Shown here: positions 1-64,000 of the stretch, piece by piece | Layout: each line of letters starts with the position of its first letter | How positions within the stretch are numbered: the first letter of the stretch is position 1 | Source: Candidatus Nitrospira nitrosa | Lineage (GTDB): Bacteria > Nitrospirota > Nitrospiria > Nitrospirales > Nitrospiraceae | DNA: 64,000 nucleotides | Direction: 5' to 3' | NCBI RefSeq assembly: GCF_001458735.1 | Contig: NZ_CZQA01000010.1 | Coordinates: 186,001 to 250,000 of the forward strand | The notes under the pieces: generated by a model | Told to the model about the DNA's origin: nothing | The model's database searches: none | The model's input: only the letters and a program-made list of their open reading frames with translations | Position numbers and translations under genes: made by a program

Positions 1-1050
1 TTCCACAAATGAGCCGGGCGGAAAGACGGTGACGGTCGCGATGAACGGATCGATGACGTCCGGACCATACTTATTCCGCAGTTTCGTATACAGATACGTC
101 AAGGCTTGGCTTGGACTGAGGTAGCGCGCAGACCGCCGATCACTGACCCTCAGATTGTACTCAACGATCGTCCCGACCAATCGTGCCGTCTTGGTGATAT
201 CCCCGTTGATGAGCTTCTTAGGATATCCGGTGCCGTCGAGATATTCCCGGTGTTGGTGGACAATCTCAATGATCTCGGGAGCCACATCAGGCATGCCTTC
301 CAAGATCTCCTTCCCCAGTTGAGGATACATCCGAAGTAATTTAGCCTCGGTCGGCGAGAGGTCCTCCTCGCTCTTCAGGCGGACCGCCAACGGAACTCGA
401 TTCATCCCGATGTTGTGAAAGAGTCCACCTATCCCGACGTGCTCGGTTTCTTCAGGGCTGAGACCGAGCGTCTTGGCCGTGAGTTTGGCAAGCGCACTCA
501 CATTCAGCGCATGCATGGCCAACTCCTGGCCTGGTTCCGCCCGACTCTCTGCACAGACGAGACTCAGCAAGACAGGCTCCTGTGCCGTAACCTTGCCCAT
601 CGTCTCCAAGATCTTGGTCGCCGCCTGCATGGTGCTCGGCTGTCCGGCATTGGCCATCGCCATGACGACCGACACATCATTGGTCGCCTTGGCATAGGTG
701 CGCGAGTTGTCTTCGATGGCTTTGCGATGCTCCAGCGCCGTCTGAAGCTGCCGTTGTTTTTCCTTGAGGATCGACTGCTCGTCCTCCTCGGCATCCTTCT
801 CGGTTTCGGCATCGATTTCAAAGGCACGGACGGGAACCGACGGCTTGGTCAGGGACTCGACGACATCAGCATGAGAGAGTTGGGGGTCATAAAACAGCTT
901 GGTGAGGCGATGTTTCCGAATAATCGCGATTTCCGTCGGTGAGGAGACCGTAAAAACATTGCGGACGAAGGGATGTTCCATCCACGAATGGTCGATCTTG
1001 ATATAGAGCCCGACTCGTAGCAGCGTTGGATCAAGCGGGAGCCACGCCAT
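1..1050 (-). CDS. Degenerate HD-GYP domain protein, first paralogue (3' end outside window)
   Basis: This is the first 350 codons of an HD-GYP family protein; the C-terminus runs off the left edge. ATG at 1048-1050 follows a GTAGGAGGAGAG ribosome-binding site. The N-terminal ~60 residues (MAWLPLDPTLLRVGLYIKID) match the DUF3391-like lead segment usual before HD-GYP domains, followed by a charged helix and the HD-GYP region. It is a close paralogue of the genes at 1297-2607 and 4088-5371. True HD-GYP phosphodiesterases hydrolyse cyclic di-GMP using a bound metal centre, but here the HD pair reads FHNIG, the following His is Tyr (MYPQLG) and HHE reads HQHRE, although DGTGYP is kept. I infer loss of catalysis and possibly a binding or scaffold role. 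Confidence 0.85.
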   Translation of the reverse strand, partial: MAWLPLDPTLLRVGLYIKIDHSWMEHPFVRNVFTVSSPTEIAIIRKHRLTKLFYDPQLSHADVVESLTKPSVPVRAFEIDAETEKDAEEDEQSILKEKQRQLQTALEHRKAIEDNSRTYAKATNDVSVVMAMANAGQPSTMQAATKILETMGKVTAQEPVLLSLVCAESRAEPGQELAMHALNVSALAKLTAKTLGLSPEETEHVGIGGLFHNIGMNRVPLAVRLKSEEDLSPTEAKLLRMYPQLGKEILEGMPDVAPEIIEIVHQHREYLDGTGYPKKLINGDITKTARLVGTIVEYNLRVSDRRSARYLSPSQALTYLYTKLRNKYGPDVIDPFIATVTVFPPGSFVE

Positions 1051-1296
1051 AGTAGAGACTCTCCTCCTACACCCGCGATAGGTGAGCGAGCAAGCTCCAT
1101 CCGGTGTAGGGTTTCATAAATACGCTGGCGTGGTTCGATCGTGCGAGCCCTTCGAACAAGCTCAGGGGAAGCCTATCGAAAAGCCTGTCGTTCGCCGGGC
1201 TCGGTTCACAATTTACAAGACCCGGCTCGAACGAAACATTCACAGTACGGAACGGATGGATACTGCGCAAATATGTATGCGTGTTCCTCAAGACCG
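1051..1296. other. Intergenic spacer with a REP-like element
   Basis: No gene is seen here. Positions 1144-1190 contain GAGCCCTTCGAACAAGCTC followed by AGGGGAAGCC and TGTCGTTCG. This resembles the short palindromic CCTTCGACAAGCTCAGGG-type repeats scattered between genes in many bacterial genomes. Only one copy was noticed in this window, so calling it a repeat rests on resemblance to that known type. Confidence 0.4.
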
Positions 1297-2607
1297 TTAT
1301 CCATTGCCCCCTTCCGGTTTTTTCTGAGTAGTAGTTAACACGTATCCATTGAGCTTTGTGGGGAGCAAGGCGTTTTTCACTCGCTCAGGCAACGTTTTAG
1401 TATCTATACTTCTTTCTATTGAGAGTGATCGTTCCCGTGCCAGATCGATGATGGCGGCTTGCTCATGCGACGCCTGCCGCTCGTACAGCATGACGATGGG
1501 GCGCAGCCGCTCATCCAGATTGCATTTAAGGACCAACCCGAAGCTCCCATCGCTCAGCTCGACAAACGAACCAGGAGGAAACACGGTGACGGTTGCGATA
1601 AAGGCGTCGATAACATCCGGACCATACTTATGCTGCATTTTTGCATAGAGATGCGACAATGCCTGCCCGGGTCCAAGATATCGAGGTGAACGGCGGTCGC
1701 TCGTCATGGCGTTGTATTCTACAATCACCCCAACCAAACGAGCCAGTTTGTTGATATCCCCGGCAAATAATCGCTTGGGGTATCCAGTCCCATCGATCCA
1801 TTCTCGATGCTGGTGGACAATCTCAACAACCTCAGCATCCATACCTGGAATGACTTCTAGGATTTCCTTGCCAAGCTGAGGATACATCCGGAGAAGCTTC
1901 GTCTCCGTCGGAGACATATCCTCTTCGCTTTTGACACGGACGGCTAAGGGAACGCGACTCATGCCGATATTATGAAGTAACGCACCCATCCCCACTCGCT
2001 CAATCTCTTCCGGTACAAGACCCATTGTTTTCGCCGTCAAGACGGCCAATGCGCTCACGTTCATCGCCTGCATGGCGAGCTCCTGTCCTGGCTCGCCATT
2101 ACTTTCTGCGCATACGAGGCTAATCGCAACATCCTTTTGCTGAAGGGCGTTGTCCAAACTCCCCATGATCTTCGTAGCCGTACGCAACATATCCGCCTGT
2201 CCGGCGTTGGCCATAGCCAGCATGACAGAGATCTCGTTCCTTGCATCGATGTATGTGCGTGTATTTTCTTCAACTTCCTTCCGATGCTGAAGGATGCTCT
2301 GAATCTGTTTTTCTTTCTCTTTGAGGATCGACTGCTCATCAGCTTCGGCATCCTGCGCCGTTTCGGCGTCGATTTGGAACTCCTCCACCGAGGCGGACGG
2401 ATCAGTGATAGCGGCTACGACATCTGCGTGGGAACGCTCAGTGTCATAAAACAACCTATTGAGATGGTACTTCCGAATAATGGCGATTTCTGTCGGCGAG
2501 GAAACAGTAAAGACATTACGGACGAATGGGTGATCCAACCAGGGATGGTCGATCTTGATATAGAGCCCTAGACGAAGTAAGGTTGGATTAAGTGGAAGCC
2601 ACGGCAC
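1297..2607 (-). CDS. Degenerate HD-GYP domain protein, second paralogue
   Basis: A 436-residue soluble protein starting at GTG (2605-2607) behind GAGGAGACGTCTG. The order is an N-terminal DUF3391-like segment (~1-60), an acidic and charged linker helix (~85-130), and an HD-GYP domain (~140-370). The domain keeps DGTGYP but has LLHNIG in place of LLHDIG, MNVSALA where the first metal His is expected, MYPQLG for HPxxG, and HQHRE for HHE. The enzyme family degrades cyclic di-GMP; with these ligands replaced I infer it is catalytically dead. Its two neighbours are of the same family, so this is a local tandem expansion interrupted only by a LuxR-type regulator. No membrane segment or signal peptide is visible. 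Confidence 0.88.
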   Translation of the reverse strand: MPWLPLNPTLLRLGLYIKIDHPWLDHPFVRNVFTVSSPTEIAIIRKYHLNRLFYDTERSHADVVAAITDPSASVEEFQIDAETAQDAEADEQSILKEKEKQIQSILQHRKEVEENTRTYIDARNEISVMLAMANAGQADMLRTATKIMGSLDNALQQKDVAISLVCAESNGEPGQELAMQAMNVSALAVLTAKTMGLVPEEIERVGMGALLHNIGMSRVPLAVRVKSEEDMSPTETKLLRMYPQLGKEILEVIPGMDAEVVEIVHQHREWIDGTGYPKRLFAGDINKLARLVGVIVEYNAMTSDRRSPRYLGPGQALSHLYAKMQHKYGPDVIDAFIATVTVFPPGSFVELSDGSFGLVLKCNLDERLRPIVMLYERQASHEQAAIIDLARERSLSIERSIDTKTLPERVKNALLPTKLNGYVLTTTQKKPEGGNG

Positions 2608-2973
2608 GGTACAGACGTCTCCTCAGAATTTACTTTGCATTCAAACTAGTTAGGTTTTTGTACAATATCAGAACTCTCCTCTCCTGGGAAGTGAGACGAC
2701 GATCCGTACTTGCAGTGTGTTGACAAACTCTGCGCTGCCTTCCAAGCGGATCGGTGCGTATGGGGATCGACCGGATTAGAATGTCCTGCCGCCTATTCAG
2801 AAAGGCCGCAGCGAGGGAAGAAGCAACGCGTACTCTATCCTGTACGGTGATTCTCTGAGCGACGCGAGAATGCCGCTGGCAGGCTTTGGTCAGCCGCCTG
2901 CTAAATACCATAAAGACGTCGGTCAAGTACCTTCTCATGCATTCATGTTGACCGATTCAACCGTAGGCATCGA
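2608..2973. other. Intergenic spacer, no gene recognised
   Basis: This 366-bp spacer lies between the LuxR-type regulator and the second HD-GYP gene. A 102-codon open frame on the minus strand (2630-2938) has no recognisable domain, a Ser/Arg-rich composition and no clear ribosome-binding site, so I do not call it. An AT-rich stretch next to the HD-GYP start (about 2631-2670 on the plus strand) may hold its promoter, but no convincing -35/-10 pair stands out. Confidence 0.4.
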
Positions 2974-3651
2974 CTATGACGTCTCATCCATCTTTCTCCA
3001 CTCCACAAAATACTTCGTGGCCTCTGCTCGTCGTGAAATATTCAACCGCCGGTATATGGCCCGAAGGCGAGTACTCAGCTTCCCCGGAGAGAGCTTAAGT
3101 TCTCGTGCAATCTCTTTGTTCGTCTTTCCCTCGCTCATGAGCGCCAGCACTCGAAGATCGTCTTGAGAACACTCGTTCAACCGTTGGAACGGTGCCTCCC
3201 TCCCCTGTTCCCTGGCCCATGAGATGATGTGGGGAACCAAGTGAGGATCCATGATGGCCATCCCTGCGGAGACGATTTCAATTCCCCTGACCACCGTCTC
3301 GGCCGAGGCCTTCTTCAACAGATATCCCTGCGCGCCCGCAAGAATGGCGGACCGCAAGAGATGCTGATCATCTCGATTGGTGAAGAACAGGACACTGGTC
3401 TGGGGATAAGATTCTCGGATGGTACGGCACAGGTCGATCCCACTCGCGCGTCCCACTTGCACTTCCGAGACCACGACAGTCGGACGACAGGTCTCTAGGG
3501 CAGACAACGCGTCGGCTGTGGACTGTGCGGTTGCAACGACACGCACATGAGGGTTCTTGGACAGAATCTCCTGTATCCCGTGCAAGACGAACGGTGACGC
3601 ATCCACCAGTAACACGCGCGTTTGGTCACGAGTTTCCACCGGCAGACTCAT
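2974..3651 (-). CDS. LuxR-type response regulator with atypical receiver
   Basis: A 225-residue two-domain regulator. Residues ~10-130 form a CheY-like receiver (TRVLLVDASPF). Residues ~155-220 form a LuxR-type helix-turn-helix (DDLRVLALMSEGKTNKEIAREL). I chose the ATG at 3651, which opens directly before the receiver; an in-frame TTG at 3729 would add 26 low-complexity residues. The receiver is unusual: the phosphorylation-site strand reads VVVSEV, placing Glu63 where Asp is expected, and the acidic pair is Asp17-Ala18. The conserved Lys (LLKK, ~113) is present. Glu can mimic phospho-Asp, so the protein may act without a kinase (inference). It sits among three HD-GYP paralogues, and 17-bp repeats lie 350-400 bp upstream. 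Confidence 0.82.
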   Translation of the reverse strand: MSLPVETRDQTRVLLVDASPFVLHGIQEILSKNPHVRVVATAQSTADALSALETCRPTVVVSEVQVGRASGIDLCRTIRESYPQTSVLFFTNRDDQHLLRSAILAGAQGYLLKKASAETVVRGIEIVSAGMAIMDPHLVPHIISWAREQGREAPFQRLNECSQDDLRVLALMSEGKTNKEIARELKLSPGKLSTRLRAIYRRLNISRRAEATKYFVEWRKMDETS

Positions 3652-4087
3652 GCGTGATGATCGATTCGACGAAAGCGCTTCACCGCCACCATTGAGCTCC
3701 GATCTGGCTCTTGACAAAGCAACAGGCAAATACGGGCTGTCAGAACATACGCCACCCGCTTCATTTGCGAGGAGCGAGACCTACTCAACGAGATGTGCCC
3801 ACCAGTGCGGCAGCAATTCATGTGCCTTGCGTTGGAATAGAAGAAACTCTCGTGAACTGGGTTGAACAACATCACATCCGGCTGAGGAGGCTGAAGTAAC
3901 AACGAACCATCGCACCAGTAAAGATGGGGAATCCCCGCAAAACGTTACATTGGTTAGGACCAAACCGGAGCTATGGGGCACATTGTCCTTATCGACACAG
4001 TGAATCGAAACTGATTCAGTATCGAAATGGATTCAGTATCGAAATGGATTCAGTACCCCATTGCACTCAGAGAGGTGGCCACAGCGA
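3652..4087. other. Intergenic spacer upstream of the LuxR-type regulator
   Basis: This 436-bp region separates the third HD-GYP gene (3' end at 4088) from the regulator start. I find no gene in it. Its main content is a three-copy 17-bp tandem repeat (4004-4054). Immediately 3' of the repeat on the minus strand is GTCGATAA (about 3989-3996), one base from a sigma-28 -10 box, but without a good -35. Confidence 0.5.
4004..4054. repeat. Three-copy 17-bp tandem repeat (iteron-like)
   Basis: Units at 4004-4020, 4021-4037 and 4038-4054. The last two are identical (atcgaaatggattcagt) and the first differs at two bases. The first unit, with the two bases before it, also contains the inverted pair GAATC/GATTC. 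Regular head-to-tail sites in a spacer upstream of a transcription regulator suggest a protein-binding array, perhaps for autoregulation, but no binding protein can be assigned from sequence. Confidence 0.75.
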
Positions 4088-5371
4088 CTATTTTCCTGTG
4101 ATCACATATCCTTTGAGCTTCGTCGTAAGCAGCGCATCTTTCACCCGATCCGGAAGCCCTTTCGGATCGAGAGCTTTTTCAATTGAGATTGAACGTTCTC
4201 GTGCTAGATCGATGATGGCTGGCTGATCATGTGATGCGTGCCGCTCATAGAGCATGATGACGGGCCGCAACCGTTCCTGCGGATTACTCTTCAACACCAG
4301 TCCAAAGCTGCCGTCGTTCAGTTCAACAAACGATCCGGGAGGAAACACCGTCACCGTGGCAATAAACGGCTCGACCACATCCGGGCCGAATTTATTCTTG
4401 AGTTTTGTATACACATAGGACAAGGCCTTGGCTGGTCCCATGTAGCTGGCGGAACGTTGATCGCTGGAGAGGAGGTTATATTCGACAACCGTCCCCACCA
4501 GCCTTGCGGTCTTGGCAATGTCGCCGTTGATGAGACGCTTGGGAAACCCGGTGCCGTCGAGATACTCCCGATGTTGGTACACAATCTCGACGACCTCCGG
4601 AGCGACGCCTTCAATGGCCTCCAAGATTTCCTTACCGAGCTGCGGATACATGCGAAGCAGTTTGGTCTCGGTCGGAGATAGATCCTCCTCGCTTTTCACG
4701 CGAACGGCCAAGGGCACCCGACCCATCCCGATATTGTGGAACAGCCCTCCCATCGCGGCATGTGCTATCTCCTCAGGACTCAGGCCGAGCGTCTTCGCCG
4801 TCATCGTGGCCAATGCACTGACATTGAGACTCTGCATCGCCAACTCCTGTCCCGGCTCAGGTCGGCTTTCCGCACAAACCAGGCTGATGGCCACCTCCCC
4901 CTGACCGACGACGCCCGTCATGGATGACAGGATTTTTTCAGCCGACCGCAACATATCCGCCTGTCCCGCATTGGCCATAGCCATCATGACCGAGACCTCG
5001 TTCGTGGAATCGGTATAGCTACGGAAGTTCTCCTCAATCGCCTTCCGATGATCGAGGGCACTCTGAATTTGCCGGTGCTTTTCCTTCAGAATCGAGGCTT
5101 CATCGGCTTCGGCATCCTGCGCCGTCTCCGCATCGATTTCGAACTCACGCACGGGACCGGACGGATTGGTAATGGCTTCCACGACATCGGCATGTGACAG
5201 CTCGGGATCGTACAAGAGTTTCGTGAGACGGTGTTTCCGAATGATCGCGATTTCAGTCGGGGAGGAGACCGTAAACACGTTGCGGACGAAGGGATGCTCC
5301 ATCCAACCGTGATCGATTTTGATATAAAGTCCGAGGCGAAGCAGGACCGGATCAAGCGGCAACCAGGGCAT
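4088..5371 (-). CDS. Degenerate HD-GYP domain protein, third paralogue
   Basis: A 427-residue paralogue of the two HD-GYP proteins to its left, starting at ATG (5369-5371) behind GGGGAGAATGGTCG. The layout is the same: N-terminal DUF3391-like segment, charged linker (KEKHRQIQSALDHRKAIEEN), HD-GYP domain. The same ligands are lost: LFHNIG for LLHDIG, MYPQLG for HPxxG, and YQHRE for HHE, with DGTGFP retained. The shared stretch CAESRPEPGQELAMQSLNVS is nearly identical in all three, so duplication is relatively recent or constrained. The leader before this copy carries a series of RNA hairpins and a terminator-like stem, which may control it. Confidence 0.88.
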   Translation of the reverse strand: MPWLPLDPVLLRLGLYIKIDHGWMEHPFVRNVFTVSSPTEIAIIRKHRLTKLLYDPELSHADVVEAITNPSGPVREFEIDAETAQDAEADEASILKEKHRQIQSALDHRKAIEENFRSYTDSTNEVSVMMAMANAGQADMLRSAEKILSSMTGVVGQGEVAISLVCAESRPEPGQELAMQSLNVSALATMTAKTLGLSPEEIAHAAMGGLFHNIGMGRVPLAVRVKSEEDLSPTETKLLRMYPQLGKEILEAIEGVAPEVVEIVYQHREYLDGTGFPKRLINGDIAKTARLVGTVVEYNLLSSDQRSASYMGPAKALSYVYTKLKNKFGPDVVEPFIATVTVFPPGSFVELNDGSFGLVLKSNPQERLRPVIMLYERHASHDQPAIIDLARERSISIEKALDPKGLPDRVKDALLTTKLKGYVITGK

Positions 5372-5448
5372 CGACCATTCTCCCCTTCAGCGTTGGAGAG
5401 GCTTGCGAACGTCGCGTCCGGCCTACGCGGCGAAATCGTGCCCCTAGA

Positions 5449-5500
5449 AAATACAAAAGGCGCACCCCTCCGCTCTTGCACAAGAGCCTCGGAATGCGCC
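5449..5500 (-). terminator. Rho-independent terminator or attenuator stem
   Basis: On the minus strand the outer stem GGCGCA/TGCGCC encloses CCG/CGG and an inner CTCTTG/CAAGAG stem, and is followed directly by TTTTGTATTTT. It may end the kinase and response-regulator transcript (stop at 5657) or serve as a conditional terminator ahead of the HD-GYP gene at 5371. Confidence 0.7.
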
Positions 5501-5504
5501 ATCA

Positions 5505-5555
5505 ACTGACAGGTCTTTCTCCTGCCCGCTAGGCGGTTCGAGTCTTTCACTCGAC
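5505..5555 (-). ncRNA. Candidate structured leader RNA: three consecutive hairpins
   Basis: On the minus strand three small stem-loops follow one another with almost no spacer: CGAGT-GAAAG-ACTCG, CCGC-cta-GCGG and CAGG-agaaaga-CCTG. The first and third share a GAAAG loop core. They precede a terminator-like stem and the HD-GYP gene, which is the arrangement expected of a riboswitch or attenuator. I cannot match it to a named riboswitch class, and it could instead be the 3' untranslated region of the upstream response-regulator gene. Confidence 0.35.
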
Positions 5556-5656
5556 CAATCTATCTCGACTGTATCAAACTGCTATTGGATCTGAAACTAA
5601 AAACATAAAGTACAGACTGACGGGCGCATCACTGTGCAAGAGCCCACGAGTCAGCC

Positions 5657-6460
5657 TCATCCTCCGGTCCTGTCTTCATTCAGCAGTGCCCCAGCTCCGC
5701 CCATCCCATCCGCCTTGAGCAAATCCTCGATCTTTTTTCGTAAGAGACCCAGTTCCTTGGATCGAAAAGCAAACTTCGTTTTCTCAAGGACTTCCACAGT
5801 TCCCTCCAGCGCGTCCCGATAGGCCACGCCTCTTGGGCAGTCCAGCACGCGACACACATCCGCCGTCGCCGCAGTTGGGGGCGTCGATGGATTCGCCATG
5901 ACCGCACGAATCCCCGTCGCCAAGGTGGCCATCTGTCCGACACTTTGACTCAGAAAAGCCTCGATCGACCAGGCCAGCTCGCGCCCATTACCCATCGCTC
6001 CCGGTCTCGACAGGATTTCCCGGACATGATCCAGCGCAGTCCCGACTCGATCCGCTTCATCCCGTGCGACATCTGTCATGCGCAGAATGCGTGACTTTTC
6101 CGCAGCCTGATTGACGGCTCGAAGCAAATCCAGCCAGTCGATCGGCTTGAGCAAGTAATCGGTGAACGACAGGCGGAGCGCTTCCACAGCTGTTTGCACC
6201 GAGGGATAGCCTGTCACCAGCACGATGGGAAGCGATGGGAACCGCCTCCGAATCCCATGAAGAAATTCGAACTGCATATTCCCTGGCATCCGAATATCGG
6301 AGAGAAGCACGTCGTGTTCATTCGTCAACAGTCGACTGGCTTCCTCGGAGTCCTGTGCGCAATCACATCGATACCCCTCTTGCTCCAGAAGCTTGGCCGT
6401 AGACAAACGAAAGGTATCTTCGTCGTCGGCAAGCAGAACTTTGGGAGACTCATGTCTCAT
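5657..6460 (-). CDS. Response regulator with receiver and alpha-helical C-terminus
   Basis: A 267-residue protein. Residues ~5-125 form a receiver with acidic pair Asp12-Asp13, phospho-acceptor Asp55 (LLSDIRMPG) and conserved Lys in LLKPID. The remaining ~140 residues are mostly helical and hydrophilic, with no recognisable DNA-binding, GGDEF, HD or methylesterase domain, so the output is unknown; protein-protein interaction is likely. The ATG overlaps the end of the upstream multi-PAS kinase gene by 11 bp, implying translational coupling and making that kinase its probable phosphodonor. The next gene downstream is an HD-GYP protein beyond a terminator-like stem. Confidence 0.85.
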   Translation of the reverse strand: MRHESPKVLLADDEDTFRLSTAKLLEQEGYRCDCAQDSEEASRLLTNEHDVLLSDIRMPGNMQFEFLHGIRRRFPSLPIVLVTGYPSVQTAVEALRLSFTDYLLKPIDWLDLLRAVNQAAEKSRILRMTDVARDEADRVGTALDHVREILSRPGAMGNGRELAWSIEAFLSQSVGQMATLATGIRAVMANPSTPPTAATADVCRVLDCPRGVAYRDALEGTVEVLEKTKFAFRSKELGLLRKKIEDLLKADGMGGAGALLNEDRTGG

Positions 6461-9400
6461 GTGTCAGAACCTCCTGAATGATGTTCTGGTGAACAAAAGA
6501 CTGATTCACCACCGCAGGCTCTATCAAAATAATCGAAAAAGTCGACCCCGCTCCCTGTTGAGTCTGCACCTCAATCCTCCCGCCCATCGCCATCACCAGA
6601 CTCTGGGACACGGAGAGGCCCAAGCCCATCCCCTTCTGCCCCTTCGCGGTCTTCGTCGTAAAGAAGGGATCGAAGATATGCGGCAGCACATCCGGCGCAA
6701 TACCCTCCCCCTCATCAGACACACTGATCCGGACATGGTCCTCATCCTGACGAACATTCAACGTAATGGTCCCCCCTTCACGCGACGAGTCGAGGGCATT
6801 TTGAATCAAGTTCATCAAGACTTGCAGCAGATCGCTCTGTGGGACCAACAGCCTCCTCCTCAGTGGAGTCTGAGTCACGACCAGCGTCAGGCCGAGTTGG
6901 GACAGCCGCTTCGTGAATAAGGATTCCAAGTCTCGTAAGAGCAGCGCCAGATTGACCGGCTCCACCCTGCTAGGCTCTTTACGGTACAACTGATACATAT
7001 TCTGGACGATCGTGGCCACCCGTGAGATTTCCCGATCGATCATTCCGACAAATTCATAGTGAGGATGAGTAGGATCCACAGCCTGCTTCACGAGTGTGAA
7101 CGCGTTCCTGATACCGGCAATGGGGTTATTGATCTCGTGAGCCACCGCGGCGGCCATCTGACCGACGGCAGCCAATTTTTCCGTCTGCGCTCGTTGCGCT
7201 TCCAGTTTCGCGATTTCGGACGTCCGCTCCTCAACTTGACGCTCAAGCTCCTCGGCATGGCGTGACAACTGTAGTTCCAGCTGCTTGCGTACCGTGATGT
7301 CGCGGCCGGCAACCAAACGAACTTCCTTGCCCCGAAACCGATACGGTCGGACCACAAGTTCACCCGGAAACGTGGTACCGTCCTTGCGTCGTCCCACGGC
7401 TTCGTAGGGCCCAGTCACACCATCTTGCATATTCAGCTGAACATGATCACGAGACTCATCAGCGAGGAGATCAAGGATCGATCGGCCAAGCAGTTCGCCG
7501 GGTTCATATCCAAACATCCGCTCCAACCCGGCATTGACTTCAAACAGTATACCGTTATCGTGAAGGGCGATCGCATCGAATGTTGCCTCCGTCACCAACT
7601 TGTACCGCAGTTCGCTCTCACGGATCTCCGCCTCCGCTCGTTTTCGCTCACTGATATCACGCACAAATGCACACACAAGTTCCTGTCCTCCGTGGCAAAG
7701 ATAATTTGCCATCACTTCTATCGGGTAAATCTCTCCCGACTTACTGCGATGCCTGCGCTCAATGCGAAGCTGTTCCGACTGCCTTAACTCCATCCAACAG
7801 ATATCCCAAGCCTCTCGTGAACAGTCCGGATCAATGTCCATCACCGACATCGTCAAGAGTTCTTCCTTCAGATAGCCCAGCCTGCGGCAAGCCGATTCAT
7901 TAACATCGACGAGGTATCCTCTTGAATCGACAACAAAAATTTGGTCGGCGGCATGATCCACGGCATATTGGGTTCGCTGCAGTCTGTCTTCCACGCGCTT
8001 CCGCTCAACAATCTCCAGTTCGAGCGCGCGATTGGCTCTAGCCAACTGCTTTGTCCGCTCCGATACTCGCTGTTCGAGTTGCGCATTAGCCTTCCAGATG
8101 GCCTCTTCGGCCTCCCTGCGCTCCGTCACATCAGAGGTAGAACCAACCATACGTACCGGACGGCCAGCCGTGTCCCACACCGCCTGGCCTCGATCACGAA
8201 CCCAGCGATAGGAGCCGTCTTTCATCCTCACTCGCACTTCGATATCGTAGGGCTCGCGAGTCTCAAGATGCCTGCAGGTGGCTTGATGGAGCAATTCAAC
8301 GTCATCGGGATGCACCAGTGAAAGCCACAGGTCGTATGTGGGGGCGAGGTCACCTGGCGCAAACCCCAATAATTCAAGATGATGGTCAGACCAAAACTGT
8401 TCTCCAGTCCTGATATTCCAGTCCCAAATACCGTCGTTGGTCGCCTGAAGGGCCAATTCAAATCGTTCTTGGCTCTCGCGCAATGCCTGATCGGCTGCTT
8501 TCCTCGCACTGATATTACGGACGAAGGCACAGTGGAACTCTTGCCCCTGATAGGCTAGGAACACCACACGGATATCGATCGGAATCAACCGCCCATCTTT
8601 CGTCAGATGGTTTGTCTCCAATGACACCACCTTTTTCTCTCTGACCTCCTCCCACCACCCAGGCCACACCTCCGCCGGAAAGTCTGGATTCAGATCATGG
8701 ACCGTCATCCGCAAGAAATCTTCTGCGGTATACCCCAACATCGCACTAGCCGCCTCATTCGTATAGAGAATCTTGGCCTGCGGATCGATCCAATACACGG
8801 CATCCACCGCTTGGTCCATAGAAAACTGTGTACGTAGGAGATTCGTCTCGACTAGTTTACGGTCGGTAATATCAACGGTTGCTCCAATGAGATGGGTCAG
8901 CTGACCATCAGCCGAACGAACGGCATGGCCTCGGATGTCGGTCCAGATCACCGTGCCGTCTTTTCTGATCATGCGTAATTCATAGTTGTACTCGTCGGCT
9001 GCACGAGTCACGATTCGCTGCCAGTGAGCCATCGCAATCGGCTGGTCATCCGGGTGCACCAGATTCAGCCAGACAAACGGGTCGGCTGAGAGCTCGTCCG
9101 GCTGATATCCGAACATCGCTTTGAGATTCGTGTCACCATAATAGGTCCCTGCTTGCACATCGAGCTCCCAGACTCCGACTCTTCCTACCGCCGTGGCCCT
9201 GGCGTACCGATCCTCGTTCAGCCGCAGGGCCTGTTCCATGCGTTTCTGCTCGGTAATGTTCCTCAGCGTGCCCACCATCCGAATGGGCCGGCCCAGCTCG
9301 TCCCGATAGACCACGCCGTTTCCTTCGATCCATTGTACGTCGCCGATCGGCGTGAGGATCCGGTATTGCGTTCGGTAGGGTTGCCGACCGCCGAGTGCGG

Positions 9401-11423
9401 CTTCGATATCCGCAAGCAGCTTTATCAGGTCTTCCGGATGCACCAGTCGTTGATAGGTTTCAAACGTCCCGTCGAACGACTCACGAGGCACCCCCTTTAC
9501 CTCCTCACAGTTCTCTGACCAGATGATCTGGTTGGTGAGGATATTCCAATCCCAGGTCGCTAGTCGGGCAATATCCATCGCCAAACGAAGACGATCGGCT
9601 TGGTCCTGGCTCGCTCGTTCAAGCGACTTCCGTTTAGTGATGTCGACCGCGATCCCTCCGAGCAAGGGCCGTTGGCCAACTTCCAGAGGAAACTTACTCG
9701 TAAGCCAATCCCGAACCGTGCCGTCCGGACCCGGCAGTATTTCTTCGGCCTCAAGAGTCTGACCCGATGTCAACACCGCCTTGTCCTGTTGAGAAAGCCT
9801 GGTTGCGACATCCGTCGGCATAAAGTCAAATACCGTCTTAGACACTAACTCTTCCCTCGAAAGGCCTGACAGCTTTTCAAACTGAGGATTCCCATAGATG
9901 TAGCGCCCTTCAGTATCTTTGATAAACGCGATCGCCGGACTATGCTCCATGAAGGCCTGGAATCGCGCCTCACTTTCTCGCAAGGCCTCGGTCATTCTGG
10001 TATGTTCGATGGCGAGGGCCGCAATCTGGCTGACTCTTCCAAGGATCTTCAAATCAGTCGGCTGCGGCTCACGGGACTCGCAATGGTAGACCGCGAGTGT
10101 TCCGAGCAGTCTGCCGGTGGAACTGATGATGGGCATCGACCAACAGGCCTTCAGGCCATGGGTGAGCGCCACTGAAGTGTAGCCCTTCCACAAAGGGTCA
10201 GTTGCAATATCTGCCGCGATGGCGGGCTGTCGAAAGTGGGCGGCACTACCACAGGATCCACCCGTCGGCCCGATAGGAATTCGCTTGATGGCCTCCTTGT
10301 ACTGGCGAGGAAGGTTGGGCGCCGTTGCCAATAGCAGATGCGTCCCCTCCTCATCAGCGAGCATGACCGAGCAGAGCATCGGAGGCGCAAGCGTCTCGAC
10401 GGACTTGCAGATAAACCCCAGCACGGACTCAAGGGTTTCCTTCTTCGCGACAAGCTCCAACGCTTCCTTTTCCGCATCCTGGAGCGCTTCAATCCGTTTG
10501 CGCTCGGTAATGTCTGTATGTGAGCCCACCATGCGAGTAGGTTTCCCGTCGGCGTCATAGCTCACACTCCCACAGGCATGGATCCAACAGTACTCCCCAT
10601 CCTGTTTGCGGAGTCGAAATTCGACATCGTATTGCTCCGCCTTACCCCCTAGGCACTTGTTGAGTGCCGCTAAAATTCCGTCTCGATCCTGAGGGTGCAA
10701 ACGGCTTTCCCATTCCTTGTAGGTCGGGACAATTTCGTGGTCTTCGTATCCCAGCATGGATTTCCATCGAGGGGAGAAATAGACATCACCGGTCTTCAGA
10801 TTCCAATCCCAGATCCCTTCGTTCCCCCCCTGGACTACGGCGCGGACCCGATCCTCGCTTTGGCGCAAGGCTTCTTCGGCTTCCGTTCGGAGGCGACGGT
10901 TCCGGAAACCTTCGAACAGTTGGGCGCACGTGGAAAGAAACGGGTTGAGATAGGCGATCCCAGCTTCGTCATATCCACCCGGACGATCCGCAAGCCCAAT
11001 CACACCGGTCAACTGCTTACCCCGATAGATCGGCAGACCCACAAGCGTGCTCACGGAAGAATGGATGAAGAGAAACCCACATGCATGTCGATCGTTCACA
11101 ACAACTGGCTGACCGGTCGTCATCACCTGTTCACACAGCACCTTGAGGTCTCCAAGCTCGCGGTTCGGAACCGCTTGCGCCGGCAGAACCTTCGCCTCTT
11201 CATTCAAAGCGAGAGTTGTAATGGCTTGTGCCAGAAAATATGGCTTCTGTCCCGCATCTTGAAGAACCTCACCGACTATTCCATGTTCACTCCCAGTGAG
11301 ATTCAAGAGCTCTTGGAGCATCATGCGACAGACCGACTCCGGCTCTACTTCCTCGATGAAGAGAGACTGTATCCGGCTGATTGCGAGTAACAGCTGTTGA
11401 GCTGACTCTTCTCTCAGCGCCAC
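6450..11423 (-). CDS. Giant soluble sensor histidine kinase with two GAF and eight PAS domains
   Basis: This 1657-residue kinase begins at GTG (11421-11423) after GGGGGAAGGG. Approximate order: GAF (20-175), PAS (190-310), GAF (330-485), five successive PAS domains (495-1120), a coiled coil, two more PAS domains (1165-1400), HisKA (~1420-1490, His in VAHEINNPIAG near 1429) and HATPase_c (~1510-1640, with NLIQNALDSS and GLGLSVSQ). The ERK/TERK-type junctions after each PAS are typical of PAC ends. No membrane helix is evident, so it probably senses cytosolic cues such as redox state, gas ligands or energy status. Its stop overlaps the start of a receiver gene, its likely partner. The number of sensor domains is unusual even for this family. 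Confidence 0.9.
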   Translation of the reverse strand: MALREESAQQLLLAISRIQSLFIEEVEPESVCRMMLQELLNLTGSEHGIVGEVLQDAGQKPYFLAQAITTLALNEEAKVLPAQAVPNRELGDLKVLCEQVMTTGQPVVVNDRHACGFLFIHSSVSTLVGLPIYRGKQLTGVIGLADRPGGYDEAGIAYLNPFLSTCAQLFEGFRNRRLRTEAEEALRQSEDRVRAVVQGGNEGIWDWNLKTGDVYFSPRWKSMLGYEDHEIVPTYKEWESRLHPQDRDGILAALNKCLGGKAEQYDVEFRLRKQDGEYCWIHACGSVSYDADGKPTRMVGSHTDITERKRIEALQDAEKEALELVAKKETLESVLGFICKSVETLAPPMLCSVMLADEEGTHLLLATAPNLPRQYKEAIKRIPIGPTGGSCGSAAHFRQPAIAADIATDPLWKGYTSVALTHGLKACWSMPIISSTGRLLGTLAVYHCESREPQPTDLKILGRVSQIAALAIEHTRMTEALRESEARFQAFMEHSPAIAFIKDTEGRYIYGNPQFEKLSGLSREELVSKTVFDFMPTDVATRLSQQDKAVLTSGQTLEAEEILPGPDGTVRDWLTSKFPLEVGQRPLLGGIAVDITKRKSLERASQDQADRLRLAMDIARLATWDWNILTNQIIWSENCEEVKGVPRESFDGTFETYQRLVHPEDLIKLLADIEAALGGRQPYRTQYRILTPIGDVQWIEGNGVVYRDELGRPIRMVGTLRNITEQKRMEQALRLNEDRYARATAVGRVGVWELDVQAGTYYGDTNLKAMFGYQPDELSADPFVWLNLVHPDDQPIAMAHWQRIVTRAADEYNYELRMIRKDGTVIWTDIRGHAVRSADGQLTHLIGATVDITDRKLVETNLLRTQFSMDQAVDAVYWIDPQAKILYTNEAASAMLGYTAEDFLRMTVHDLNPDFPAEVWPGWWEEVREKKVVSLETNHLTKDGRLIPIDIRVVFLAYQGQEFHCAFVRNISARKAADQALRESQERFELALQATNDGIWDWNIRTGEQFWSDHHLELLGFAPGDLAPTYDLWLSLVHPDDVELLHQATCRHLETREPYDIEVRVRMKDGSYRWVRDRGQAVWDTAGRPVRMVGSTSDVTERREAEEAIWKANAQLEQRVSERTKQLARANRALELEIVERKRVEDRLQRTQYAVDHAADQIFVVDSRGYLVDVNESACRRLGYLKEELLTMSVMDIDPDCSREAWDICWMELRQSEQLRIERRHRSKSGEIYPIEVMANYLCHGGQELVCAFVRDISERKRAEAEIRESELRYKLVTEATFDAIALHDNGILFEVNAGLERMFGYEPGELLGRSILDLLADESRDHVQLNMQDGVTGPYEAVGRRKDGTTFPGELVVRPYRFRGKEVRLVAGRDITVRKQLELQLSRHAEELERQVEERTSEIAKLEAQRAQTEKLAAVGQMAAAVAHEINNPIAGIRNAFTLVKQAVDPTHPHYEFVGMIDREISRVATIVQNMYQLYRKEPSRVEPVNLALLLRDLESLFTKRLSQLGLTLVVTQTPLRRRLLVPQSDLLQVLMNLIQNALDSSREGGTITLNVRQDEDHVRISVSDEGEGIAPDVLPHIFDPFFTTKTAKGQKGMGLGLSVSQSLVMAMGGRIEVQTQQGAGSTFSIILIEPAVVNQSFVHQNIIQEVLTHET

Positions 11424-11992
11424 GGATTACCCTTCCCCCGCTTTCTTCCCACGACTGAATTGACGATACATGGCACCATGGACCATGCCCTCTCGTCATC
11501 TTCTTCCTGGCGGCAACTAACCTGCTTGCCCTTTGGACCGTGATCAATCACTCAAAAGACTCCTCAATGCATACAGTCCGGGACAACCCACACGCCTCCA
11601 GCCGTGGAGCGCCATCGGCTTGGCGTTATGACAAACCCATCGCCAAGGAGATCATGGGCCGCTGCGCTCGTGAGTGGCTCGCTAGACGGACTCTGGCAAG
11701 AGATAATGGAACGGATGTTGGATGAACTTCACATAGGCCTAATGGCACAGCCTTATCCATCCAGCCTCCAGTGCGGTTAACAAGATGGCGGTAGGATCTA
11801 CGCCCTTTGCAGACTGTTGTCTATAGAGTCTTTTGTCAACACGGATGGCCTTAGAACAATAACTGAGGAAAGGCAGCAGGCTTTGCAGCGCCCTGACTCT
11901 GTCGGCTCAGATTGTAATGGGTGAGGGGGGAGTCTTGTGCGGCGGCTGGATGATCCAGCCGCCGCATCTGATGGGGTCACTCTCGCAGCGGG
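11424..11992. other. 569-bp spacer without a recognised gene
   Basis: This region separates the chemoreceptor gene (stop at 11993) from the giant kinase (start at 11423). Short open frames on both strands have no recognisable domain and no good start. The one clear element is a near-perfect palindrome at 11938-11966, 26 bp beyond the receptor stop. A purine-rich stretch (minus-strand GGGGGAAGGG) just upstream of 11423 is the kinase ribosome-binding site. Confidence 0.4.
11938..11966 (-). terminator. Strong palindrome 3' of the chemoreceptor gene
   Basis: TGCGGCGGCTGGAT and ATCCAGCCGCCGCA face each other around a single G, a potential 14-bp GC-rich stem 26 bp downstream of the receptor stop codon. 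There is no U-run after it on the minus strand, so it may be an unusual terminator, a transcript-stabilising stem or a protein-binding palindrome. Confidence 0.45.
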
Positions 11993-14239
11993 CTAGAATT
12001 CTTCGAAGTCATCGCCCGAGCTATGGCGGTCTTTGCCATTGCCCGCCGCCACGCCTGCCGGTTGCTTGTGTTCCACCGACTTGCCAGCGACCGGCTTTTT
12101 GACCGCAACCTTGCCGACCGCAGGCTTGGGCACCGGCTTGACCACCGGTCTGGGGCTCGTCTGGCTCACCGAAGCCCGTGCGGCGTGATGGCCTTCAGAC
12201 TGTGCAATCTTGAAGACCTCCACTTGCCGCATGAGCTCCTGGGCTTGGTCCTTCATGGATTGAGCTGCGGACGTCGTTTCCTCGACGAGCGCCGCATTCT
12301 GCTGTGTCGTTTCGTCCATCGACATGATGGCCTTATTCACCTGATCGATACCACTTGCCTGTTCCTGTGAGGCTGCGGTGATCTCCGCGATGATATCGGT
12401 CACACGCTTGACGGAGCTGACGATCTCTTCCAGCGTCTTGCCGGACTGGTTCACCAGCTCGCTGCCGTCGGTCACCCGTTGGATCGACTCATTGATCAAT
12501 CCTTTGATTTCTTTTGCCGCAGTAGCCGACCGTTGTGCCAAGTTGCGGACCTCCGCCGCGACGACGGCAAATCCACGGCCATGTTCTCCGGCTCTGGCCG
12601 CTTCCACGGCGGCGTTCAAGGCCAAGAGGTTGGTTTGGAACGCGATCTCATCGATCACCGTGATGATGTCGGCGATCTTCTTGCTGCTCTTGTTGATCTC
12701 GCCCATCGCATCGACGGCCTTCTTCGTGACGGCGCCTCCCTTGTCTGCCGTATCACGTGCCGCGATGGCCAACTGATTGGCCTGCTTGGCATTGTCGGCG
12801 TTCTGCTTCACCGTTGAAGTCATCTCTTCCATCGACGCGGAGGTCTCTTCGAGCGCCGAGGCCTGTTCGCTCGTGCGTTGCGACAGATCTTCGTTGCCCT
12901 TCGTGATCTGCTCGGCGCCGGCCGTCACCGACTCCACGGCATCACGCACCGTCGACATGGTATTGGTCAAGTTAGTCAATGCGGCATTGACGCTCGCCTT
13001 GATCTTCTCGAGCTCACCCTCGTAGGCGCCGCTCATCGACAGCGTCAAGTCGCCCTGTGCCAAGGCTCCGAGCGACTGTTGCGCTTCAACCATACAGGCT
13101 TCCAACTGAGTCTGCGCGTGTTTCTGCGCGGTGATATCGATGGCAAACTTCACCACTTTGAATGCTCTGCCCATCTCATCCTTGATCGGGTTGTAGGAGG
13201 CCTGAATCCACACCTCTTTTCCACCCTTACCGATGCGCCGATAGACGCCGGCATCAAACTCCCCCCGGTTCAACTTCTGCCAGAATGCAGAATATTCTGG
13301 TGAACTCGTATAGGCCCCATCACAGAACATACGGTGGTGCTGCCCCTTGACCTCATCGAGGCTGTATCCTACCGTTTTCAAGAAGTTCTCATTCGCAGTC
13401 ACAATCGTGCCGTCGAGTTTGAACTCGATAGTGGCATAGGACTTATTAATGGCATCCATGATACCTTGCGCATTCTGGCGCTGAAGTTCCTGTTCCGTAA
13501 TGTCATACCGGACTCCCAGATATTTGCGCGGCTTACCAGTCTTCTTATCGACGAACGGCGCAATCACCGCATCGACATAGTACGGATTTCCGTCCTTCGC
13601 GCGATTCTTCACGACGCCCCGGAAGATCTGCCCGCGACCGATGGTCGCCCACATCTGCTTAAACACCTCTTTGGGCATGTCCGGGTGCCTGGTCGTATTA
13701 TGCCCGAACCCGACCAACTCGTTCTTCGGATATTTGGACACTTGAAGGAACTTCTCGTTCACCGACATAATGTCGCCCTTGAGGTTGGCTTCCGACACGA
13801 TGCTGGTCGTGTTCATGATGCTCTCACGGACCTCAAGCTCGTCCCGCATGTGCATGATTTCCGTTTGCTTGGCCGTCACATCGGAAGCGAACTTCACGAC
13901 CTTGTAGGGTTTGCCCTTGGCATCCATCAACGGGTAGTAGGCAGCCTGAATCCAGACGTCCTTGCCCCCCTTGCCGACACGCTGATAGGTTCCGGCATCA
14001 TACTCGCCCCGATTCAACTTCTGCCAAAACGCAGAGTATTCGGGTGAGTTTGTCCAGGCACTGTCGCAGAACATCCGATGGTGCTGTCCCTTGATCTCAT
14101 CGAGGGTGTACCCGAGCGTCTTCAAGAAATTGTCGTTGGCGGTGATGACCGTCCCATCCATATTGAATTCAATGATGGCCTGCACTTGGTCAATCGCCTT
14201 CAGTTTCGCAACCAGCTCTTCGACATTCACATTGTCCAT
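11993..14239 (-). CDS. Soluble methyl-accepting chemoreceptor with three PAS domains
   Basis: The chosen start ([13 protein letters not shown]) follows AAGGAGGGAGG and gives 748 residues; an in-frame ATG at 14347, also with a fair ribosome-binding site, would add 36. Three PAS domains (~10-130, 135-255, 260-380) come before a HAMP-like stretch and the methyl-accepting domain (~420-660), with hairpin tip [20 protein letters not shown] that contacts CheA and CheW. PAS1 and PAS3 are close duplicates, sharing GQHHRMFCD and [15 protein letters not shown]. No transmembrane segment is visible, so it is a cytosolic receptor, possibly for redox or haem-type signals (inference). A Lys/Pro/Ala-rich tail ends in DFEEF, which fits a CheR/CheB-docking pentapeptide. 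The cheW gene precedes it in one transcription unit. Confidence 0.9.
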
Positions 14240-14372
14240 GGATCGTCCTCCCTCCTTATTAGTGTGCTGGATGCGATGCCGCATCGCAGAATCATCGGAT
14301 GCCTCGACAGACGTCTCGTGTTCGTTGTGAGTCAACTCAGGGTCCATGCTGCACTCCCCTCTTTCCTCATAA

Positions 14373-14894
14373 TTACGCCGCTTTCGGTGCTTTCGCGCCA
14401 TCCTGCATCTCGTCATCGAGCAACAGGCGATCCATATCCAGGAGCGCCACCAACTTGTCGTTCGATTTCCCGATCCCATTCAAGAAGCTCACGTCCACCT
14501 TGGCTCCGAACTGCGGCGGCGGTTGAATGTCTTTCTTGTCGATATTCAACACGTCCGAAACCGCATCCACCACCAACCCCATGACCTTGTCACGCACGAC
14601 GACGACAATGATCACGGTAAAAGCCGTGTAATCGATGGTCTGCATATTGAATTTGGTGCGAAGTTCGATGATCGGCACGATGGTGCCGCGCAGATTCAAC
14701 ACCCCCTTGATATGCGAGGGCGTATTGGGGATCTTCGTAACGGCGGTATAACCCTTAATCTCCTGGACGCGGAGAATATCCACGCCGTAGAGCTCCTCCC
14801 CCAAATTAAACGTGAGAAACTGGCTCCCGTCCGTGGTCAGCCCGATCTGCTGATGCAACTCTTTGGTCGCGGTTTCGAGTGCTGCTGCCGCCAT
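14373..14894 (-). CDS. cheW: Chemotaxis coupling protein CheW
   Basis: This 173-residue protein has one CheW domain (~20-160): [20 protein letters not shown], then [16 protein letters not shown], the conserved coupling-surface motif. CheW links chemoreceptors to the kinase CheA in the polar array. The gene is first in a unit with the soluble triple-PAS receptor (start 134 bp after its stop for the chosen start, or 25 bp for the upstream one). A sigma-28-like promoter lies about 80 bp upstream. The Ala/Lys-rich C-terminus (DGAKAPKAA) is slightly longer than in the shortest family members. Confidence 0.93.
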
Positions 14895-14971
14895 AGCGCC
14901 TCCTTCATTGGGCCTGCCGCCCCTCGTACGACATCCATTGCCCTCGACCGTATGTCGGGCTCGACAGGGCT

Positions 14972-14998
14972 CTATCGGTTCTCACACAAAAAACTTTA
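14972..14998 (-). promoter_or_regulatory. Sigma-28 (FliA) promoter for cheW and the receptor
   Basis: Minus-strand TAAAGTTT, 11 bp, then ACCGATAG (TAAA-N15-ACCGATAG). This matches the FliA consensus TAAAGTTT-N11-GCCGATAA at 14 of 16 positions, with ideal spacing. The predicted start is ~70 bp upstream of the cheW ATG. Confidence 0.8.
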
Positions 14999-15012
14999 CT
15001 CCTTCACTCCTT

Positions 15013-15360
15013 CTACCCGCGTACTCCCGGCCAGACCATGTCATACCGGATCTCCTTGTGGGGATGGAGTCGTCGTGCGCGTTCCAGTAACACACCCGTG
15101 GATTCAGGGAACTGCGGATCCGGCACGCAACAGTCCCCGATCGGACAGGCGGACGCACATTGAGGCTCGGCAAAATGGCCGACACATTCCGTACACCGAT
15201 CGTGAGAAATGACGTAGGTAGTCCCGTCGAGCCCCTGTCCGGCGCTCACGCGATAGCCATTGGATTCGGCATCGCCACGTTTCTCGAAAATCGCCTGATT
15301 GGGGCAGGCTGCCAGACAGGCGTCACAAGAGATGCAATTGTTATTGATGAGCAACGCCAT
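15013..15360 (-). CDS. 4Fe-4S ferredoxin (YfhL-like, two-cluster type)
   Basis: A 115-residue ferredoxin. The first cluster motif is CISCDACLAACP (~10-21). The second is CTECVGHFAEPQCASACPIG with the longer loop typical of YfhL and Allochromatium-type 2[4Fe-4S] ferredoxins. I chose ATG at 15360 (MALLINNNCISC) because it follows GAGAGGTACC; five more residues would be read from 15375. It carries electrons between unidentified cytosolic partners. It lies 3' of ribBA with a 39-bp gap containing a TTCACATGTGAA palindrome, and a sigma-28-like promoter for cheW overlaps its 3' flank. It has no evident tie to motility. Confidence 0.88.
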   Translation of the reverse strand: MALLINNNCISCDACLAACPNQAIFEKRGDAESNGYRVSAGQGLDGTTYVISHDRCTECVGHFAEPQCASACPIGDCCVPDPQFPESTGVLLERARRLHPHKEIRYDMVWPGVRG

Positions 15361-15377
15361 GATGGTACCTCTCATCG

Positions 15378-15389
15378 TTCACATGTGAA
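15378..15389. promoter_or_regulatory. 12-bp perfect palindrome upstream of the ferredoxin gene
   Basis: TTCACATGTGAA lies 18 bp before the ferredoxin start and is followed by GTGACACGTTCAC. It could be an operator, but it also belongs to a set of GTGAAAC-rich intergenic motifs in this window, so a specific role is not supported. Confidence 0.3.
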
Positions 15390-15399
15390 GGTGACACGT

Positions 15400-16611
15400 T
15401 CACACCGCCAGCAGGAGATGCCCCATCTTCTCTTTCTTGGTCCGCAGGTACTTGAGATTCATCCGGCCCGGATGGATCTCCAACGGCACTCGCTCCACGA
15501 CTTTTAAGCCATACCCTTCGATGCCGATGATTTTTCTTGGGTTATTCGTCATGAGCCGGATGGATCGAAGACCGAGGTCGGCCAGAATCTGCGCTCCAAC
15601 GCCGTAGTCCCGCAGATCGGCCTGAAACCCGAGCTGTAAATTGGCTTCAACCGTGTCGCTGCCTCGATCTTGGAGTCCGTAGGCTTTGATCTTGTTGAGG
15701 AGACCGATCCCCCGCCCTTCCTGATTGAGATACAACAACACCCCACGGCCTTCCCGCTCGATCAATTCCATCGCCCGATGCAGCTGATCCCCGCAATCAC
15801 AACGCAATGATCCGAGGACATCGGCCGTCAGACAGCCGGAGTGCACACGGACCAGCGTGGGTCGGCTTCCCTCAATGGAGCCTTTCACCAGCGCCAGATG
15901 CGTGCTGCCGTCGATCGTATTCTGATAGGCGATCGCCTCGAACGCTCCGAACTTGGTGGGCAACTGCGTGCTCGCCACTCGCGTCACGAAGGGCTCTCGT
16001 TTCATTCGGTATTCAATGAGCGATTTGATGGTGATCATCTTGAGTTTGTGCTTGGCCGCAAAGCGCGACAAGGCCGGGACCCGGGCCATCGTGCCGTCCT
16101 CATTCATGATCTCGCAGATCACGCCCGCCGGATACAGTCCGGCCAACCGTGCCAGATCGACGGATCCCTCCGTCTGCCCGGCACGCTTCAAAACCCCTCC
16201 GTGCTGCGCCTTGAGCGGAAAGACATGACCCGGTCTGGCAAGATCGGCAGGCTTGCTCTTAGGATTGATGGCGACCTGAATCGTTTTGGCCCTGTCGGCG
16301 GATGAAATCCCCGTTGTGATGCCCTGTTTTGCGTCGACTGACACGGTGAAGGCCGTCCCGAATGTTGCGGTATTGTCTGCTGCTTGCTGGGGAAGGTGGA
16401 GCTCTTCAACCCGTTCAGGTGTCAAGGCCAGACAGATCAACCCACGTGCATGTTGAGCCATAAAATTGATCGCGCGGGAAGTCGTGAATTGAGCGGCAAT
16501 GACGAGATCACCCTCATTCTCCCGGTCTTCGTCATCGACCAAGATGATGAACTTGCCTTGTTTGATGTCACGGAGCGCGCCTTCGATGCTGTCAAATGTC
16601 TTCGGCTTCAT
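15400..16611 (-). CDS. ribBA: Bifunctional 3,4-dihydroxy-2-butanone-4-phosphate synthase / GTP cyclohydrolase II
   Basis: This 403-residue two-domain enzyme makes both early precursors of riboflavin. Residues ~1-200 are the RibB domain, which converts ribulose 5-phosphate to dihydroxybutanone phosphate plus formate ([26 protein letters not shown]). Residues ~206-400 are GTP cyclohydrolase II (RibA), with zinc ligands in [18 protein letters not shown] near 257-270 and the GTP-site stretch [10 protein letters not shown]. Length and order are normal for RibBA. Its neighbours are cheA and a ferredoxin gene, so it seems to be a housekeeping gene within a motility region. A 19-bp repeat, also found inside cheA, lies just upstream. 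Confidence 0.95.
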
Positions 16612-16627
16612 TTCACGTCCCGGTTAG

Positions 16628-16646
16628 GAGTTTCGTATTGCGGGTT
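16628..16646. repeat. 19-bp dispersed repeat, copy 1
   Basis: gagtttcgtattgcgggtt, upstream of ribBA. It is identical but for one base to 18241-18259 inside cheA. This pattern, one intergenic and one intragenic copy, suggests a small mobile or REP-like unit. Confidence 0.55.
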
Positions 16647-16834
16647 GCGAAGGACACGTTCCGATTCTCACACTCCCAATCCAAAACCTAGCGAAGGTCT
16701 GATTTATTCTGAATTTCGATCACAAGCCAGTCCAATCTCCAGTGTTTTGAGAGCGGGTTGGTTAAAAAGCTGAATTAATCGGATCTTCCCTAGAACTCAA
16801 AACTTGAAAGGCATAACTTGGACCAGGATTGCCC

Positions 16835-19012
16835 CTACGCTGCAACCGGCGTGTTATGCCGCGCGATCTCCAGCAGCCCTCGCACATCGAGAATAAATCC
16901 GACTGTGCCGTCCCCCAGGATCGTGGCCCCGGCAATCCCTTCGACCTTCCTGAAGTTTTGCTCCATGCTCTTGATCACGACCTGCTGCTGCCCGAGAATT
17001 TCGTCCACCATGACCGCCACCCGTTCCCCTTCGGTTTCGAGAATCAATAAGATCGATTTCATGGGGTTGGTATATTCGGGCTCCAGGACAAACACCTCGT
17101 ACATTCGAATCATCGGCAGATAGGTGCCTCGGACATTGATCAGTTCGCCCTTGCCGACCACGGTCTTGATGGTTCCGGCTTTAGGTTGAATCGACTCCAG
17201 AATCGAGAGCAACGGGACAATGTAGGTTTCCTTGCCGACCCGAACCGTCATCCCTTCGATGATGGCAAGTGTGAGCGGCAACTTCAGCGTGAACGTCGTC
17301 CCCTTTCCTGTGACGGTCTTGATACTGACTGTCCCTCCGAGGGCTTCAATGTTCCGCTTGACGACATCCATGCCGACGCCGCGACCGGAAACATCCGTCA
17401 CCTTTTCGGCTGTGGAAAATCCAGGCCGGAAAATCAACGGCCAAATCTGGTCGTCGGAGAGTTTTTCGTTTTCCCCGATCAACCCCTGTTTGACGGCCTT
17501 CGCGACGATTTTGTCGCGGTTCAGGCCCCGTCCGTCGTCTTCCACCGTGATGCAAATGTTGCCACCTTCGTGAAATGCATTGAGCCGGATCGTTCCCACT
17601 TCCGACTTATTGTTGTCGAGCCGTTCTTCCGGTGGCTCCAGCCCATGATCGGCTGAATTCCTGACCAGATGCGTCAACGGATCGCCGATGGATTCGATGA
17701 CTGTCTTATCCAACTCGGTTTCTTCTCCGGAGAGCACCAACTGAATCTTCTTTCCCGCTTTGGTCGACAAATCGCGGACCAATCTCGGAAACCGGCTGAA
17801 TGCGGTCCCGATCGGAAGCATGCGGATACCCATGACCCGTTCTTGAATTTCTCTGGTATTGCGCTCCAACTGTGCGACCCGCTCGAGCAAGACCGGCAAC
17901 TGCTTGATCTCGAAACGCGACCCCAAATCGCTCAACATGGATTGGGTGATCACCAGCTCTCCCACCAGATTGATCAATTTGTCGATCTTTGCCGTATCCA
18001 CGCGAATGGAGGTCGTGTCGGTTTTTTTCGTGTGGGACGCAGCCTCCTGTTGCCGTTGGGTATTGAGCGCTTGTTCCAACTGATGTGGAGTGACGGCCTT
18101 CTGCTCAACCAGAATCTCGCCGACTCGCTTCTGCTGGGACAATGCCTGTTCAAGGACAGCCGGTGAAACGACGCCGCTTTCAACCAGAATCGCGCCGAGA
18201 GGCTTAAGGCCACCTTCGACAGTTTCTGGTGGCTGGTTTCGAGTTTCGTATTGAGGGTTCTGGCTCGCAGCCTGAAACTCGGAACTCGCAATGGTCTGCG
18301 CCTCGATGACGAGCTTGCTGTCCTCACGGACAAACTCGAAGGCAGACTCAATGGTCTTTTGATCCTTACCGGTGAGGAGTTGTAACTCCCAGGAGAGGTA
18401 GCACTTTTCCGGGTCGATCTCGGCCAAATCCGGGACTCGAGACATATCGAGTGTCACCGAACTCAGATCTCCAAGACCGTTCAACTCCTTTAAAACCTGT
18501 AGCGGGTCAAGTCCGCGTTGGAACAACCACTCCGGGGGCGTCCACTTGATAACATAGCTGCGTTCTTGACTGTCGGACTGCGTCGGAGCGGCGACGGACT
18601 GCTTCTGTGGCACGGCGGGTGGCTGCGCACCGGATGCAGTCGCCAGCTCTGCCGTCAGGCGCTGAACCACCTCATCGTCCACCGCCACCCCGGATTTCAC
18701 CGCTTCGATTAACGTCTTCAAGCAATCGGTGGACTTGAGCAGCAAGTCGGCGATCGGCGGAGACACCGCTTTCTCCCCGGTTCTGAGCAAATCGAGCAAG
18801 GTCTCCATCTTATGGGTAAATTGCGTCACCGCGTTGAATCCGAACATCCCGCTCGCCCCCTTGATCGAATGGGCCGAACGGAAGATCTTGGCGAGCAACT
18901 CAAGATCCTGTGGATGCTGTTCCAGCGCCAGCAAGCCTTCCTCGACGATCGCCAAATGCTCGGCTGCTTCTTCGAAAAAGGCTTCCTGAAATTGTGCGAA
19001 TTCATCACTCAT
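16835..19012 (-). CDS. cheA: Chemotaxis histidine kinase CheA with MshE-N-like insertion
   Basis: The 725-residue kinase phosphorylates CheY in response to receptor arrays. Order: Hpt/P1 (~1-110, His48 in FRSAHSIKGASG), linker, a P2-like CheY-binding region (~165-240), an insertion (~265-330), P3 dimerisation (~335-410), P4 ATPase (~420-565, VRNSADHGLE and GRGVGMDVV) and the P5 CheW-like domain (~570-705). The insertion contains two short repeats, LGAILVESGVVSPAVLEQAL and VGEILVEQKAVTPHQLEQAL. These resemble the MshE-N motif that binds cyclic di-GMP in some type II/IV secretion ATPases, and they are not part of standard CheA. A 19-bp dispersed repeat lies in the linker coding DNA. cheY, a CheZ-like gene and a STAS gene precede it. 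Confidence 0.93.
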   Translation of the reverse strand: MSDEFAQFQEAFFEEAAEHLAIVEEGLLALEQHPQDLELLAKIFRSAHSIKGASGMFGFNAVTQFTHKMETLLDLLRTGEKAVSPPIADLLLKSTDCLKTLIEAVKSGVAVDDEVVQRLTAELATASGAQPPAVPQKQSVAAPTQSDSQERSYVIKWTPPEWLFQRGLDPLQVLKELNGLGDLSSVTLDMSRVPDLAEIDPEKCYLSWELQLLTGKDQKTIESAFEFVREDSKLVIEAQTIASSEFQAASQNPQYETRNQPPETVEGGLKPLGAILVESGVVSPAVLEQALSQQKRVGEILVEQKAVTPHQLEQALNTQRQQEAASHTKKTDTTSIRVDTAKIDKLINLVGELVITQSMLSDLGSRFEIKQLPVLLERVAQLERNTREIQERVMGIRMLPIGTAFSRFPRLVRDLSTKAGKKIQLVLSGEETELDKTVIESIGDPLTHLVRNSADHGLEPPEERLDNNKSEVGTIRLNAFHEGGNICITVEDDGRGLNRDKIVAKAVKQGLIGENEKLSDDQIWPLIFRPGFSTAEKVTDVSGRGVGMDVVKRNIEALGGTVSIKTVTGKGTTFTLKLPLTLAIIEGMTVRVGKETYIVPLLSILESIQPKAGTIKTVVGKGELINVRGTYLPMIRMYEVFVLEPEYTNPMKSILLILETEGERVAVMVDEILGQQQVVIKSMEQNFRKVEGIAGATILGDGTVGFILDVRGLLEIARHNTPVAA
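18241..18259. repeat. 19-bp dispersed repeat, copy 2, inside cheA
   Basis: gagtttcgtattgagggtt lies in the cheA linker (residues ~251-257) and reads through in frame as part of SQNPQYETRNQ on the minus strand. It matches the copy upstream of ribBA at 18 of 19 bases. Confidence 0.55.
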
Positions 19013-19106
19013 AGGGCCTCGTGAGATGTGAAACCTGAGATGTGAAACGCTAAGGAACTTCCCATACCTCTCACTTTATGCATCTTCTGTTTCACTTTTA
19101 CGACAT

Positions 19107-19478
19107 TTATGCCGGCAGTACCTTTGCGATGGTCTTCAGAAGTGTTTCAGGGTTGAACGGCTTGACGAGCCATCCCGTTGCTCCGGCTTCCTTCCCCGCT
19201 TGCTTCTTCTCGATCGCGGATTCGGTCGTGAGCATTAGAATCGGCGTATATTTGAACGCGCTCAATTTGCGCAATTCCTTGATGAGGGTAATCCCATCCA
19301 TCTCAGGCATATTGAGATCGGTCACCACAATATCCATCTTACCCGCCGCCGCAACCTTGTTCACGGCGTCTTTCCCATGCTCGGCTTCGACGACCGTAAA
19401 GCCGGCATTGGTCAGTGTAAAGGCGACCATCTGGCGCATCGTCGGCGAATCATCCACGATCAGCGCGGTCTTACTCAT
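19107..19478 (-). CDS. cheY: CheY-like single-domain response regulator (second copy)
   Basis: A 123-residue receiver-only protein. MSKTALIVDDSPTMRQ places the acidic pair at 9-10; the phospho-acceptor is Asp54 (VVTDLNMPEMDG), the conserved Lys lies in LVKPFNPE, and the Thr/Ser switch is in MLTTES. I chose ATG at 19478 because it follows GGAGGGGAAT. Phospho-CheY binds the flagellar switch. With cheA immediately downstream, and a CheZ-like gene upstream, this copy likely belongs to the same phosphorelay. A second CheY (23037-23417) is more divergent; which one drives the motor cannot be read from sequence. Confidence 0.9.
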   Translation of the reverse strand: MSKTALIVDDSPTMRQMVAFTLTNAGFTVVEAEHGKDAVNKVAAAGKMDIVVTDLNMPEMDGITLIKELRKLSAFKYTPILMLTTESAIEKKQAGKEAGATGWLVKPFNPETLLKTIAKVLPA

Positions 19479-19569
19479 ATTCCCCTCCAGGGCCAATCTC
19501 TTGCGCGTGTCGGTTATTCATGACCATGACTAGACTTCCCGCCTTTCTAAGCGAAACCCTTCCGCATGA

Positions 19570-20112
19570 CTAAAACAGCGTCACTGAATCCTCGCCGTTG
19601 TCGGAGGCCTCCACCGGCACAGGCTCTTGATATTGAGGTTGAAGCGCAGCCTGATGCAGACGGCGCTCTGCCTCCATGGTGTAGTTTTCCTCGATCCGTT
19701 CAAGTCCAGCCAGCTCTTGGGCCGTCTCCTCTGTAAGCGGACCTTCTTGCAGAATCTGAAGATGCCGTTTGAATTGATCTAACGCTTGCCCCACATGCTC
19801 CAACTTTTGCCGAGTAATGTCCTGGAACTGCATCGCCATGACGACCTTGGAGATCACTTCGGCCCGTGCGACGGATGTCATGGTCTCGGCACCCGACGCG
19901 AGCGCTTGCAACTGCACCAGTAGTTCGACCGCAGCACGCTCAGTTTCGGCTGTTACCGCGCTCATCTGCGCCTTCAATACTGGGATCGTGCGGACGACCC
20001 CGTCGGCAAACGTATTCCACGCTCGGTGATGGGCGAGCAGCTCCGTGACCGAGCTCTTCTCCCCAACAGAGGACCTCTGAGAGTCTCCTTCTTGAGCGCT
20101 CACAGTCCTCAT
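19570..20112 (-). CDS. CheZ-like phosphatase family protein
   Basis: This 180-residue mostly helical protein has the CheZ catalytic signature FQDITRQ, with Asp98 and Gln102 in the D-x3-Q spacing of E. coli CheZ Asp143 and Gln147. CheZ dephosphorylates CheY-P. The C-terminus EDSVTLF is acidic and then hydrophobic, as in the CheY-tethering peptide of CheZ. Overall similarity to classical CheZ is low, so it may be a divergent phosphatase or a CheZ-fold relative. It lies between a STAS gene and cheY, in line with cheA. A clearer CheZ is encoded at 22400-22987. Confidence 0.6.
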   Translation of the reverse strand: MRTVSAQEGDSQRSSVGEKSSVTELLAHHRAWNTFADGVVRTIPVLKAQMSAVTAETERAAVELLVQLQALASGAETMTSVARAEVISKVVMAMQFQDITRQKLEHVGQALDQFKRHLQILQEGPLTEETAQELAGLERIEENYTMEAERRLHQAALQPQYQEPVPVEASDNGEDSVTLF

Positions 20113-20221
20113 TGTTCGAGTCTATTGGTTATGGTCGGCTGTCCGAGGACGACGCAGACCCTGGGCTGACAACTTGCCTCACGATGAAACACCAGACTGT
20201 TCGTCATACAGCCAGTACGCC

Positions 20222-20524
20222 TTATTCACTCAACTGGCCTGTGAAGCCGAGTTGTTTGAGTTTGTCCTGTAAATCTTCTGGGATCCCCATCACCAGCATG
20301 CGCGCCTGCTTGCGAGCCGCTAGCATCAGCTGGATTGCGGCTGTATCCACCCGATCGACGTTGCTGAGATCCAAGGACACCAACCCTTCGTTGGCCATCA
20401 ACTTCACCAATGCCTCCTTGAATTCTCCTGCTTCAAAAATGGAGAGGTCTCCTATAGGGGCAAGATGTCTTGGGTTCTCTGCTTGTGCCTGAGGCGTATT
20501 GGTTCCAGACGGTTCCGTCATCAT
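20222..20524 (-). CDS. Stand-alone STAS domain protein
   Basis: A 100-residue STAS (anti-anti-sigma-type) domain after a ~20-residue flexible N-terminus. The core LVSLDLSNVDRVDTAAIQLM is typical, with Thr61 at the phosphorylatable Ser/Thr position of SpoIIAA. Small STAS proteins next to chemotaxis genes occur in several phyla and may work in partner-switching or array localisation. No anti-sigma kinase is visible nearby. Translation could start at either of two adjacent ATGs. A sigma-28-like promoter sits 38 bp upstream, so this is probably the first gene of the unit continuing to cheA. Confidence 0.8.
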   Translation of the reverse strand: MMTEPSGTNTPQAQAENPRHLAPIGDLSIFEAGEFKEALVKLMANEGLVSLDLSNVDRVDTAAIQLMLAARKQARMLVMGIPEDLQDKLKQLGFTGQLSE

Positions 20525-20561
20525 CGCTTGTAGGACCTCTTAGATTGACGCACTAACGTGT

Positions 20562-20589
20562 TATGTCGGCAATTGTCCTTTATGACTTG
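20562..20589 (-). promoter_or_regulatory. Probable sigma-28 promoter for the STAS-to-cheA genes
   Basis: Minus-strand TCAA, 16 bp, GCCGACAT. This keeps the GCCGA core but differs from GCCGATAA at two positions. The spacing equals that of the csrA and HD-GYP promoters in this window. Confidence 0.5.
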
Positions 20590-20659
20590 AGTGCCTGCCA
20601 TCAACTTTGGTCTTTCTTTCTGATGGGCCTGACATGCCCACCTCTAGATCGCGCAACCC

Positions 20660-21457
20660 CTAGGGCAACGGACTTGATGCCCCCTCCTCCACCGATGGCT
20701 CCCCTGAACCAGCAGTATTCGCCGTCTCATACTGAGGAGCTGGTGGCGCCTGTTCGAGAATGACGACCTCGACTCGCCGATTCTTGGCCCGCTGCTCCAT
20801 ATCCAGGTTGGGGGTCACAGGCCTCGTATCGGCGTGCCCCACCGCCGCCAACCGCTCAGACGGCACGGCAAACAACTCTGACAAGACCCTGACGACCATG
20901 ACCGCACGGGCGGCAGAAAGTTCCCAATTTGACGGGAATTGTGCCGTGCGTATGGGAACGTTGTCCGTATGCCCCTCGACCCTGGTATACCGGTTGAGTT
21001 CCACAATAGCCGCGCTCAGGCCTTCCAGAAACGGCAGCGCTTCGCTGCGCACGGCTGCTTCGCCGCTATTGAACAGCAACTGATCCGGAATCGTAATCAC
21101 GATATCTCCGTTGACCCGTTCCGTGATCCGTACCAGCGATAGCTGCGGCGAGGCTTTAATCCCTTTCACGAGATTTCGTAATTTGCGGATCGCCACATCC
21201 TTGCTCCCTGGAGTATCGGGTGCCGTCACTGCCTGCTTGCTGGCACTCAATGCCAACGGGGTCGGGGAAGACGGCGGGCTGACGATGGGATTCAGCGCGG
21301 CTTTGATCGACTCGCTGACGGTTCGGTACTTTCCCACATTGACTGAGGAGATCGAGTACATCACGACGAAAAAAGCGAACAGCAAGGTAATAAAGTCAGC
21401 ATAGGAGACGAGCCATCGCTCGTGATTTTCATGCTCCTCATGCTTGTGTTTCGCCAT
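20660..21457 (-). CDS. motB: Flagellar stator protein MotB
   Basis: A 265-residue stator subunit. A short charged N-terminus (MAKHKHEEHENHERW) leads into a single membrane helix (~16-38) with the ion-carrying Asp21 (YADFITLLFAFFVVMYS). A plug and linker region follow, then a C-terminal OmpA/MotB peptidoglycan-binding domain (~120-245: VEGHTDNVPIRTAQFPSNWE, LAAVGHADTRPV, RRVEVVIL). The tail is Pro/Ser/Glu-rich. It pairs with MotA, encoded immediately upstream, to form the proton or sodium channel; the sequence alone does not settle which ion. Its start lies 49 bp after the motA stop. Confidence 0.93.
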   Translation of the reverse strand: MAKHKHEEHENHERWLVSYADFITLLFAFFVVMYSISSVNVGKYRTVSESIKAALNPIVSPPSSPTPLALSASKQAVTAPDTPGSKDVAIRKLRNLVKGIKASPQLSLVRITERVNGDIVITIPDQLLFNSGEAAVRSEALPFLEGLSAAIVELNRYTRVEGHTDNVPIRTAQFPSNWELSAARAVMVVRVLSELFAVPSERLAAVGHADTRPVTPNLDMEQRAKNRRVEVVILEQAPPAPQYETANTAGSGEPSVEEGASSPLP

Positions 21458-21505
21458 GCGTCACCGTGAAGCGTGAACTGCTTGTGATGCCTTGGGTTTC
21501 ACGTG

Positions 21506-22276
21506 TTACTTTTTCCCCTCTTTCGTCCGCTCACTGTGCGGCAGCACGCTTTCCAACTTCTCCTGCAAAAGTCGGGGGTTTTCTCCTTGCGCAAGCCCAG
21601 CCAGCCCCATAATCATTAAGTTTCTGGAACCGGCTTCCTCTTTCAGTTTCAATTTGATCTTATTGGCCAATGGCAAAAAAAAGAGGTTTGCCGCTCCCAC
21701 TCCATAGACGGTCGCCACGAACGCCACCGCGATTCCGCCGCCCAACTTTGACGGATCGGCCAGATTTTCCATCACGTGAATGAGACCAAGCACGGCTCCG
21801 ATAATGCCGACGGTTGGGGCATAGCCGCCGGCTGCTTCCCAGACCTTCGCCGCAATCACACCTTGCTCCTCGTGGTGCTCCACCTCAATTTCGAGAATCT
21901 CGATCACCGCTTTGGGCTCCGTCCCGTCGACAATAAGCTGGACACCCTTTTTCATGAACGGATCCGTGATGGTTTTGAGTTTTCCTTCTAATGCCAGCAG
22001 GCCTTGTTTCCGCGAGATATTGGCAAGCTCCAGGATGAGTTTAATCGTACCCTTGTTGTCGATGTGGGGGCCTGAAATTGCGATGCTCAGCGCGCCGAAT
22101 GCCCTGATCACGACCGGCAATGGGTTCTGTATGCAAATAGCACCAAACGTGCCGCCGATCACGATAATGAAAGCCGTCAGCTGCATGATCGAACCCAGGT
22201 GTCCACCTTCGAGCACCTGGCCTCCGATAATGGAGCCCAACGCGATCACGATCCCAAGGATTGTTGCGATATCCAT
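21506..22276 (-). CDS. motA: Flagellar stator protein MotA
   Basis: A 256-residue protein with the four membrane helices of MotA/PomA: two near the N-terminus (~1-25 and 33-52) and two in ~150-205 (PTVGIIGAVLGLIHVMENL, GIAVAFVATVYGVGAANLFF). Between them is the cytoplasmic torque loop (~70-140). The charged residues of this loop contact FliG. The length is like the shorter MotA/PomA type rather than E. coli MotA. It forms the stator with MotB, whose gene follows. cheZ lies 123 bp upstream. Confidence 0.93.
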   Translation of the reverse strand: MDIATILGIVIALGSIIGGQVLEGGHLGSIMQLTAFIIVIGGTFGAICIQNPLPVVIRAFGALSIAISGPHIDNKGTIKLILELANISRKQGLLALEGKLKTITDPFMKKGVQLIVDGTEPKAVIEILEIEVEHHEEQGVIAAKVWEAAGGYAPTVGIIGAVLGLIHVMENLADPSKLGGGIAVAFVATVYGVGAANLFFLPLANKIKLKLKEEAGSRNLMIMGLAGLAQGENPRLLQEKLESVLPHSERTKEGKK

Positions 22277-22399
22277 TCGCCATCGCCCTCATGCATGCAA
22301 CCGATGAGGCGTTGCCGGTTTCTGTTTGAACGCCTTTGGCTTCGAGTTTTCGGACAACATGAGCGTCAAAACCAGGAACGGAAACTGCTCCCTGGAGTC

Positions 22400-22987
22400 C
22401 TATTTGAACCCAAATTGCGCCAGGATATCGTCGGCCACTTTCTGCTTCATGGCGGTGGTCTTGGACTCCTCGAGTTGTTTCAATAGATGCCCCGCCGTGC
22501 CTTCGATCACCACCTTCTCTCCGTTCTCTTGCAACCCAAACACCACCACGAGCTCCATTAACTTATGTTGCACTTCGTCGAGAATCGAGACGAGCTTCTT
22601 CACCCGTTGTGCCACCAAGTCCTGGAAGGACAATGCTGTCATGATTTCGGTCAAATATTTCCCCTCTTGGCCCACGAGGGTATTGATGCTCTCCAGTCGT
22701 TCCGCAAGCTTGCTACAGTCCATGGTCTGTAAGACCTCAATGACCGCCCTCAGCTCCTTCCCGATATGGCTGTGCTCATCCTGGATCAACTCTGTCAATC
22801 GCATCACCTCAAGCGTCCCTTCTTCCGTCATCTTATTGAGGTCACTCAGATGCGAGGATGCCGTCGGCAACTGTTGGCTGCTGGAGATGAGCTGTGGACC
22901 GGCGTTGGAAATGGCCTTCATCGCGTTTTCGACGAACCGTGCCAAGTCACCGAGCTCTTTGTAGAGTTTATGTCCGCCTTTTTTCAC
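22400..22987 (-). CDS. cheZ: CheY phosphatase CheZ
   Basis: A 195-residue helical protein. The core ALSFQDLVAQRVKKLV contains catalytic Asp123 and Gln127 in the D-x3-Q arrangement of CheZ. The last residues, ADDILAQFGF, match the C-terminal CheY-binding peptide of E. coli CheZ (DDLLDSLGF). CheZ accelerates dephosphorylation of CheY-P and so resets the motor. The gene follows cheY (49 bp gap) and precedes motA and motB. A second, more divergent CheZ-like gene lies 2.3 kb downstream. The ATG at 22987 begins with a Lys/Gly-rich segment (MKKGGHKLYKEL). Confidence 0.88.
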   Translation of the reverse strand: MKKGGHKLYKELGDLARFVENAMKAISNAGPQLISSSQQLPTASSHLSDLNKMTEEGTLEVMRLTELIQDEHSHIGKELRAVIEVLQTMDCSKLAERLESINTLVGQEGKYLTEIMTALSFQDLVAQRVKKLVSILDEVQHKLMELVVVFGLQENGEKVVIEGTAGHLLKQLEESKTTAMKQKVADDILAQFGFK

Positions 22988-23036
22988 GCTTGCCTCCCTC
23001 GGGTCCCTTCATGCTCAATGTCCCGTGCACTCCACG

Positions 23037-23417
23037 TTATTTGAATATCTTTGCGAGTTTTTCTTGCATCGTCTCGGCCGTGAACGGCTTTACGATGTAA
23101 TTGCTGACGCCCGCCTGTACCGCCTCCACTAAATTTTTCTGTTGCGCCTCAGCCGTCACCATAAGAACCGGTATGGCTTTTAACTGTTCGTCCGCCCGGA
23201 TCGCCCGGAGCATGTCGATCCCCGTCATCACGGGCATGTTCCAATCTGAGACGACGAAGTCATACTTGCTGGATTTGAGTTTTTGCAGACCATCCTGGCC
23301 GTTCTCGGCTTCGTCGATATTTGAGAAGCCGAGTTGCTTCAGAACGTTTTTGACAATTCTTCGCATCGTGACCATGTCATCCACGATGAGAATTTTCATG
23401 CTTGGATCGGCTGGCAT
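23037..23417 (-). CDS. cheY: Chemotaxis response regulator CheY
   Basis: A 126-residue receiver, close to E. coli CheY in sequence: [20 protein letters not shown], phospho-acceptor Asp58 ([12 protein letters not shown]), Thr in MVTAEAQ and Lys in [10 protein letters not shown]. The ATG at 23417 follows AGGAGGCAAT; a downstream Met at 23399 is possible. Its SDWNMP and MVTAE motifs are those of motor-binding CheYs, so I take it as the principal flagellar switch regulator. cheZ, motA and motB follow in the same direction. Confidence 0.93.
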
Positions 23418-23714
23418 ATTGCCTCCTGTTCTCAGCTCATGGCCGACGCTCCAACCGCTGTGAATGTTCGGTTGAGAATGGCCTAATCCTTCACCATCGC
23501 TCGGAATATTTGTTGAACGACCTGATACCTGAGGGACGACTGCTCTTGACTCGCACCACGCAGAGAGGAGCTCATCTGTGCCTGTGGCAAACGGCTCACT
23601 CGCATGCCCACATCAGAAGCCGCCAGCCACATACCGATCATCCCGCAACCTCATCTGGCATGCACCGCGATCGCGAATGGCCATGCTCCGACAGATCTCG
23701 CGATGGTCGGCTCG

Positions 23715-24014
23715 TCACGCGGCTTGCTTGGACCGGCTGTGCATCCACTCATGAATATCACGTCGGAGAAAGCGCCAATGCTTTCCGATTTTGGACGCCG
23801 GTAGTTCACCGCCTCGTGCCAGCTTATAGACGGTAGATTTAGGCACGCGCAGAAACCGCGCCACCTCCATGACGGTGAGAATTTCTCCGTCCCGAGTGGC
23901 ATCTGTTTCAGACTGAGTGCCGGTTTCAGCAGATACATCACTGTTCATAACGAGTGACGTATCGGCGTATCCGCTGGGAAACTTAAGCTGCGATTCAGAC
24001 CACCTCTCCGTCAT
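23715..24014 (-). CDS. Excisionase/MerR-like helix-turn-helix protein
   Basis: A 99-residue protein with an HTH_17 domain at ~45-95: LTVMEVARFLRVPKSTVYKL, GELPASKIGKHWRFLRRDI. This domain occurs in phage excisionases and in small chromosomal regulators. No integrase or other phage gene lies nearby, so a regulatory role is more likely. The start may be 24014 or the Met at 23948; a sigma-28-like sequence (23959-23986) lies just upstream of the latter but inside the longer reading frame. It is divergent from the flhG-like gene, with only ~110 bp between the starts, and might control it. Confidence 0.7.
   Translation of the reverse strand: MTERWSESQLKFPSGYADTSLVMNSDVSAETGTQSETDATRDGEILTVMEVARFLRVPKSTVYKLARGGELPASKIGKHWRFLRRDIHEWMHSRSKQAA
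23959..23986 (-). promoter_or_regulatory. Weak sigma-28-like sequence
   Basis: Minus-strand TTAAGTTT, 12 bp, GCCGATAC. It matches well in sequence, but lies within the longest version of the HTH gene and only ~11 bp before its alternative ATG at 23948, which would give an almost leaderless transcript. Confidence 0.25.
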
Positions 24015-24127
24015 CAGTGATCATTTCTCTCCACTCTGTGCAGATAGAGGCCGGTCTATTCAGATTTCACGGGCGGCAACCGAAGAGGACTGTGACAGTG
24101 TTCTCAAATCAACAGGAACGGAGCTCA

Positions 24128-25027
24128 ATGGCACAGATCATCTCTGTGGCGTCAGGAAAAGGTGGGGTTGGGAAGAGCGTAGTCGCGACGAATCTGGCCC
24201 TACTCCTTGCCAGGAAGGGAAAGCAGGTGGTGCTCGCAGACCTGGACGTCGGAGGGGCTGATGCTCATATCTTACTCGGCCTGCTCAACCCTCCTATGAC
24301 CCTGACCGACTTTCTCACCCATCAAGTCGAACAGTTGGATGCGCTGGCTCAACGACTCCCGCTTCATCCCAACTTGAGAATCATTCCAGGAACCGGCGAT
24401 ACCTTGGCGACCGCCAATATGCCCTATTCACAGAAAAGGCGTTTGATCCGCCATTTCCAAGACATCCACGCGGACGTTATTCTCGTCGATATCGGAGCCG
24501 GAACGAGCTATCATGCGCTCGACTTTTTCCTGATGGCTGACCGTCATATTGCCGTCGCAACCCCGGACCCGACATCGGTCTTAGACCTCTATCGATTCAT
24601 TAAGCTTGCGGCTATCCGCCGTGTCCTTTCGATGTTCCTGATGCGAGACGTGACGGCAGAAGGTCTTGCGAACCGAGACTACAGTAGCGTGGAAGAGGTG
24701 CTGGACGTCGCAGGCAAGACGGATGAATCCGGTCGCAGGGTTGCAGAAAACACGTTGCAGGCGTTTCACCCGGCGCTTATCCTTAACCGCACCTCAGGAC
24801 GTGCCCGCGTGAACGTGCCGCAGCTCAAGAAACTCCTCAAGGAATATGTCGGAGGGGATTTAACCTTGCTTGGGGAAATTCCTGAGGATCCTGCAATGGA
24901 ACAATCCGTACGGGCCTATGTCCCGGTGATCCAGCATAACCCAAATTCTCCTGCTGCACTGGCCCTGGGACGAATCGCTGATGCCCTGTTGGCAACCCTG
25001 GCGACAGCCACTTCTTCGGCCGCCTGA
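24128..25027 (+). CDS. flhG: MinD/ParA-family ATPase, FlhG (FleN/YlxH)-like
   Basis: This 299-residue ATPase has the deviant Walker A SGKGGVGKS (~8-16), DLDVGGADAHILLGL and a DVILVDIGAG switch. The C-terminal part (NRTSGRARVNVPQLKKLLKE) is as in FlhG/YlxH proteins. FlhG controls flagellar number and placement together with FlhF. I chose ATG at 24128, preceded by AACGGAG, because it opens directly into the Walker region; the frame is open back to 24017. It is the only plus-strand gene in the middle of the region and is divergent from a small HTH gene. No flhF is in the window, so the assignment rests on family and context. Confidence 0.82.
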   Translation: MAQIISVASGKGGVGKSVVATNLALLLARKGKQVVLADLDVGGADAHILLGLLNPPMTLTDFLTHQVEQLDALAQRLPLHPNLRIIPGTGDTLATANMPYSQKRRLIRHFQDIHADVILVDIGAGTSYHALDFFLMADRHIAVATPDPTSVLDLYRFIKLAAIRRVLSMFLMRDVTAEGLANRDYSSVEEVLDVAGKTDESGRRVAENTLQAFHPALILNRTSGRARVNVPQLKKLLKEYVGGDLTLLGEIPEDPAMEQSVRAYVPVIQHNPNSPAALALGRIADALLATLATATSSAA

Positions 25028-25063
25028 GTGGCACGGGTGTGCATATTCTCTCGGCAACCCTCA

Positions 25064-26061
25064 TCACTGCTTCTGGACGCGCACGGCATACCATCCCAAC
25101 CCGTCAGACTCCCGGTATCCGATCGTCTTCGCAAGCGCAACGACCTCCCAATCAATATTCATGTAATAGCCCTTCGACTGTCCCTTATGCTCCAGCATAA
25201 ATGGTTGGAGCAGCCCTTTGTCGTCGGACGATGCAATCACCCACAGATTGTTGTCGGGCAACATCACTCGGCTGCGCCTCCACGTTGCGGCGGGCATCTT
25301 TACCTCTTTTCAAACGATGGTTCTGCCTGATGTTCCCAATCGAACACCACTCCCAGCACACCAATACTCTCTCCGTCCACCTTCGCGGCCTGCCGTACGG
25401 CTGCCGCAAACACTGCGGCCAATCGACCGTCCCGCGCAACATCATGCATAATATCATCGACGGCACACTGATCACCTGCCGTCGTGGCCACGGCCTTCTT
25501 GAACCAGAAAGATCGCGAGAGATTCAAACCCACGACCTTGGGGAATTGTGTCGGGCGTGAGCAGCCAAGAACCTCTCCGTTCATCCCTACCACCACCAAA
25601 TTTAAATAGCCCGAATACAATCGGTTGATAAGACTGAGCCGCTCTTCCTCATGCTTGAGCGAGGCACTTTCCAGAGATTCTAACCCATGCACCAATGCTT
25701 CATCCGCAGCCCACCATCGGACGTCGGCCGTCCGTTCATAGAGATTGCAAACGACCAACCGCACCGGCGTTTGCGCGGTATCGGAAAGTCGGTCCAATTC
25801 TCGCTGCGTGAACTGTTGCAGCAACTCATTCCGCAAGCCTCCGAGATCTTCCGCTGCCGTGGCCGCCTGGGATGCCAGCGTTCGCACTTCGTTTGCGACG
25901 ACGCCAAACCCGCGTTCCGCCTCACCGGCTCTTACCGCTTCAATGGTAGCGTTCAGTCAGAGAGTCGTGATTGGGCTGCTGATTCTCGCGTTTTCATTTC
26001 GGCAGGCATCGATCCGCTTCTCGACTTTCGTGATGATTTCTTTGATGCTGGATCGACTCAT
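25064..26061 (-). pseudogene. Soluble chemoreceptor-like (Cache/PDC) protein, disrupted
   Basis: Three pieces join into one protein. Residues from MSRSSIKEIITKVEKRID run to an in-frame TGA at 25957-25959, exactly within the receptor tip ([18 protein letters not shown]). The frame then continues through [14 protein letters not shown] and a Cache/PDC-like sensor region ([19 protein letters not shown]) until a frameshift at about 25300-25310. The last 77 codons (ATWRRSRVMLPDNNLWVIAS) continue in another frame to 25064. The intact family is a short chemoreceptor in which the CheA-contacting hairpin precedes the sensor. Two separate lesions indicate a decayed gene, although sequencing error is not excluded. 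The upstream PilZ gene ends 41 bp before the presumed start. Confidence 0.78.
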
Positions 26062-26101
26062 GAGTACATGCTCAAGAACCGAGTCTTCGTATGAGGGGCG
26101 T

Positions 26102-26710
26102 CTAGTTGGGTTGACCTCGACCTGCGCGCAATCGTTGGGCTTGCACATGCAAGATGTGGCGAATTAAGTGCTCTTGATCATCAGGCGTCAGATCGACGAA
26201 CTCAGTGGCTATCGTGAACCCTTGGCCATCGGCTTCTCGCACCGCACGAATGACTTTCACATGCGCCCGGATCATGGTGAACGGTGGAAGGATGAGCTTG
26301 ACCGCCAGTTGATCATCGGCGGCGAATTCCCGCATGGAGACGAACCCGATCCCCCCCCCGCTCAAACTAACCGCCATAGGCTGTGCCATTGTAACGCTGG
26401 CCGGCTGACTGGTGGCAAGAGCATTCAGAATCACTTCGAGCAGGTAGTCGACCTTCCGAATCCAAGGGAGAACCGCTGAATCGACGATGATCTCACTGGA
26501 GCGAGCCAGAAGATCCAAGGTTGGTTTGCCCACGGCTGCGGCAATCGATTCTGGAGTTGCAGGGTTCCGTTCGACCGGCACACTGGTTTCTCCCTCGGTC
26601 ACCAGTCGATATTCCATCAGGACCCGATCCTCAATCCTGATCCATTCCCGGCGTTCGTCCGGCTCCACACTGTGAGACTTCGACGACGCACTTATCATCG
26701 ATGACGCCAT
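26102..26710 (-). CDS. PilZ domain protein (cyclic-di-GMP receptor)
   Basis: A 202-residue protein. RREWIRIEDRVLMEYR near residues 20-35 supplies the RxxxR motif. SLSGGGIGF (~115) resembles the [DN]xSxxG motif of PilZ domains, with Ser in place of the first acidic residue. Between the two halves lies a long helical insertion (~50-105), so the fold is of the extended PilZ type. PilZ proteins change partner binding when cyclic di-GMP is present and often act on motors or exopolysaccharide export. The gene is 3' of the fliC-fliT genes and 5' of the chemoreceptor pseudogene. Binding may be weaker if the Asp/Asn-to-Ser change matters. Confidence 0.8.
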   Translation of the reverse strand: MASSMISASSKSHSVEPDERREWIRIEDRVLMEYRLVTEGETSVPVERNPATPESIAAAVGKPTLDLLARSSEIIVDSAVLPWIRKVDYLLEVILNALATSQPASVTMAQPMAVSLSGGGIGFVSMREFAADDQLAVKLILPPFTMIRAHVKVIRAVREADGQGFTIATEFVDLTPDDQEHLIRHILHVQAQRLRAGRGQPN

Positions 26711-26810
26711 GATTCAAATACCCCTCGTCCTCATGCTGACCCGTATTACTTCCAGGCCCTTCTCCGACGACCGTCACTAGGCCACTGTCCCACTACGCGT
26801 CGTTTGGGAA

Positions 26811-26880
26811 GCGTGAAACGTTGTATGTGAAACGTGAAGGGTGACATGGCTGAATCCGGAACGTGATACGCTTCACGAAA
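26811..26880. repeat. GTGAAACGTGAAG-type intergenic repeat with inverted ends
   Basis: The spacer between fliT and the PilZ gene contains GCGTGAAACG, TGTGAAACGTGAAG and, 30 bp on, CGCTTCACG, giving an inverted CGTGAAG/CTTCACG pair. Similar GTGAAAC motifs occur at 19027-19052 and 21463-21502. It may be a REP-like unit or a stem at the end of the fliC-fliT transcript. Confidence 0.45.
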
Positions 26881-26886
26881 TACAAA

Positions 26887-27213
26887 TTATGCTTCGATGG
26901 ACACAGCTTCGGGTTGTGATGGCTGGACAGCAAGACGCCGACGTAACCCTTGCACCTGTAGTTTTGTCGTTTGCGCCTCGGCTAAGAGATGTTCCAACAG
27001 GGTTTGAGCAGTATGGATGCGGTCACGCAGTTCGTCATCCATCCTCAGCAGCTCATCGATAGGGAGCCCCGAATCAGAGATCGCGGCTAGGAGTAGGCCT
27101 CGTTCGCTGTAGCACTGAATGACCTGATCCCATCGCCCCTGCTGAGCCGCCTCACCTGCCGCCTTGGTCAATCGCACGATCTCGGCTTGGCGTCCGCTCA
27201 CTGGCGTACTCAT
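26887..27213 (-). CDS. fliT: FliT-like flagellar export chaperone
   Basis: A 108-residue helical protein. I chose ATG at 27213 because it overlaps the fliS stop as ATGA; a longer frame to 27285 would run into fliS. Helices ~5-30, 50-75 and 75-95, with conserved GRWDQVIQCYSERG, are consistent with FliT, the export chaperone for FliD that also regulates late flagellar genes in enterics. Sequence conservation in FliT is low, so the call depends largely on its position after fliD and fliS. Confidence 0.72.
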   Translation of the reverse strand: MSTPVSGRQAEIVRLTKAAGEAAQQGRWDQVIQCYSERGLLLAAISDSGLPIDELLRMDDELRDRIHTAQTLLEHLLAEAQTTKLQVQGLRRRLAVQPSQPEAVSIEA

Positions 27214-27605
27214 CGAGTACCGACCAAACGAGGCTGTTGCTGGCTGGCCACCTCGCGCCATGCTTCCCGGAGCGTGCTCAGGCAACGCAGCGGGCTCTCT
27301 AATTTTTGCTCATTATTGCGTGCATTGGCCTCGACCAATTCGATCAGCATGTAATCGTACAGCCGTCGCAGTGACCGCGCAATTTCTCCTCCCTGTTCAA
27401 GGTCGAGTACGCTATTGAGTTCACCGATGATGGCAATGGCACGCCCCAGATGTCGCGCTTTCTCCCGGACATTCTTCTCTTGAATTTCTCGTCGTGCCAT
27501 CTCCATGGATTGAATCGCCGCATCGTAGAGCAGGACGACCAGCTGAACACCGGACGATGTCACCACCTGAGTCTGTTCATATTGACGGGCATACTGCATC
27601 ATCAT
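27210..27605 (-). CDS. fliS: Flagellin export chaperone FliS
   Basis: This 131-residue four-helix chaperone has the characteristic VLLYDAAIQSMEMARREI and LNSVLDLEQGGEIARSLRRL, YDYMLIEL stretches. FliS binds the disordered C-terminus of flagellin in the cytosol until export. The gene lies 18 bp after fliD and overlaps fliT by 4 bp, so the three are translated from one message. The start could be either of the first two ATGs (MMMQY). Confidence 0.95.
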   Translation of the reverse strand: MMMQYARQYEQTQVVTSSGVQLVVLLYDAAIQSMEMARREIQEKNVREKARHLGRAIAIIGELNSVLDLEQGGEIARSLRRLYDYMLIELVEANARNNEQKLESPLRCLSTLREAWREVASQQQPRLVGTR

Positions 27606-27623
27606 GGGCTCTGTCCCTCGTCC

Positions 27624-29024
27624 TTATTGTTGCCTCTGCGTCGACTGGGCCTGGAGAAATCCACTTTGTCCTTCAAGTTGACGTAACAGTCCGTCGAGAG
27701 CGGCAAACTGCCGCCGAAGCCGCTCCTCATACCGACTCACCGAATCCTCTTGTCTGGTAATATCGTTACCAACTCGATCGATCTCATTCGTAAGACCCTT
27801 CTTGCGGAGCGTCAGGGCACCTCCGGTGATGTCATTGAGCGTATCCACCGCAGTCACAATAGTCTGCGCCAGACCGGTCACCGCGCCCTGGTTACTAAAC
27901 AACGCTTTGACTCCGCTATAGTTCGTATTCAATGCCGTGGACAGCTGTCCGTCATCAACCGTGATCGTGCCGTCTCGTTCGGTCTTGAACCCGATTTGCC
28001 CGACGCTTGAAAATACTGTAGCCCCGCTCACCGAGGACGAGAATGCTGTTCGAAGCTGTGATAAGGTCGCTTTCGCTGCGGCTTCGTTAAAGAAGACGCC
28101 TCCCTGCTTCGTCGTCACGTCGTAGGTATTTCGTTCGTTAATGAACTTCACGACTTCGTTGTACGCAGTCGCTACCGCCTTAATGTTCGTCTTTACAGCC
28201 TCCACATCTTGCGAGAGGCTGACTTGGACGGTCCCAGTTCCCGTAGTCTTCGTCAGCGTCAGCGTCACACCGGAGATCACATCCGACACGGTGTTGGAAC
28301 TCCGTTCAACCGTCAACGGATTCAATGCCTGATCACCGATCTGAACTTGGGAATTTTGCGCTGCCGCAAGGGTATCGATGCCGCCGGTCCCAGTTCCGTT
28401 CAGGAGATCCAAATCTGTCCCATCCGCCACAAGGGTGATCGCATTCGCACTGCCGGTATTGCTCGAGGACAGGGCCAATCGATAGGATGGTGCTACCTCT
28501 GTACCCGTATTGATGAGAGAAGCCGTGACACCGGCTCCCAAGTTATTAATCTGATCACGCAAGTCGGTCACTGTCCCGGTCGCGCCAAGCGTCACCGTCT
28601 GATTCGTACCAGTTCCAACCTTGAAGGTGAAGGTTGCCGACCCACCACTCACGATATCCGAAGTTTCTGACGAGACGGCCTTGGTAGCCTTACTAACAAC
28701 TTGATGGGCTTGGGCCAGCTGAAGGACTCGGACGCTATAGGTTCCCGAGCTTGAGGAAGACGAGGCCGAAACGGACAGGACCGAGGTGTCCGTCACGGAT
28801 GCCGTCGTACGATCAAAAGAGGTTGAAAGCCGTAGCGCCTGAGCGGCGCTCTGCAACGCCGCCACTTTCGTGCTCACGGTGGTGAGGTCCGTGAACTTGC
28901 TGTTGAGATCGGCTTTCTTTTTGGTCAGTCGATCAACCGGCAGTTGGGCAACTTTGACCAGTTGATCGACGACCTGTCCGAAATCAAGCCCGTTTCCGAG
29001 TCCACCGAAGCTTATTGTCGGCAT
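27624..29024 (-). CDS. fliD: Flagellar filament cap protein FliD
   Basis: A 466-residue cap protein, normal length for the family. The FliD N-terminal domain (~10-110: GNGLDFGQVVDQLVKVAQLP) is followed by Ser/Thr/Gly-rich outer domains. These include a Flagellin_IN-like segment (~150-210: VTLGATGTVTDLRDQINNL). The FliD C-terminal domain (~225-450) ends in a coiled coil, DSVSRYEERLRRQFAALDGL. The coiled-coil ends assemble at the filament tip to promote flagellin folding. The ATG lies 21 bp downstream of flaG, within the fliC-flaG-fliD-fliS-fliT order found in many genomes. Confidence 0.95.
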   Translation of the reverse strand: MPTISFGGLGNGLDFGQVVDQLVKVAQLPVDRLTKKKADLNSKFTDLTTVSTKVAALQSAAQALRLSTSFDRTTASVTDTSVLSVSASSSSSSGTYSVRVLQLAQAHQVVSKATKAVSSETSDIVSGGSATFTFKVGTGTNQTVTLGATGTVTDLRDQINNLGAGVTASLINTGTEVAPSYRLALSSSNTGSANAITLVADGTDLDLLNGTGTGGIDTLAAAQNSQVQIGDQALNPLTVERSSNTVSDVISGVTLTLTKTTGTGTVQVSLSQDVEAVKTNIKAVATAYNEVVKFINERNTYDVTTKQGGVFFNEAAAKATLSQLRTAFSSSVSGATVFSSVGQIGFKTERDGTITVDDGQLSTALNTNYSGVKALFSNQGAVTGLAQTIVTAVDTLNDITGGALTLRKKGLTNEIDRVGNDITRQEDSVSRYEERLRRQFAALDGLLRQLEGQSGFLQAQSTQRQQ

Positions 29025-29045
29025 GCCACATCCTTGTGTGCCACG

Positions 29046-29405
29046 TTAGCCATGTTCTTCGAACAACAGCCCTTTTGCTCCCGGAAGATTCTTGGCCAAG
29101 TCGATCACTTCTTTAGGGGGAATCTGTCGAATCACTTCCCCGGAATCTCCGCTGAGAATTTTGACGATGACTCGTTCGAGGTCAGGATCGACTTCGATCT
29201 GCAGTTGTGAGCCCGATTGCTGGAACGCTTCCTTCACTTTACTCACGGCTTGCTCAAGCGCTACCCGATCCGTGGGAGAGGCGAACGAAAAGTCAGCACC
29301 CTGAGCTGGTTCGACCACAGGCTTCGTCCTGGGAGGAACAGCGGCCTGACTTTTGTTATTGGCAGCGGCCGGGAGATCCACCTTCGATGTTACATTGGTG
29401 ACCAT
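29046..29405 (-). CDS. flaG: FlaG family flagellar protein
   Basis: A 119-residue protein. An Ala/Pro-rich disordered N-terminus (~1-45) is followed by the FlaG core: LEQAVSKVKEAFQQSGSQLQ, VDPDLERVIVKILSGDSGEV and IRQIPPKEVIDLAKNL. FlaG proteins influence filament length in Campylobacter and Vibrio, but the mechanism is not well settled. The gene sits between fliC and fliD, its usual place, and a stem-loop separates it from fliC. Confidence 0.92.
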   Translation of the reverse strand: MVTNVTSKVDLPAAANNKSQAAVPPRTKPVVEPAQGADFSFASPTDRVALEQAVSKVKEAFQQSGSQLQIEVDPDLERVIVKILSGDSGEVIRQIPPKEVIDLAKNLPGAKGLLFEEHG

Positions 29406-29428
29406 AATACCCCCTATTTCACTCCGTT

Positions 29429-29464
29429 CACCGACCCCCTCTCCCAGTTAGGAGAGGGGCGGTG
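29429..29464 (-). terminator. Stem-loop between fliC and flaG
   Basis: CCCCTCTCC (29436-29444) pairs with GGAGAGGGG (29451-29459) around CAGTTA; CACCG and CGGTG can extend the stem. It lies 16 bp after the fliC stop. There is no U-run on the minus strand, so partial termination or 3' stabilisation of abundant fliC mRNA is more likely than a full stop. Confidence 0.5.
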
Positions 29465-29479
29465 GACGGTGTGCCGCCA

Positions 29480-30307
29480 TTATCCTCTGAGTAACGCCAG
29501 CGCTTGTTGCGGTAGCGTGTTGGCCTGCGCCAACGTTGCGATACCGGCCTGCACCAAGATCTGATTCTTGGTGAAGATGGACGTCTCAAGCGCGATGTCC
29601 GCATCGCGGATCCGTGATTCTGCAGAGGTAAGATTCTCACTCGTCACCTGCAGATTGGCAATCGTCGCCTCGAACCGGTTCTGAATCGAACCGTATTCGG
29701 CTCGTGCGGTTGCAATCGCGCTGATCGCGCTGTCGACATTTGCTAATGCGCTTGTAGCATTGGCGGATGTCGAAACGTTCACACTGCTGAGTCCCAACGA
29801 CGTCGTGGTGATATCGTTCAGGTCCAGGCTCAACGTGTTGCCGCTACCACTCCGGAACCCGATCGCGATGGAGAAGCTGATCGATGAACCACTTGTTAGT
29901 GCCTGACCGTTGAATTCGGTCACCTGAGCGATACGATCAATTTCTGAACGCAGCGCGAGAAACTCCTGGTCAATGTAGGAGCGCTCAGTATTACCCACCG
30001 TGCCGCTCGCGGACTGGGACGACAGTTCGCGAAGCCGTGCCAACAGCGACCCAATGGTCGCTGCCGCCCCGTCGGCGATCTGCGTCAAACTGATACCATC
30101 ATTGGCATTTCGCGTCGCCTGGTTGATACTACGAATCTGCGCCCGCAAGGACTCCGACAGTCCGAGACCAGCGGCATCATCCGCGGCGCGCGTGATTCGA
30201 AGACCGGATGATAAATGCTCAACCGAACGGTTCAAGCTCAGCGTGTTAATCGAAAGATTTCGCTGAGCCGCAATCGACGCGGGATTGTTGTTAACGATAA
30301 GTGCCAT
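29480..30307 (-). CDS. fliC: Flagellin
   Basis: This 275-residue flagellin carries the conserved D0/D1 ends (SLNRSVEHLSSGLRITRAAD, LGLSESLRAQIRSINQATRN, NGISLTQIADG; C-terminal AESRIRDADIALETS and GIATLAQANTLPQQALALL). The middle is short (~135-190) and rich in Ser, Thr and Asn (SGSSISFS, DITTTSLGLSS, NVSTSANATS). This offers many candidate O-glycosylation sites, which fits the sugar cluster directly upstream. It is a compact flagellin without large outer domains. A sigma-28 promoter lies ~100 bp upstream and a stem-loop just downstream. Confidence 0.97.
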   Translation of the reverse strand: MALIVNNNPASIAAQRNLSINTLSLNRSVEHLSSGLRITRAADDAAGLGLSESLRAQIRSINQATRNANDGISLTQIADGAAATIGSLLARLRELSSQSASGTVGNTERSYIDQEFLALRSEIDRIAQVTEFNGQALTSGSSISFSIAIGFRSGSGNTLSLDLNDITTTSLGLSSVNVSTSANATSALANVDSAISAIATARAEYGSIQNRFEATIANLQVTSENLTSAESRIRDADIALETSIFTKNQILVQAGIATLAQANTLPQQALALLRG

Positions 30308-30405
30308 TGCCCTTCCTCCTTGAAACTAAGACAAGACCCCTTGTTTGCCTCCGACATCCGTGCAGAGGCTTTCGTTTATCACGCCTCGTACGTGGCGTGC
30401 CTGTC

Positions 30406-30432
30406 TTATCGGCCGATCTCCCAGGGACTTGA
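30406..30432 (-). promoter_or_regulatory. Sigma-28 (FliA) promoter of fliC
   Basis: Minus-strand TCAAGT, 13 bp, GCCGATAA: a perfect FliA -10 box with TCAA-N15 spacing, as in Pseudomonas-type fliC promoters. The predicted leader is ~90 nt. Confidence 0.85.
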
Positions 30433-30499
30433 GTTTCTAAAGCAATTCGAACAGATGAGGGCTACCTCGCTAGAATGGGAACGAATGAACATCACAGAG

Positions 30500-31027
30500 T
30501 CAGGCAGCAATCCTTGGAAGAATCTCGTATTCCAGGAGATCCGCCATCCTCACCGTATCGTGCAGACGCCTTGCAGCCAGAAGCTCTTCAATCCATCCCG
30601 CGATGACCTGCCCAGGAGACTCCGTTCCAGGCTGTTTCTGCCCATTCTCGATGATCTCGACCGCATCCGCGACTTTCCCAAGCCACATGTCGAATGAGGA
30701 CAGATCTTGTCCACCCATCCGGAACTGATTGGCCAGCGAGGTGCCCTCGTCCACGACCAACCTACGATATCGCTCAATTGCACCATGTGCAGATTCAATG
30801 ATCTCCTGCTGTGTCGCCGAAGTCACGACCAACTCACGGTAGTGAGCGGAAGGTTGCTGGAGTAGCTGTGGATCGAGGTCTCGATCCGTAATCCGACGAC
30901 TGTCCAACATGACGGTCGTTACGATTCGAGACCGAGCATGCGCGCGTTCACTCAGATCGATCAGAATGTCCCCAAGCGTTGAAGTACTGCCAGCTTGCCA
31001 TTGCTCGCTGTCCAATTGAATGTTCAT
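30500..31027 (-). CDS. Conserved-looking protein of unknown function next to fliC
   Basis: I do not recognise this 175-residue protein. The N-terminal ~60 residues (QAGSTSTLGDILIDLSERAH) look like a small alpha/beta domain. Residues ~70-170 are helical, including QEIIESAHGAIERYRRLVVD and DAVEIIENGQKQ. There is no signal peptide, membrane segment or Cys motif. It is the last gene of the sugar and glycosyltransferase run, 29 bp after the GT9 gene, and precedes the fliC promoter. A role in flagellar glycosylation or export is suggested only by this position. Confidence 0.6.
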   Translation of the reverse strand: MNIQLDSEQWQAGSTSTLGDILIDLSERAHARSRIVTTVMLDSRRITDRDLDPQLLQQPSAHYRELVVTSATQQEIIESAHGAIERYRRLVVDEGTSLANQFRMGGQDLSSFDMWLGKVADAVEIIENGQKQPGTESPGQVIAGWIEELLAARRLHDTVRMADLLEYEILPRIAA

Positions 31028-31056
31028 GTGTTATCTCCCCCATACAATCATCCAGT

Positions 31057-32760
31057 TCATGCCGCGTGCCGCTCCGACCCAACCACGATCAGCTTTCCCC
31101 TATGACCAGGTGTGACCGACCGATCAGTGCCAATCAGACACCGCTCGACCTCTACCAGACGTCTCAACCATGTGTGATAGGCACCAGCCTGATGCTTCGC
31201 AAGCCGGTCCAACCCGATGAGGTTGTCGTTTCGCATGTGACGCTCGAAGGCAGCCGCGAGGGGAGCCAGCGCCTCAGTGGTCATCCCAATGCGAAGCAAC
31301 CGCTCCTGATCAGCTCGTTGTTCGTGCTGAAGGCGTTTCAGCTGCAGAATATCTACCGATGTCCGACGAGCCAGGCGCGCAATCTCATCAGCTCTTTTAC
31401 AGGCTAGCTTAAGCAGAGGCCGCAGGGCCCGCAGCTGGACATTCACTTCCGATACATCGGGAGGCGGGCCCTCGGGAAGTGAACATTGGCTCCGCGATCC
31501 GGTATGGGCTTCATACCAGTAGTGACGCCAGAATGCGGCATACCACGCCGTGATAGGAGACTCCGTTCCTACCTTCAAGCGAAAGGTACCCAGCCCATCC
31601 TCATCCACTCCGGACTCGTAGAGACGTGCCCCGAATCCCTGTGATGGGCACAATCCGATATCCAACACATGGCACATGAGATCGGCCACAAGATCCGGTG
31701 AGATGCGGTCCTTGCACGCATGATGGGCACAGACTTGGTCGAACCCGCAGGGAGCACAGTCCAACTCCGGTTGAACCACCCAATGGCCAGACCCATAGGG
31801 GCCAGTTTCCTGAAAATCGACATGTCCCACCGAAAGGTCGATCACCGATGTGCCGACCGCCACCCCGATATGCATCGGTCCCGTATCGTTGGTCAGCAAT
31901 AATCGACATTCCGCCAGCAAACCTGCGAGTTGGTTCAACGTTGTGCGGCCAGCGAAAGTCTTGACTGGGCTCTTCCCTCCGGCTTCCCGGTAGACCTGTA
32001 CGACTTCTGCAATGGTTGCTTCCTCTTCTCGGCTTCCGATGAAGAGTATGCCGCCTTGCCATCGTTTACTCACATTCGCCAAGGCAAGGCCAAACAGATG
32101 TGGGCGCCAGGCCTTCATACTGTCGCTCGCCCCGGCCTGTACGGCAATCCACCCTGTCACCCCTGTCAGGGCGTCTCGCGCCCACGTGTGATCCTCATGA
32201 GAAAGAGACAGTCGGAGCGGGGAAAATGTCCCTGGGCCACTGCCACCAAGGGCATAGATGTCAACGAGATTGAACCGATTGAGTCGGCGAAACTGGTGGA
32301 AATCACAGAAATACCCCATCCAGGGATTCTCGACGACCATCCCACCATCCCATGCGCTTTGTGCCCCACGAATATCGGATGCTCCAATGAATCCGGTCAA
32401 TAGTGCGCTCGGCCTGTTGAACGTCAGATTGATGACTCGATCGTACCGCTGCTCCGCCAATGGCTTCGCCCAGGCCGCCACATCTTGGTACAGCGCCACC
32501 ACATCCTTCACGAGTGCACGGCTCTCATCGATGAGCGCGTGAAAATCTAAAGCAATCACCTCGCGTAAGCCCGTCAGCAATGACGCGACAGGTGCAAACC
32601 GGCGATCCACTACAAGATCAACGGCAACCCCAGGCCATTCGTCATGGAGTCGATTCAACAATGCGCCCATCTGGACGAGATCGCCCATCCGGGTGATATT
32701 AATGATCAGGACTTGTTTCACCGCAACGTACCCATCTTGCCCGCGCGGCCCACGCTTCAC
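31057..32760 (-). CDS. Glycosyltransferase family 9 (heptosyltransferase-like) with C-terminal extension
   Basis: A 567-residue protein. Residues ~14-380 form a GT9 fold: VLIINITRMGDLVQMGALL at the N-terminus and LLTNDTGPMHIGVAVGT (~285), as in ADP-heptose transferases WaaC/WaaF. Cysteines in CAPCGFDQVCAHHACKD follow. The last ~170 residues are a helical extension absent from standard members. GTG at 32760 is the longest start; GTG at 32721 is an alternative. It begins one base after the upstream gene, implying coupling. GT9 enzymes normally add heptose to lipopolysaccharide; here, with heptose-activation homologues upstream and fliC downstream, a flagellin or surface glycan acceptor is plausible. 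Confidence 0.82.
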   Translation of the reverse strand: MKRGPRGQDGYVAVKQVLIINITRMGDLVQMGALLNRLHDEWPGVAVDLVVDRRFAPVASLLTGLREVIALDFHALIDESRALVKDVVALYQDVAAWAKPLAEQRYDRVINLTFNRPSALLTGFIGASDIRGAQSAWDGGMVVENPWMGYFCDFHQFRRLNRFNLVDIYALGGSGPGTFSPLRLSLSHEDHTWARDALTGVTGWIAVQAGASDSMKAWRPHLFGLALANVSKRWQGGILFIGSREEEATIAEVVQVYREAGGKSPVKTFAGRTTLNQLAGLLAECRLLLTNDTGPMHIGVAVGTSVIDLSVGHVDFQETGPYGSGHWVVQPELDCAPCGFDQVCAHHACKDRISPDLVADLMCHVLDIGLCPSQGFGARLYESGVDEDGLGTFRLKVGTESPITAWYAAFWRHYWYEAHTGSRSQCSLPEGPPPDVSEVNVQLRALRPLLKLACKRADEIARLARRTSVDILQLKRLQHEQRADQERLLRIGMTTEALAPLAAAFERHMRNDNLIGLDRLAKHQAGAYHTWLRRLVEVERCLIGTDRSVTPGHRGKLIVVGSERHAA

Positions 32761-32761
32761 G

Positions 32762-34579
32762 TTAAACCAGATCTTTTGTTTCGGCTCGGTAACTATCCAT
32801 CATCAGGACCAACAACTCCTCTCGAGCCAGTTGCCGTCCAGAAGCTCGCGCTCGAATATCAGCCGCAAGATCCTTCAACTCAACTCGTTGCCCAGCTGGA
32901 AAACGATTGAGCAAGGGAAGCAGCTCCGGCACGGAAGCGGCTCGTTCCTTGAGGCCAACTGTGAGCCGGTCTCCTCGCAAGATCGAGCCAATGCGATCGG
33001 GTTGAGAAAGGCCCACTGTGGCAAGGAGCTCTTGTAGACGGTGGCCATAGGTATGATCGCGCAACACCCGTTGACGCGACGCCTCAGCATAGCGACGGCG
33101 ACCGTCCGCATCCGTGAGCCATCTCCGGATCAGCGGTGGGACATCTTCGGTGCGACGAAAGGACTCCACCTCATCCGACGTAAACAGAGCGGGAAGAAGT
33201 GTCCTGTCATCCACGAGCTGAAACGCGCCGCAGGCCGCCAATTCAAACGTACGAGGGTTCACAAAGTCCGGTTGAGGATCCATGCCCGTCCCTGAGCATG
33301 AATGCAGATTCAAATTCACGGCGGTGGCGTTGAACACCTTCATACAGGTATCTGTATCGATTCTGGCACCGTCGCGTTGAAGCACTCCTGAAAGCGCGGC
33401 GGCACCGTCCCATTCATTCCCCCACAGTTTCATCGTCCACTCGTGAGAGAGCCACTGTGGCAAGAGTGTTCTTCGGTTGGCATAACCAGCCCCGACAAAC
33501 GAGACGTCGGATCCATACTCCCGGTACTCAGCCGCTGTCAGAGTCATTGGACGATGCACCGTGGGATCTGCTGCCATAGGCAGGTAGTGCACGTGAGCCG
33601 CCCCAGCCCGCTTCAACGCATCGAGACAGCTCCCTTGCTGGATAACAAACCAGTAGTCATATCCCGCCGCCAACTGTTGCCAGTAGGTCAGATGACGATA
33701 GTTCTCCACAAACCACATGGCGGTTAGAAACTTCTTCTTACGCAGATGTTGCAACACCGCCAAACCCAACGGAGCTTGGGCAATAGCCAGAACCAGATCG
33801 GGTGGATCTTCCGCCAGATGCGCCATCGTGCTCAAGCTGAGCACATCGGCAAATCGACTTTGAAGCATCAGGCGATGGCGCGCTTCGCGATAGGATCCGA
33901 ACGCCTCATAGCTACCTTGATGAACATGGTGATCAAGCCAACTAACTCGATGTCCCAACTGATTCAACGCCGATACGACATAGCGAGCAATCGGCAATGA
34001 CCCTCCATAGATTGGGCCGACCACCGCCACATGCAGCTGGCCTCCCGCCTTTCTAGCCATCAGCCGACTGAGGCTCGTCTGGAGTCGCTCATGCACATCC
34101 GCATGCAACCGTGCCGCCGGCCCATAGGTTAAGAACCGCAACGGGGAGGATTGTGCAGTCAACTGCGTGGCCATTTCCTCCGGTGTCCCGGCCACCCAGT
34201 GAATCCTATCGACCCACTGCCCGATGGGCCTCGCACCCATTGCATCTTTCAATACGGACACATCCGGTACCACGACGACGATTCGAGCATCTGGAGAGTG
34301 AGCAAGGGCGAGCGCCTCCACGTGATAGAGAAGGCCAACCCCAAGAATTACAGCCACCTCTTCAGTTTTCCATTCCTTGCGCTGCTGTTCCGCCCATGAC
34401 CCAGCCTCTTTCTTTGGATCATAGGCGCTGTGGACCCATTGCCCTTCATGAGTAGCGGAAGGAGAACCCTCTCGCGATGGAACGATCGTCAAGACTCCAC
34501 CGACACTGTGCCGCACGGCTTCCGCAAGTTCCGGAGCGCTCTGGCGAAGTCTCTCTATGTTGTGATTCAGATACTGCAC
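32762..34579 (-). CDS. CgeB-like glycosyltransferase with Maf-like N-terminus
   Basis: This 605-residue protein has a GTG start. The C-terminal half (~190-540) resembles CgeB/DUF3880-type family 1 glycosyltransferases (HVAVVGPIYGGSLPIARYVV, DVSFVGAGYANRRTLLPQWL, PRTFELAACGAFQLVDD). The N-terminal ~190 residues (YLNHNIERLRQSAPELAEAV, VAVILGVGLLYHVEALAL) resemble the start of motility-associated factor (Maf/DUF115) proteins, which transfer nonulosonic or other sugars to flagellin. That second match is by eye and weaker. Position between two GT9 genes, just before fliC, supports a filament-glycosylation role. Confidence 0.75.
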   Translation of the reverse strand: MQYLNHNIERLRQSAPELAEAVRHSVGGVLTIVPSREGSPSATHEGQWVHSAYDPKKEAGSWAEQQRKEWKTEEVAVILGVGLLYHVEALALAHSPDARIVVVVPDVSVLKDAMGARPIGQWVDRIHWVAGTPEEMATQLTAQSSPLRFLTYGPAARLHADVHERLQTSLSRLMARKAGGQLHVAVVGPIYGGSLPIARYVVSALNQLGHRVSWLDHHVHQGSYEAFGSYREARHRLMLQSRFADVLSLSTMAHLAEDPPDLVLAIAQAPLGLAVLQHLRKKKFLTAMWFVENYRHLTYWQQLAAGYDYWFVIQQGSCLDALKRAGAAHVHYLPMAADPTVHRPMTLTAAEYREYGSDVSFVGAGYANRRTLLPQWLSHEWTMKLWGNEWDGAAALSGVLQRDGARIDTDTCMKVFNATAVNLNLHSCSGTGMDPQPDFVNPRTFELAACGAFQLVDDRTLLPALFTSDEVESFRRTEDVPPLIRRWLTDADGRRRYAEASRQRVLRDHTYGHRLQELLATVGLSQPDRIGSILRGDRLTVGLKERAASVPELLPLLNRFPAGQRVELKDLAADIRARASGRQLAREELLVLMMDSYRAETKDLV

Positions 34580-34591
34580 CGCATTCCTCCC

Positions 34592-35776
34592 TCACCCCAC
34601 AGCGAGATGTAAGTCCGTCCACACGTGTTCTCGTTGAAGTGGAGCGATCGCTTCCCGCCCGGCCTGAACATAGTAGGCCCCCCACTGATCTCGATGACTT
34701 TCCCACAGTGACCAGCCTGGAACCGAATCGACCTGCTCGCCCGACAGAAGTGCGATCGTCTCATCGATTGGCCAACGATGTGGGATGATCGCCGGCTGAG
34801 CGTGCCCCGCACCTCCGGTTGCTTGCCAGACCCAATGGTGTGGTCCATAGGGCCCCGTTTCGTGAAGCCTCGCTCTAGCAAAGTACCAGCCAATCACCTT
34901 TGTCCCTACAGCAGCTGCCAGATGAAGCGGCCCGGTATCTGCCCCGATGACAACCTGACAGCGGGTAAGCACAAGCGCGAGTTCGGACAAGGACAGTCGA
35001 CCGATGGTGTCCCACACACGGCCTAACAGGGACGGAGAAAGCTTCGTCTGAATCCAGTGAGCCCGTTCTTGTTCGTGCCGACTCCCGAGGAGCACGACTC
35101 GACCGTGTGGGAGTCTATTCAGGCAGGCGGTGATCAGCTGCACCAAGACCGAGGCAGGAATGACTCGCTCCGAATCTCCCGCACCCACGAGTAGTCCGAT
35201 CCAGGCTTCATCAGATTGCCTGATCGCATCAAGATCGGGGGGAAGTGGTGCGGAGAGAACTTGCAGGGGCATCATCTCTTTCGGTGGAGCTACCCCGCAC
35301 ATCCCGCAGAACGCGTCGGCCAAATGAACGCGGTTGTCTCCTTTGTCGCTGGCAACACTTCGCACATAGGTCGCCCACGGTGATAATTTGTGATCGAGCG
35401 GACCTCCTGAAATTGCTCCCATGCTATCCCGTGCCAGGAGTGCACCGGCCAGGATCGCTCGAGGATGTTGGTTGAGGACGAACGCACAGTCATAAGTCTC
35501 TTTCACGATCGCGCGAATATCGGTGTCGGCCTCAACGAGATATTCCGGTCGGAATTCTTTCTCAGCCTGGAGCGCACGTTGCTTCCACCCAGCTCCATCC
35601 CATGTCACCACTGTAGAAATTCCAGGAAGTGCCCGCCCGATGTCCTCCAAGTGTGCAGGGCACAGAAGATCAACAGTCCAATTCACGTGAGCGTCCTTCA
35701 ATGCCCTGATAGCGGGACTCGTTTGAACGAGATCCCCGAGTCTGGCCAATTGGATCACGAGTACGCGCTGTGTCAT
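34592..35776 (-). CDS. Glycosyltransferase family 9 (heptosyltransferase-like)
   Basis: A 394-residue GT9 enzyme from the chosen ATG at 35776, which is four bases past the stop of the giant gene and opens into RVLVIQLARLGDLVQTSPAI, the family's first strand-loop. A longer frame to 35839 would overlap that gene. The second half carries VIGADTGPLHLAAAVGTKVI, the donor-binding motif. No membrane segment is present. Two GT9 enzymes in one cluster suggest successive transfers of heptose or a related sugar. Confidence 0.85.
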   Translation of the reverse strand: MTQRVLVIQLARLGDLVQTSPAIRALKDAHVNWTVDLLCPAHLEDIGRALPGISTVVTWDGAGWKQRALQAEKEFRPEYLVEADTDIRAIVKETYDCAFVLNQHPRAILAGALLARDSMGAISGGPLDHKLSPWATYVRSVASDKGDNRVHLADAFCGMCGVAPPKEMMPLQVLSAPLPPDLDAIRQSDEAWIGLLVGAGDSERVIPASVLVQLITACLNRLPHGRVVLLGSRHEQERAHWIQTKLSPSLLGRVWDTIGRLSLSELALVLTRCQVVIGADTGPLHLAAAVGTKVIGWYFARARLHETGPYGPHHWVWQATGGAGHAQPAIIPHRWPIDETIALLSGEQVDSVPGWSLWESHRDQWGAYYVQAGREAIAPLQREHVWTDLHLAVG

Positions 35777-35780
35777 CGAA

Positions 35781-38700
35781 CTAGGTCGAGGCAGCTTCCA
35801 TGGCAAGGGCCGCTTCCCTTCCGGCAATTGCCTGGCCAAGTTGAGCTAGTCCGTCATAACGTGGGTCAACCTTGCACAAGGCATCATATTCACGGCGAGC
35901 ACTCTCGATCTGCTCACCGCGAAACAGAATGCTGGTGAAGGCAAATCGTGCTGCCAGGTCCGCTGGATTTCTAGCCGTATACAGATGCAGGTGCTCACTC
36001 AACTCCTGCCAACGGTTTTGTGAGGCCCCGGCTCGGAGCAACCAATAGATCGCTTCGGCATCATCTGGATGTTCATTCAGCACCGCAAGAAACCGTTCCC
36101 AAGCCCCTTGCGGATAGGCTCTTCCCATTGCAGCCATGCCCATTCCCATCAGACACTTCCGGCGTTCAATCCCACTCTGAAGTGCAGCCCCAAATGCCGT
36201 CTCTGCTTGTTCATACTGCTCTCGCTGCATACAGAGAATGCCTTTGAGCAGGAGCCCCTCGGCATGTGCCGGATCATCTTTCAGTAGCAATTCCAAACGG
36301 GCTTCGGCCGTGGCCACCTCACCCTTGGTCAAGGCCTCACGAATGATGGTGATCTGTTCGCCATTGGAGCCATCAAGCGTGGCCACCCGCCGTTTGAACG
36401 CTTCGGCAATCGTTGGCTGCTTCACGGCGTCGGCCACTCCAGCGGCCCACATCAGCACATCACGGTCAGCCGGCCACTCATCATAGCGGGCCAGCTGGCG
36501 TGCAACTGCAACCTCATCACGTCGTTTGCCCGCCTGTTGAGTTTCTGCCACCACTTCCCATGCCTGCCGATCCTTGGAATGTTCCAATAACTGCAACCCG
36601 TGCTCGGTTCGTCCGTTTTGACAAACCACGACAGGCTTATATCCATCACCGACAAAGAGACTGTCATCATCGACCAGCCACCAAGCCCTCCCCCAGTGCT
36701 GCAGCAACCGCCGTCCATTCTCCGCATCGTGTTGCTTACGACCCGGCGTTTGGCTTTCCAAGTGGAACACCACGCTCTTCGGCTGGTACACGATGACATG
36801 GCCTCGTTCACGCACTTTGAAGCAGAGATCCACGTCCTCAAAGCCATTGAGATAGCCCTCGTCAAATCCGCCCACATCCCGGAACAACGGAGGCCGGATC
36901 AAGAGACAGGCGCCGGTCACCGCATTCAGCTCACGCCGCTTGTTCACTGCCGGATGGGTTTCCGCAAATCCTCGGTAGATATGGTAAGGCGTATGACTGC
37001 GCCGATCGATCGCTACCCCGGCATGCTGCACGGTCCGGTCCTGGTAGAGCAGCTTGCTCCCCACAATGGCCACGTCCGGATGAGCCTTGACCTCATTCAC
37101 CAGCGCACTGAGCCACCCCTTCACGGGTATCGTGTCATTATTGAGAAACACCAGGTAATCCCCTGTGGCGGCAGCAGCACCTTGATTGCAAGCCTTGGCA
37201 AATCCTAAATTCTCCCGATTCCGAATCACTCGCACATCACCGCTCAAGGACTTCAGGAACTCCTGAGTTCCATCAGTTGAACCGTTATCTACGACAATGA
37301 CCTCGTAGGAAACGCCGTCCGTCACCTCTGACAGAGCAACCAGGCACTGGGTGGTCAAGTCTACCTTGTTCCATACGGGAATAATGATGGAACAGTCGAA
37401 TCGCTTTGCGGCAGCCTCCCGTCGCAAAGAGGCCAGGCGTTCACACTGCTGCTGGACGACCTGGGCATGCGGTGCAGCGTAGGGCGCATATTTGCGATAG
37501 ATGATTTCCGCCGTTCTGGCAAAAATCTCTCGTGACTGGCTCGACATCGTCGAACCATCTATCCGCCAGGCAAATTCTGCGGTCGTCTTCGCGATATGGA
37601 TGAACGAATAGCAAGTCGCGAGTCTGATCCAGAGGTCCCAATCTTCATGCACATAGAGACTTTCGTCGAATCCCCCTACTTCGTCCAAACACGCCCGCTC
37701 ATGCATGACACAGAGCACCGGCATGTAGTTATTGATCAGGAGTTGATGGGCATTGAACTCCTGAGAATATGGGCGATCACGTTGGACTTCAGTGATCTGT
37801 CCGTTGACCGTCCGTTCATGCACGCGCCAGGCATCGGTATAGGCCACCTTACAATCACCAACCTCCAGTCGCTTTACGAGCGTCCCCAGATGGTCCGGAA
37901 GGAATCGGTCATCGTCGTCCAGATAGCAGACATATTTGCCCGTGGCTTGACGCAGGCCTGTGTTACGGGATGCCGCGAGCCCGCGATTCCGATCATGCGT
38001 CACCAGCGTGATCCGTCCATCTCGGTTCATTTCCGACACAACGGCTTCGACCGGCTCTGTTCCATCATTCACGACGATGATCTGGAAATTCTGATACTCC
38101 TGTCTCAGCACGCTCTCGATGGCTGTCCGCAGCCGACCGGGCCGGTTGTGGGTCGGGATGATGACGCTGACCATGGGCGGACGGTTCATCAACGGCCGAC
38201 CTGCCTTCGCCGACGCCCGCTGCGAGACCCATACCTGATAAATCGGGACCAACTCTCGTGTCTTCAGGTCATGCGCCGTCACTGACGGGATATAGCGCAG
38301 GGTGGGAACCTCGACATGAATCCGCTCAACATCCACCGGGACGAATCCCTGCCCGATGAGGTAGCCTTCCAATTGTTGTTCGGTCACCCAGGCCTCCACC
38401 GGCTGATTGGGCGGCGCAATGGTTTGCCAGCGCTCCCACATCTCCCCTCGTGGCGTGGTGAGAATCAGATAGCCGTCCGGTGTCAACAGCCGCTTGAGCC
38501 CCTCCAAGAAGGTCGGTTTCTTCTCATGCGGGACATGCTCGATGACTTCAGAACACACCACGACATCATAGGGACGGAAATCTGATCTCGCGAGCACTGT
38601 CTCAGCCGTTCCCGTCTCGAATCGATAGTGAGGAAAAAGCTTTCTGGCATGCGCCACAACCCCAGTCACCGGCTCGACTCCTTCCACCGTGCCGTATGCC

Positions 38701-41700
38701 GAGACCAGATTGGTCAGCCACCCGCGGCCGCACCCGATCTCGATGATCCGCAACGAGGCGTCCGGACGGTCCTTGCGCATACGCCTTAGGATGTGTTCGA
38801 GAAACGCCGCGATTTTGGACCAGCGGGCCGCCTCGTCAGGATTCGGCTCCGGCGTGGACCAATGGGGGCTGTCGACGAACAAGTTGACGTAGAATTGATC
38901 CTGATTCATGGAACCCTCGTATGATGAGATCATTGCGTCTTGTGTAGTCGGGCGCTGCTCCCCACACCCTCGTATCGCGTCCGCCACCGGAGCTTTGGCA
39001 GTGGCCCTCATGCTGTCCTGTGAGCTCGCAGGGCTATCCGGCCTAAGCCGTCCATACGCAGCCCAAAGTGAACCCCGCTCCTGCGCCACCTTCGCAGACA
39101 TCTCAAACGGCTTGACTAGCTTGCCGGTCTCCACCAGAGCGATCCAGCCGGCCAACACCATCTCCCATTGGAAGCACGTGGCCCAATGTTCATACCCAGC
39201 CTGGCCCAACCGGGATCGAAAATCTGGATGCCGCCTCAGTATCTGGACTGCTTCCGGAAATTCAGCCAGTGGCAGCACCAGCCCACCGGCCTGTGCTGTC
39301 ACAGTCCCACACTCCGGTGTCGCGAGCCATGGGCGTCGGAGGCTCATGGCTTCCAGCAGGCACAGTGGGAAAACTTCCCCCTGGGAAGACAACAGGACCA
39401 GATCCGACGCCTGCATCGCCTCAGCCACCCCCTGCCGATCCAGACCAGGGATAAACAGCACCTCTGGTCGGGCCGCCAGCGCCATGCGCACCTCGGCGAC
39501 ATACTCAGTTTCATGTGTCTCATGGCCAATCATCACCAGCTTGGCACCGGACGGCACCGGCGTGATGGTTTTGAGCAATCCGAGATGATTCTTCACGCGA
39601 TACAAATTTGCTACCTGGAGTAACACGAATGTGTCCTTGGCTATCCCATGCCGCAGTCGGAAATCTCCGGTTGGCACGAGCGTCTTGGTGCCATTCGGAA
39701 TGATCGTGACAGGAATCCCTTCTTCCCGGCAGTAGCGGGCATCGAGTGTCTGCTCGCCCAGGACAATCACCGCGACAGTCTTGTCGGCAAGCTGCTTGAA
39801 TAGCGACCGAACATGCGGGCGGCTGCGCAAAAAGTCATAGCCTTCCTGGTTGATCGTAGGCTGGAAGAAGATACGCCTGGCCTTCAGGTCAGGAATCTCC
39901 AGCATGGCATAAAAGAAGGAATTGATTGGGGAGCCGAGCAGAATCACCGCCTCATACCGGCCCGACGCCACCAATTCCGCCACCTCGCCCCCGGCCACCG
40001 GCAAGCCATTGCGCATCACCTCGGGACCAGCTACTTCGATAATCTCGATGCCACGATGCACCAGCGACGCCCGATCCGCCTCACGGTGGCACGCGACCTG
40101 TATGGAAAATCCGGCCTCCGTCAAGCCAGCACCTAAATCCTCCGCCACCATTTCCACCCCACCGACGGAAGGCCAGAAATAAGGCGTCACGATGAGAATA
40201 TTCTTCGTCTGGGACATCTCGCGCCCGATTGGTCCCGCCATCGTTGGAGCGACCGGAGTGGTAGAGATATGCTCAGGATCTGACGGTACAGATTGAATCC
40301 GGTCGTGACTCCATTGGACCTGTGCAAAAGGGATTGGCGGATTGCCGACAGAAATACCGGGTTTCTCGAAGTCGTATAGCTGAGTCGGCGGAGGCACGGA
40401 CAAAAACAGGCGTTTGAATACGTCCAGTTCTCTGAGATCGTATCGACGGGAATCCTTCTCTCGGTTCTCAACGTGAGGCGCGCCAATGATTCCATGAACG
40501 GCTCCCAGAAGCGCGAACAACTGCAGAGGATCACCTGTTTCTCGAAAGCGATCGGCTTTCCGTCTTACATCAGCCGTCAGGCAATTCCATTGCCGGATGT
40601 CCTTTTCATACATGGTTTTGTAGCGGCGATAGATGGTCTCGGGCGTGTAGCACGTGCCGTGGCGTCCTTTAACGTCTGGATGCAATATCCACTTAATTCC
40701 CAGTTGTCCCATCTGTTCGAGCAGATCCATCTCGCTGGCTTTGACATCCTGAAACGATACTTTTCGCATCAGGCTCGCTCGATAGATTTTCACCCCCTGA
40801 ATCTTCAACTCGCGGTCATCATCGAAAAGATGAAAGCAGATCATGCCAACATCATCCGGAGCCTTCCGCATAACTGCTTCCATCATGGCAACAGCGTCCG
40901 GCTGCAAGACCATGTCCTCATCGACCTGTATAAAGAACTCAGTCGTGCAATCCGTGATCATCTTCTGCGCCGCCACGCTGAACGGACTGACGTTCCGGAT
41001 GATCTCTAATGTGAATGAGGTCGCCTGCTGCGCCGCGAGTGCCGCCCTGCACGCCGGTAAGGCTGGATCGTCCACGGTGAGCACGAAGACCGTCGTCTTC
41101 GGATCACTCGAACCCACCGGCTGGGGAACCGAGAGCGCTTCGACTCTCAACTCCGATGACTGAGCTATGCCGTAATCCGGACGCTCGCCCGATTCGATCC
41201 AGCGGAGAGTATCCGCCAATCGTCTCTCACTCGTATGGTAGCGCCGCATCTTGCGTTGAGCGTTCGCCGCGATACGCTGGGCCAAGGCACGATCGTGCAA
41301 TACCCTATCAAGACAAGCATGGAGCGATTCTGGCTCGTCCGGCACAAAGCACAAGACCTCCTCGCCCTCGACGAACAACGAGTTGTTGCACGGACGATCT
41401 GGCACTTGATAGGTGAGCACAGGACGACCGGCCGCCATGCCCTCATACACACGACCGCCGTAGAACTTTGCCAAACTCGGCAAATTCACAATAGCGGCCC
41501 ACTGCGGGAGCTGTGCCATCCATTCCCGAAATTCACCTTCGCGCACCTCCTGCAGCATGGTGATATAGTCTGCGATCTGGTGTGCCGACATGGTCGCAGG
41601 GGAGTACCAGCGCGTGATTGCCGAAGCTTGCAGCTGGTCAAACCAGGTCTGAAAACGAGTCGACGGCGCGCAGGGCCCCACAAACGTCATGTGTGCCTGC

Positions 41701-42299
41701 AACCGTGCGTTTTCTACCCAAGCCCGTCGAGGGCCGTATGGATGGCCATGGAACACACCAGTTGAAAAACACGGCTCGGACGTACTCGGAACAATGAATC
41801 GTTCAGGCACCATCGTCGGCCACCATAAAGACTGAACGCCAGCGCGCTGCGCCAAGGGTTCGACGTCCCGTTCGTCTGGTACCAGCACATGTGTGAGAAC
41901 GCTGGCCTGCTCCGCTACTGTCTGCATTCTGCCACGAAGATGTCCCGCCCAGTCATAATCGGCTTTATCATACGTCAGCGACTCCATCACGATCCCAACA
42001 CGGACCGGCGCCAGACCGGAGATCCACTCAAGTATAGATACGGTCAAGGGCGCATGGACGAGCCAAACCCACACTTGGTCGAATCGTTGGCCATCGACCG
42101 CAGCCCGACTTTGTTCGAGCCATCGATCCGGCGACAACGCCGTATTCGCGAACAATGGTAACGTGGTGCAGGTCGCACCGGCGGCACGCAAACCTTCACC
42201 GACACCGAAACAGGCAGGATAAGTCCAAGCTCTCGCCTGAGCCCAGGTCGGAAACTCCAACTGCAGCAACAACACCTTTGGTGCGGTACGACGATTCAT
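35781..42299 (-). CDS. Giant multidomain glycosyltransferase/methyltransferase (2172 residues)
   Basis: One uninterrupted frame encodes about seven modules. Approximate order: CgeB-like GT (1-375, PRRAWVENARLQAHMTFVGP, YEGMAAGRPVL); GT2-like fold with DED-type metal site (395-600, FFIQVDEDMVLQPDA); GT4 (695-1065, ILIVTPYFWPSVGGVEMVAE); SAM methyltransferase (1130-1365, IIEIGCGRGWLTNLV); GT2 (1370-1625, VSVIIPTHNRPGRLRTAIES and CYLDDDDRFLPDH); second GT2 (1630-1910, CSIIIPVWNKVDL); C-terminal TPR repeats (~1990-2172). Such a protein could build and methylate several residues of one glycan on a single scaffold, with TPRs contacting flagellin or an O-GlcNAc-type acceptor (inference). Absence of membrane segments places it in the cytosol. 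It is cotranscribed with the sugar-synthesis genes. Confidence 0.88.
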   Translation of the reverse strand: MNRRTAPKVLLLQLEFPTWAQARAWTYPACFGVGEGLRAAGATCTTLPLFANTALSPDRWLEQSRAAVDGQRFDQVWVWLVHAPLTVSILEWISGLAPVRVGIVMESLTYDKADYDWAGHLRGRMQTVAEQASVLTHVLVPDERDVEPLAQRAGVQSLWWPTMVPERFIVPSTSEPCFSTGVFHGHPYGPRRAWVENARLQAHMTFVGPCAPSTRFQTWFDQLQASAITRWYSPATMSAHQIADYITMLQEVREGEFREWMAQLPQWAAIVNLPSLAKFYGGRVYEGMAAGRPVLTYQVPDRPCNNSLFVEGEEVLCFVPDEPESLHACLDRVLHDRALAQRIAANAQRKMRRYHTSERRLADTLRWIESGERPDYGIAQSSELRVEALSVPQPVGSSDPKTTVFVLTVDDPALPACRAALAAQQATSFTLEIIRNVSPFSVAAQKMITDCTTEFFIQVDEDMVLQPDAVAMMEAVMRKAPDDVGMICFHLFDDDRELKIQGVKIYRASLMRKVSFQDVKASEMDLLEQMGQLGIKWILHPDVKGRHGTCYTPETIYRRYKTMYEKDIRQWNCLTADVRRKADRFRETGDPLQLFALLGAVHGIIGAPHVENREKDSRRYDLRELDVFKRLFLSVPPPTQLYDFEKPGISVGNPPIPFAQVQWSHDRIQSVPSDPEHISTTPVAPTMAGPIGREMSQTKNILIVTPYFWPSVGGVEMVAEDLGAGLTEAGFSIQVACHREADRASLVHRGIEIIEVAGPEVMRNGLPVAGGEVAELVASGRYEAVILLGSPINSFFYAMLEIPDLKARRIFFQPTINQEGYDFLRSRPHVRSLFKQLADKTVAVIVLGEQTLDARYCREEGIPVTIIPNGTKTLVPTGDFRLRHGIAKDTFVLLQVANLYRVKNHLGLLKTITPVPSGAKLVMIGHETHETEYVAEVRMALAARPEVLFIPGLDRQGVAEAMQASDLVLLSSQGEVFPLCLLEAMSLRRPWLATPECGTVTAQAGGLVLPLAEFPEAVQILRRHPDFRSRLGQAGYEHWATCFQWEMVLAGWIALVETGKLVKPFEMSAKVAQERGSLWAAYGRLRPDSPASSQDSMRATAKAPVADAIRGCGEQRPTTQDAMISSYEGSMNQDQFYVNLFVDSPHWSTPEPNPDEAARWSKIAAFLEHILRRMRKDRPDASLRIIEIGCGRGWLTNLVSAYGTVEGVEPVTGVVAHARKLFPHYRFETGTAETVLARSDFRPYDVVVCSEVIEHVPHEKKPTFLEGLKRLLTPDGYLILTTPRGEMWERWQTIAPPNQPVEAWVTEQQLEGYLIGQGFVPVDVERIHVEVPTLRYIPSVTAHDLKTRELVPIYQVWVSQRASAKAGRPLMNRPPMVSVIIPTHNRPGRLRTAIESVLRQEYQNFQIIVVNDGTEPVEAVVSEMNRDGRITLVTHDRNRGLAASRNTGLRQATGKYVCYLDDDDRFLPDHLGTLVKRLEVGDCKVAYTDAWRVHERTVNGQITEVQRDRPYSQEFNAHQLLINNYMPVLCVMHERACLDEVGGFDESLYVHEDWDLWIRLATCYSFIHIAKTTAEFAWRIDGSTMSSQSREIFARTAEIIYRKYAPYAAPHAQVVQQQCERLASLRREAAAKRFDCSIIIPVWNKVDLTTQCLVALSEVTDGVSYEVIVVDNGSTDGTQEFLKSLSGDVRVIRNRENLGFAKACNQGAAAATGDYLVFLNNDTIPVKGWLSALVNEVKAHPDVAIVGSKLLYQDRTVQHAGVAIDRRSHTPYHIYRGFAETHPAVNKRRELNAVTGACLLIRPPLFRDVGGFDEGYLNGFEDVDLCFKVRERGHVIVYQPKSVVFHLESQTPGRKQHDAENGRRLLQHWGRAWWLVDDDSLFVGDGYKPVVVCQNGRTEHGLQLLEHSKDRQAWEVVAETQQAGKRRDEVAVARQLARYDEWPADRDVLMWAAGVADAVKQPTIAEAFKRRVATLDGSNGEQITIIREALTKGEVATAEARLELLLKDDPAHAEGLLLKGILCMQREQYEQAETAFGAALQSGIERRKCLMGMGMAAMGRAYPQGAWERFLAVLNEHPDDAEAIYWLLRAGASQNRWQELSEHLHLYTARNPADLAARFAFTSILFRGEQIESARREYDALCKVDPRYDGLAQLGQAIAGREAALAMEAAST

Positions 42300-42320
42300 C
42301 CGCGTTAGTCCTGCCTGCGC

Positions 42321-43937
42321 TCAGCCGTTCGGCCTGGCTGGCGATCCATAGTGGCCGGCTGGAGCGACAAGGTCCTTCTCCGGAGATTCGATCTGTAAGA
42401 GGTCTGGTGAACTGGTCATCGGTGCCTGATCAGCCATCATCGCCACCGGCATATCCTGAACACTCCCGAAACCACCATCACCGAGACTGACCAATTGCTC
42501 ACTCTGCCGTTGACCGGACGGCGCGAACAGCTTCTTCGACAGAAGCCGTGCGACTCGGATCAACATAAGCGATCCCCCGATCGCACCATGCTTTTGCAGC
42601 ATAGGAATCCAGCGCCAGGGGGCGCTGTAGATGCTGACGAAACCTTCGTTTTGCAGATCGATCAAATCCTGGGGCGTCAGATCGCCAACAGCCGTGACGG
42701 CGGACCCATAGCGTCGATACTCTGAAAAGTCCTTCGTCATCAACTTCACACCTTTATCCCCTTTTACCGCCAACTCGTGAAACTCTGTTCCTGGATAAGG
42801 CACGGCAATGGCAAAGTTTGCCTGTTTCACTTCTCGCGCATTGCGTAGAAACCGCAGCGTCGCTCGAACCGTATCCCTCGTCTCGCCAGGCAGCCCGATC
42901 ATCACGCTGTTCAAGGCTTCAACACCGTGCTTATTACAGATACCATTGGCCCTGACGTAGTGCTCCAATGGCACCTGCTTCTTCATGGTTCGCCGGATCT
43001 CAGGATCTACGGTTTCTAACCCAAACGACAATCGAATTAAGCCGCTGCGCACCAGACGCGCCATAACCTCGTCCTCAACGAGATTCGCCCGGGTGCTGCC
43101 TTCAAACGTGATCTTCAATCCTTCCTGGTCGATGAGGTCACAGATTGCCAGAATATGGTCCTTCCACAATGTCATCACGTCATCGACAATATAGAAATGT
43201 CTGGTCCCAAACCGCTCAACCACCTGCTTTATTTCATCGACCACCGAACGCGGTGACCGCACTCTCATTTGGGTTGTCTTCAAGGCCTCGGATGCACAGA
43301 AAATGCATTTCCAGGGGCAGCCTCGCATCGTCTGAATCGACGTGAACGGTAATCGGCCACGAAGTGTGCCTAGCTTGTACAACGGCATGTTCAGGCGATG
43401 CCTGGCGGGAGCTGGCAGTACATCCAGATTGCTGATATCCGCTGGCTGTCCCGTAGAAACTACCCGACCTTGATCTCGATAAATGATTCCGGCTACGGAT
43501 GAGAGATCTTGCTTCTTCTCATACCGGCTGAGAAACTCCGGCCATGACTGTTCTGCTTCTCCAACAAACGCATAGTCAAATGCGGCGAGCAGCGCCTGTT
43601 CCTTCATGATTGTGATGTGAGGACCACCCACGGCAATTGGAATGTGCGGGGCGATGCGTCTGATCCCTTCCGCAACTGCCTTACTGATATGAAAAAATGG
43701 ACTTGTCGCAGTAAATCCGATCATGTCTGGTTTGAGCGCCACCGCCCGTTGAGCCATGTCCTCTAGTGTGATCTGCTCGGCTTCACCGTCCATGATGGTC
43801 ACCTCGTGACCATGCCGTTCGGAGATCGCAGCCAGCAGAGCCAGATTCAGCGGAGGCCAGGTTGAGTTCCGTCTCGCAAAATGACCAAAGAGACCGTAGG
43901 ATCCCGTCCAGCTTGGATATAGGAAAAGCACCTTCAT
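42321..43937 (-). CDS. B12-binding-domain radical SAM enzyme (first)
   Basis: A 538-residue enzyme with an N-terminal cobalamin-binding domain (~1-140: VLFLYPSWTGSYG, GHEVTIMDGEAEQ, DMIGFTATSPFF). The radical SAM core (~195-420) has CPWKCIFC near 207-214 for the 4Fe-4S cluster. The C-terminal ~100 residues are variable. Members of this BchE/PhpK-like class methylate unreactive carbons or rearrange substrates. Next to a thiamine-diphosphate enzyme, a second radical SAM protein and sugar enzymes, C-methylation or another modification of a sugar is the likely job, but the substrate is unknown. Confidence 0.85.
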   Translation of the reverse strand: MKVLFLYPSWTGSYGLFGHFARRNSTWPPLNLALLAAISERHGHEVTIMDGEAEQITLEDMAQRAVALKPDMIGFTATSPFFHISKAVAEGIRRIAPHIPIAVGGPHITIMKEQALLAAFDYAFVGEAEQSWPEFLSRYEKKQDLSSVAGIIYRDQGRVVSTGQPADISNLDVLPAPARHRLNMPLYKLGTLRGRLPFTSIQTMRGCPWKCIFCASEALKTTQMRVRSPRSVVDEIKQVVERFGTRHFYIVDDVMTLWKDHILAICDLIDQEGLKITFEGSTRANLVEDEVMARLVRSGLIRLSFGLETVDPEIRRTMKKQVPLEHYVRANGICNKHGVEALNSVMIGLPGETRDTVRATLRFLRNAREVKQANFAIAVPYPGTEFHELAVKGDKGVKLMTKDFSEYRRYGSAVTAVGDLTPQDLIDLQNEGFVSIYSAPWRWIPMLQKHGAIGGSLMLIRVARLLSKKLFAPSGQRQSEQLVSLGDGGFGSVQDMPVAMMADQAPMTSSPDLLQIESPEKDLVAPAGHYGSPARPNG

Positions 43938-43983
43938 CTCATACCTCCGGTCCGTCCCGCTCGAATGAGCACGAGCTCCATCC

Positions 43984-45813
43984 TCACGGCTGCATCGACT
44001 TCACAACATCTGGATACTCTGGACACATCCACCCTTCCACTGGCTCGATCACCATGTTGTCCCTGAACTCCTCGCGTGAGAGGTAGGGGTACATGTCTTC
44101 GATCGGCGTCTTCCATCCGAAGATTCTCGGTTCGTAGGTATGGTACTCATCCATATCTACGTCACAGACCACCGGTCCGTCGTACTGCAGCACTTCATCG
44201 ATCTTGGCGTTCATCTCGGCATGGTTACCGATTATCATGGATTTGACCCCGTAAGCTTGTGCCAGTTTGATGAAATTCGGAGGCCGATAGCCCTTTGGTC
44301 CGCAGGCCTCTGCACGCCCCTGGAAGTTGGTCTCCTGATACGCTTTAGTGATCCCGTAAATATGGTTGTTCAAAATGAACGTTTTGACCTTCACACCATA
44401 GTTGAGGAACGTCTGCAACTCTTGCAGGTTCATATTGAAACCACCGTCACCAATCGTGCAGACCACCTGGCGGGTTGGATCCGCGAACCAGGCCCCCATG
44501 GCTCCGGCAAAGGAAAAGCCCATCGGCGAATTACCATTGTTCGTCAGGTTACGCTGTCCGTACTTGGTCTCGAATGCATGGTTGCTGACGACGATGTTGC
44601 CGCCGCAATCACCGACCAGGACGTCGGTTGCACCCATCTTCTCGGACAGGCGGCGCATGAAGGCATAGGGGTGGACTCTTTCTTTCTGCTTGAAGAACTC
44701 GGGACGCACGGGATCGTACTTCCGCTTCCATTCCATCACCCGTTCGGTCCAGCTCGCACGGTGAGGAATCGCTTTTGGATTCTTGTCCAGCGCGACCAGC
44801 AGCCGCCGCACGAACGCCTTGGCGTCGCAGAGGATGTTGACGTCGAACGGCACTTGCTGGAACTTCCGCTGCACCATAGCCGGATCGATTTCGACCAAGT
44901 ATTTTCTGGCCTGCCTGGCAAAACTCTGCACATTGCCTCCCGTGATGCGTCCGGAAATCCGGCTGCCGATCGAGATCAGGAGATCGCTGTTCTGAATGCC
45001 GAAGTTCCGCCCAGCACCTCCGTAAGTCCCGATACGCCCGCCATAGAACTCATAGTCGGACGTAATAACGTCCAACGCGTTCCAGGTCGGGAAGCAAGGA
45101 ATCTCCAACCGACGTCCCAGCTCGCGAACGTCGTCCTGCGCGTCCGCCAGCCGGACGCCCCCGCCTACGAGGATAACCGGCCGTTCCGCGCATCGTAGAT
45201 CATCCAGCAACTTGTGGATCTGCCGGTCCACCACATCCAGGTCGTAGCTGGCGACGGCTGGCGGTTCGAACCCAACCAATTGCTTCACATCAATCTTGGC
45301 TTTTTGAATATCGAGCGGAATATCGAGTAAGACTGGTCCCGGACGTCCGCTCTGGCAAAGCCACAGCGCCTTCTCCACTTCGTAGCGGACGTCCTCCGCC
45401 TTCACGATCATCTTGGCGTACTTCGTCACCGGCGCTGCCATTGCAACGATGTCCGTTTCTTGAAATCCGACCTGCCGAATCGAAGGATCCGGCCGCAGAA
45501 ACCTCGAGTTGATCTGACCGGTCAAAAACACACAAGGAATCGAGTCATAGAAACAATTCCCCATCGATGTGAGAAGATTCATGCCACCTGGTCCGCTCGT
45601 CGCGATCGCCACACCAGGAATGCCTTTGACCTTGGCATACCCTTCCGCGGCGAATCCGCCGGCCTGTTCGTGCATGACCGCCACATACTCCGTGGCTGCC
45701 GTCCTGGTGAACGCATCGATCAAGTCGCCGTTGGCCGCGCCATAGACGACGAATATCTTGTCGATGCCTCGTTCTGCGAGAGTATTGATAATGTAGTCCG
45801 CCACTTTGATCAT
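43984..45813 (-). CDS. Thiamine-diphosphate-dependent enzyme (acetolactate-synthase-like)
   Basis: This 609-residue enzyme has the three-domain plan of acetolactate synthases and pyruvate oxidases. The PYR domain (~1-170) has catalytic Glu49 (VMHEQAGGFAAEGYA); the central domain spans ~195-330; the PP domain (~390-570) has the GDG-N27-NN motif (TIGDGGFNMNLQEL, ILNNHIYG). The C-terminus is extended by ~40 residues. Housekeeping acetolactate synthase usually sits beside ilvN, which is absent here. In a cluster with a ColD/RfbH-like dehydratase, a role like YerE, which adds a two-carbon unit from pyruvate to a 4-keto-3,6-dideoxysugar, is attractive but unproven. Confidence 0.85.
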   Translation of the reverse strand: MIKVADYIINTLAERGIDKIFVVYGAANGDLIDAFTRTAATEYVAVMHEQAGGFAAEGYAKVKGIPGVAIATSGPGGMNLLTSMGNCFYDSIPCVFLTGQINSRFLRPDPSIRQVGFQETDIVAMAAPVTKYAKMIVKAEDVRYEVEKALWLCQSGRPGPVLLDIPLDIQKAKIDVKQLVGFEPPAVASYDLDVVDRQIHKLLDDLRCAERPVILVGGGVRLADAQDDVRELGRRLEIPCFPTWNALDVITSDYEFYGGRIGTYGGAGRNFGIQNSDLLISIGSRISGRITGGNVQSFARQARKYLVEIDPAMVQRKFQQVPFDVNILCDAKAFVRRLLVALDKNPKAIPHRASWTERVMEWKRKYDPVRPEFFKQKERVHPYAFMRRLSEKMGATDVLVGDCGGNIVVSNHAFETKYGQRNLTNNGNSPMGFSFAGAMGAWFADPTRQVVCTIGDGGFNMNLQELQTFLNYGVKVKTFILNNHIYGITKAYQETNFQGRAEACGPKGYRPPNFIKLAQAYGVKSMIIGNHAEMNAKIDEVLQYDGPVVCDVDMDEYHTYEPRIFGWKTPIEDMYPYLSREEFRDNMVIEPVEGWMCPEYPDVVKSMQP

Positions 45814-45834
45814 AGGACTCCTTCGCGGTTTTTA

Positions 45835-47343
45835 TCAGACCGCCGGTATGGCCGTGGCGTCGTGATGACGCCGTTGGACGTGATGAGAACACATCTCCGT
45901 GACATGATCGGCCACATGCTGGCCAAAAGTCCGGTGCAGCAACCCAAGATACGACGGGTGCTGGAAATACTCCAGGAAGGCTCGATCACGGAAATCCAAT
46001 ACGTCGGTAGCCGACAACTGTTCGGTCGGTAACGGCAGCGTCTCATAGGCATGCTGCGAATACCCGATCCACCCTGGTCCCCCCGGATCATCAGGAAGCG
46101 GCCACCCTGTCTCTTTCGCCAGGCCATACAAGGGTGATCCCGGATAGGCCATGGCACAGTAGAAATTGGCCCACTCCGTGTTCAGTTCGAGCGCCAAGTC
46201 CAGTGTCGTCCGCATGCTGACCAGCGTGTCGTCAGGCAGCCCAAAAATGTAATTGGCCGCGACATAGATACCATGCGACCGAATGCGCTCTACCGTTGCG
46301 ACGATCTCCCGGTCTCCGAACCGCCCTTTCTCTACACCGTCGCGGACATGTTGGCTGCCGGACTCGATACCCAGCCCCAACCAGTTGAACCCAGCCGCCT
46401 TCAGTTTTTCGAGAACCTGGTCTTGTACGGTATCCACACGAGCATAGGCCCAAATATTAAGGCGGTAGCCTCGCTCAATGATCCGGTCGCAAATACCCAG
46501 CACATGCCGTCGGTTCAACACAAACATCTCGTCCGGAATCTTGATGTTGGTGACGCCATAGTCTAGGACCAGCCGATCAATCAGACGAATGACATGATCG
46601 GGACTCCAGGTACGAAGCATCGGCGTGTCAAACGGCGCATTGATGCAACAAAACGAACATTTAAATGGGCATCCCAGGCTCGTTTGTAACGAAGCGTAGG
46701 GGCTGCGCGCCTCGAGACGGTCGAAGCAGTGCCAATTGTGGGCACGATAGCGACTCATCTCGAGCAACTCCCAGCCTTGCCCCGACAACTCCCGGTCCAG
46801 ATCGGCAATCAGCGACGCAGGTGGATTCGAGTGGATCTGACTCTGCTCCTGATACCACAAGCCCGGCACGTCCTTGAGCGATCCCACACCATCCCGCAGT
46901 AGCCGTAGAAGGCCCAGCACAGTGTACGGTCCTTCTCCCTGACACACGTAGGTATAGGGCTCTTCCAGCAGTGTTCGTCTGGGCAACGCCGACGGATGCG
47001 TCCCCATCACCAGCGTCGGAACATCTGACAAAGCCCGCAGCTCTTCGCAGACGCGCCGCCCAGCCGGCATGCATTGCGTTGAAGCAGAGGGCTGCTGTCC
47101 ATAAATGACGAACACCACCAAGCGGGGATCGGCCTGTGCAATGGCATGGGCGGTTTGCACATGGGTAAATCCTTTCGCCTCCGCATCTAGAATCCCGACG
47201 TCATACCCACGATCCCGAATGAAGGATGCCATCATTCCTGCCCATACAGGGGGCTCAATCGCAGCCAAATCGCGACTGAGACTCTGATAAACCTGCACAC
47301 GGCTTGGTGGCGTCACAAACAGGACATCACTACGCTGCGACAT
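45835..47343 (-). CDS. B12-binding-domain radical SAM enzyme (second)
   Basis: A 502-residue protein from ATG at 47343 (MSQRSDVLFVTPPSRVQVYQ); this start overlaps the aminotransferase stop by 14 bp. The N-terminal cobalamin-binding domain (~1-140) has GYDVGILDAEAKG, and the core has CPFKCSFC (~225-232) followed by a second Cys. The radical SAM barrel runs to ~430 (WLGLGIESGSQHVRDGVEKG). It is only distantly similar to the other B12-radical SAM protein of the cluster, so the two probably act on different positions or substrates. Overlap with the aminotransferase suggests coupled synthesis. Confidence 0.85.
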   Translation of the reverse strand: MSQRSDVLFVTPPSRVQVYQSLSRDLAAIEPPVWAGMMASFIRDRGYDVGILDAEAKGFTHVQTAHAIAQADPRLVVFVIYGQQPSASTQCMPAGRRVCEELRALSDVPTLVMGTHPSALPRRTLLEEPYTYVCQGEGPYTVLGLLRLLRDGVGSLKDVPGLWYQEQSQIHSNPPASLIADLDRELSGQGWELLEMSRYRAHNWHCFDRLEARSPYASLQTSLGCPFKCSFCCINAPFDTPMLRTWSPDHVIRLIDRLVLDYGVTNIKIPDEMFVLNRRHVLGICDRIIERGYRLNIWAYARVDTVQDQVLEKLKAAGFNWLGLGIESGSQHVRDGVEKGRFGDREIVATVERIRSHGIYVAANYIFGLPDDTLVSMRTTLDLALELNTEWANFYCAMAYPGSPLYGLAKETGWPLPDDPGGPGWIGYSQHAYETLPLPTEQLSATDVLDFRDRAFLEYFQHPSYLGLLHRTFGQHVADHVTEMCSHHVQRRHHDATAIPAV

Positions 47344-48532
47344 GCATGCCTCCAACATCATGGGCCAATGCCACGACACGTCGAACACCTTCCATGACAT
47401 CCTGCTCTTGTCCGCAGGTGGCGATCCGGATAAAGGTGGAGCAGTCGGCGCCAAAACTTCGTCCCGGTGTCACCGCGGTATGTCGTTCTTCCAGCAGCTG
47501 TTTACAGAACGTCATATCGTCCAGGCCCGTCCCACCGATATCGACAAACAAGTAGAAGCCTGATTCCGGCGAGGCCGTACGCAAAATTCCCGAGCCGTTG
47601 ACAGAAGCGGCACACCTGCTTGCCACGCGGTTACAATGTGCCTTGACCTGCGCAACGTATTGATCGAGTATCGGAAGACCCGCAAGACATCCCAGTTGCG
47701 TGAACGCCGGCAGACAGGAGATTAGCGTGGATGATGAGAGTGCCAGCTTCTCTGCAACTGAAGGATGTGCGATCGCATAGCCGATACGGTATCCAGGAAT
47801 CGAACACAGTTTCGAAAAAGATGACATCACGACCAACTGAGGCATGTCACATGAAGCCAAACTGAAGAATGGCCAGCTGAAAGACAACTCGCCGTAGGTT
47901 TCGTCGCTCAACAGCCAAATACTCTCCTGGTCACACCGTTGCGCCAGCAGTTCCAGCATTGCCCTGGTATAGACGGCACCTGTTGGATTGTTGGCGGAAT
48001 TGACAATGATGGCTTTAGGAGATGCAGAGATGGCTGCTTCAATATGTGCCTCAGACAGATGAAACCCGTTGTCTTGCGCCAACGAAACTGATGTCACGTC
48101 AAGACCTATGTGCGCCGTCGCCGCCCAATACGATGGAAATGCCGGAGTGAAGAGCACAACTCTGTCGCCGGGATTGCACGTGAGGTCCAGAAACTGGCTG
48201 ATCAGCAAGTTCGCCGGGCTGATCACGACATGACTGTCGTCGAGGATTCGTCCTGTTCTCAAAGCGTACCGAGCAGCCAGGGCAGTCCGTAATTCTCGAA
48301 GGCCTGCCATCGGGGTATACCCAAGTTGCCTCCCCCGGACGGCCTCCACGGTCGCCTCGATAATTTCAGTGGGAGGTGCCATACGCGGGTTGCCCAGCTC
48401 AAGGTGATAGACATATTGCCCGTCCAGCTCCAGGCTCTGGGCTCGATCCAACACCTTGAACATCTCCTGGCCGATGAGCCGATCTCCTCGGGAAGAAAAC
48501 GGCAATGTCGTCAATGCATGAGAATAGGTCAT
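47330..48532 (-). CDS. Class I/II PLP-dependent aminotransferase
   Basis: A 400-residue fold-type I aminotransferase, from ATG at 48532 (MTYSHALTTLPFSSRGDR) with AGAGG seven bases upstream; a longer frame to 48730 would run into the nucleotidyltransferase gene. Features: cofactor stretch ISPANLLISQFLDL, NSANNPTGAVYTRAMLE, and the PLP Lys in SSFSKLCSIPGYRIG near 237. Enzymes of this class act on amino acids rather than sugar nucleotides, so it may make an amino-acid or keto-acid substituent for the glycan, or a substrate for the nearby thiamine-diphosphate enzyme (inference). Confidence 0.85.
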   Translation of the reverse strand: MTYSHALTTLPFSSRGDRLIGQEMFKVLDRAQSLELDGQYVYHLELGNPRMAPPTEIIEATVEAVRGRQLGYTPMAGLRELRTALAARYALRTGRILDDSHVVISPANLLISQFLDLTCNPGDRVVLFTPAFPSYWAATAHIGLDVTSVSLAQDNGFHLSEAHIEAAISASPKAIIVNSANNPTGAVYTRAMLELLAQRCDQESIWLLSDETYGELSFSWPFFSLASCDMPQLVVMSSFSKLCSIPGYRIGYAIAHPSVAEKLALSSSTLISCLPAFTQLGCLAGLPILDQYVAQVKAHCNRVASRCAASVNGSGILRTASPESGFYLFVDIGGTGLDDMTFCKQLLEERHTAVTPGRSFGADCSTFIRIATCGQEQDVMEGVRRVVALAHDVGGMHVAA

Positions 48533-48584
48533 CGCAATCCTCTTCGGCTTACGAACTCTTCCATCCGCCAGTTTCTGACGGCGA

Positions 48585-49316
48585 TCATGACAGGACTCCT
48601 CTCCGCCACTCATGCCGAGAGCTTGCGAACTCTGCCAGCCGCTCCGGGGTGCCGATATCGTATAGCGCGGCGTCGCTGACAAGTCCGTACACGCCGCGAG
48701 GCAGTAGCGTCGGGAGCACGTCCCTCTCAATGGATGAGAGGCGATGATCCGGAATCTCCTTCAGCACGTCCCTCCTGAATACATACAGGCCGGCATTATG
48801 ATATTGCGACGCCGTACCGGGTTGTTTCTCGGTAAAAGCCGTGACTTGTGCGTGTGAATTGACCGTCACAAAACCAACATCACTCCGTGCTCCTGCTGAG
48901 GCTAGTGCGATGGTTGCCCATCCTTGCTTGGCAGCATGAAATTCGAGCAGCTGGTTCGGATCAATTTCGATCAACGAATCACCGTTGACAACCATGAAAG
49001 GATCGCTCTGGGTCAGGGCGGCCGCATGTTTGACAGCGCCCGCCGTTCCCATCTGGAAAGGCTCATGCGAAATCACTACTTCATAGGGATGCCGTATACC
49101 GGCGTATCGCTGGGCGATATGCCCACCCAGGTATCCAGTACACAGAATAATACGTGTCATTCCGTGAACGACAAAGTGCTCAAGAATGAAATCGAGAAAA
49201 GGTCGGTCATGAATTAGGGCCATTGCTTTCGGCCGGTCGCTCACCGCCGGACGCAGCCTTGTGCCAAGCCCACCACACAGAACGACGAGATCACAACCGC
49301 CGGCACCTATGGTCAT
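48585..49316 (-). CDS. hddC: Sugar-1-phosphate nucleotidyltransferase (HddC-like)
   Basis: A 243-residue nucleotidyltransferase with the signature LVVLCGGLGTRLRPAVSDRPK near residues 10-30 and metal-binding GDSLIEID. It resembles HddC, which makes GDP-D-glycero-alpha-D-manno-heptose from heptose 1-phosphate. The neighbour, overlapping by four bases, is a heptose-kinase homologue (HddA), which strengthens that reading. The exact nucleotide and sugar cannot be proved from sequence; mannose or glucose 1-phosphate remain options. Confidence 0.82.
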   Translation of the reverse strand: MTIGAGGCDLVVLCGGLGTRLRPAVSDRPKAMALIHDRPFLDFILEHFVVHGMTRIILCTGYLGGHIAQRYAGIRHPYEVVISHEPFQMGTAGAVKHAAALTQSDPFMVVNGDSLIEIDPNQLLEFHAAKQGWATIALASAGARSDVGFVTVNSHAQVTAFTEKQPGTASQYHNAGLYVFRRDVLKEIPDHRLSSIERDVLPTLLPRGVYGLVSDAALYDIGTPERLAEFASSRHEWRRGVLS

Positions 49317-50383
49317 GCCGCTTTCTCCAACGGGAATGCGTTCCGACCAGCGGCGGACGCCTGCTCATCCGTCCATCCAAAGTCCCGCACTATCGGTGTT
49401 TCCTGTTGATAGAATACGATCTGGCTGCCAAGCCCTTCGAATCGGAAGGGAACCCGAAGAAGCCCAGGCAAGGCAGCATGGATTCTTTGATGCACCTCCG
49501 GTTTGGCGAAGAACAGCATAAATCCACCACCCCCTGCACCAAGCAGTTTGCCGCCAAGCGCTCCCGCTCTCCTTGCTGCATCGTAGATGTCGTCGATCAT
49601 CGGCGTGGTGATCTGGGACGTCAGACCTCGCTTGACCATCCAAGCCTCATGCAGCAACTCACCGAACTCACCGAGATCGCGATCTCCAACCATGATCGAG
49701 ATACCCTCTTGAACCATCTGTAACATGGCGAAGAGTTCGACACGCCGCTGCTTTGTTTTTTCAATTTGCTCCTTCGCGATTTCGGATGCCGTGCGTGAAA
49801 ATCCTGTAAAATAGAGCAATAGATGATCCTGAAAATCGGTCAGTCTCTCCGGTTTCATCACGAGCGAGGTGTATCCGATGTCACCGTTCGATGAAAAATT
49901 AACGCGGCACAACCCGCCGTGCGCCGCCAACACCTGATCCTGGCAGCCAACGGACTCCTGCAAGACGTTCTGTTCGATGTGAATCGCTGTCTGAGCCAAT
50001 TCTGCTTTGCTCGGCATGGTGTGTTGCAAGGCGTACAAGGAATGCAATAGGCCGACGGTGAACGAAGAACTCGATCCCAATCCGGTGCGCGCAGGCAAAT
50101 CGCCATCGTGGTGAATTTCAAGACCATCGGTTATGCCCATATGCTGGAGTACACCACGGACCGCAGGATGTTTGATCTCATTATTCGATTTGGCTTGCTC
50201 GATACGTGAGTAGGCAATGCGTGTTCTGTGTTCAAAGAACGGCGGCAGATACCGGCAGGAGATGTAACAATACTTGTCGATGGTCGTTGCCAACACAGCG
50301 CCCCCATGTTCGCGAAACCACACCGGATAGTCCGTGCCACCACCGAAAAATGAGATGCGGAAGGGTGTGCGGCTGATGATCAT
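49313..50383 (-). CDS. hddA: GHMP kinase, D-glycero-alpha-D-manno-heptose-7-phosphate kinase-like
   Basis: A 356-residue GHMP-superfamily kinase. MIISRTPFRISFFGGGTDYP and VWFREHGGAVLATTIDKYCY are strongly like HddA. The ATP-binding motif is RTGLGSSSSFTVGLL (~100-115), and the C-terminal GALGGKLLGAGGGGFMLFF motif is present. HddA phosphorylates heptose 7-phosphate at C1. The remaining pathway enzymes, GmhA isomerase and GmhB phosphatase, are not in this window. The gene overlaps hddC by 4 bp. Confidence 0.88.
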   Translation of the reverse strand: MIISRTPFRISFFGGGTDYPVWFREHGGAVLATTIDKYCYISCRYLPPFFEHRTRIAYSRIEQAKSNNEIKHPAVRGVLQHMGITDGLEIHHDGDLPARTGLGSSSSFTVGLLHSLYALQHTMPSKAELAQTAIHIEQNVLQESVGCQDQVLAAHGGLCRVNFSSNGDIGYTSLVMKPERLTDFQDHLLLYFTGFSRTASEIAKEQIEKTKQRRVELFAMLQMVQEGISIMVGDRDLGEFGELLHEAWMVKRGLTSQITTPMIDDIYDAARRAGALGGKLLGAGGGGFMLFFAKPEVHQRIHAALPGLLRVPFRFEGLGSQIVFYQQETPIVRDFGWTDEQASAAGRNAFPLEKAA

Positions 50384-50416
50384 CGTACGACTCCCCTCTG
50401 TGCGATCGTGCTGGCC

Positions 50417-51370
50417 TTACACATTGCCGTATCCGGTTCCGCCGATGACGGTGTAGCACTTAGTCAGCTCCCGGATGCCACGTGCGAGCGACCAATCGGG
50501 TGTGAAGCCTGTGGCGAGTATCCGTTTGTTGGAGACGATGTAATCCCGCTTGTCCGGATCTTCCCCGATCGGGGCCTCCGAATAGACGAACTGCGGCACC
50601 TGCCGTTTGATTTCAGCGCACAGTTCCAACTTTGACAAGTTGGCATCGTCCAGCCCGACATTGTATGGGGAGTCCTTCATGGAGTCGAAATGCTCGATCG
50701 CATGGAGGAAAGCCTTGGTCACGTCCCGAACATGAATATAGTTGCGCTTACAGTGGCCTTCGAAGACTGTGACGGCTCGATCATGGACCGCCCGCCAGAC
50801 AAAATCGTTCACGAGGAGGTCCATTCGCATCCGGGGCGAAGCACCGAAGACCGTCGCAAGCCGAAGCGTGATGGCATTGCCCCGATCGAGTACGACCCGT
50901 TCGGCTTTTACTTTGGTCTCACCGTAGAGACTAATGGGACGGAGCGGCGACTCTTCGGTGCAGGGAATTCCAGGTTGACCGATCCCATATCCACTGTTGG
51001 TGACAGGAAAGATGATGCGCTGAGTCAGCGAAGAGAGCTTACACAGCATGTGAACCGCATCCAAATTAATCGAATAGGCACCGATCCGGTCCCGATTGCA
51101 CAGCGGTGCACCCACTAATGCCGCCAACGGAATGAGGATATCGCCGTCACGAATCACATCCGTCATGAGTCGTTCATCCCGACAATCACCGCGGATCACG
51201 CTAAACCTGTCGTCGCTGCAACAATCCAGGAGGCTATTCTGCCGGTACATGAAATTGTCGATGACCGTGACCCTATACCCGCGATTGAGTAAGTGGCGAG
51301 ACAGCACGGATCCGATGTAGCCTGCTCCGCCCGTGATCACGACGTGTTCTTGCGATGTCATCATGTTCAT
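50417..51370 (-). CDS. NAD-dependent sugar epimerase/dehydratase (extended SDR)
   Basis: A 317-residue extended short-chain dehydrogenase. The NAD-binding GGAGYIGSVLSRHLL is near residue 14, the acidic VIDNF follows strand 2, and the catalytic YGETK is near 150. It resembles UDP-glucose 4-epimerase and GDP-sugar dehydratase relatives, but the substrate is not clear. No GDP-mannose 4,6-dehydratase is otherwise visible in the cluster, so this could supply that step or an epimerisation. It begins nine bases after the next SDR gene. Confidence 0.83.
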   Translation of the reverse strand: MNMMTSQEHVVITGGAGYIGSVLSRHLLNRGYRVTVIDNFMYRQNSLLDCCSDDRFSVIRGDCRDERLMTDVIRDGDILIPLAALVGAPLCNRDRIGAYSINLDAVHMLCKLSSLTQRIIFPVTNSGYGIGQPGIPCTEESPLRPISLYGETKVKAERVVLDRGNAITLRLATVFGASPRMRMDLLVNDFVWRAVHDRAVTVFEGHCKRNYIHVRDVTKAFLHAIEHFDSMKDSPYNVGLDDANLSKLELCAEIKRQVPQFVYSEAPIGEDPDKRDYIVSNKRILATGFTPDWSLARGIRELTKCYTVIGGTGYGNV

Positions 51371-51379
51371 GTTGACTCC

Positions 51380-52333
51380 TTACGAATGACCGCACAACGA
51401 TGACTCAAGATGACGCTGGGATCGTCCGACTTGTCGGCTGAAAAACCATCGCACGGTCTCTGTGAGCCCGTCAGTGAGACTGGTGAATCGGTTACCTGGA
51501 AATCGTGCTTCGAAGGTAGTACTCCGCAAGCGCTTTACGAGCATCCCTTCCGGCTTGGTGGCGTCGAAGACAATAGGACCGGGATAGTCCATGACCTGGC
51601 CGATCGTACGGGCGAGGTGAGCGATCGAAATCCCTTCGTCCGGAGTCACAATCGTCGTATCTGATCCCCAAGCACCCGCTAGGGCTCCAAGAGCTAAACG
51701 CGCCACATCGTCGACGTACACAAATTGACGAACGGCCCGTCCGGTACCCCAGACCGTAAAGACAGCGCCGTTCGTGTGGGCGTCATGACAACGGCGGATC
51801 AGCGCGCCCACCACATGCCCCGATTCCAGGTCGAAAGAGTCATGCGGCCCGTACATGGTCACGGGTGTGAGGCTGTTCCACGCAAGTCCCGCCTCCGTGG
51901 CCGCGAGTCTGACCTGAAGGTCGAGCATGCGCTTCGCATAGGCGTAGCCGGCGTTTCCGTCATAGGGCGATGCACTCAGCAAGTCGGTTTCCGTGGTTTG
52001 GCGATCCGCATAAAAGGGAAACGCGCAACTGGATAACATCGTTGTGAGGCGCGGGATGCGCAGCTGCCGTGCGGCCGACAGGACAGCCGTATTGATCAGA
52101 ATGTTCTCTTCGAGAAACCGCGCATTGTCGACGGCATTGGCTTTGACCCCTCCGACCACGCCGGCCAAATGCAAGATCTGGCCGGGCTGAATAGATTGCA
52201 ACAGCCGCTCGGCGACGCTTCGATCGCGAAGATCTCCGTCCTTCCTGGACAGGTAGACCGCATCAGGTCTCAAACGGCGCACGGCCTGCCCTAACAACCC
52301 CGTTCCGCCGGTGACAAGTAAGGGAGCTGTCAC
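51380..52333 (-). CDS. GDP-L-fucose/colitose synthase-like reductase-epimerase
   Basis: This 317-residue extended SDR has VTGGTGLLGQAVRRL at the N-terminus, SSCAFPF and the catalytic YAYAK (~140). The arrangement is that of GDP-L-fucose synthase (Fcl), which epimerises and reduces GDP-4-keto-6-deoxymannose; its relative ColC makes GDP-colitose from the 3-deoxy product of ColD. Since the next gene is ColD-like and overlaps it by four bases, a ColC-type reaction is likely. The fingerprint pattern SSCAFP is typical of Fcl. Confidence 0.82.
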   Translation of the reverse strand: MTAPLLVTGGTGLLGQAVRRLRPDAVYLSRKDGDLRDRSVAERLLQSIQPGQILHLAGVVGGVKANAVDNARFLEENILINTAVLSAARQLRIPRLTTMLSSCAFPFYADRQTTETDLLSASPYDGNAGYAYAKRMLDLQVRLAATEAGLAWNSLTPVTMYGPHDSFDLESGHVVGALIRRCHDAHTNGAVFTVWGTGRAVRQFVYVDDVARLALGALAGAWGSDTTIVTPDEGISIAHLARTIGQVMDYPGPIVFDATKPEGMLVKRLRSTTFEARFPGNRFTSLTDGLTETVRWFFSRQVGRSQRHLESSLCGHS

Positions 52334-53526
52334 GCTGCCTCCAGAACGATAGTGGAAATCGTCGCAATGTCTTCTTCGCTCAGGCTTGGGTGATTCGGTA
52401 GAAAGAACCCACAGTGATGAATCCGATCGGCGACCGGGAAGCTGGCTGCCCCATAGCGGTTCATCCAGAACGGATGCAGACCAAGATTGCCGGCTGAGAA
52501 AATGCGTGTCTCCACGCCACGGGCAGAGAGGGCTCGGACGATGCGCTGCCGCTGTTGACGAGACTCCGCCAAGAGTCCGACAGAAATGCTGGCTACTTCA
52601 CTATCTGCCGGATGACGTTGAACGTAGAAACTTCCACTCAAGCGATCCAAATAGCGAGCATGGTTCTGCCGGCGCTGCTCCGTCATCCAATCCAGCTTTT
52701 CCAGTTGCCCGATCCCGATGAACGCGTTCAAGTCTGTCGACCGGAGGTTGAAGCCCGGCTCATAAAACACAAAGGGTGAATGAAAATCATCGATACCGTA
52801 TCGCGTTACAAGCGAGTGATGTGTCGCTCTGTCCAAGTCCTTGCTCCAGCCGTGGCTTCTGAGCATGAGCAGTAGATCTCTCATCTTGGGATCATCGGTA
52901 GAGACCATGCCGCCCTCGATCGTCGACATTTGATGGCCGAAGTAAAATGAGAAACTGCCCATATCACCAAATGAGCCGACTCTCCGCCCCTCGTAGGTCG
53001 CTCCGATTGCCGCACACGCGTCTTCGAGAAGCACGAACTCATAGCGAGCCTTCAATGCCATCAGTTCCCGCATTTTGTGAGGGACACCAAGCACTTGGAC
53101 GAGCATGACGGTCTGAGCGTGATGCTGTTTTAGTAGCGTTTCGAGATGATCTAAGTCGAGACCGAACGTCTCCGAATCAGCCTCACACATAATGGGCTCA
53201 AAACCGAATTGGATCGCCGGCGCAATCGATGTGACCCAGCCCACGCTGGGAACGATCACTTTCTTGTTACGCAACCGCCCTGAGGCCAGAAGCGCGTAGT
53301 ACATCAAGAGATTGGCGGACGACCCAGAGTTGCAGAATATGGAGTGCGAGGAATTCAACCAGCTTGACCAACGCGACTCAAAGTCGCACGTAACAGTCCC
53401 CTTCGTTAATCGGGGATACGTACGAAGCCACTCGATCAGGCGATCAGTGTCGTGACGGTCGATTGTGTCGTACGCCAAACACCATCGAGGATTGAGCTCG
53501 TGTTGCGTCGTAGGTGGACCGTTCAT
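52330..53526 (-). CDS. PLP-dependent sugar 3-dehydratase, ColD/RfbH-like (His in place of Lys)
   Basis: A 398-residue DegT/DnrJ/EryC1-family enzyme. The expected aldimine Lys is replaced by His198 in FSFYFGHQMSTIEGGM, the exact signature of ColD (GDP-4-keto-6-deoxymannose 3-dehydratase) and of RfbH/E1 (CDP-4-keto-6-deoxyglucose 3-dehydrase). Such enzymes remove the C3 hydroxyl through a PLP or PMP ketimine and form 3,6-dideoxysugars. RfbH-type enzymes need a 2Fe-2S cluster and extra Cys residues, which are not evident here, so ColD is the better match. It is the first gene of the glycan run. No GMD or CDP-glucose dehydratase is encoded next to it. Confidence 0.87.
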   Translation of the reverse strand: MNGPPTTQHELNPRWCLAYDTIDRHDTDRLIEWLRTYPRLTKGTVTCDFESRWSSWLNSSHSIFCNSGSSANLLMYYALLASGRLRNKKVIVPSVGWVTSIAPAIQFGFEPIMCEADSETFGLDLDHLETLLKQHHAQTVMLVQVLGVPHKMRELMALKARYEFVLLEDACAAIGATYEGRRVGSFGDMGSFSFYFGHQMSTIEGGMVSTDDPKMRDLLLMLRSHGWSKDLDRATHHSLVTRYGIDDFHSPFVFYEPGFNLRSTDLNAFIGIGQLEKLDWMTEQRRQNHARYLDRLSGSFYVQRHPADSEVASISVGLLAESRQQRQRIVRALSARGVETRIFSAGNLGLHPFWMNRYGAASFPVADRIHHCGFFLPNHPSLSEEDIATISTIVLEAA

Positions 53527-53567
53527 GATGCTCTCTTCCTTGAGATCAGATCTGCGCAGAAACGTAC

Positions 53568-53583
53568 TTCAAGACACATGCCA
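53568..53583 (-). promoter_or_regulatory. Weak sigma-54-like promoter before the glycan genes
   Basis: Minus-strand TGGCATG, 4 bp, TTGAA. It matches the -24 half of the sigma-54 consensus (TGGCAYR-N4-TTGCW), but the critical -12 GC reads GA. It is located about 42 bp upstream of the ColD-like start. Confidence 0.25.
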
Positions 53584-53705
53584 GGCAACCTACTCGAATA
53601 TGGCATCTAGATGAAGGTTTTTGGGTTTAGAAGACGAAGAAGTCGGCAGTATTTACCGATCTGGCAGGAAAACAATTCCTCACGAAGGATACCTGCTCTC
53701 GGCTG

Positions 53706-54428
53706 TCAAGATGATGACAGCGAGATCATTTTCTGTGTCGCCCACTGCTCAATCGCACTCCTGACTGATCCACCCCAGCCGCGATATTCGATGTACTCCA
53801 TTTCATCGAACCGAAACTCAATCCCAATCGCTTCACTGCCATGCCGCACCTCGACGCTCTTCACAACACCGGTCAGATTGGTAATATGCCCCAGTCCAGG
53901 AAGCTCGAATTCCAGACGAACAGTCGATCCGGCGCGCAACCACGCTGGTCTTCGAACCATGATGACACTGCATCCTCCCCCACTGAGATCTTTCAACAAA
54001 CCACCAAAATAGCTGCCGGCAGGCAACACAGAGGTTGATGGAGTTGTCCTGTCCACTTGCATCAATAGGATCGGTTCATTAGCGGATGCCCGAAGATGTT
54101 TGCGTAGATGCATTTCTTCCACGGCCTTCGGATAGGCGACAAAGAGTAACGGCACCGGCGACGTAATCAGATCGCGAATTTCAGTTCGATACCCAACCAG
54201 TTTCCCCTCGTGAAGATAGCTTATGGTGCACGGAGTCCCCCTCTCCACCAGCTGGTCAGGGCTCAGGGGCAGAGGCCATGCACAGACAAGCCAGGCGTGA
54301 TCCTTCCAACCCAACAGCGTTGAGCCATACATCACCTTCTGCCCATCGAGCGTCAGAGAAAGTTTGACGGCCAATCCGACTGATAAGAACGCTGCTGGAG
54401 AGGGAGTCGCTTCGACTACTTCGTTCAT
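53706..54428 (-). CDS. YcgR-like PilZ flagellar brake protein
   Basis: A 240-residue protein from ATG at 54428 (MNEVVEATPSPAAF), with GAGG ten bases upstream; a GTG at 54464 is an alternative. Residues ~15-100 form a YcgR-N-like barrel and ~108-225 a PilZ domain with RKHLR (109-113) and DLSGGG (147-152), both key cyclic-di-GMP contacts intact. YcgR slows the motor when cyclic di-GMP is high. Its position between the kinase/HD-GYP pair and the flagellin glycosylation genes fits a motility role. Confidence 0.85.
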   Translation of the reverse strand: MNEVVEATPSPAAFLSVGLAVKLSLTLDGQKVMYGSTLLGWKDHAWLVCAWPLPLSPDQLVERGTPCTISYLHEGKLVGYRTEIRDLITSPVPLLFVAYPKAVEEMHLRKHLRASANEPILLMQVDRTTPSTSVLPAGSYFGGLLKDLSGGGCSVIMVRRPAWLRAGSTVRLEFELPGLGHITNLTGVVKSVEVRHGSEAIGIEFRFDEMEYIEYRGWGGSVRSAIEQWATQKMISLSSS

Positions 54429-54576
54429 CGTGATTCTTCCTCGTTGAGCACTCGCTACAAACACTTGCTGATGGGCTCTATCGGCCTATCAGAGGCTATT
54501 CTTGAGCATTAAGGATGCGAGACGGAACGCATTGATTCCCAATGAATTGCAACGCACATCGTCTGGCACCCACCGA

Positions 54577-54604
54577 TCAAGTACGACGTTTCTTTCGCCG
54601 ATAA
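54577..54604 (+). promoter_or_regulatory. Sigma-28 (FliA) promoter of the HD-GYP/hybrid-kinase unit
   Basis: TCAAGT, 14 bp, GCCGATAA: a perfect -10 box and TCAA-N16 spacing. The predicted start lies ~60 bp upstream of the HD-GYP ATG. The 240-bp divergent spacer to the PilZ gene holds no other clear element. Confidence 0.8.
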
Positions 54605-54668
54605 CGCACGCAAACCAGCTGTAATTTGAAAGTCCCTTCGATGATATTCTGATCTGGAGCCTGCGACC

Positions 54669-55940
54669 ATGGCCACAAAACGTATTTCAATCGATCAACT
54701 GATTCTCGGGATGTACCTCGTTGACATGGACGTCCCATGGTACCGCACGCCGTTTCTTTCCCATAAATTTGCTATTAAGGACCTGGACACCATTCACCTC
54801 ATGAAGCGTCATGGGATCAGGATGGTCACGATCGACACGAGTAAGGGACTTGATGTGCCATCGACCCCTTCCCCGACCAGTCCGGAAAGCCTCGAGCACA
54901 GCGCACAGCCAGAACCGCCCCATCTTGAATCACCCCCACCTGCGAACACGATCGCACCTGCTGGAATAGCAACGTGTGATGCTCATCAGCTGCCCTCGGT
55001 CATCTATGCCCAAGCTCAGGAAGCTGTAGAGCGCATCTTCTCTGATCTTGAACGTGGTATTCCTCCCTCACCCGAAGCAACCAAAGCCATCGTGTCGACC
55101 GTCCTGGCGCACGTACTCAGCGATCATGCTGCGATGGCTACTCAGCTTGCCATTCAAAAAATCAAACAGTTTGACCGATCCCTGACAACCCATGCACTGG
55201 ATACCTGCATTCTGTCACTCATCGTAGCCCTTGAGATCGGACTGGATCAGCCAACCCAGGAACTCGTTGGAATGGGGGCGTTGCTGCACGATTCCGGCTA
55301 TGTGCGATTGCCTCGCAATTTAGTGCGCAAGCGAGATGAATGCACCGGACAGGACAAGACCCTTCTGGAGCAGCACTGCAAACTAGGTGTCGCTGTGCTC
55401 GCTGAACAGCCAGGGATGCCCGAGGATGTCTTGCGCGTCGTAAAAGAGCATCATGAGCGGAGCGATGGGAGCGGATTTCCTGCGGCCCTCCACCACGATC
55501 AGACTTCCCAACTCGCGCAAATCGTCGGCATCGTCGACTTTTATGACGGCATGGTGAGCCGACGTGGCACACGTCCCTCTATGATGCCTCACGACGCCGT
55601 TCGACAACTGTTCCTGGCCGGAGAGCGCGGCCAATTCGAGAAGTCTCTCGTGGAACTGATGATCCGAAGCATCGGCGTCTACCCAGTGGGAAGTTTGGTC
55701 AGACTCAATACTGGAGAACAAGCTGTGGTCGTTGGAGTCAACCCTCAGCAGCGACTCAAACCACTCGTCAAGATCACGACCGACCCACAGGGAGGCTCCT
55801 ATCCCACTCCGATCGAGGTGGATCTCGCCACACCATCTGCAGACCATACGGTACGCTCGGTCCTTCGTGTGCTCGACCCAATTCGTGAACGAGTCAACAT
55901 CGGGATTCACCTGGACAATTCTGACCTGCGAGCCGCGTAA
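54669..55940 (+). CDS. HD-GYP cyclic-di-GMP phosphodiesterase
   Basis: A 423-residue HD-GYP protein. The lead segment (~1-60) is DUF3391-like, a Pro/Ser-rich linker (~65-105) and helices follow, then the HD-GYP domain (~160-340). Unlike the three paralogues at the left of the window, it keeps the metal ligands: THALDT, GALLHDSG, EQHCKLG and HHERSDGSGFP. Phe replaces Tyr in the GYP motif, a tolerated variant. It should hydrolyse cyclic di-GMP to pGpG or GMP. The gene has a sigma-28 promoter and is coupled (TAATG) to a hybrid kinase, so turnover of the messenger is tied to late flagellar expression. Confidence 0.92.
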   Translation: MATKRISIDQLILGMYLVDMDVPWYRTPFLSHKFAIKDLDTIHLMKRHGIRMVTIDTSKGLDVPSTPSPTSPESLEHSAQPEPPHLESPPPANTIAPAGIATCDAHQLPSVIYAQAQEAVERIFSDLERGIPPSPEATKAIVSTVLAHVLSDHAAMATQLAIQKIKQFDRSLTTHALDTCILSLIVALEIGLDQPTQELVGMGALLHDSGYVRLPRNLVRKRDECTGQDKTLLEQHCKLGVAVLAEQPGMPEDVLRVVKEHHERSDGSGFPAALHHDQTSQLAQIVGIVDFYDGMVSRRGTRPSMMPHDAVRQLFLAGERGQFEKSLVELMIRSIGVYPVGSLVRLNTGEQAVVVGVNPQQRLKPLVKITTDPQGGSYPTPIEVDLATPSADHTVRSVLRVLDPIRERVNIGIHLDNSDLRAA

Positions 55941-58861
55941 TGCCGCAATCCCGGAGAAAGCAAGGAGCCTCTCGCCGTCGGCCGGCAGTCAACTCATGGC
56001 GCATTCCCAACATGGCCGACCTGCTTGAGGGCTTGCCGATCGGAGCCCTTATCCTTAATCCCGAGCTCACGATTCTCGCCGTCAACCGGGAAGGACGCCG
56101 GTTCCTGGGACCACGATCACGGCTCCCGATGAAACAATCCTTTCCCGCCTTCTGGTCGACGCTCACGGCATCTGATGCGGACCTGATCGCGGCACAACTC
56201 ACCAGAGTATTACGAAGCGGCCACCCAATTGCCTCGAGACAACAGCTCCAGATGAAACGGACGGGCATCCTCGTTCCTGTCGAATGGACATGTACTCCAA
56301 GCACATTCGGCGACGTCACTGTGCTGATGATCTGCATCCGGGACTTGTCCCAAGAAATGGAGGCCAAGCACGAGCGCGACCGCCTTGCCGCCATTGCGCA
56401 TGAAAGTCCTTCACCCATGATCGAGTTGGACCGACATGGCAGCCTCCTGTATGCCAACCCCGCCATGATTTCGTTGCTCTCTCGATTCGGCTATAGCCTT
56501 GAAGGATTTCCCAGCGTGGCACCCGCTCAGCTCATGACGATCATTCAACGATGTCTCTCAACCGGCCAGATCCTGCACGGGCAAGAAGTCATGCTTCCCA
56601 AAGCCAGTTTTTCATGGACCTTTTGTCCGGTCCTCCCCCACGGAGTCGTCCGCGGGTACGCAACGGATATGACCACCGTCTACACGACACAACAGGCACT
56701 CCAAGAAACCGCCACCCAACTTGGTGAGAGCAACCAACGCCTCGATCAGGCGCTTGAGAAGGCGACGGAATCCGCACGTGTGAAGTCTGCATTCTTGGCC
56801 ACGGTCAGCCATGAATTGCGCACACCCATGAACGGCGTGATCGGCATGACGAGCCTGCTGATGGAGACTCCGTTGACGCCTGAACAGCACTCCTATGCGG
56901 AGACCATTCGTCAGTGCGGTGAAGCACTGTTGCAGTTGATCAATGACGTACTGGAGTGCAGCAAAATCGAAGCCGGGAAACTGGAGTTAGAGTGCCTGGA
57001 TTTCAATCTGAGAACCACCGTGGAACAGGTATTAGCACAGTTTGCCGAACGGGCTGAGACGAAAGGAATCGAACTCACAGGGTTGGTACACGCGTCCGTT
57101 CCGACAGGGCTTAAGGGAGATCCAGGACGCCTTCGGCAGGTCCTCACCAATCTGGTTGCCAATGCCGTGAAATTTACGGACAAAGGAGATGTGGCCCTCC
57201 AAGCGTATCTTGAGAGCGACTCTGCGGATACCGTGGAGGTCCGATTCGAAGTCACGGACAGTGGAATGGGCATGAGTTCCACCACCATTGACAAGCTCTT
57301 TCGCCCCTTCGTTCAAGCAGACAGCTCGACGACAAGAAAATACGGAGGGACCGGCCTTGGCCTGTCGATTTCAAAGCAGTTGGTGGAACTGATGGGAGGT
57401 CAGATTGGAGTCCGTAGTATTGAAGGTCAAGGAAGTACCTTCTGGTGTACCGCACGCTTCCAGAAGCAGGCTGGCTCTCTGCGTGCCATTCTTCCATCCG
57501 GTGAGCTCGCGGGAAAGCGGGTCCTGATTGTTGACGACAATGAATCAAACCGAATGATTCTCCATCATCTCGTTTCCGGATGGGGAATGGTGGACGACCT
57601 GGCCGAAGATGCCGAGTCGGCTTGGCAACGTATTACAGAGGCCAATCAGAGAGGGACACCGTACGATCTCGCCATTTTGGATGTCATCATGCCGGGAAAG
57701 GACGGCTTGCAGCTCGCGCGCGAGCTCAACAGTCATCCCGAGAGGTCTCATACACGTCTTGTGGTCATGACGTCCATTCTTCAGCGCGGACACGCCGAAC
57801 AGGCCCGATCGTCAGGCGCCATGGGCTACCTCCCCAAACCTGTTCGCCACGACGAGTTACGGGGGTGCCTCAGAACCGTTCTCGGGATGCAGGATGATCA
57901 AGAACGGACAACTGAACAGATCGGTTCCATTGTCCCGCAACTGGTCACGAGACATACCATTGCCGAGAATGTTGAGCACCAACATGTGTTGGTCGTAGAA
58001 GACAATATTGTCAACCAGAAGCTTGCCGTTCGGATGGTCGAGAAGCTGGGATACCGACCGGATGTCGTCGATAATGGGCAGGAAGCCTTGGTGGCGCTGG
58101 CGAAAGGACGATATGCCGCAATTCTGATGGATTGTCAGATGCCCCTCATGGATGGCTTTGAGACAACCAGAATCATTCGTGAACGCGAAGCGTCCGACAC
58201 TGGTTCGAGTTCGGCGTTACCAGGTTCAGATTCAAGGCCTGGCAATACAGGCGGCCACGATGACATCCGCCACTCGCCGATTGAAACTCACCGACATATA
58301 CCAATTATCGCCGTCACCGCCAATGCCATGCAGGGCGATCGTGAGCGTTGCTTAGCTGCAGGCATGGATGACTACCTCTCGAAGCCGATCAAGCTCAATG
58401 AACTACGGGCCGCACTCGCGCGCTGGACGCCGGCTCCCCCTCAGAAGGTCCAGGCGACCAAGCCGATGCTGCCTCCTGGCACTACCGATCCTGCCCAAGG
58501 CATTTTCGACCACGCACAGATGTATCAGAACATTGGGAGTGACAATGAGCTGTTTGGCCAACTCATCCGTCTCTTTTTGGATCGTTATCAAACGATGCTG
58601 GCCGACATTCGAACGGCTCTAGCTGATGGAAATTCGTCTGCCGTCGAACGATCAGCACACACATTTAAAGGAACTGCGGGAAATCTATGTGCCTCGGAGG
58701 TCGGATTGATCGCCAGTCGCCTTGAGGCAGTCGGTCGCCTTCAAGCGCTTCACGACGCTCCCCCCGTGTACGCACAACTTGAAATCGAAGTCGGGCGACT
58801 GGTTCAAGTACTGGAATCCTATCGCAATGGGTACCCTGCCATGACACAAGCAGCCGCCTGA
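55940..58861 (+). CDS. Hybrid sensor histidine kinase (PAS-PAS-HisKA-HATPase-REC-REC-Hpt)
   Basis: This 973-residue kinase starts in TAATG overlap with the HD-GYP gene. Order: PAS (~30-150), PAS (~155-260), HisKA (~275-340, His near 290 in TVSHELRTPMNG), HATPase_c (~385-510), REC1 (~525-645, Asp in AILDVIMPGKDG), REC2 (~680-800, MDCQMPLMDGFE) and C-terminal Hpt (~855-955, His in AHTFKGTAGN). A full internal phosphorelay is therefore present. It lacks membrane helices, so both PAS domains sense cytosolic signals. The HD-GYP partner or an unlinked regulator could be its output. Confidence 0.92.
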   Translation: MPQSRRKQGASRRRPAVNSWRIPNMADLLEGLPIGALILNPELTILAVNREGRRFLGPRSRLPMKQSFPAFWSTLTASDADLIAAQLTRVLRSGHPIASRQQLQMKRTGILVPVEWTCTPSTFGDVTVLMICIRDLSQEMEAKHERDRLAAIAHESPSPMIELDRHGSLLYANPAMISLLSRFGYSLEGFPSVAPAQLMTIIQRCLSTGQILHGQEVMLPKASFSWTFCPVLPHGVVRGYATDMTTVYTTQQALQETATQLGESNQRLDQALEKATESARVKSAFLATVSHELRTPMNGVIGMTSLLMETPLTPEQHSYAETIRQCGEALLQLINDVLECSKIEAGKLELECLDFNLRTTVEQVLAQFAERAETKGIELTGLVHASVPTGLKGDPGRLRQVLTNLVANAVKFTDKGDVALQAYLESDSADTVEVRFEVTDSGMGMSSTTIDKLFRPFVQADSSTTRKYGGTGLGLSISKQLVELMGGQIGVRSIEGQGSTFWCTARFQKQAGSLRAILPSGELAGKRVLIVDDNESNRMILHHLVSGWGMVDDLAEDAESAWQRITEANQRGTPYDLAILDVIMPGKDGLQLARELNSHPERSHTRLVVMTSILQRGHAEQARSSGAMGYLPKPVRHDELRGCLRTVLGMQDDQERTTEQIGSIVPQLVTRHTIAENVEHQHVLVVEDNIVNQKLAVRMVEKLGYRPDVVDNGQEALVALAKGRYAAILMDCQMPLMDGFETTRIIREREASDTGSSSALPGSDSRPGNTGGHDDIRHSPIETHRHIPIIAVTANAMQGDRERCLAAGMDDYLSKPIKLNELRAALARWTPAPPQKVQATKPMLPPGTTDPAQGIFDHAQMYQNIGSDNELFGQLIRLFLDRYQTMLADIRTALADGNSSAVERSAHTFKGTAGNLCASEVGLIASRLEAVGRLQALHDAPPVYAQLEIEVGRLVQVLESYRNGYPAMTQAAA

Positions 58862-59009
58862 CCCGCAATATTCACGAGCGCTCTTACTCCAACTGCCACG
58901 CTACTACTGAAGGCTATAGGTCGGCTGTGAAGCCGCGTGCAATGCTCACACTTCGTCACAAACCGTCATGAACAACAGGGATTACAAAGGCCGGCATAGC
59001 CACACGATC

Positions 59010-59492
59010 CTATGCAGGGCACTTTGCAGCAGACCGTGGCTCTAAGGAAATTGATGGCTGGGAGGACGATGCAGGGAAGAGCGGAAACCGAGTTGGATAT
59101 TCTTCAGAAAGCACCAACTGTGTACCTAATCTCGTCTTGTGACTCATCACCAACGGACCGCGTAGATTTGCCGTAATGTGAGCCGGATCGTCAGAGGGAA
59201 TGGTCAAGATGACGGCCAGTGCCAGATCTTGCTCTTTCCCGCCGTTCATCTCGGCTAAAATGTCGGCTGGCACGCTGACCCGATAGTCAGTGTGGAATAT
59301 GGCAGGATCAAGAATCACGAATGCCAACCCAGGTTCATCGATCGACTGGAGCCATTTAAACGGAGCCTCTGTGTCATGATCCAGAATGACATACCGTTGG
59401 GACTCCGGAAATCCCAACAAACCTACGGGAAACCGTACAATGCTGTCGTCTGAGACCTCGAATGACCCAAATCGGGTCGATCTACATTTCAT
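59010..59492 (-). CDS. fliW: Flagellar assembly factor FliW
   Basis: A 160-residue protein from ATG at 59492, with AAGGA upstream; a frame to 59519 would overlap csrA. Typical FliW features: TRFGSFEVSDDSIVRFP, GLLGFPESQRYVIL, PFKWLQSIDEPGLAFVI and LAVILTIP, ANLRGPLV. FliW binds CsrA and releases flagellin mRNA; free flagellin displaces it. The C-terminal ~30 residues are a Ser/Pro-rich tail. csrA lies 10 bp upstream, as expected for the pair. Confidence 0.94.
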   Translation of the reverse strand: MKCRSTRFGSFEVSDDSIVRFPVGLLGFPESQRYVILDHDTEAPFKWLQSIDEPGLAFVILDPAIFHTDYRVSVPADILAEMNGGKEQDLALAVILTIPSDDPAHITANLRGPLVMSHKTRLGTQLVLSEEYPTRFPLFPASSSQPSISLEPRSAAKCPA

Positions 59493-59502
59493 CTCGGCAT
59501 CC

Positions 59503-59748
59503 TTATGAGACCATTCCACGTTTTCCAGGGATCAGTCGGCGAAACGCATCGAGAGGGACGGCTTGGGTTTTAGCCGCCAAGCGATTTTCTTCTTGAATCC
59601 GTGTGTGGACTTCCTCCCGATGCACAGCGACCGCCGGAGGAGCCTCAATCCCCAAACGAACTTGCCCGCTTTTCAGGCCAAGTACGACGACTCTGATATC
59701 AGGGCCAATCGTGACGCTTTCTCCACATCGACGGGTCAATACCAGCAT
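59503..59748 (-). CDS. csrA: Carbon storage/flagellin translation regulator CsrA
   Basis: An 81-residue CsrA with [34 protein letters not shown] and [10 protein letters not shown], all RNA-binding or dimer segments. It is longer than E. coli CsrA (61), as in other FliW-containing bacteria. It represses flagellin and other mRNAs by binding GGA motifs near the start; here its own Shine-Dalgarno stretch, AAGGAAGGCAGGT, carries a GGA. It is cotranscribed with fliW from its own sigma-28-like promoter. Confidence 0.95.
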
Positions 59749-59783
59749 ACCTGCCTTCCTTGGCCGAATAGTCCTTCAGAGCA

Positions 59784-59811
59784 CTATCGGCCATGACTGC
59801 AACAAACTTGA
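59784..59811 (-). promoter_or_regulatory. Sigma-28 (FliA) promoter for csrA-fliW
   Basis: Minus-strand TCAA, 16 bp, GCCGATAG (7 of 8 in the -10), with TCAAGTTT as extended -35. It lies in the 72-bp gap between flgL and csrA, with a leader of ~30 nt. Confidence 0.75.
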
Positions 59812-59820
59812 GAAGCCGTC

Positions 59821-61590
59821 CTAACGCAGGTACTTGAGGAGAGTATTGTCGAAGATCCGACCAAGGGATGCCCCTGCGGCTTGAATCGCATACTCTTGCA
59901 GCGTCAAATCAGAGATGGTCCGTGCCAAATCAATATCCTCGAACGACGACAGCGTATTAGTGGCAAGTTCCTTGGCATCATCCAAAGCCAGCGACGTAGA
60001 CTCCAAGCGGTTCGTCAACGCACCCACGTCTCCCTGCGCTGCCGCGACTTGACTGATCGCGCGGTCCAAACTATCTAAGCTCTCAACAATCCCTGCCTTG
60101 AAATTTCCTCGAAGGGCTGCCAGAAGTTGTTGTACCGTATCAAACAGATTCACGTCGGAACCGCTAAAAGCCTCATCCCCGCGCACACCGGTGCTGACAA
60201 CCTCTCCATCAGCGACTTCAATCTGTTGGTTGCCGGCATCTCCAGCATACCGAGTATGTGCAGTCACGTGAAACAGATCTCCTGCAGCCGGTGCAGACGC
60301 GCTATGAGTGATTCGGAATTGAATTCCATCGAATGTAATCGGAGCACCAGCTGTATAGGCTTGATTGGCGAGGACTGTTTGTGAAGTCAGAGCGAGGGTA
60401 AATCGATCTCCGGTGACAGGCCCGGCCCCCTGTGCATTGGAAAGCACGACACGAACACCTTCAAATTCGATGGCGCCACCGGACACATAGGTATTCCCGG
60501 ATGAAAGCGTTGCACCCGTGGTGGTGTTTCGCACGGAATACTGGGACGATGACGTAAACTGTATTTCGTATGTGTCGAGTGTAATTTCTTGTGGATCAAC
60601 GACCCCAGCATCAGCGACACCCACCCGGCCGACATTGGCAGAATTCGGCGAGACCGAGAGAGGAGTCGAGACATTGAGAACATCAAACGTTGTCGCCCCA
60701 CTAAATCGAACGACGTAGTTGTCGTAGGAGGTCGTACTAGGATTCAGCACCTGTCCTTGAGAGATCAAGGCTCCCCCGCTGTTTGTCGACGCAACATGAG
60801 TCGCCACGGTCGTCGCAAACGTCGCACCACCGTTACCTGAACTCCCTCCGTTGAATCCGAGCAGCGTACGGGCCGACCCCCCGGACACGTCCACTGTGGA
60901 GCTTGCTCCCTCAGAATCGGACACTATGACAAGACGCGCATCCTCATATCGGACGGACACGCTCTTTCCCGCAACGGCTAACGTCGTATCGGCATTGATT
61001 CGGCTCTGTACACGCGCAGCTAGCTCAGAACTGGTCAACGTCTCTGTACCTCCGGTCAAATCAATCGTGCCGGAAGTCACGCCATCCACGGTGACCGTCA
61101 GCGTATCGGTAACCGCATTCGTCAGCGTCACAGGCGAGGACAGGGGCAATCCTGCAGCAAATCCGTGGCGGCTTGTACCACCAAACACCGGTTGATTCTC
61201 ATCGTATTCGGCATTTCCAAGTTGAAGAAGGTGCTGGAGGAGAGCCTTGACTTCTTGCCCGCCTGCGGCTCGCTCCGCCGCACCATTGGTATCAGAGGCA
61301 TACTGAACCGCCAATTGTCGCACTCGAGAGAGGGTCGATGTCGTACCCTGCAATGCCGTATCGGCCAGATCCAGTCGGACCGTTGCCGAAGAAATATTTC
61401 GAAGATGCTGTTCCAGTTTCGCTAAGGTGGTTTTTTCTCCGACGATCCGATGGAATCGCCCGGGATCGTCAGACGGCTGCAACACCTGCTTGCCGGTTGC
61501 AAGATGTTCCTGCAATTGCAGCGCTCGTGATCGAGACCGTTGATAGCTGTTGACGAGGAATCCAAAGACCTGCTGTTCCGTCACGCGCAT
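59821..61590 (-). CDS. flgL: Hook-filament junction protein FlgL with enlarged middle
   Basis: A 589-residue FlgL, almost twice the E. coli length (317). Flagellin-like ends are conserved: MRVTEQQVFGFLVNSYQRSR and LQEHLATGKQVLQPSDDPGR at the N-terminus, EYAIQAAGASLGRIFDNTLL at the C-terminus. The central ~350 residues are Ser/Thr/Gly-rich and include a Flagellin_IN-like domain (~185-280: TVTVDGVTSGTIDLTGGTET, VQSRINADTTLAVAG) related to the one in FlgK. FlgL joins FlgK to the filament. The gene starts 15 bp after flgK. Confidence 0.93.
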   Translation of the reverse strand: MRVTEQQVFGFLVNSYQRSRSRALQLQEHLATGKQVLQPSDDPGRFHRIVGEKTTLAKLEQHLRNISSATVRLDLADTALQGTTSTLSRVRQLAVQYASDTNGAAERAAGGQEVKALLQHLLQLGNAEYDENQPVFGGTSRHGFAAGLPLSSPVTLTNAVTDTLTVTVDGVTSGTIDLTGGTETLTSSELAARVQSRINADTTLAVAGKSVSVRYEDARLVIVSDSEGASSTVDVSGGSARTLLGFNGGSSGNGGATFATTVATHVASTNSGGALISQGQVLNPSTTSYDNYVVRFSGATTFDVLNVSTPLSVSPNSANVGRVGVADAGVVDPQEITLDTYEIQFTSSSQYSVRNTTTGATLSSGNTYVSGGAIEFEGVRVVLSNAQGAGPVTGDRFTLALTSQTVLANQAYTAGAPITFDGIQFRITHSASAPAAGDLFHVTAHTRYAGDAGNQQIEVADGEVVSTGVRGDEAFSGSDVNLFDTVQQLLAALRGNFKAGIVESLDSLDRAISQVAAAQGDVGALTNRLESTSLALDDAKELATNTLSSFEDIDLARTISDLTLQEYAIQAAGASLGRIFDNTLLKYLR

Positions 61591-61605
61591 GGCGTACTCC
61601 TTGGT

Positions 61606-63630
61606 CTATCGCTTGAGCGAAATCAAGGTCGACATCATTTCATCGGCCGCGACGATCATACGCGAAGCAGCTTCAAACGCTCGTTGAAACTTGAGTAAAT
61701 TGACCAGCTCCTCGTCAAGCGAGACACCAGACACCTGGGCGTGAAAACTTTGGAGCTGTTCTTGGCGAACTTCCTCCGTATCAAGTCGCTGTGCGGCAAC
61801 CTGGGAGGCCACTCCTAAATCCGCCGTTGTCTTGCGATAGGAATCAAGCAGTGTTGCATTATCGAGGCTCGTGATAGTTTTCGATTGCAGCGCAACAAGA
61901 TTGAGGCCGTTCTGATTGTTCCCTGGGACACCCGCTCGTGTCGACGAGAGTGCAAGTTTTGATGGATCGGACAGCGCGACAAGAATGTCTCTCGCGGCAT
62001 TCTCCCGACTGTTGAACGCCAAAACATCGTTGGCCGCCGGCGCTCCCGATACCGTCACGGCAATACCGTCAACATGAAACGTTTGAGGACCACTGTAGGT
62101 CCCGGAAGCTGCGGTAGCCGTTCCCCCAGATAGGCCGAGGCCTGCTCGTGCCGTCCCGCCGGTGACGTCGACGGCACTCGCCCCACCAGTCAAATTGGAT
62201 CGCACCAGCAAGCGGTTCGTTGTACTGTCAAAATTTACCGCGACCCGTCGGCCTGCTGCAGTCAGTGTCGCATCTGCGTTGATTTTGTTCTGCAGTTCAG
62301 TAGCCAATGCGCTGCCTGACGCATAGGGCTGACCTGGTGATGCGGCTCCATTAAGTGTGATGGTCCCTGACGTTGTCCCGTCAACCGACACAACCAACGT
62401 GTCGTTTACCCCAGAGACGATATTGAACGGAGTATCTACTGTTGGAGGGGTAATGGCTGTTCCGGTGTAATTCCCATGAATTCCAGCCCCCGTTGTCGCA
62501 TCGACAATGCTATAGCTGTTCGTGCCGCTGAACCGCACTTCGTAGTCATGGAACGTCAGGGAGCTTGGCGCCGTGATGGCTCCGCTGCCGATCGAGCTGG
62601 ACCCCGTATTTGTCGTCGGTGCGTTCGTCGTGACCGACAATCCCGAGAAGACATCATTCCCGGTGGAACCGTCAAGGCCGTATCCCACACGGTGAAGTTG
62701 GTTCACCTCATTGATCAGCGATCCTGCCAGCGCATCAATCCCACGTTGAACCGACGGAATAGATTGGTCTCGAACATCTAACAGCCCACGAAGGCGTCCG
62801 GTTGAAATCAAGTCACTAATGATAGCCGGTTGAGTTCCCCCAATATCGTACCCGATTTCAAGAAGACCCTGGTTGTCCGTCGATTCAACCCCCACCAAGT
62901 GACGGGTCGTCTCCTGATCAACGAGCACAAGACCACGAGCGGTAAAGACCGAGATGGTGCCATCTGATCGATCGAGCGTGAACACTTCAACTCTCGTCGC
63001 CAACTCGTTGACGGCAAGATCTCGTTGATCGCGAAGATCGTTGGCATTCTGCCCGCTCACCTCGGCCGACTTTATTTGGGTATTGAACTCTGCAATTTTG
63101 GCGGTCAGCGTATTGACCTCGTCAATCGTCACCCCCACTTGGACATCGATCGCTCGACGAGTTTCAACCAAGTCCGTATTGATCTGGTGAAACGCTCCTG
63201 CCAAGGTCGAAGCTCTTCCCAGCACTACTGAGCGTGAGGAGACTTGTGATGGTGTGGTCGTCGCATCCTGGAAAGCCTTGAACAACTCGTTGAGTTTTCC
63301 TGAGAGCCCCTGACCTCGAGCATCCCCGAAGAGGCTCTCGAGTCGATTTAACTCATCTCGAAGGACCGTGAATTGCCCGAGATCTTCATGAGATTCCTTC
63401 ACCTCACGGTTCAGAAAGACGTCCACCGCTCGTCGGATCTCGGCAATTCTTACGCCGGTTCCGACTTGCCCCGGGCTTCCATCGACCGGCCGCTCTTCGG
63501 TCAGGACGACTTGCTGTCTGGAGAAACCCGGAGTATTGACATTGCCAATATTGTGGCCCGTGACGGTCAGTCCCTGTTGCGCCGTAAACAGGGCCGTCTT
63601 GGCAATGTCCATTAATGCACTAAGTCCCAT
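61606..63630 (-). CDS. flgK: Hook-associated protein FlgK with enlarged middle
   Basis: A 674-residue FlgK (E. coli 547). The N-terminus LMDIAKTALFTAQQGLTVTG and HNIGNVNTPGFSRQQVVL is the classic flagellar rod/hook motif, with the FlgK helical domain to ~340. The C-terminus VNLLKFQRAFEAASRMI is the conserved D0 helix. An inserted Flagellin_IN-like segment (~410-520: LVVSVDGTTSGTITLNGAA, LQNKINADATLTAAG) matches that in FlgL. FlgK is the first junction protein laid on the hook. flgN precedes it by 6 bp. Confidence 0.94.
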   Translation of the reverse strand: MGLSALMDIAKTALFTAQQGLTVTGHNIGNVNTPGFSRQQVVLTEERPVDGSPGQVGTGVRIAEIRRAVDVFLNREVKESHEDLGQFTVLRDELNRLESLFGDARGQGLSGKLNELFKAFQDATTTPSQVSSRSVVLGRASTLAGAFHQINTDLVETRRAIDVQVGVTIDEVNTLTAKIAEFNTQIKSAEVSGQNANDLRDQRDLAVNELATRVEVFTLDRSDGTISVFTARGLVLVDQETTRHLVGVESTDNQGLLEIGYDIGGTQPAIISDLISTGRLRGLLDVRDQSIPSVQRGIDALAGSLINEVNQLHRVGYGLDGSTGNDVFSGLSVTTNAPTTNTGSSSIGSGAITAPSSLTFHDYEVRFSGTNSYSIVDATTGAGIHGNYTGTAITPPTVDTPFNIVSGVNDTLVVSVDGTTSGTITLNGAASPGQPYASGSALATELQNKINADATLTAAGRRVAVNFDSTTNRLLVRSNLTGGASAVDVTGGTARAGLGLSGGTATAASGTYSGPQTFHVDGIAVTVSGAPAANDVLAFNSRENAARDILVALSDPSKLALSSTRAGVPGNNQNGLNLVALQSKTITSLDNATLLDSYRKTTADLGVASQVAAQRLDTEEVRQEQLQSFHAQVSGVSLDEELVNLLKFQRAFEAASRMIVAADEMMSTLISLKR

Positions 63631-63636
63631 AGATCC

Positions 63637-64000
63637 TCACCCTTGCCGCCTGATGACTGCAGCCGGCACATGGTGCTGTTGTCGAGCGCCCAACTCCGAA
63701 TACAGATCTCCGTCCGGCAATGACTGGCGGTGCGCTTCCAGCGCTCGAAAGAGAAACGATTGAACGCTGTGGATTAGCACCTGGTTGGCAGCAATATCCT
63801 GTTTCACCGCCCGAACCTTTTCCGCCAGTCGCTCATACTGCTCCAGAATTACCCCAGCCTGTGGGCTTTGAACTCGGTGGAGTATTTCCGTAACCGTTCG
63901 ATTGGAAAGTGGCACCTGATACGTGTTGGCGAGGTCGTCAAGCAGCAGATCGAGCTCGTCTTTCAACTGGTGAAGCGACTCAAGGATCGAGATCCTGGAT
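63637..64000 (-). CDS. flgN: FlgN-like export chaperone (5' end outside window)
   Basis: A helical protein directly upstream of flgK. The frame stays open to the window edge (SILESLHQLKDELDLLLDDL), so the true start lies outside; an internal TTG at 63966 would give 109 residues but is not convincing. Long helices (ILEQYERLAEKVRAVKQDI, IHSVQSFLFRALEAH) fit FlgN, the export chaperone for FlgK and FlgL. The match is based on size, helix pattern and gene order, since FlgN sequences diverge quickly. Confidence 0.75.
   Translation of the reverse strand, partial: SRISILESLHQLKDELDLLLDDLANTYQVPLSNRTVTEILHRVQSPQAGVILEQYERLAEKVRAVKQDIAANQVLIHSVQSFLFRALEAHRQSLPDGDLYSELGARQQHHVPAAVIRRQG

Follow-up and report, generated by a model that had tools for sequence, protein, structure and literature searches.

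A compact MshEN_N-like element between the P2-like and P3 domains of a Nitrospira CheA, a candidate site of direct cyclic di-GMP input

Results

Organization of the cheA locus

The window, a 64,000-nucleotide stretch of the 4.42-Mb genome assembly of Candidatus Nitrospira nitrosa, contains a minus-strand ORF (16835..19012) encoding a 725-residue flagellar CheA. The Pfam core domains follow one another in the order Hpt, H-kinase_dim, HATPase_c and CheW, and the complete architecture reads P1, P2-like, MshEN_N-like, P3, P4 and P5. P1/Hpt (residues 9-107, 18692..18988; PF01627, E 1.1e-17) carries the HSIKG phosphorylation motif. It is followed on the same strand by the P2-like, putatively CheY-docking domain (residues ~151-239, 18296..18562), the MshEN_N-like element (residues 270-322, 18047..18205), the P3 dimerization domain (H-kinase_dim, residues 334-395, 17828..18013; PF02895, E 5.3e-19), the P4 kinase domain (HATPase_c, residues 446-581, 17270..17677; PF02518, E 4.2e-19) and the P5 CheW-like domain (residues 586-715, 16868..17257; PF01584, E 3.7e-27). 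The CheAs of close relatives are 74-99% identical to this protein.

A Pfam scan of the neighbors shows that cheA lies within a minus-strand flagellar chemotaxis cluster (11993..23417), which also encodes a PAS-containing MCP, CheW, a CheY-like receiver (19107-19496), a STAS protein (20222-20524), MotB (20660-21457), CheZ (22400-22987) and CheY (23037-23417). A 180-residue minus-strand ORF (19570-20112), flanked by a cheY and the STAS gene, has no Pfam match. Further along the same strand, a 1657-residue sensor kinase-like ORF (6450-11423) appears by eye to contain many PAS/GAF repeats. The genome encodes a second CheA-like protein (G000:C9:265968-267836, a 1125-residue frame), and a motif scan of its locus did not find the motif pair described below.

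The surroundings had been described as rich in c-di-GMP proteins. This goes too far, since two PilZ domains are present in the window but GGDEF domains are absent. The first PilZ protein (202 residues, PilZ at residues 112-186; 26102-26710, minus strand) is encoded close to the flagellar cluster, and the second (53706-54464, minus strand) has its match at 53805-54104. The genome as a whole encodes six GGDEF, 27 PilZ and four MshEN proteins.

Residues 151-239 adopt a ferredoxin-like fold in the AF2 model, with pLDDT of 93-97. Their superposition on the P2 domain of Thermotoga maritima CheA (PDB entry 1u0s; Z 7.9, 3.0 Å over 77 residues) ties with those on unrelated ferredoxin-like folds. The Pfam threshold for P2 is missed by this CheA and reached by only one of 69 homologs.

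Two tandem MshEN-type motifs

The linker between the P2-like and P3 domains contains two motifs of 24 residues each: motif I (residues 271-294, 18131..18202, minus strand; PLGAILVESGVVSPAVLEQALSQQ) and motif II (residues 296-319, 18056..18127, minus strand; RVGEILVEQKAVTPHQLEQALNTQ). Lys295 alone separates them, and they have the same residue at 13 of 24 positions. Both were compared with the 24-residue consensus (R/K/L)LGxx(L/V/I)(L/V/I)xxG(L/V/I)(L/V/I)xxxxLxxxLxxQ, which has 11 specified positions and was taken from Wang et al. 2016 (PMC5013675) as extended by a 2024 study of PilF. Motif I matches at 10 of the 11 positions and motif II at eight, while any other window of the protein matches at six or fewer. 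When the whole protein was shuffled 20,000 times, the top-scoring window reached 10 once and at least eight about 370 times (~2%), and an abutting pair with these scores therefore lies far outside chance expectation. The two repeats that the original prediction had placed between the P2-like and dimerization domains are thus confirmed, by consensus score, shuffling and the domain boundaries from Pfam and AF2.

The deviations from the consensus are Pro271, Val297, Lys305 and Ala306. Motif I retains Leu272, Gly273, Leu287, Leu291 and Gln294 and has Pro271 in place of the consensus Arg; motif II retains Arg296, Gly298, Leu312, Leu316 and Gln319, with Val297 replacing Leu and Lys305 replacing the turn Gly. 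Most of the Arg, Gly and Leu contacts named beforehand as decisive are therefore in place; those corresponding to MshE Arg9 (Pro271) and Leu39 (Val297) and to the turn Gly of motif II (Lys305) are not.

Homology to the N-terminal half of MshEN

In phmmer searches of the PDB, a 55-residue piece covering the element matched the whole chain of PilF (E 8.5e-12), the GSPII-C domain of PilF as a separate chain (E 2.1e-5) and MshE (PDB entry 5htl, E 2.1e-4). A profile built from 64 CheA elements retrieved only MshE, PilF and PilB from the solved structures at E<1e-4. Alignment of a 20-sequence CheA profile to MshE by hhalign gave a probability of 97.4%, with a four-residue gap between the motifs. Together with the predicted fold described below, these results support homology of the CheA element to the c-di-GMP-binding N-terminal half of MshEN, and it is classed here as a compact MshEN_N form rather than a full MshEN domain. 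The homology that underlies the proposed MshE-like input of c-di-GMP is thereby upheld; the input itself is weighed in the Discussion.

The Pfam MshEN model, PF05157, has no match in this CheA or in 69 CheA fragments. In the MshEN proteins of the same genome, the PF05157 match begins downstream of both motifs; judged from these alignments, it is chiefly the C-terminal MshEN subdomain that the model represents, and this CheA has no such subdomain. Its silence is for this reason no argument against homology, and PF05157 was dropped as a yes/no test for MshEN. The Pfam search proposed at the outset was thus flawed as a test, and the profile comparison by hhalign is positive.

DUF4388 (PF14332) scores 25.7 bits against the 55-residue piece and 18.8 bits against full-length CheA, the cut-off being 25. 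The match to full-length CheA covers only model positions 34-79 of 122; the part that resembles the element spans positions ~33-79, and the remainder of the model has no counterpart in CheA. Given this partial resemblance to the MshEN motif, some DUF4388 proteins may be kin to c-di-GMP-binding modules.

Predicted fold of the element

An AF2 model of residues 130-424 (295 residues, 68 homologs) predicts four helices in the element, at residues 272-278, 284-292, 297-303 and 309-328. Block means of pLDDT are 83-91 through residue 319 and fall to 73 at residues 320-329. The flanking stretches, residues 244-266 and 330-338, are of low confidence, and for this reason the element seems to be a flexibly tethered bead and not a rigid extension of P3.

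Comparison with ligand-bound MshE had been proposed at the outset, and searches with VIA-align using the 295-residue model highlight c-di-GMP-bound MshE (5htl) as the closest structure, with residues 267-322 superposing at 1.8 Å over 56 residues (Z 9.2, 41% identity). The second match is the c-di-GMP-bound GSPII-B domain of PilF (PDB entry 8pfa; Z 9.0, 1.3 Å over 53 residues). A Z score of about 9 is weak by itself for a helical bundle, but here it is backed by identities of 30-41% and by independent profile matches. An isolated 69-residue AF2 model (pLDDT 84.7) gave no MshE match by Foldseek and was likewise matchless in VIA-align, so that the closed bundle is uncertain and could be a product of its context or of the modeling.

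Comparison with MshE and PilF

The element shares with Vibrio cholerae MshE (5htl) the two tandem LG..LV-type 24-residue motifs, the contact Gly and Gln residues, most of the Leu residues and, in the model of the larger fragment, a predicted four-helix bundle. However, the motif spacer is one residue in CheA and five in MshE, the C-terminal MshEN subdomain is missing, Arg9 and Leu39 are replaced by Pro271 and Val297, and the partner is CheA rather than a pilus ATPase. MshEN_N alone binds c-di-GMP with a KD of 0.35 µM (PMC5013675).

In Thermus thermophilus PilF, GSPII-C is the closest PDB sequence (as a separate chain) and GSPII-B the closer fold by RMSD. Unlike the CheA element, both domains are larger, contain the C-terminal subdomain and belong to a traffic ATPase. 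According to the 2024 PilF study, GSPII-B binds c-di-GMP at 6 nM without the Arg, which is dispensable. GSPII-C, in which one motif begins with Pro as motif I does here, has a KD of about 0.3-0.5 µM, although which pair of motifs does the binding is uncertain because it has a third. MshEN domains can also be degenerate and fail to bind, as in XpsE and PilF GSPII-A.

Distribution among CheAs

The searches recovered about 165 distinct CheAs that carry the element; they belong to Nitrospirota, "deltaproteobacteria", Spirochaetes, Deferribacteres, Magnetococcales and SAR324. Within Nitrospirota, 137 of 295 sampled genomes match a 98-residue query that covers the element and runs into P3; the weakest of them may match P3 alone. 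Scanning GTDB contigs yielded 80 loci, each aligned over essentially the full query, carrying the labels Nitrospirae, Geobacteraceae, Desulfuromonadales, Desulfobulbaceae, Desulfovibrio-like, SAR324, Deferribacteraceae, Spirochaetes (including Treponema) and Magnetococcales. A search of viral contigs found no relatives.

The spacer is a single residue in 150 of the 165 CheAs and five residues in three. One locus (L105) has a spacer of exactly five residues, as in MshE, and three others (L091, L109 and L111) represent a paralogous CheA class of the relatives (ORFs of ~625-640 residues) with both motifs and spacers of 4-8 residues. A long-spaced pair is also present in two gammaproteobacterial plasmid CheAs, from Pseudomonas sp. 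HR96 (L194) and Aeromonas sp. BC14 (L195), where the gene order is MCP-receiver-STAS-cheA-MCP.

CheAs of Vibrio, Sphingobium, Cupriavidus, Sinorhizobium, Phaeobacter and Acetoanaerobium have a low-complexity linker in place of the element. With these proteins lacking it and the motif scan of the second CheA-like protein of the genome finding no pair, the element is best regarded as a frequent yet optional insertion between P2 and P3, and the many CheAs that lack it presumably work without it.

Conservation at contact positions

Conservation was assessed in the 165 distinct CheA sequences. These are related to one another, and the profiles used to gather them contain the motifs; the percentages that follow are thus not independent counts. 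Numbering positions within each motif, motif I has Gly3 in 100%, Leu2 in 79% (Ile in 16%), Leu17 in 73%, Leu21 in 90% and Gln24 in 80% of sequences. The corresponding values for motif II are 98% for Gly3, 95% for Leu21 and 99% for Gln24; position 2 is Val, Leu or Ile, and position 17 is Val (66%) or Ile (21%; 87% together) and not Leu. In the GTDB-contig subset, the motif I Gln is present in 65%, position 1 of motif I is Lys or Arg in 92%, and an Ala-Leu-x-Glu-Gln stretch in motif II has Ala in 95% and Glu in 96%. Position 1 of motif I in the clade of the present CheA is mostly Pro, and otherwise Gln, Ser or Leu.

Two substitutions in MshE bear on the Gly residues: the G11L and G40I variants have melting temperatures within the 46-60 °C range of other variants but lose the shift induced by c-di-GMP (PMC5013675). 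The invariance of Gly is thus better explained by a ligand than by folding. In XpsE, which does not bind, both Gly residues and the second Gln are missing (PMC5013675). The near-invariance of Gly and of the second Gln across many lineages favors ligand binding and is the best evidence obtained here for a ligand.

Discussion

The preferred explanation is that residues 267-322 form a compact c-di-GMP-binding MshEN_N half, tethered by the two flexible stretches of the P2-P3 linker. One c-di-GMP would be held per element, between the motifs, with one guanine contacting each, as in MshE and PilF. Bound nucleotide might then order or reposition the P1-P2 arm against the P3-P5 core, and a rise in c-di-GMP, for instance near surfaces, could tune phosphorylation of P1 or transfer to CheY. 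Homology, predicted fold, position and conservation support the nature and placement of the element, ligand binding is suggested by the same evidence, and the direction and route of any effect on the kinase are speculative. As a whole, an MshEN_N-type bead that binds c-di-GMP and modulates CheA is an explanation for which we consider the chances about even. Binding by this particular element, argued from homology, fold and conservation, is likewise plausible, the case for and against being evenly balanced, and falls short of certainty because Pro271 replaces Arg, Val297 replaces Leu and Lys305 replaces the turn Gly. Also weighing against it are the one-residue spacer, the isolated 69-residue model, the Val or Ile at position 17 of motif II, the 65% frequency of the motif I Gln in the GTDB-contig subset and the many CheAs without the element. 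Among the openly readable papers searched, none reports c-di-GMP binding by any such CheA. GGDEF proteins are encoded in all 45 of 45 sampled genomes with the element, a co-occurrence that is uninformative, since every genome is positive and most such bacteria have GGDEF proteins.

A less probable alternative, but one to be taken seriously, is that the element descends from MshEN_N and has lost nucleotide binding, persisting in the P2-P3 linker as a structural bead or a protein-docking surface that determines how far the P1-P2 arm extends or which contacts form within the array. The one-residue spacer in 150 of 165 CheAs, the occupation of key positions by Pro271, Val297 and Lys305 in this CheA, and the failure of the stand-alone 69-residue model to match MshE are all consistent with such a loss, for which XpsE and PilF GSPII-A provide precedents. 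The XpsE precedent also cuts the other way: its losses include both Gly residues and the second Gln, precisely those that are nearly invariant in CheA, and the bundle in the larger-fragment model superposes on ligand-bound MshE and PilF.

It is conceivable, though rather unlikely, that the element recognizes something else: 3',3'-cGAMP in lineages resembling Geobacter, which uses cGAMP, or another protein, for example a receiver or one with a PilZ domain. MshEN does bind cGAMP weakly (PMC5013675), and two features exceed what is known of the ligand contacts, namely the compact spacer and the Ala-Leu-x-Glu-Gln stretch conserved in motif II; against this, the conserved Gly and Gln residues fit the known contacts to c-di-GMP. 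That the likeness arose by chance or low complexity in an unstructured linker, as might be suspected from the Pfam gathering score not being reached over this stretch in full-length CheA and from the low-complexity linkers at the same place in other CheAs, is hardly credible and is refuted by the shuffles, the PDB and profile matches, the structural model and conservation across many lineages.

The fusion itself is not new. As early as 2016, the main text of Wang et al. (PMC5013675) recorded MshEN with "chemotaxis protein kinase CheA", the same fusion partner as here; with this and the wide occurrence of the element, the original supposition that no standard CheA domain has this sequence does not hold. 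New here are the dominance of the compact, one-residue-spacer form among the sampled CheAs, its wide distribution and its pattern of conservation. A 2023 survey of CheA architectures lists P2, CheY-like and CheC/CheX as auxiliary domains and contains neither of the terms c-di-GMP and DUF; its silence on the element is probably due to the Pfam MshEN model missing the motif half.

In the known cases, c-di-GMP is linked to chemotaxis by way of separate receptors or of chemoreceptors that carry PilZ. The usual description of CheA gives it no sensor domain of its own (PMC10782961). If functional, a ligand-binding module inside CheA would feed directly into the kinase; the element is common enough for this to be tested in ordinary laboratory organisms. 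It is possible, at somewhat less than an even chance, that the compact MshEN_N form with the one-residue spacer represents a widespread and overlooked ligand-binding domain of flagellar CheA, through which Nitrospirota, "deltaproteobacteria", Spirochaetes and further lineages would let c-di-GMP act directly on this kinase.
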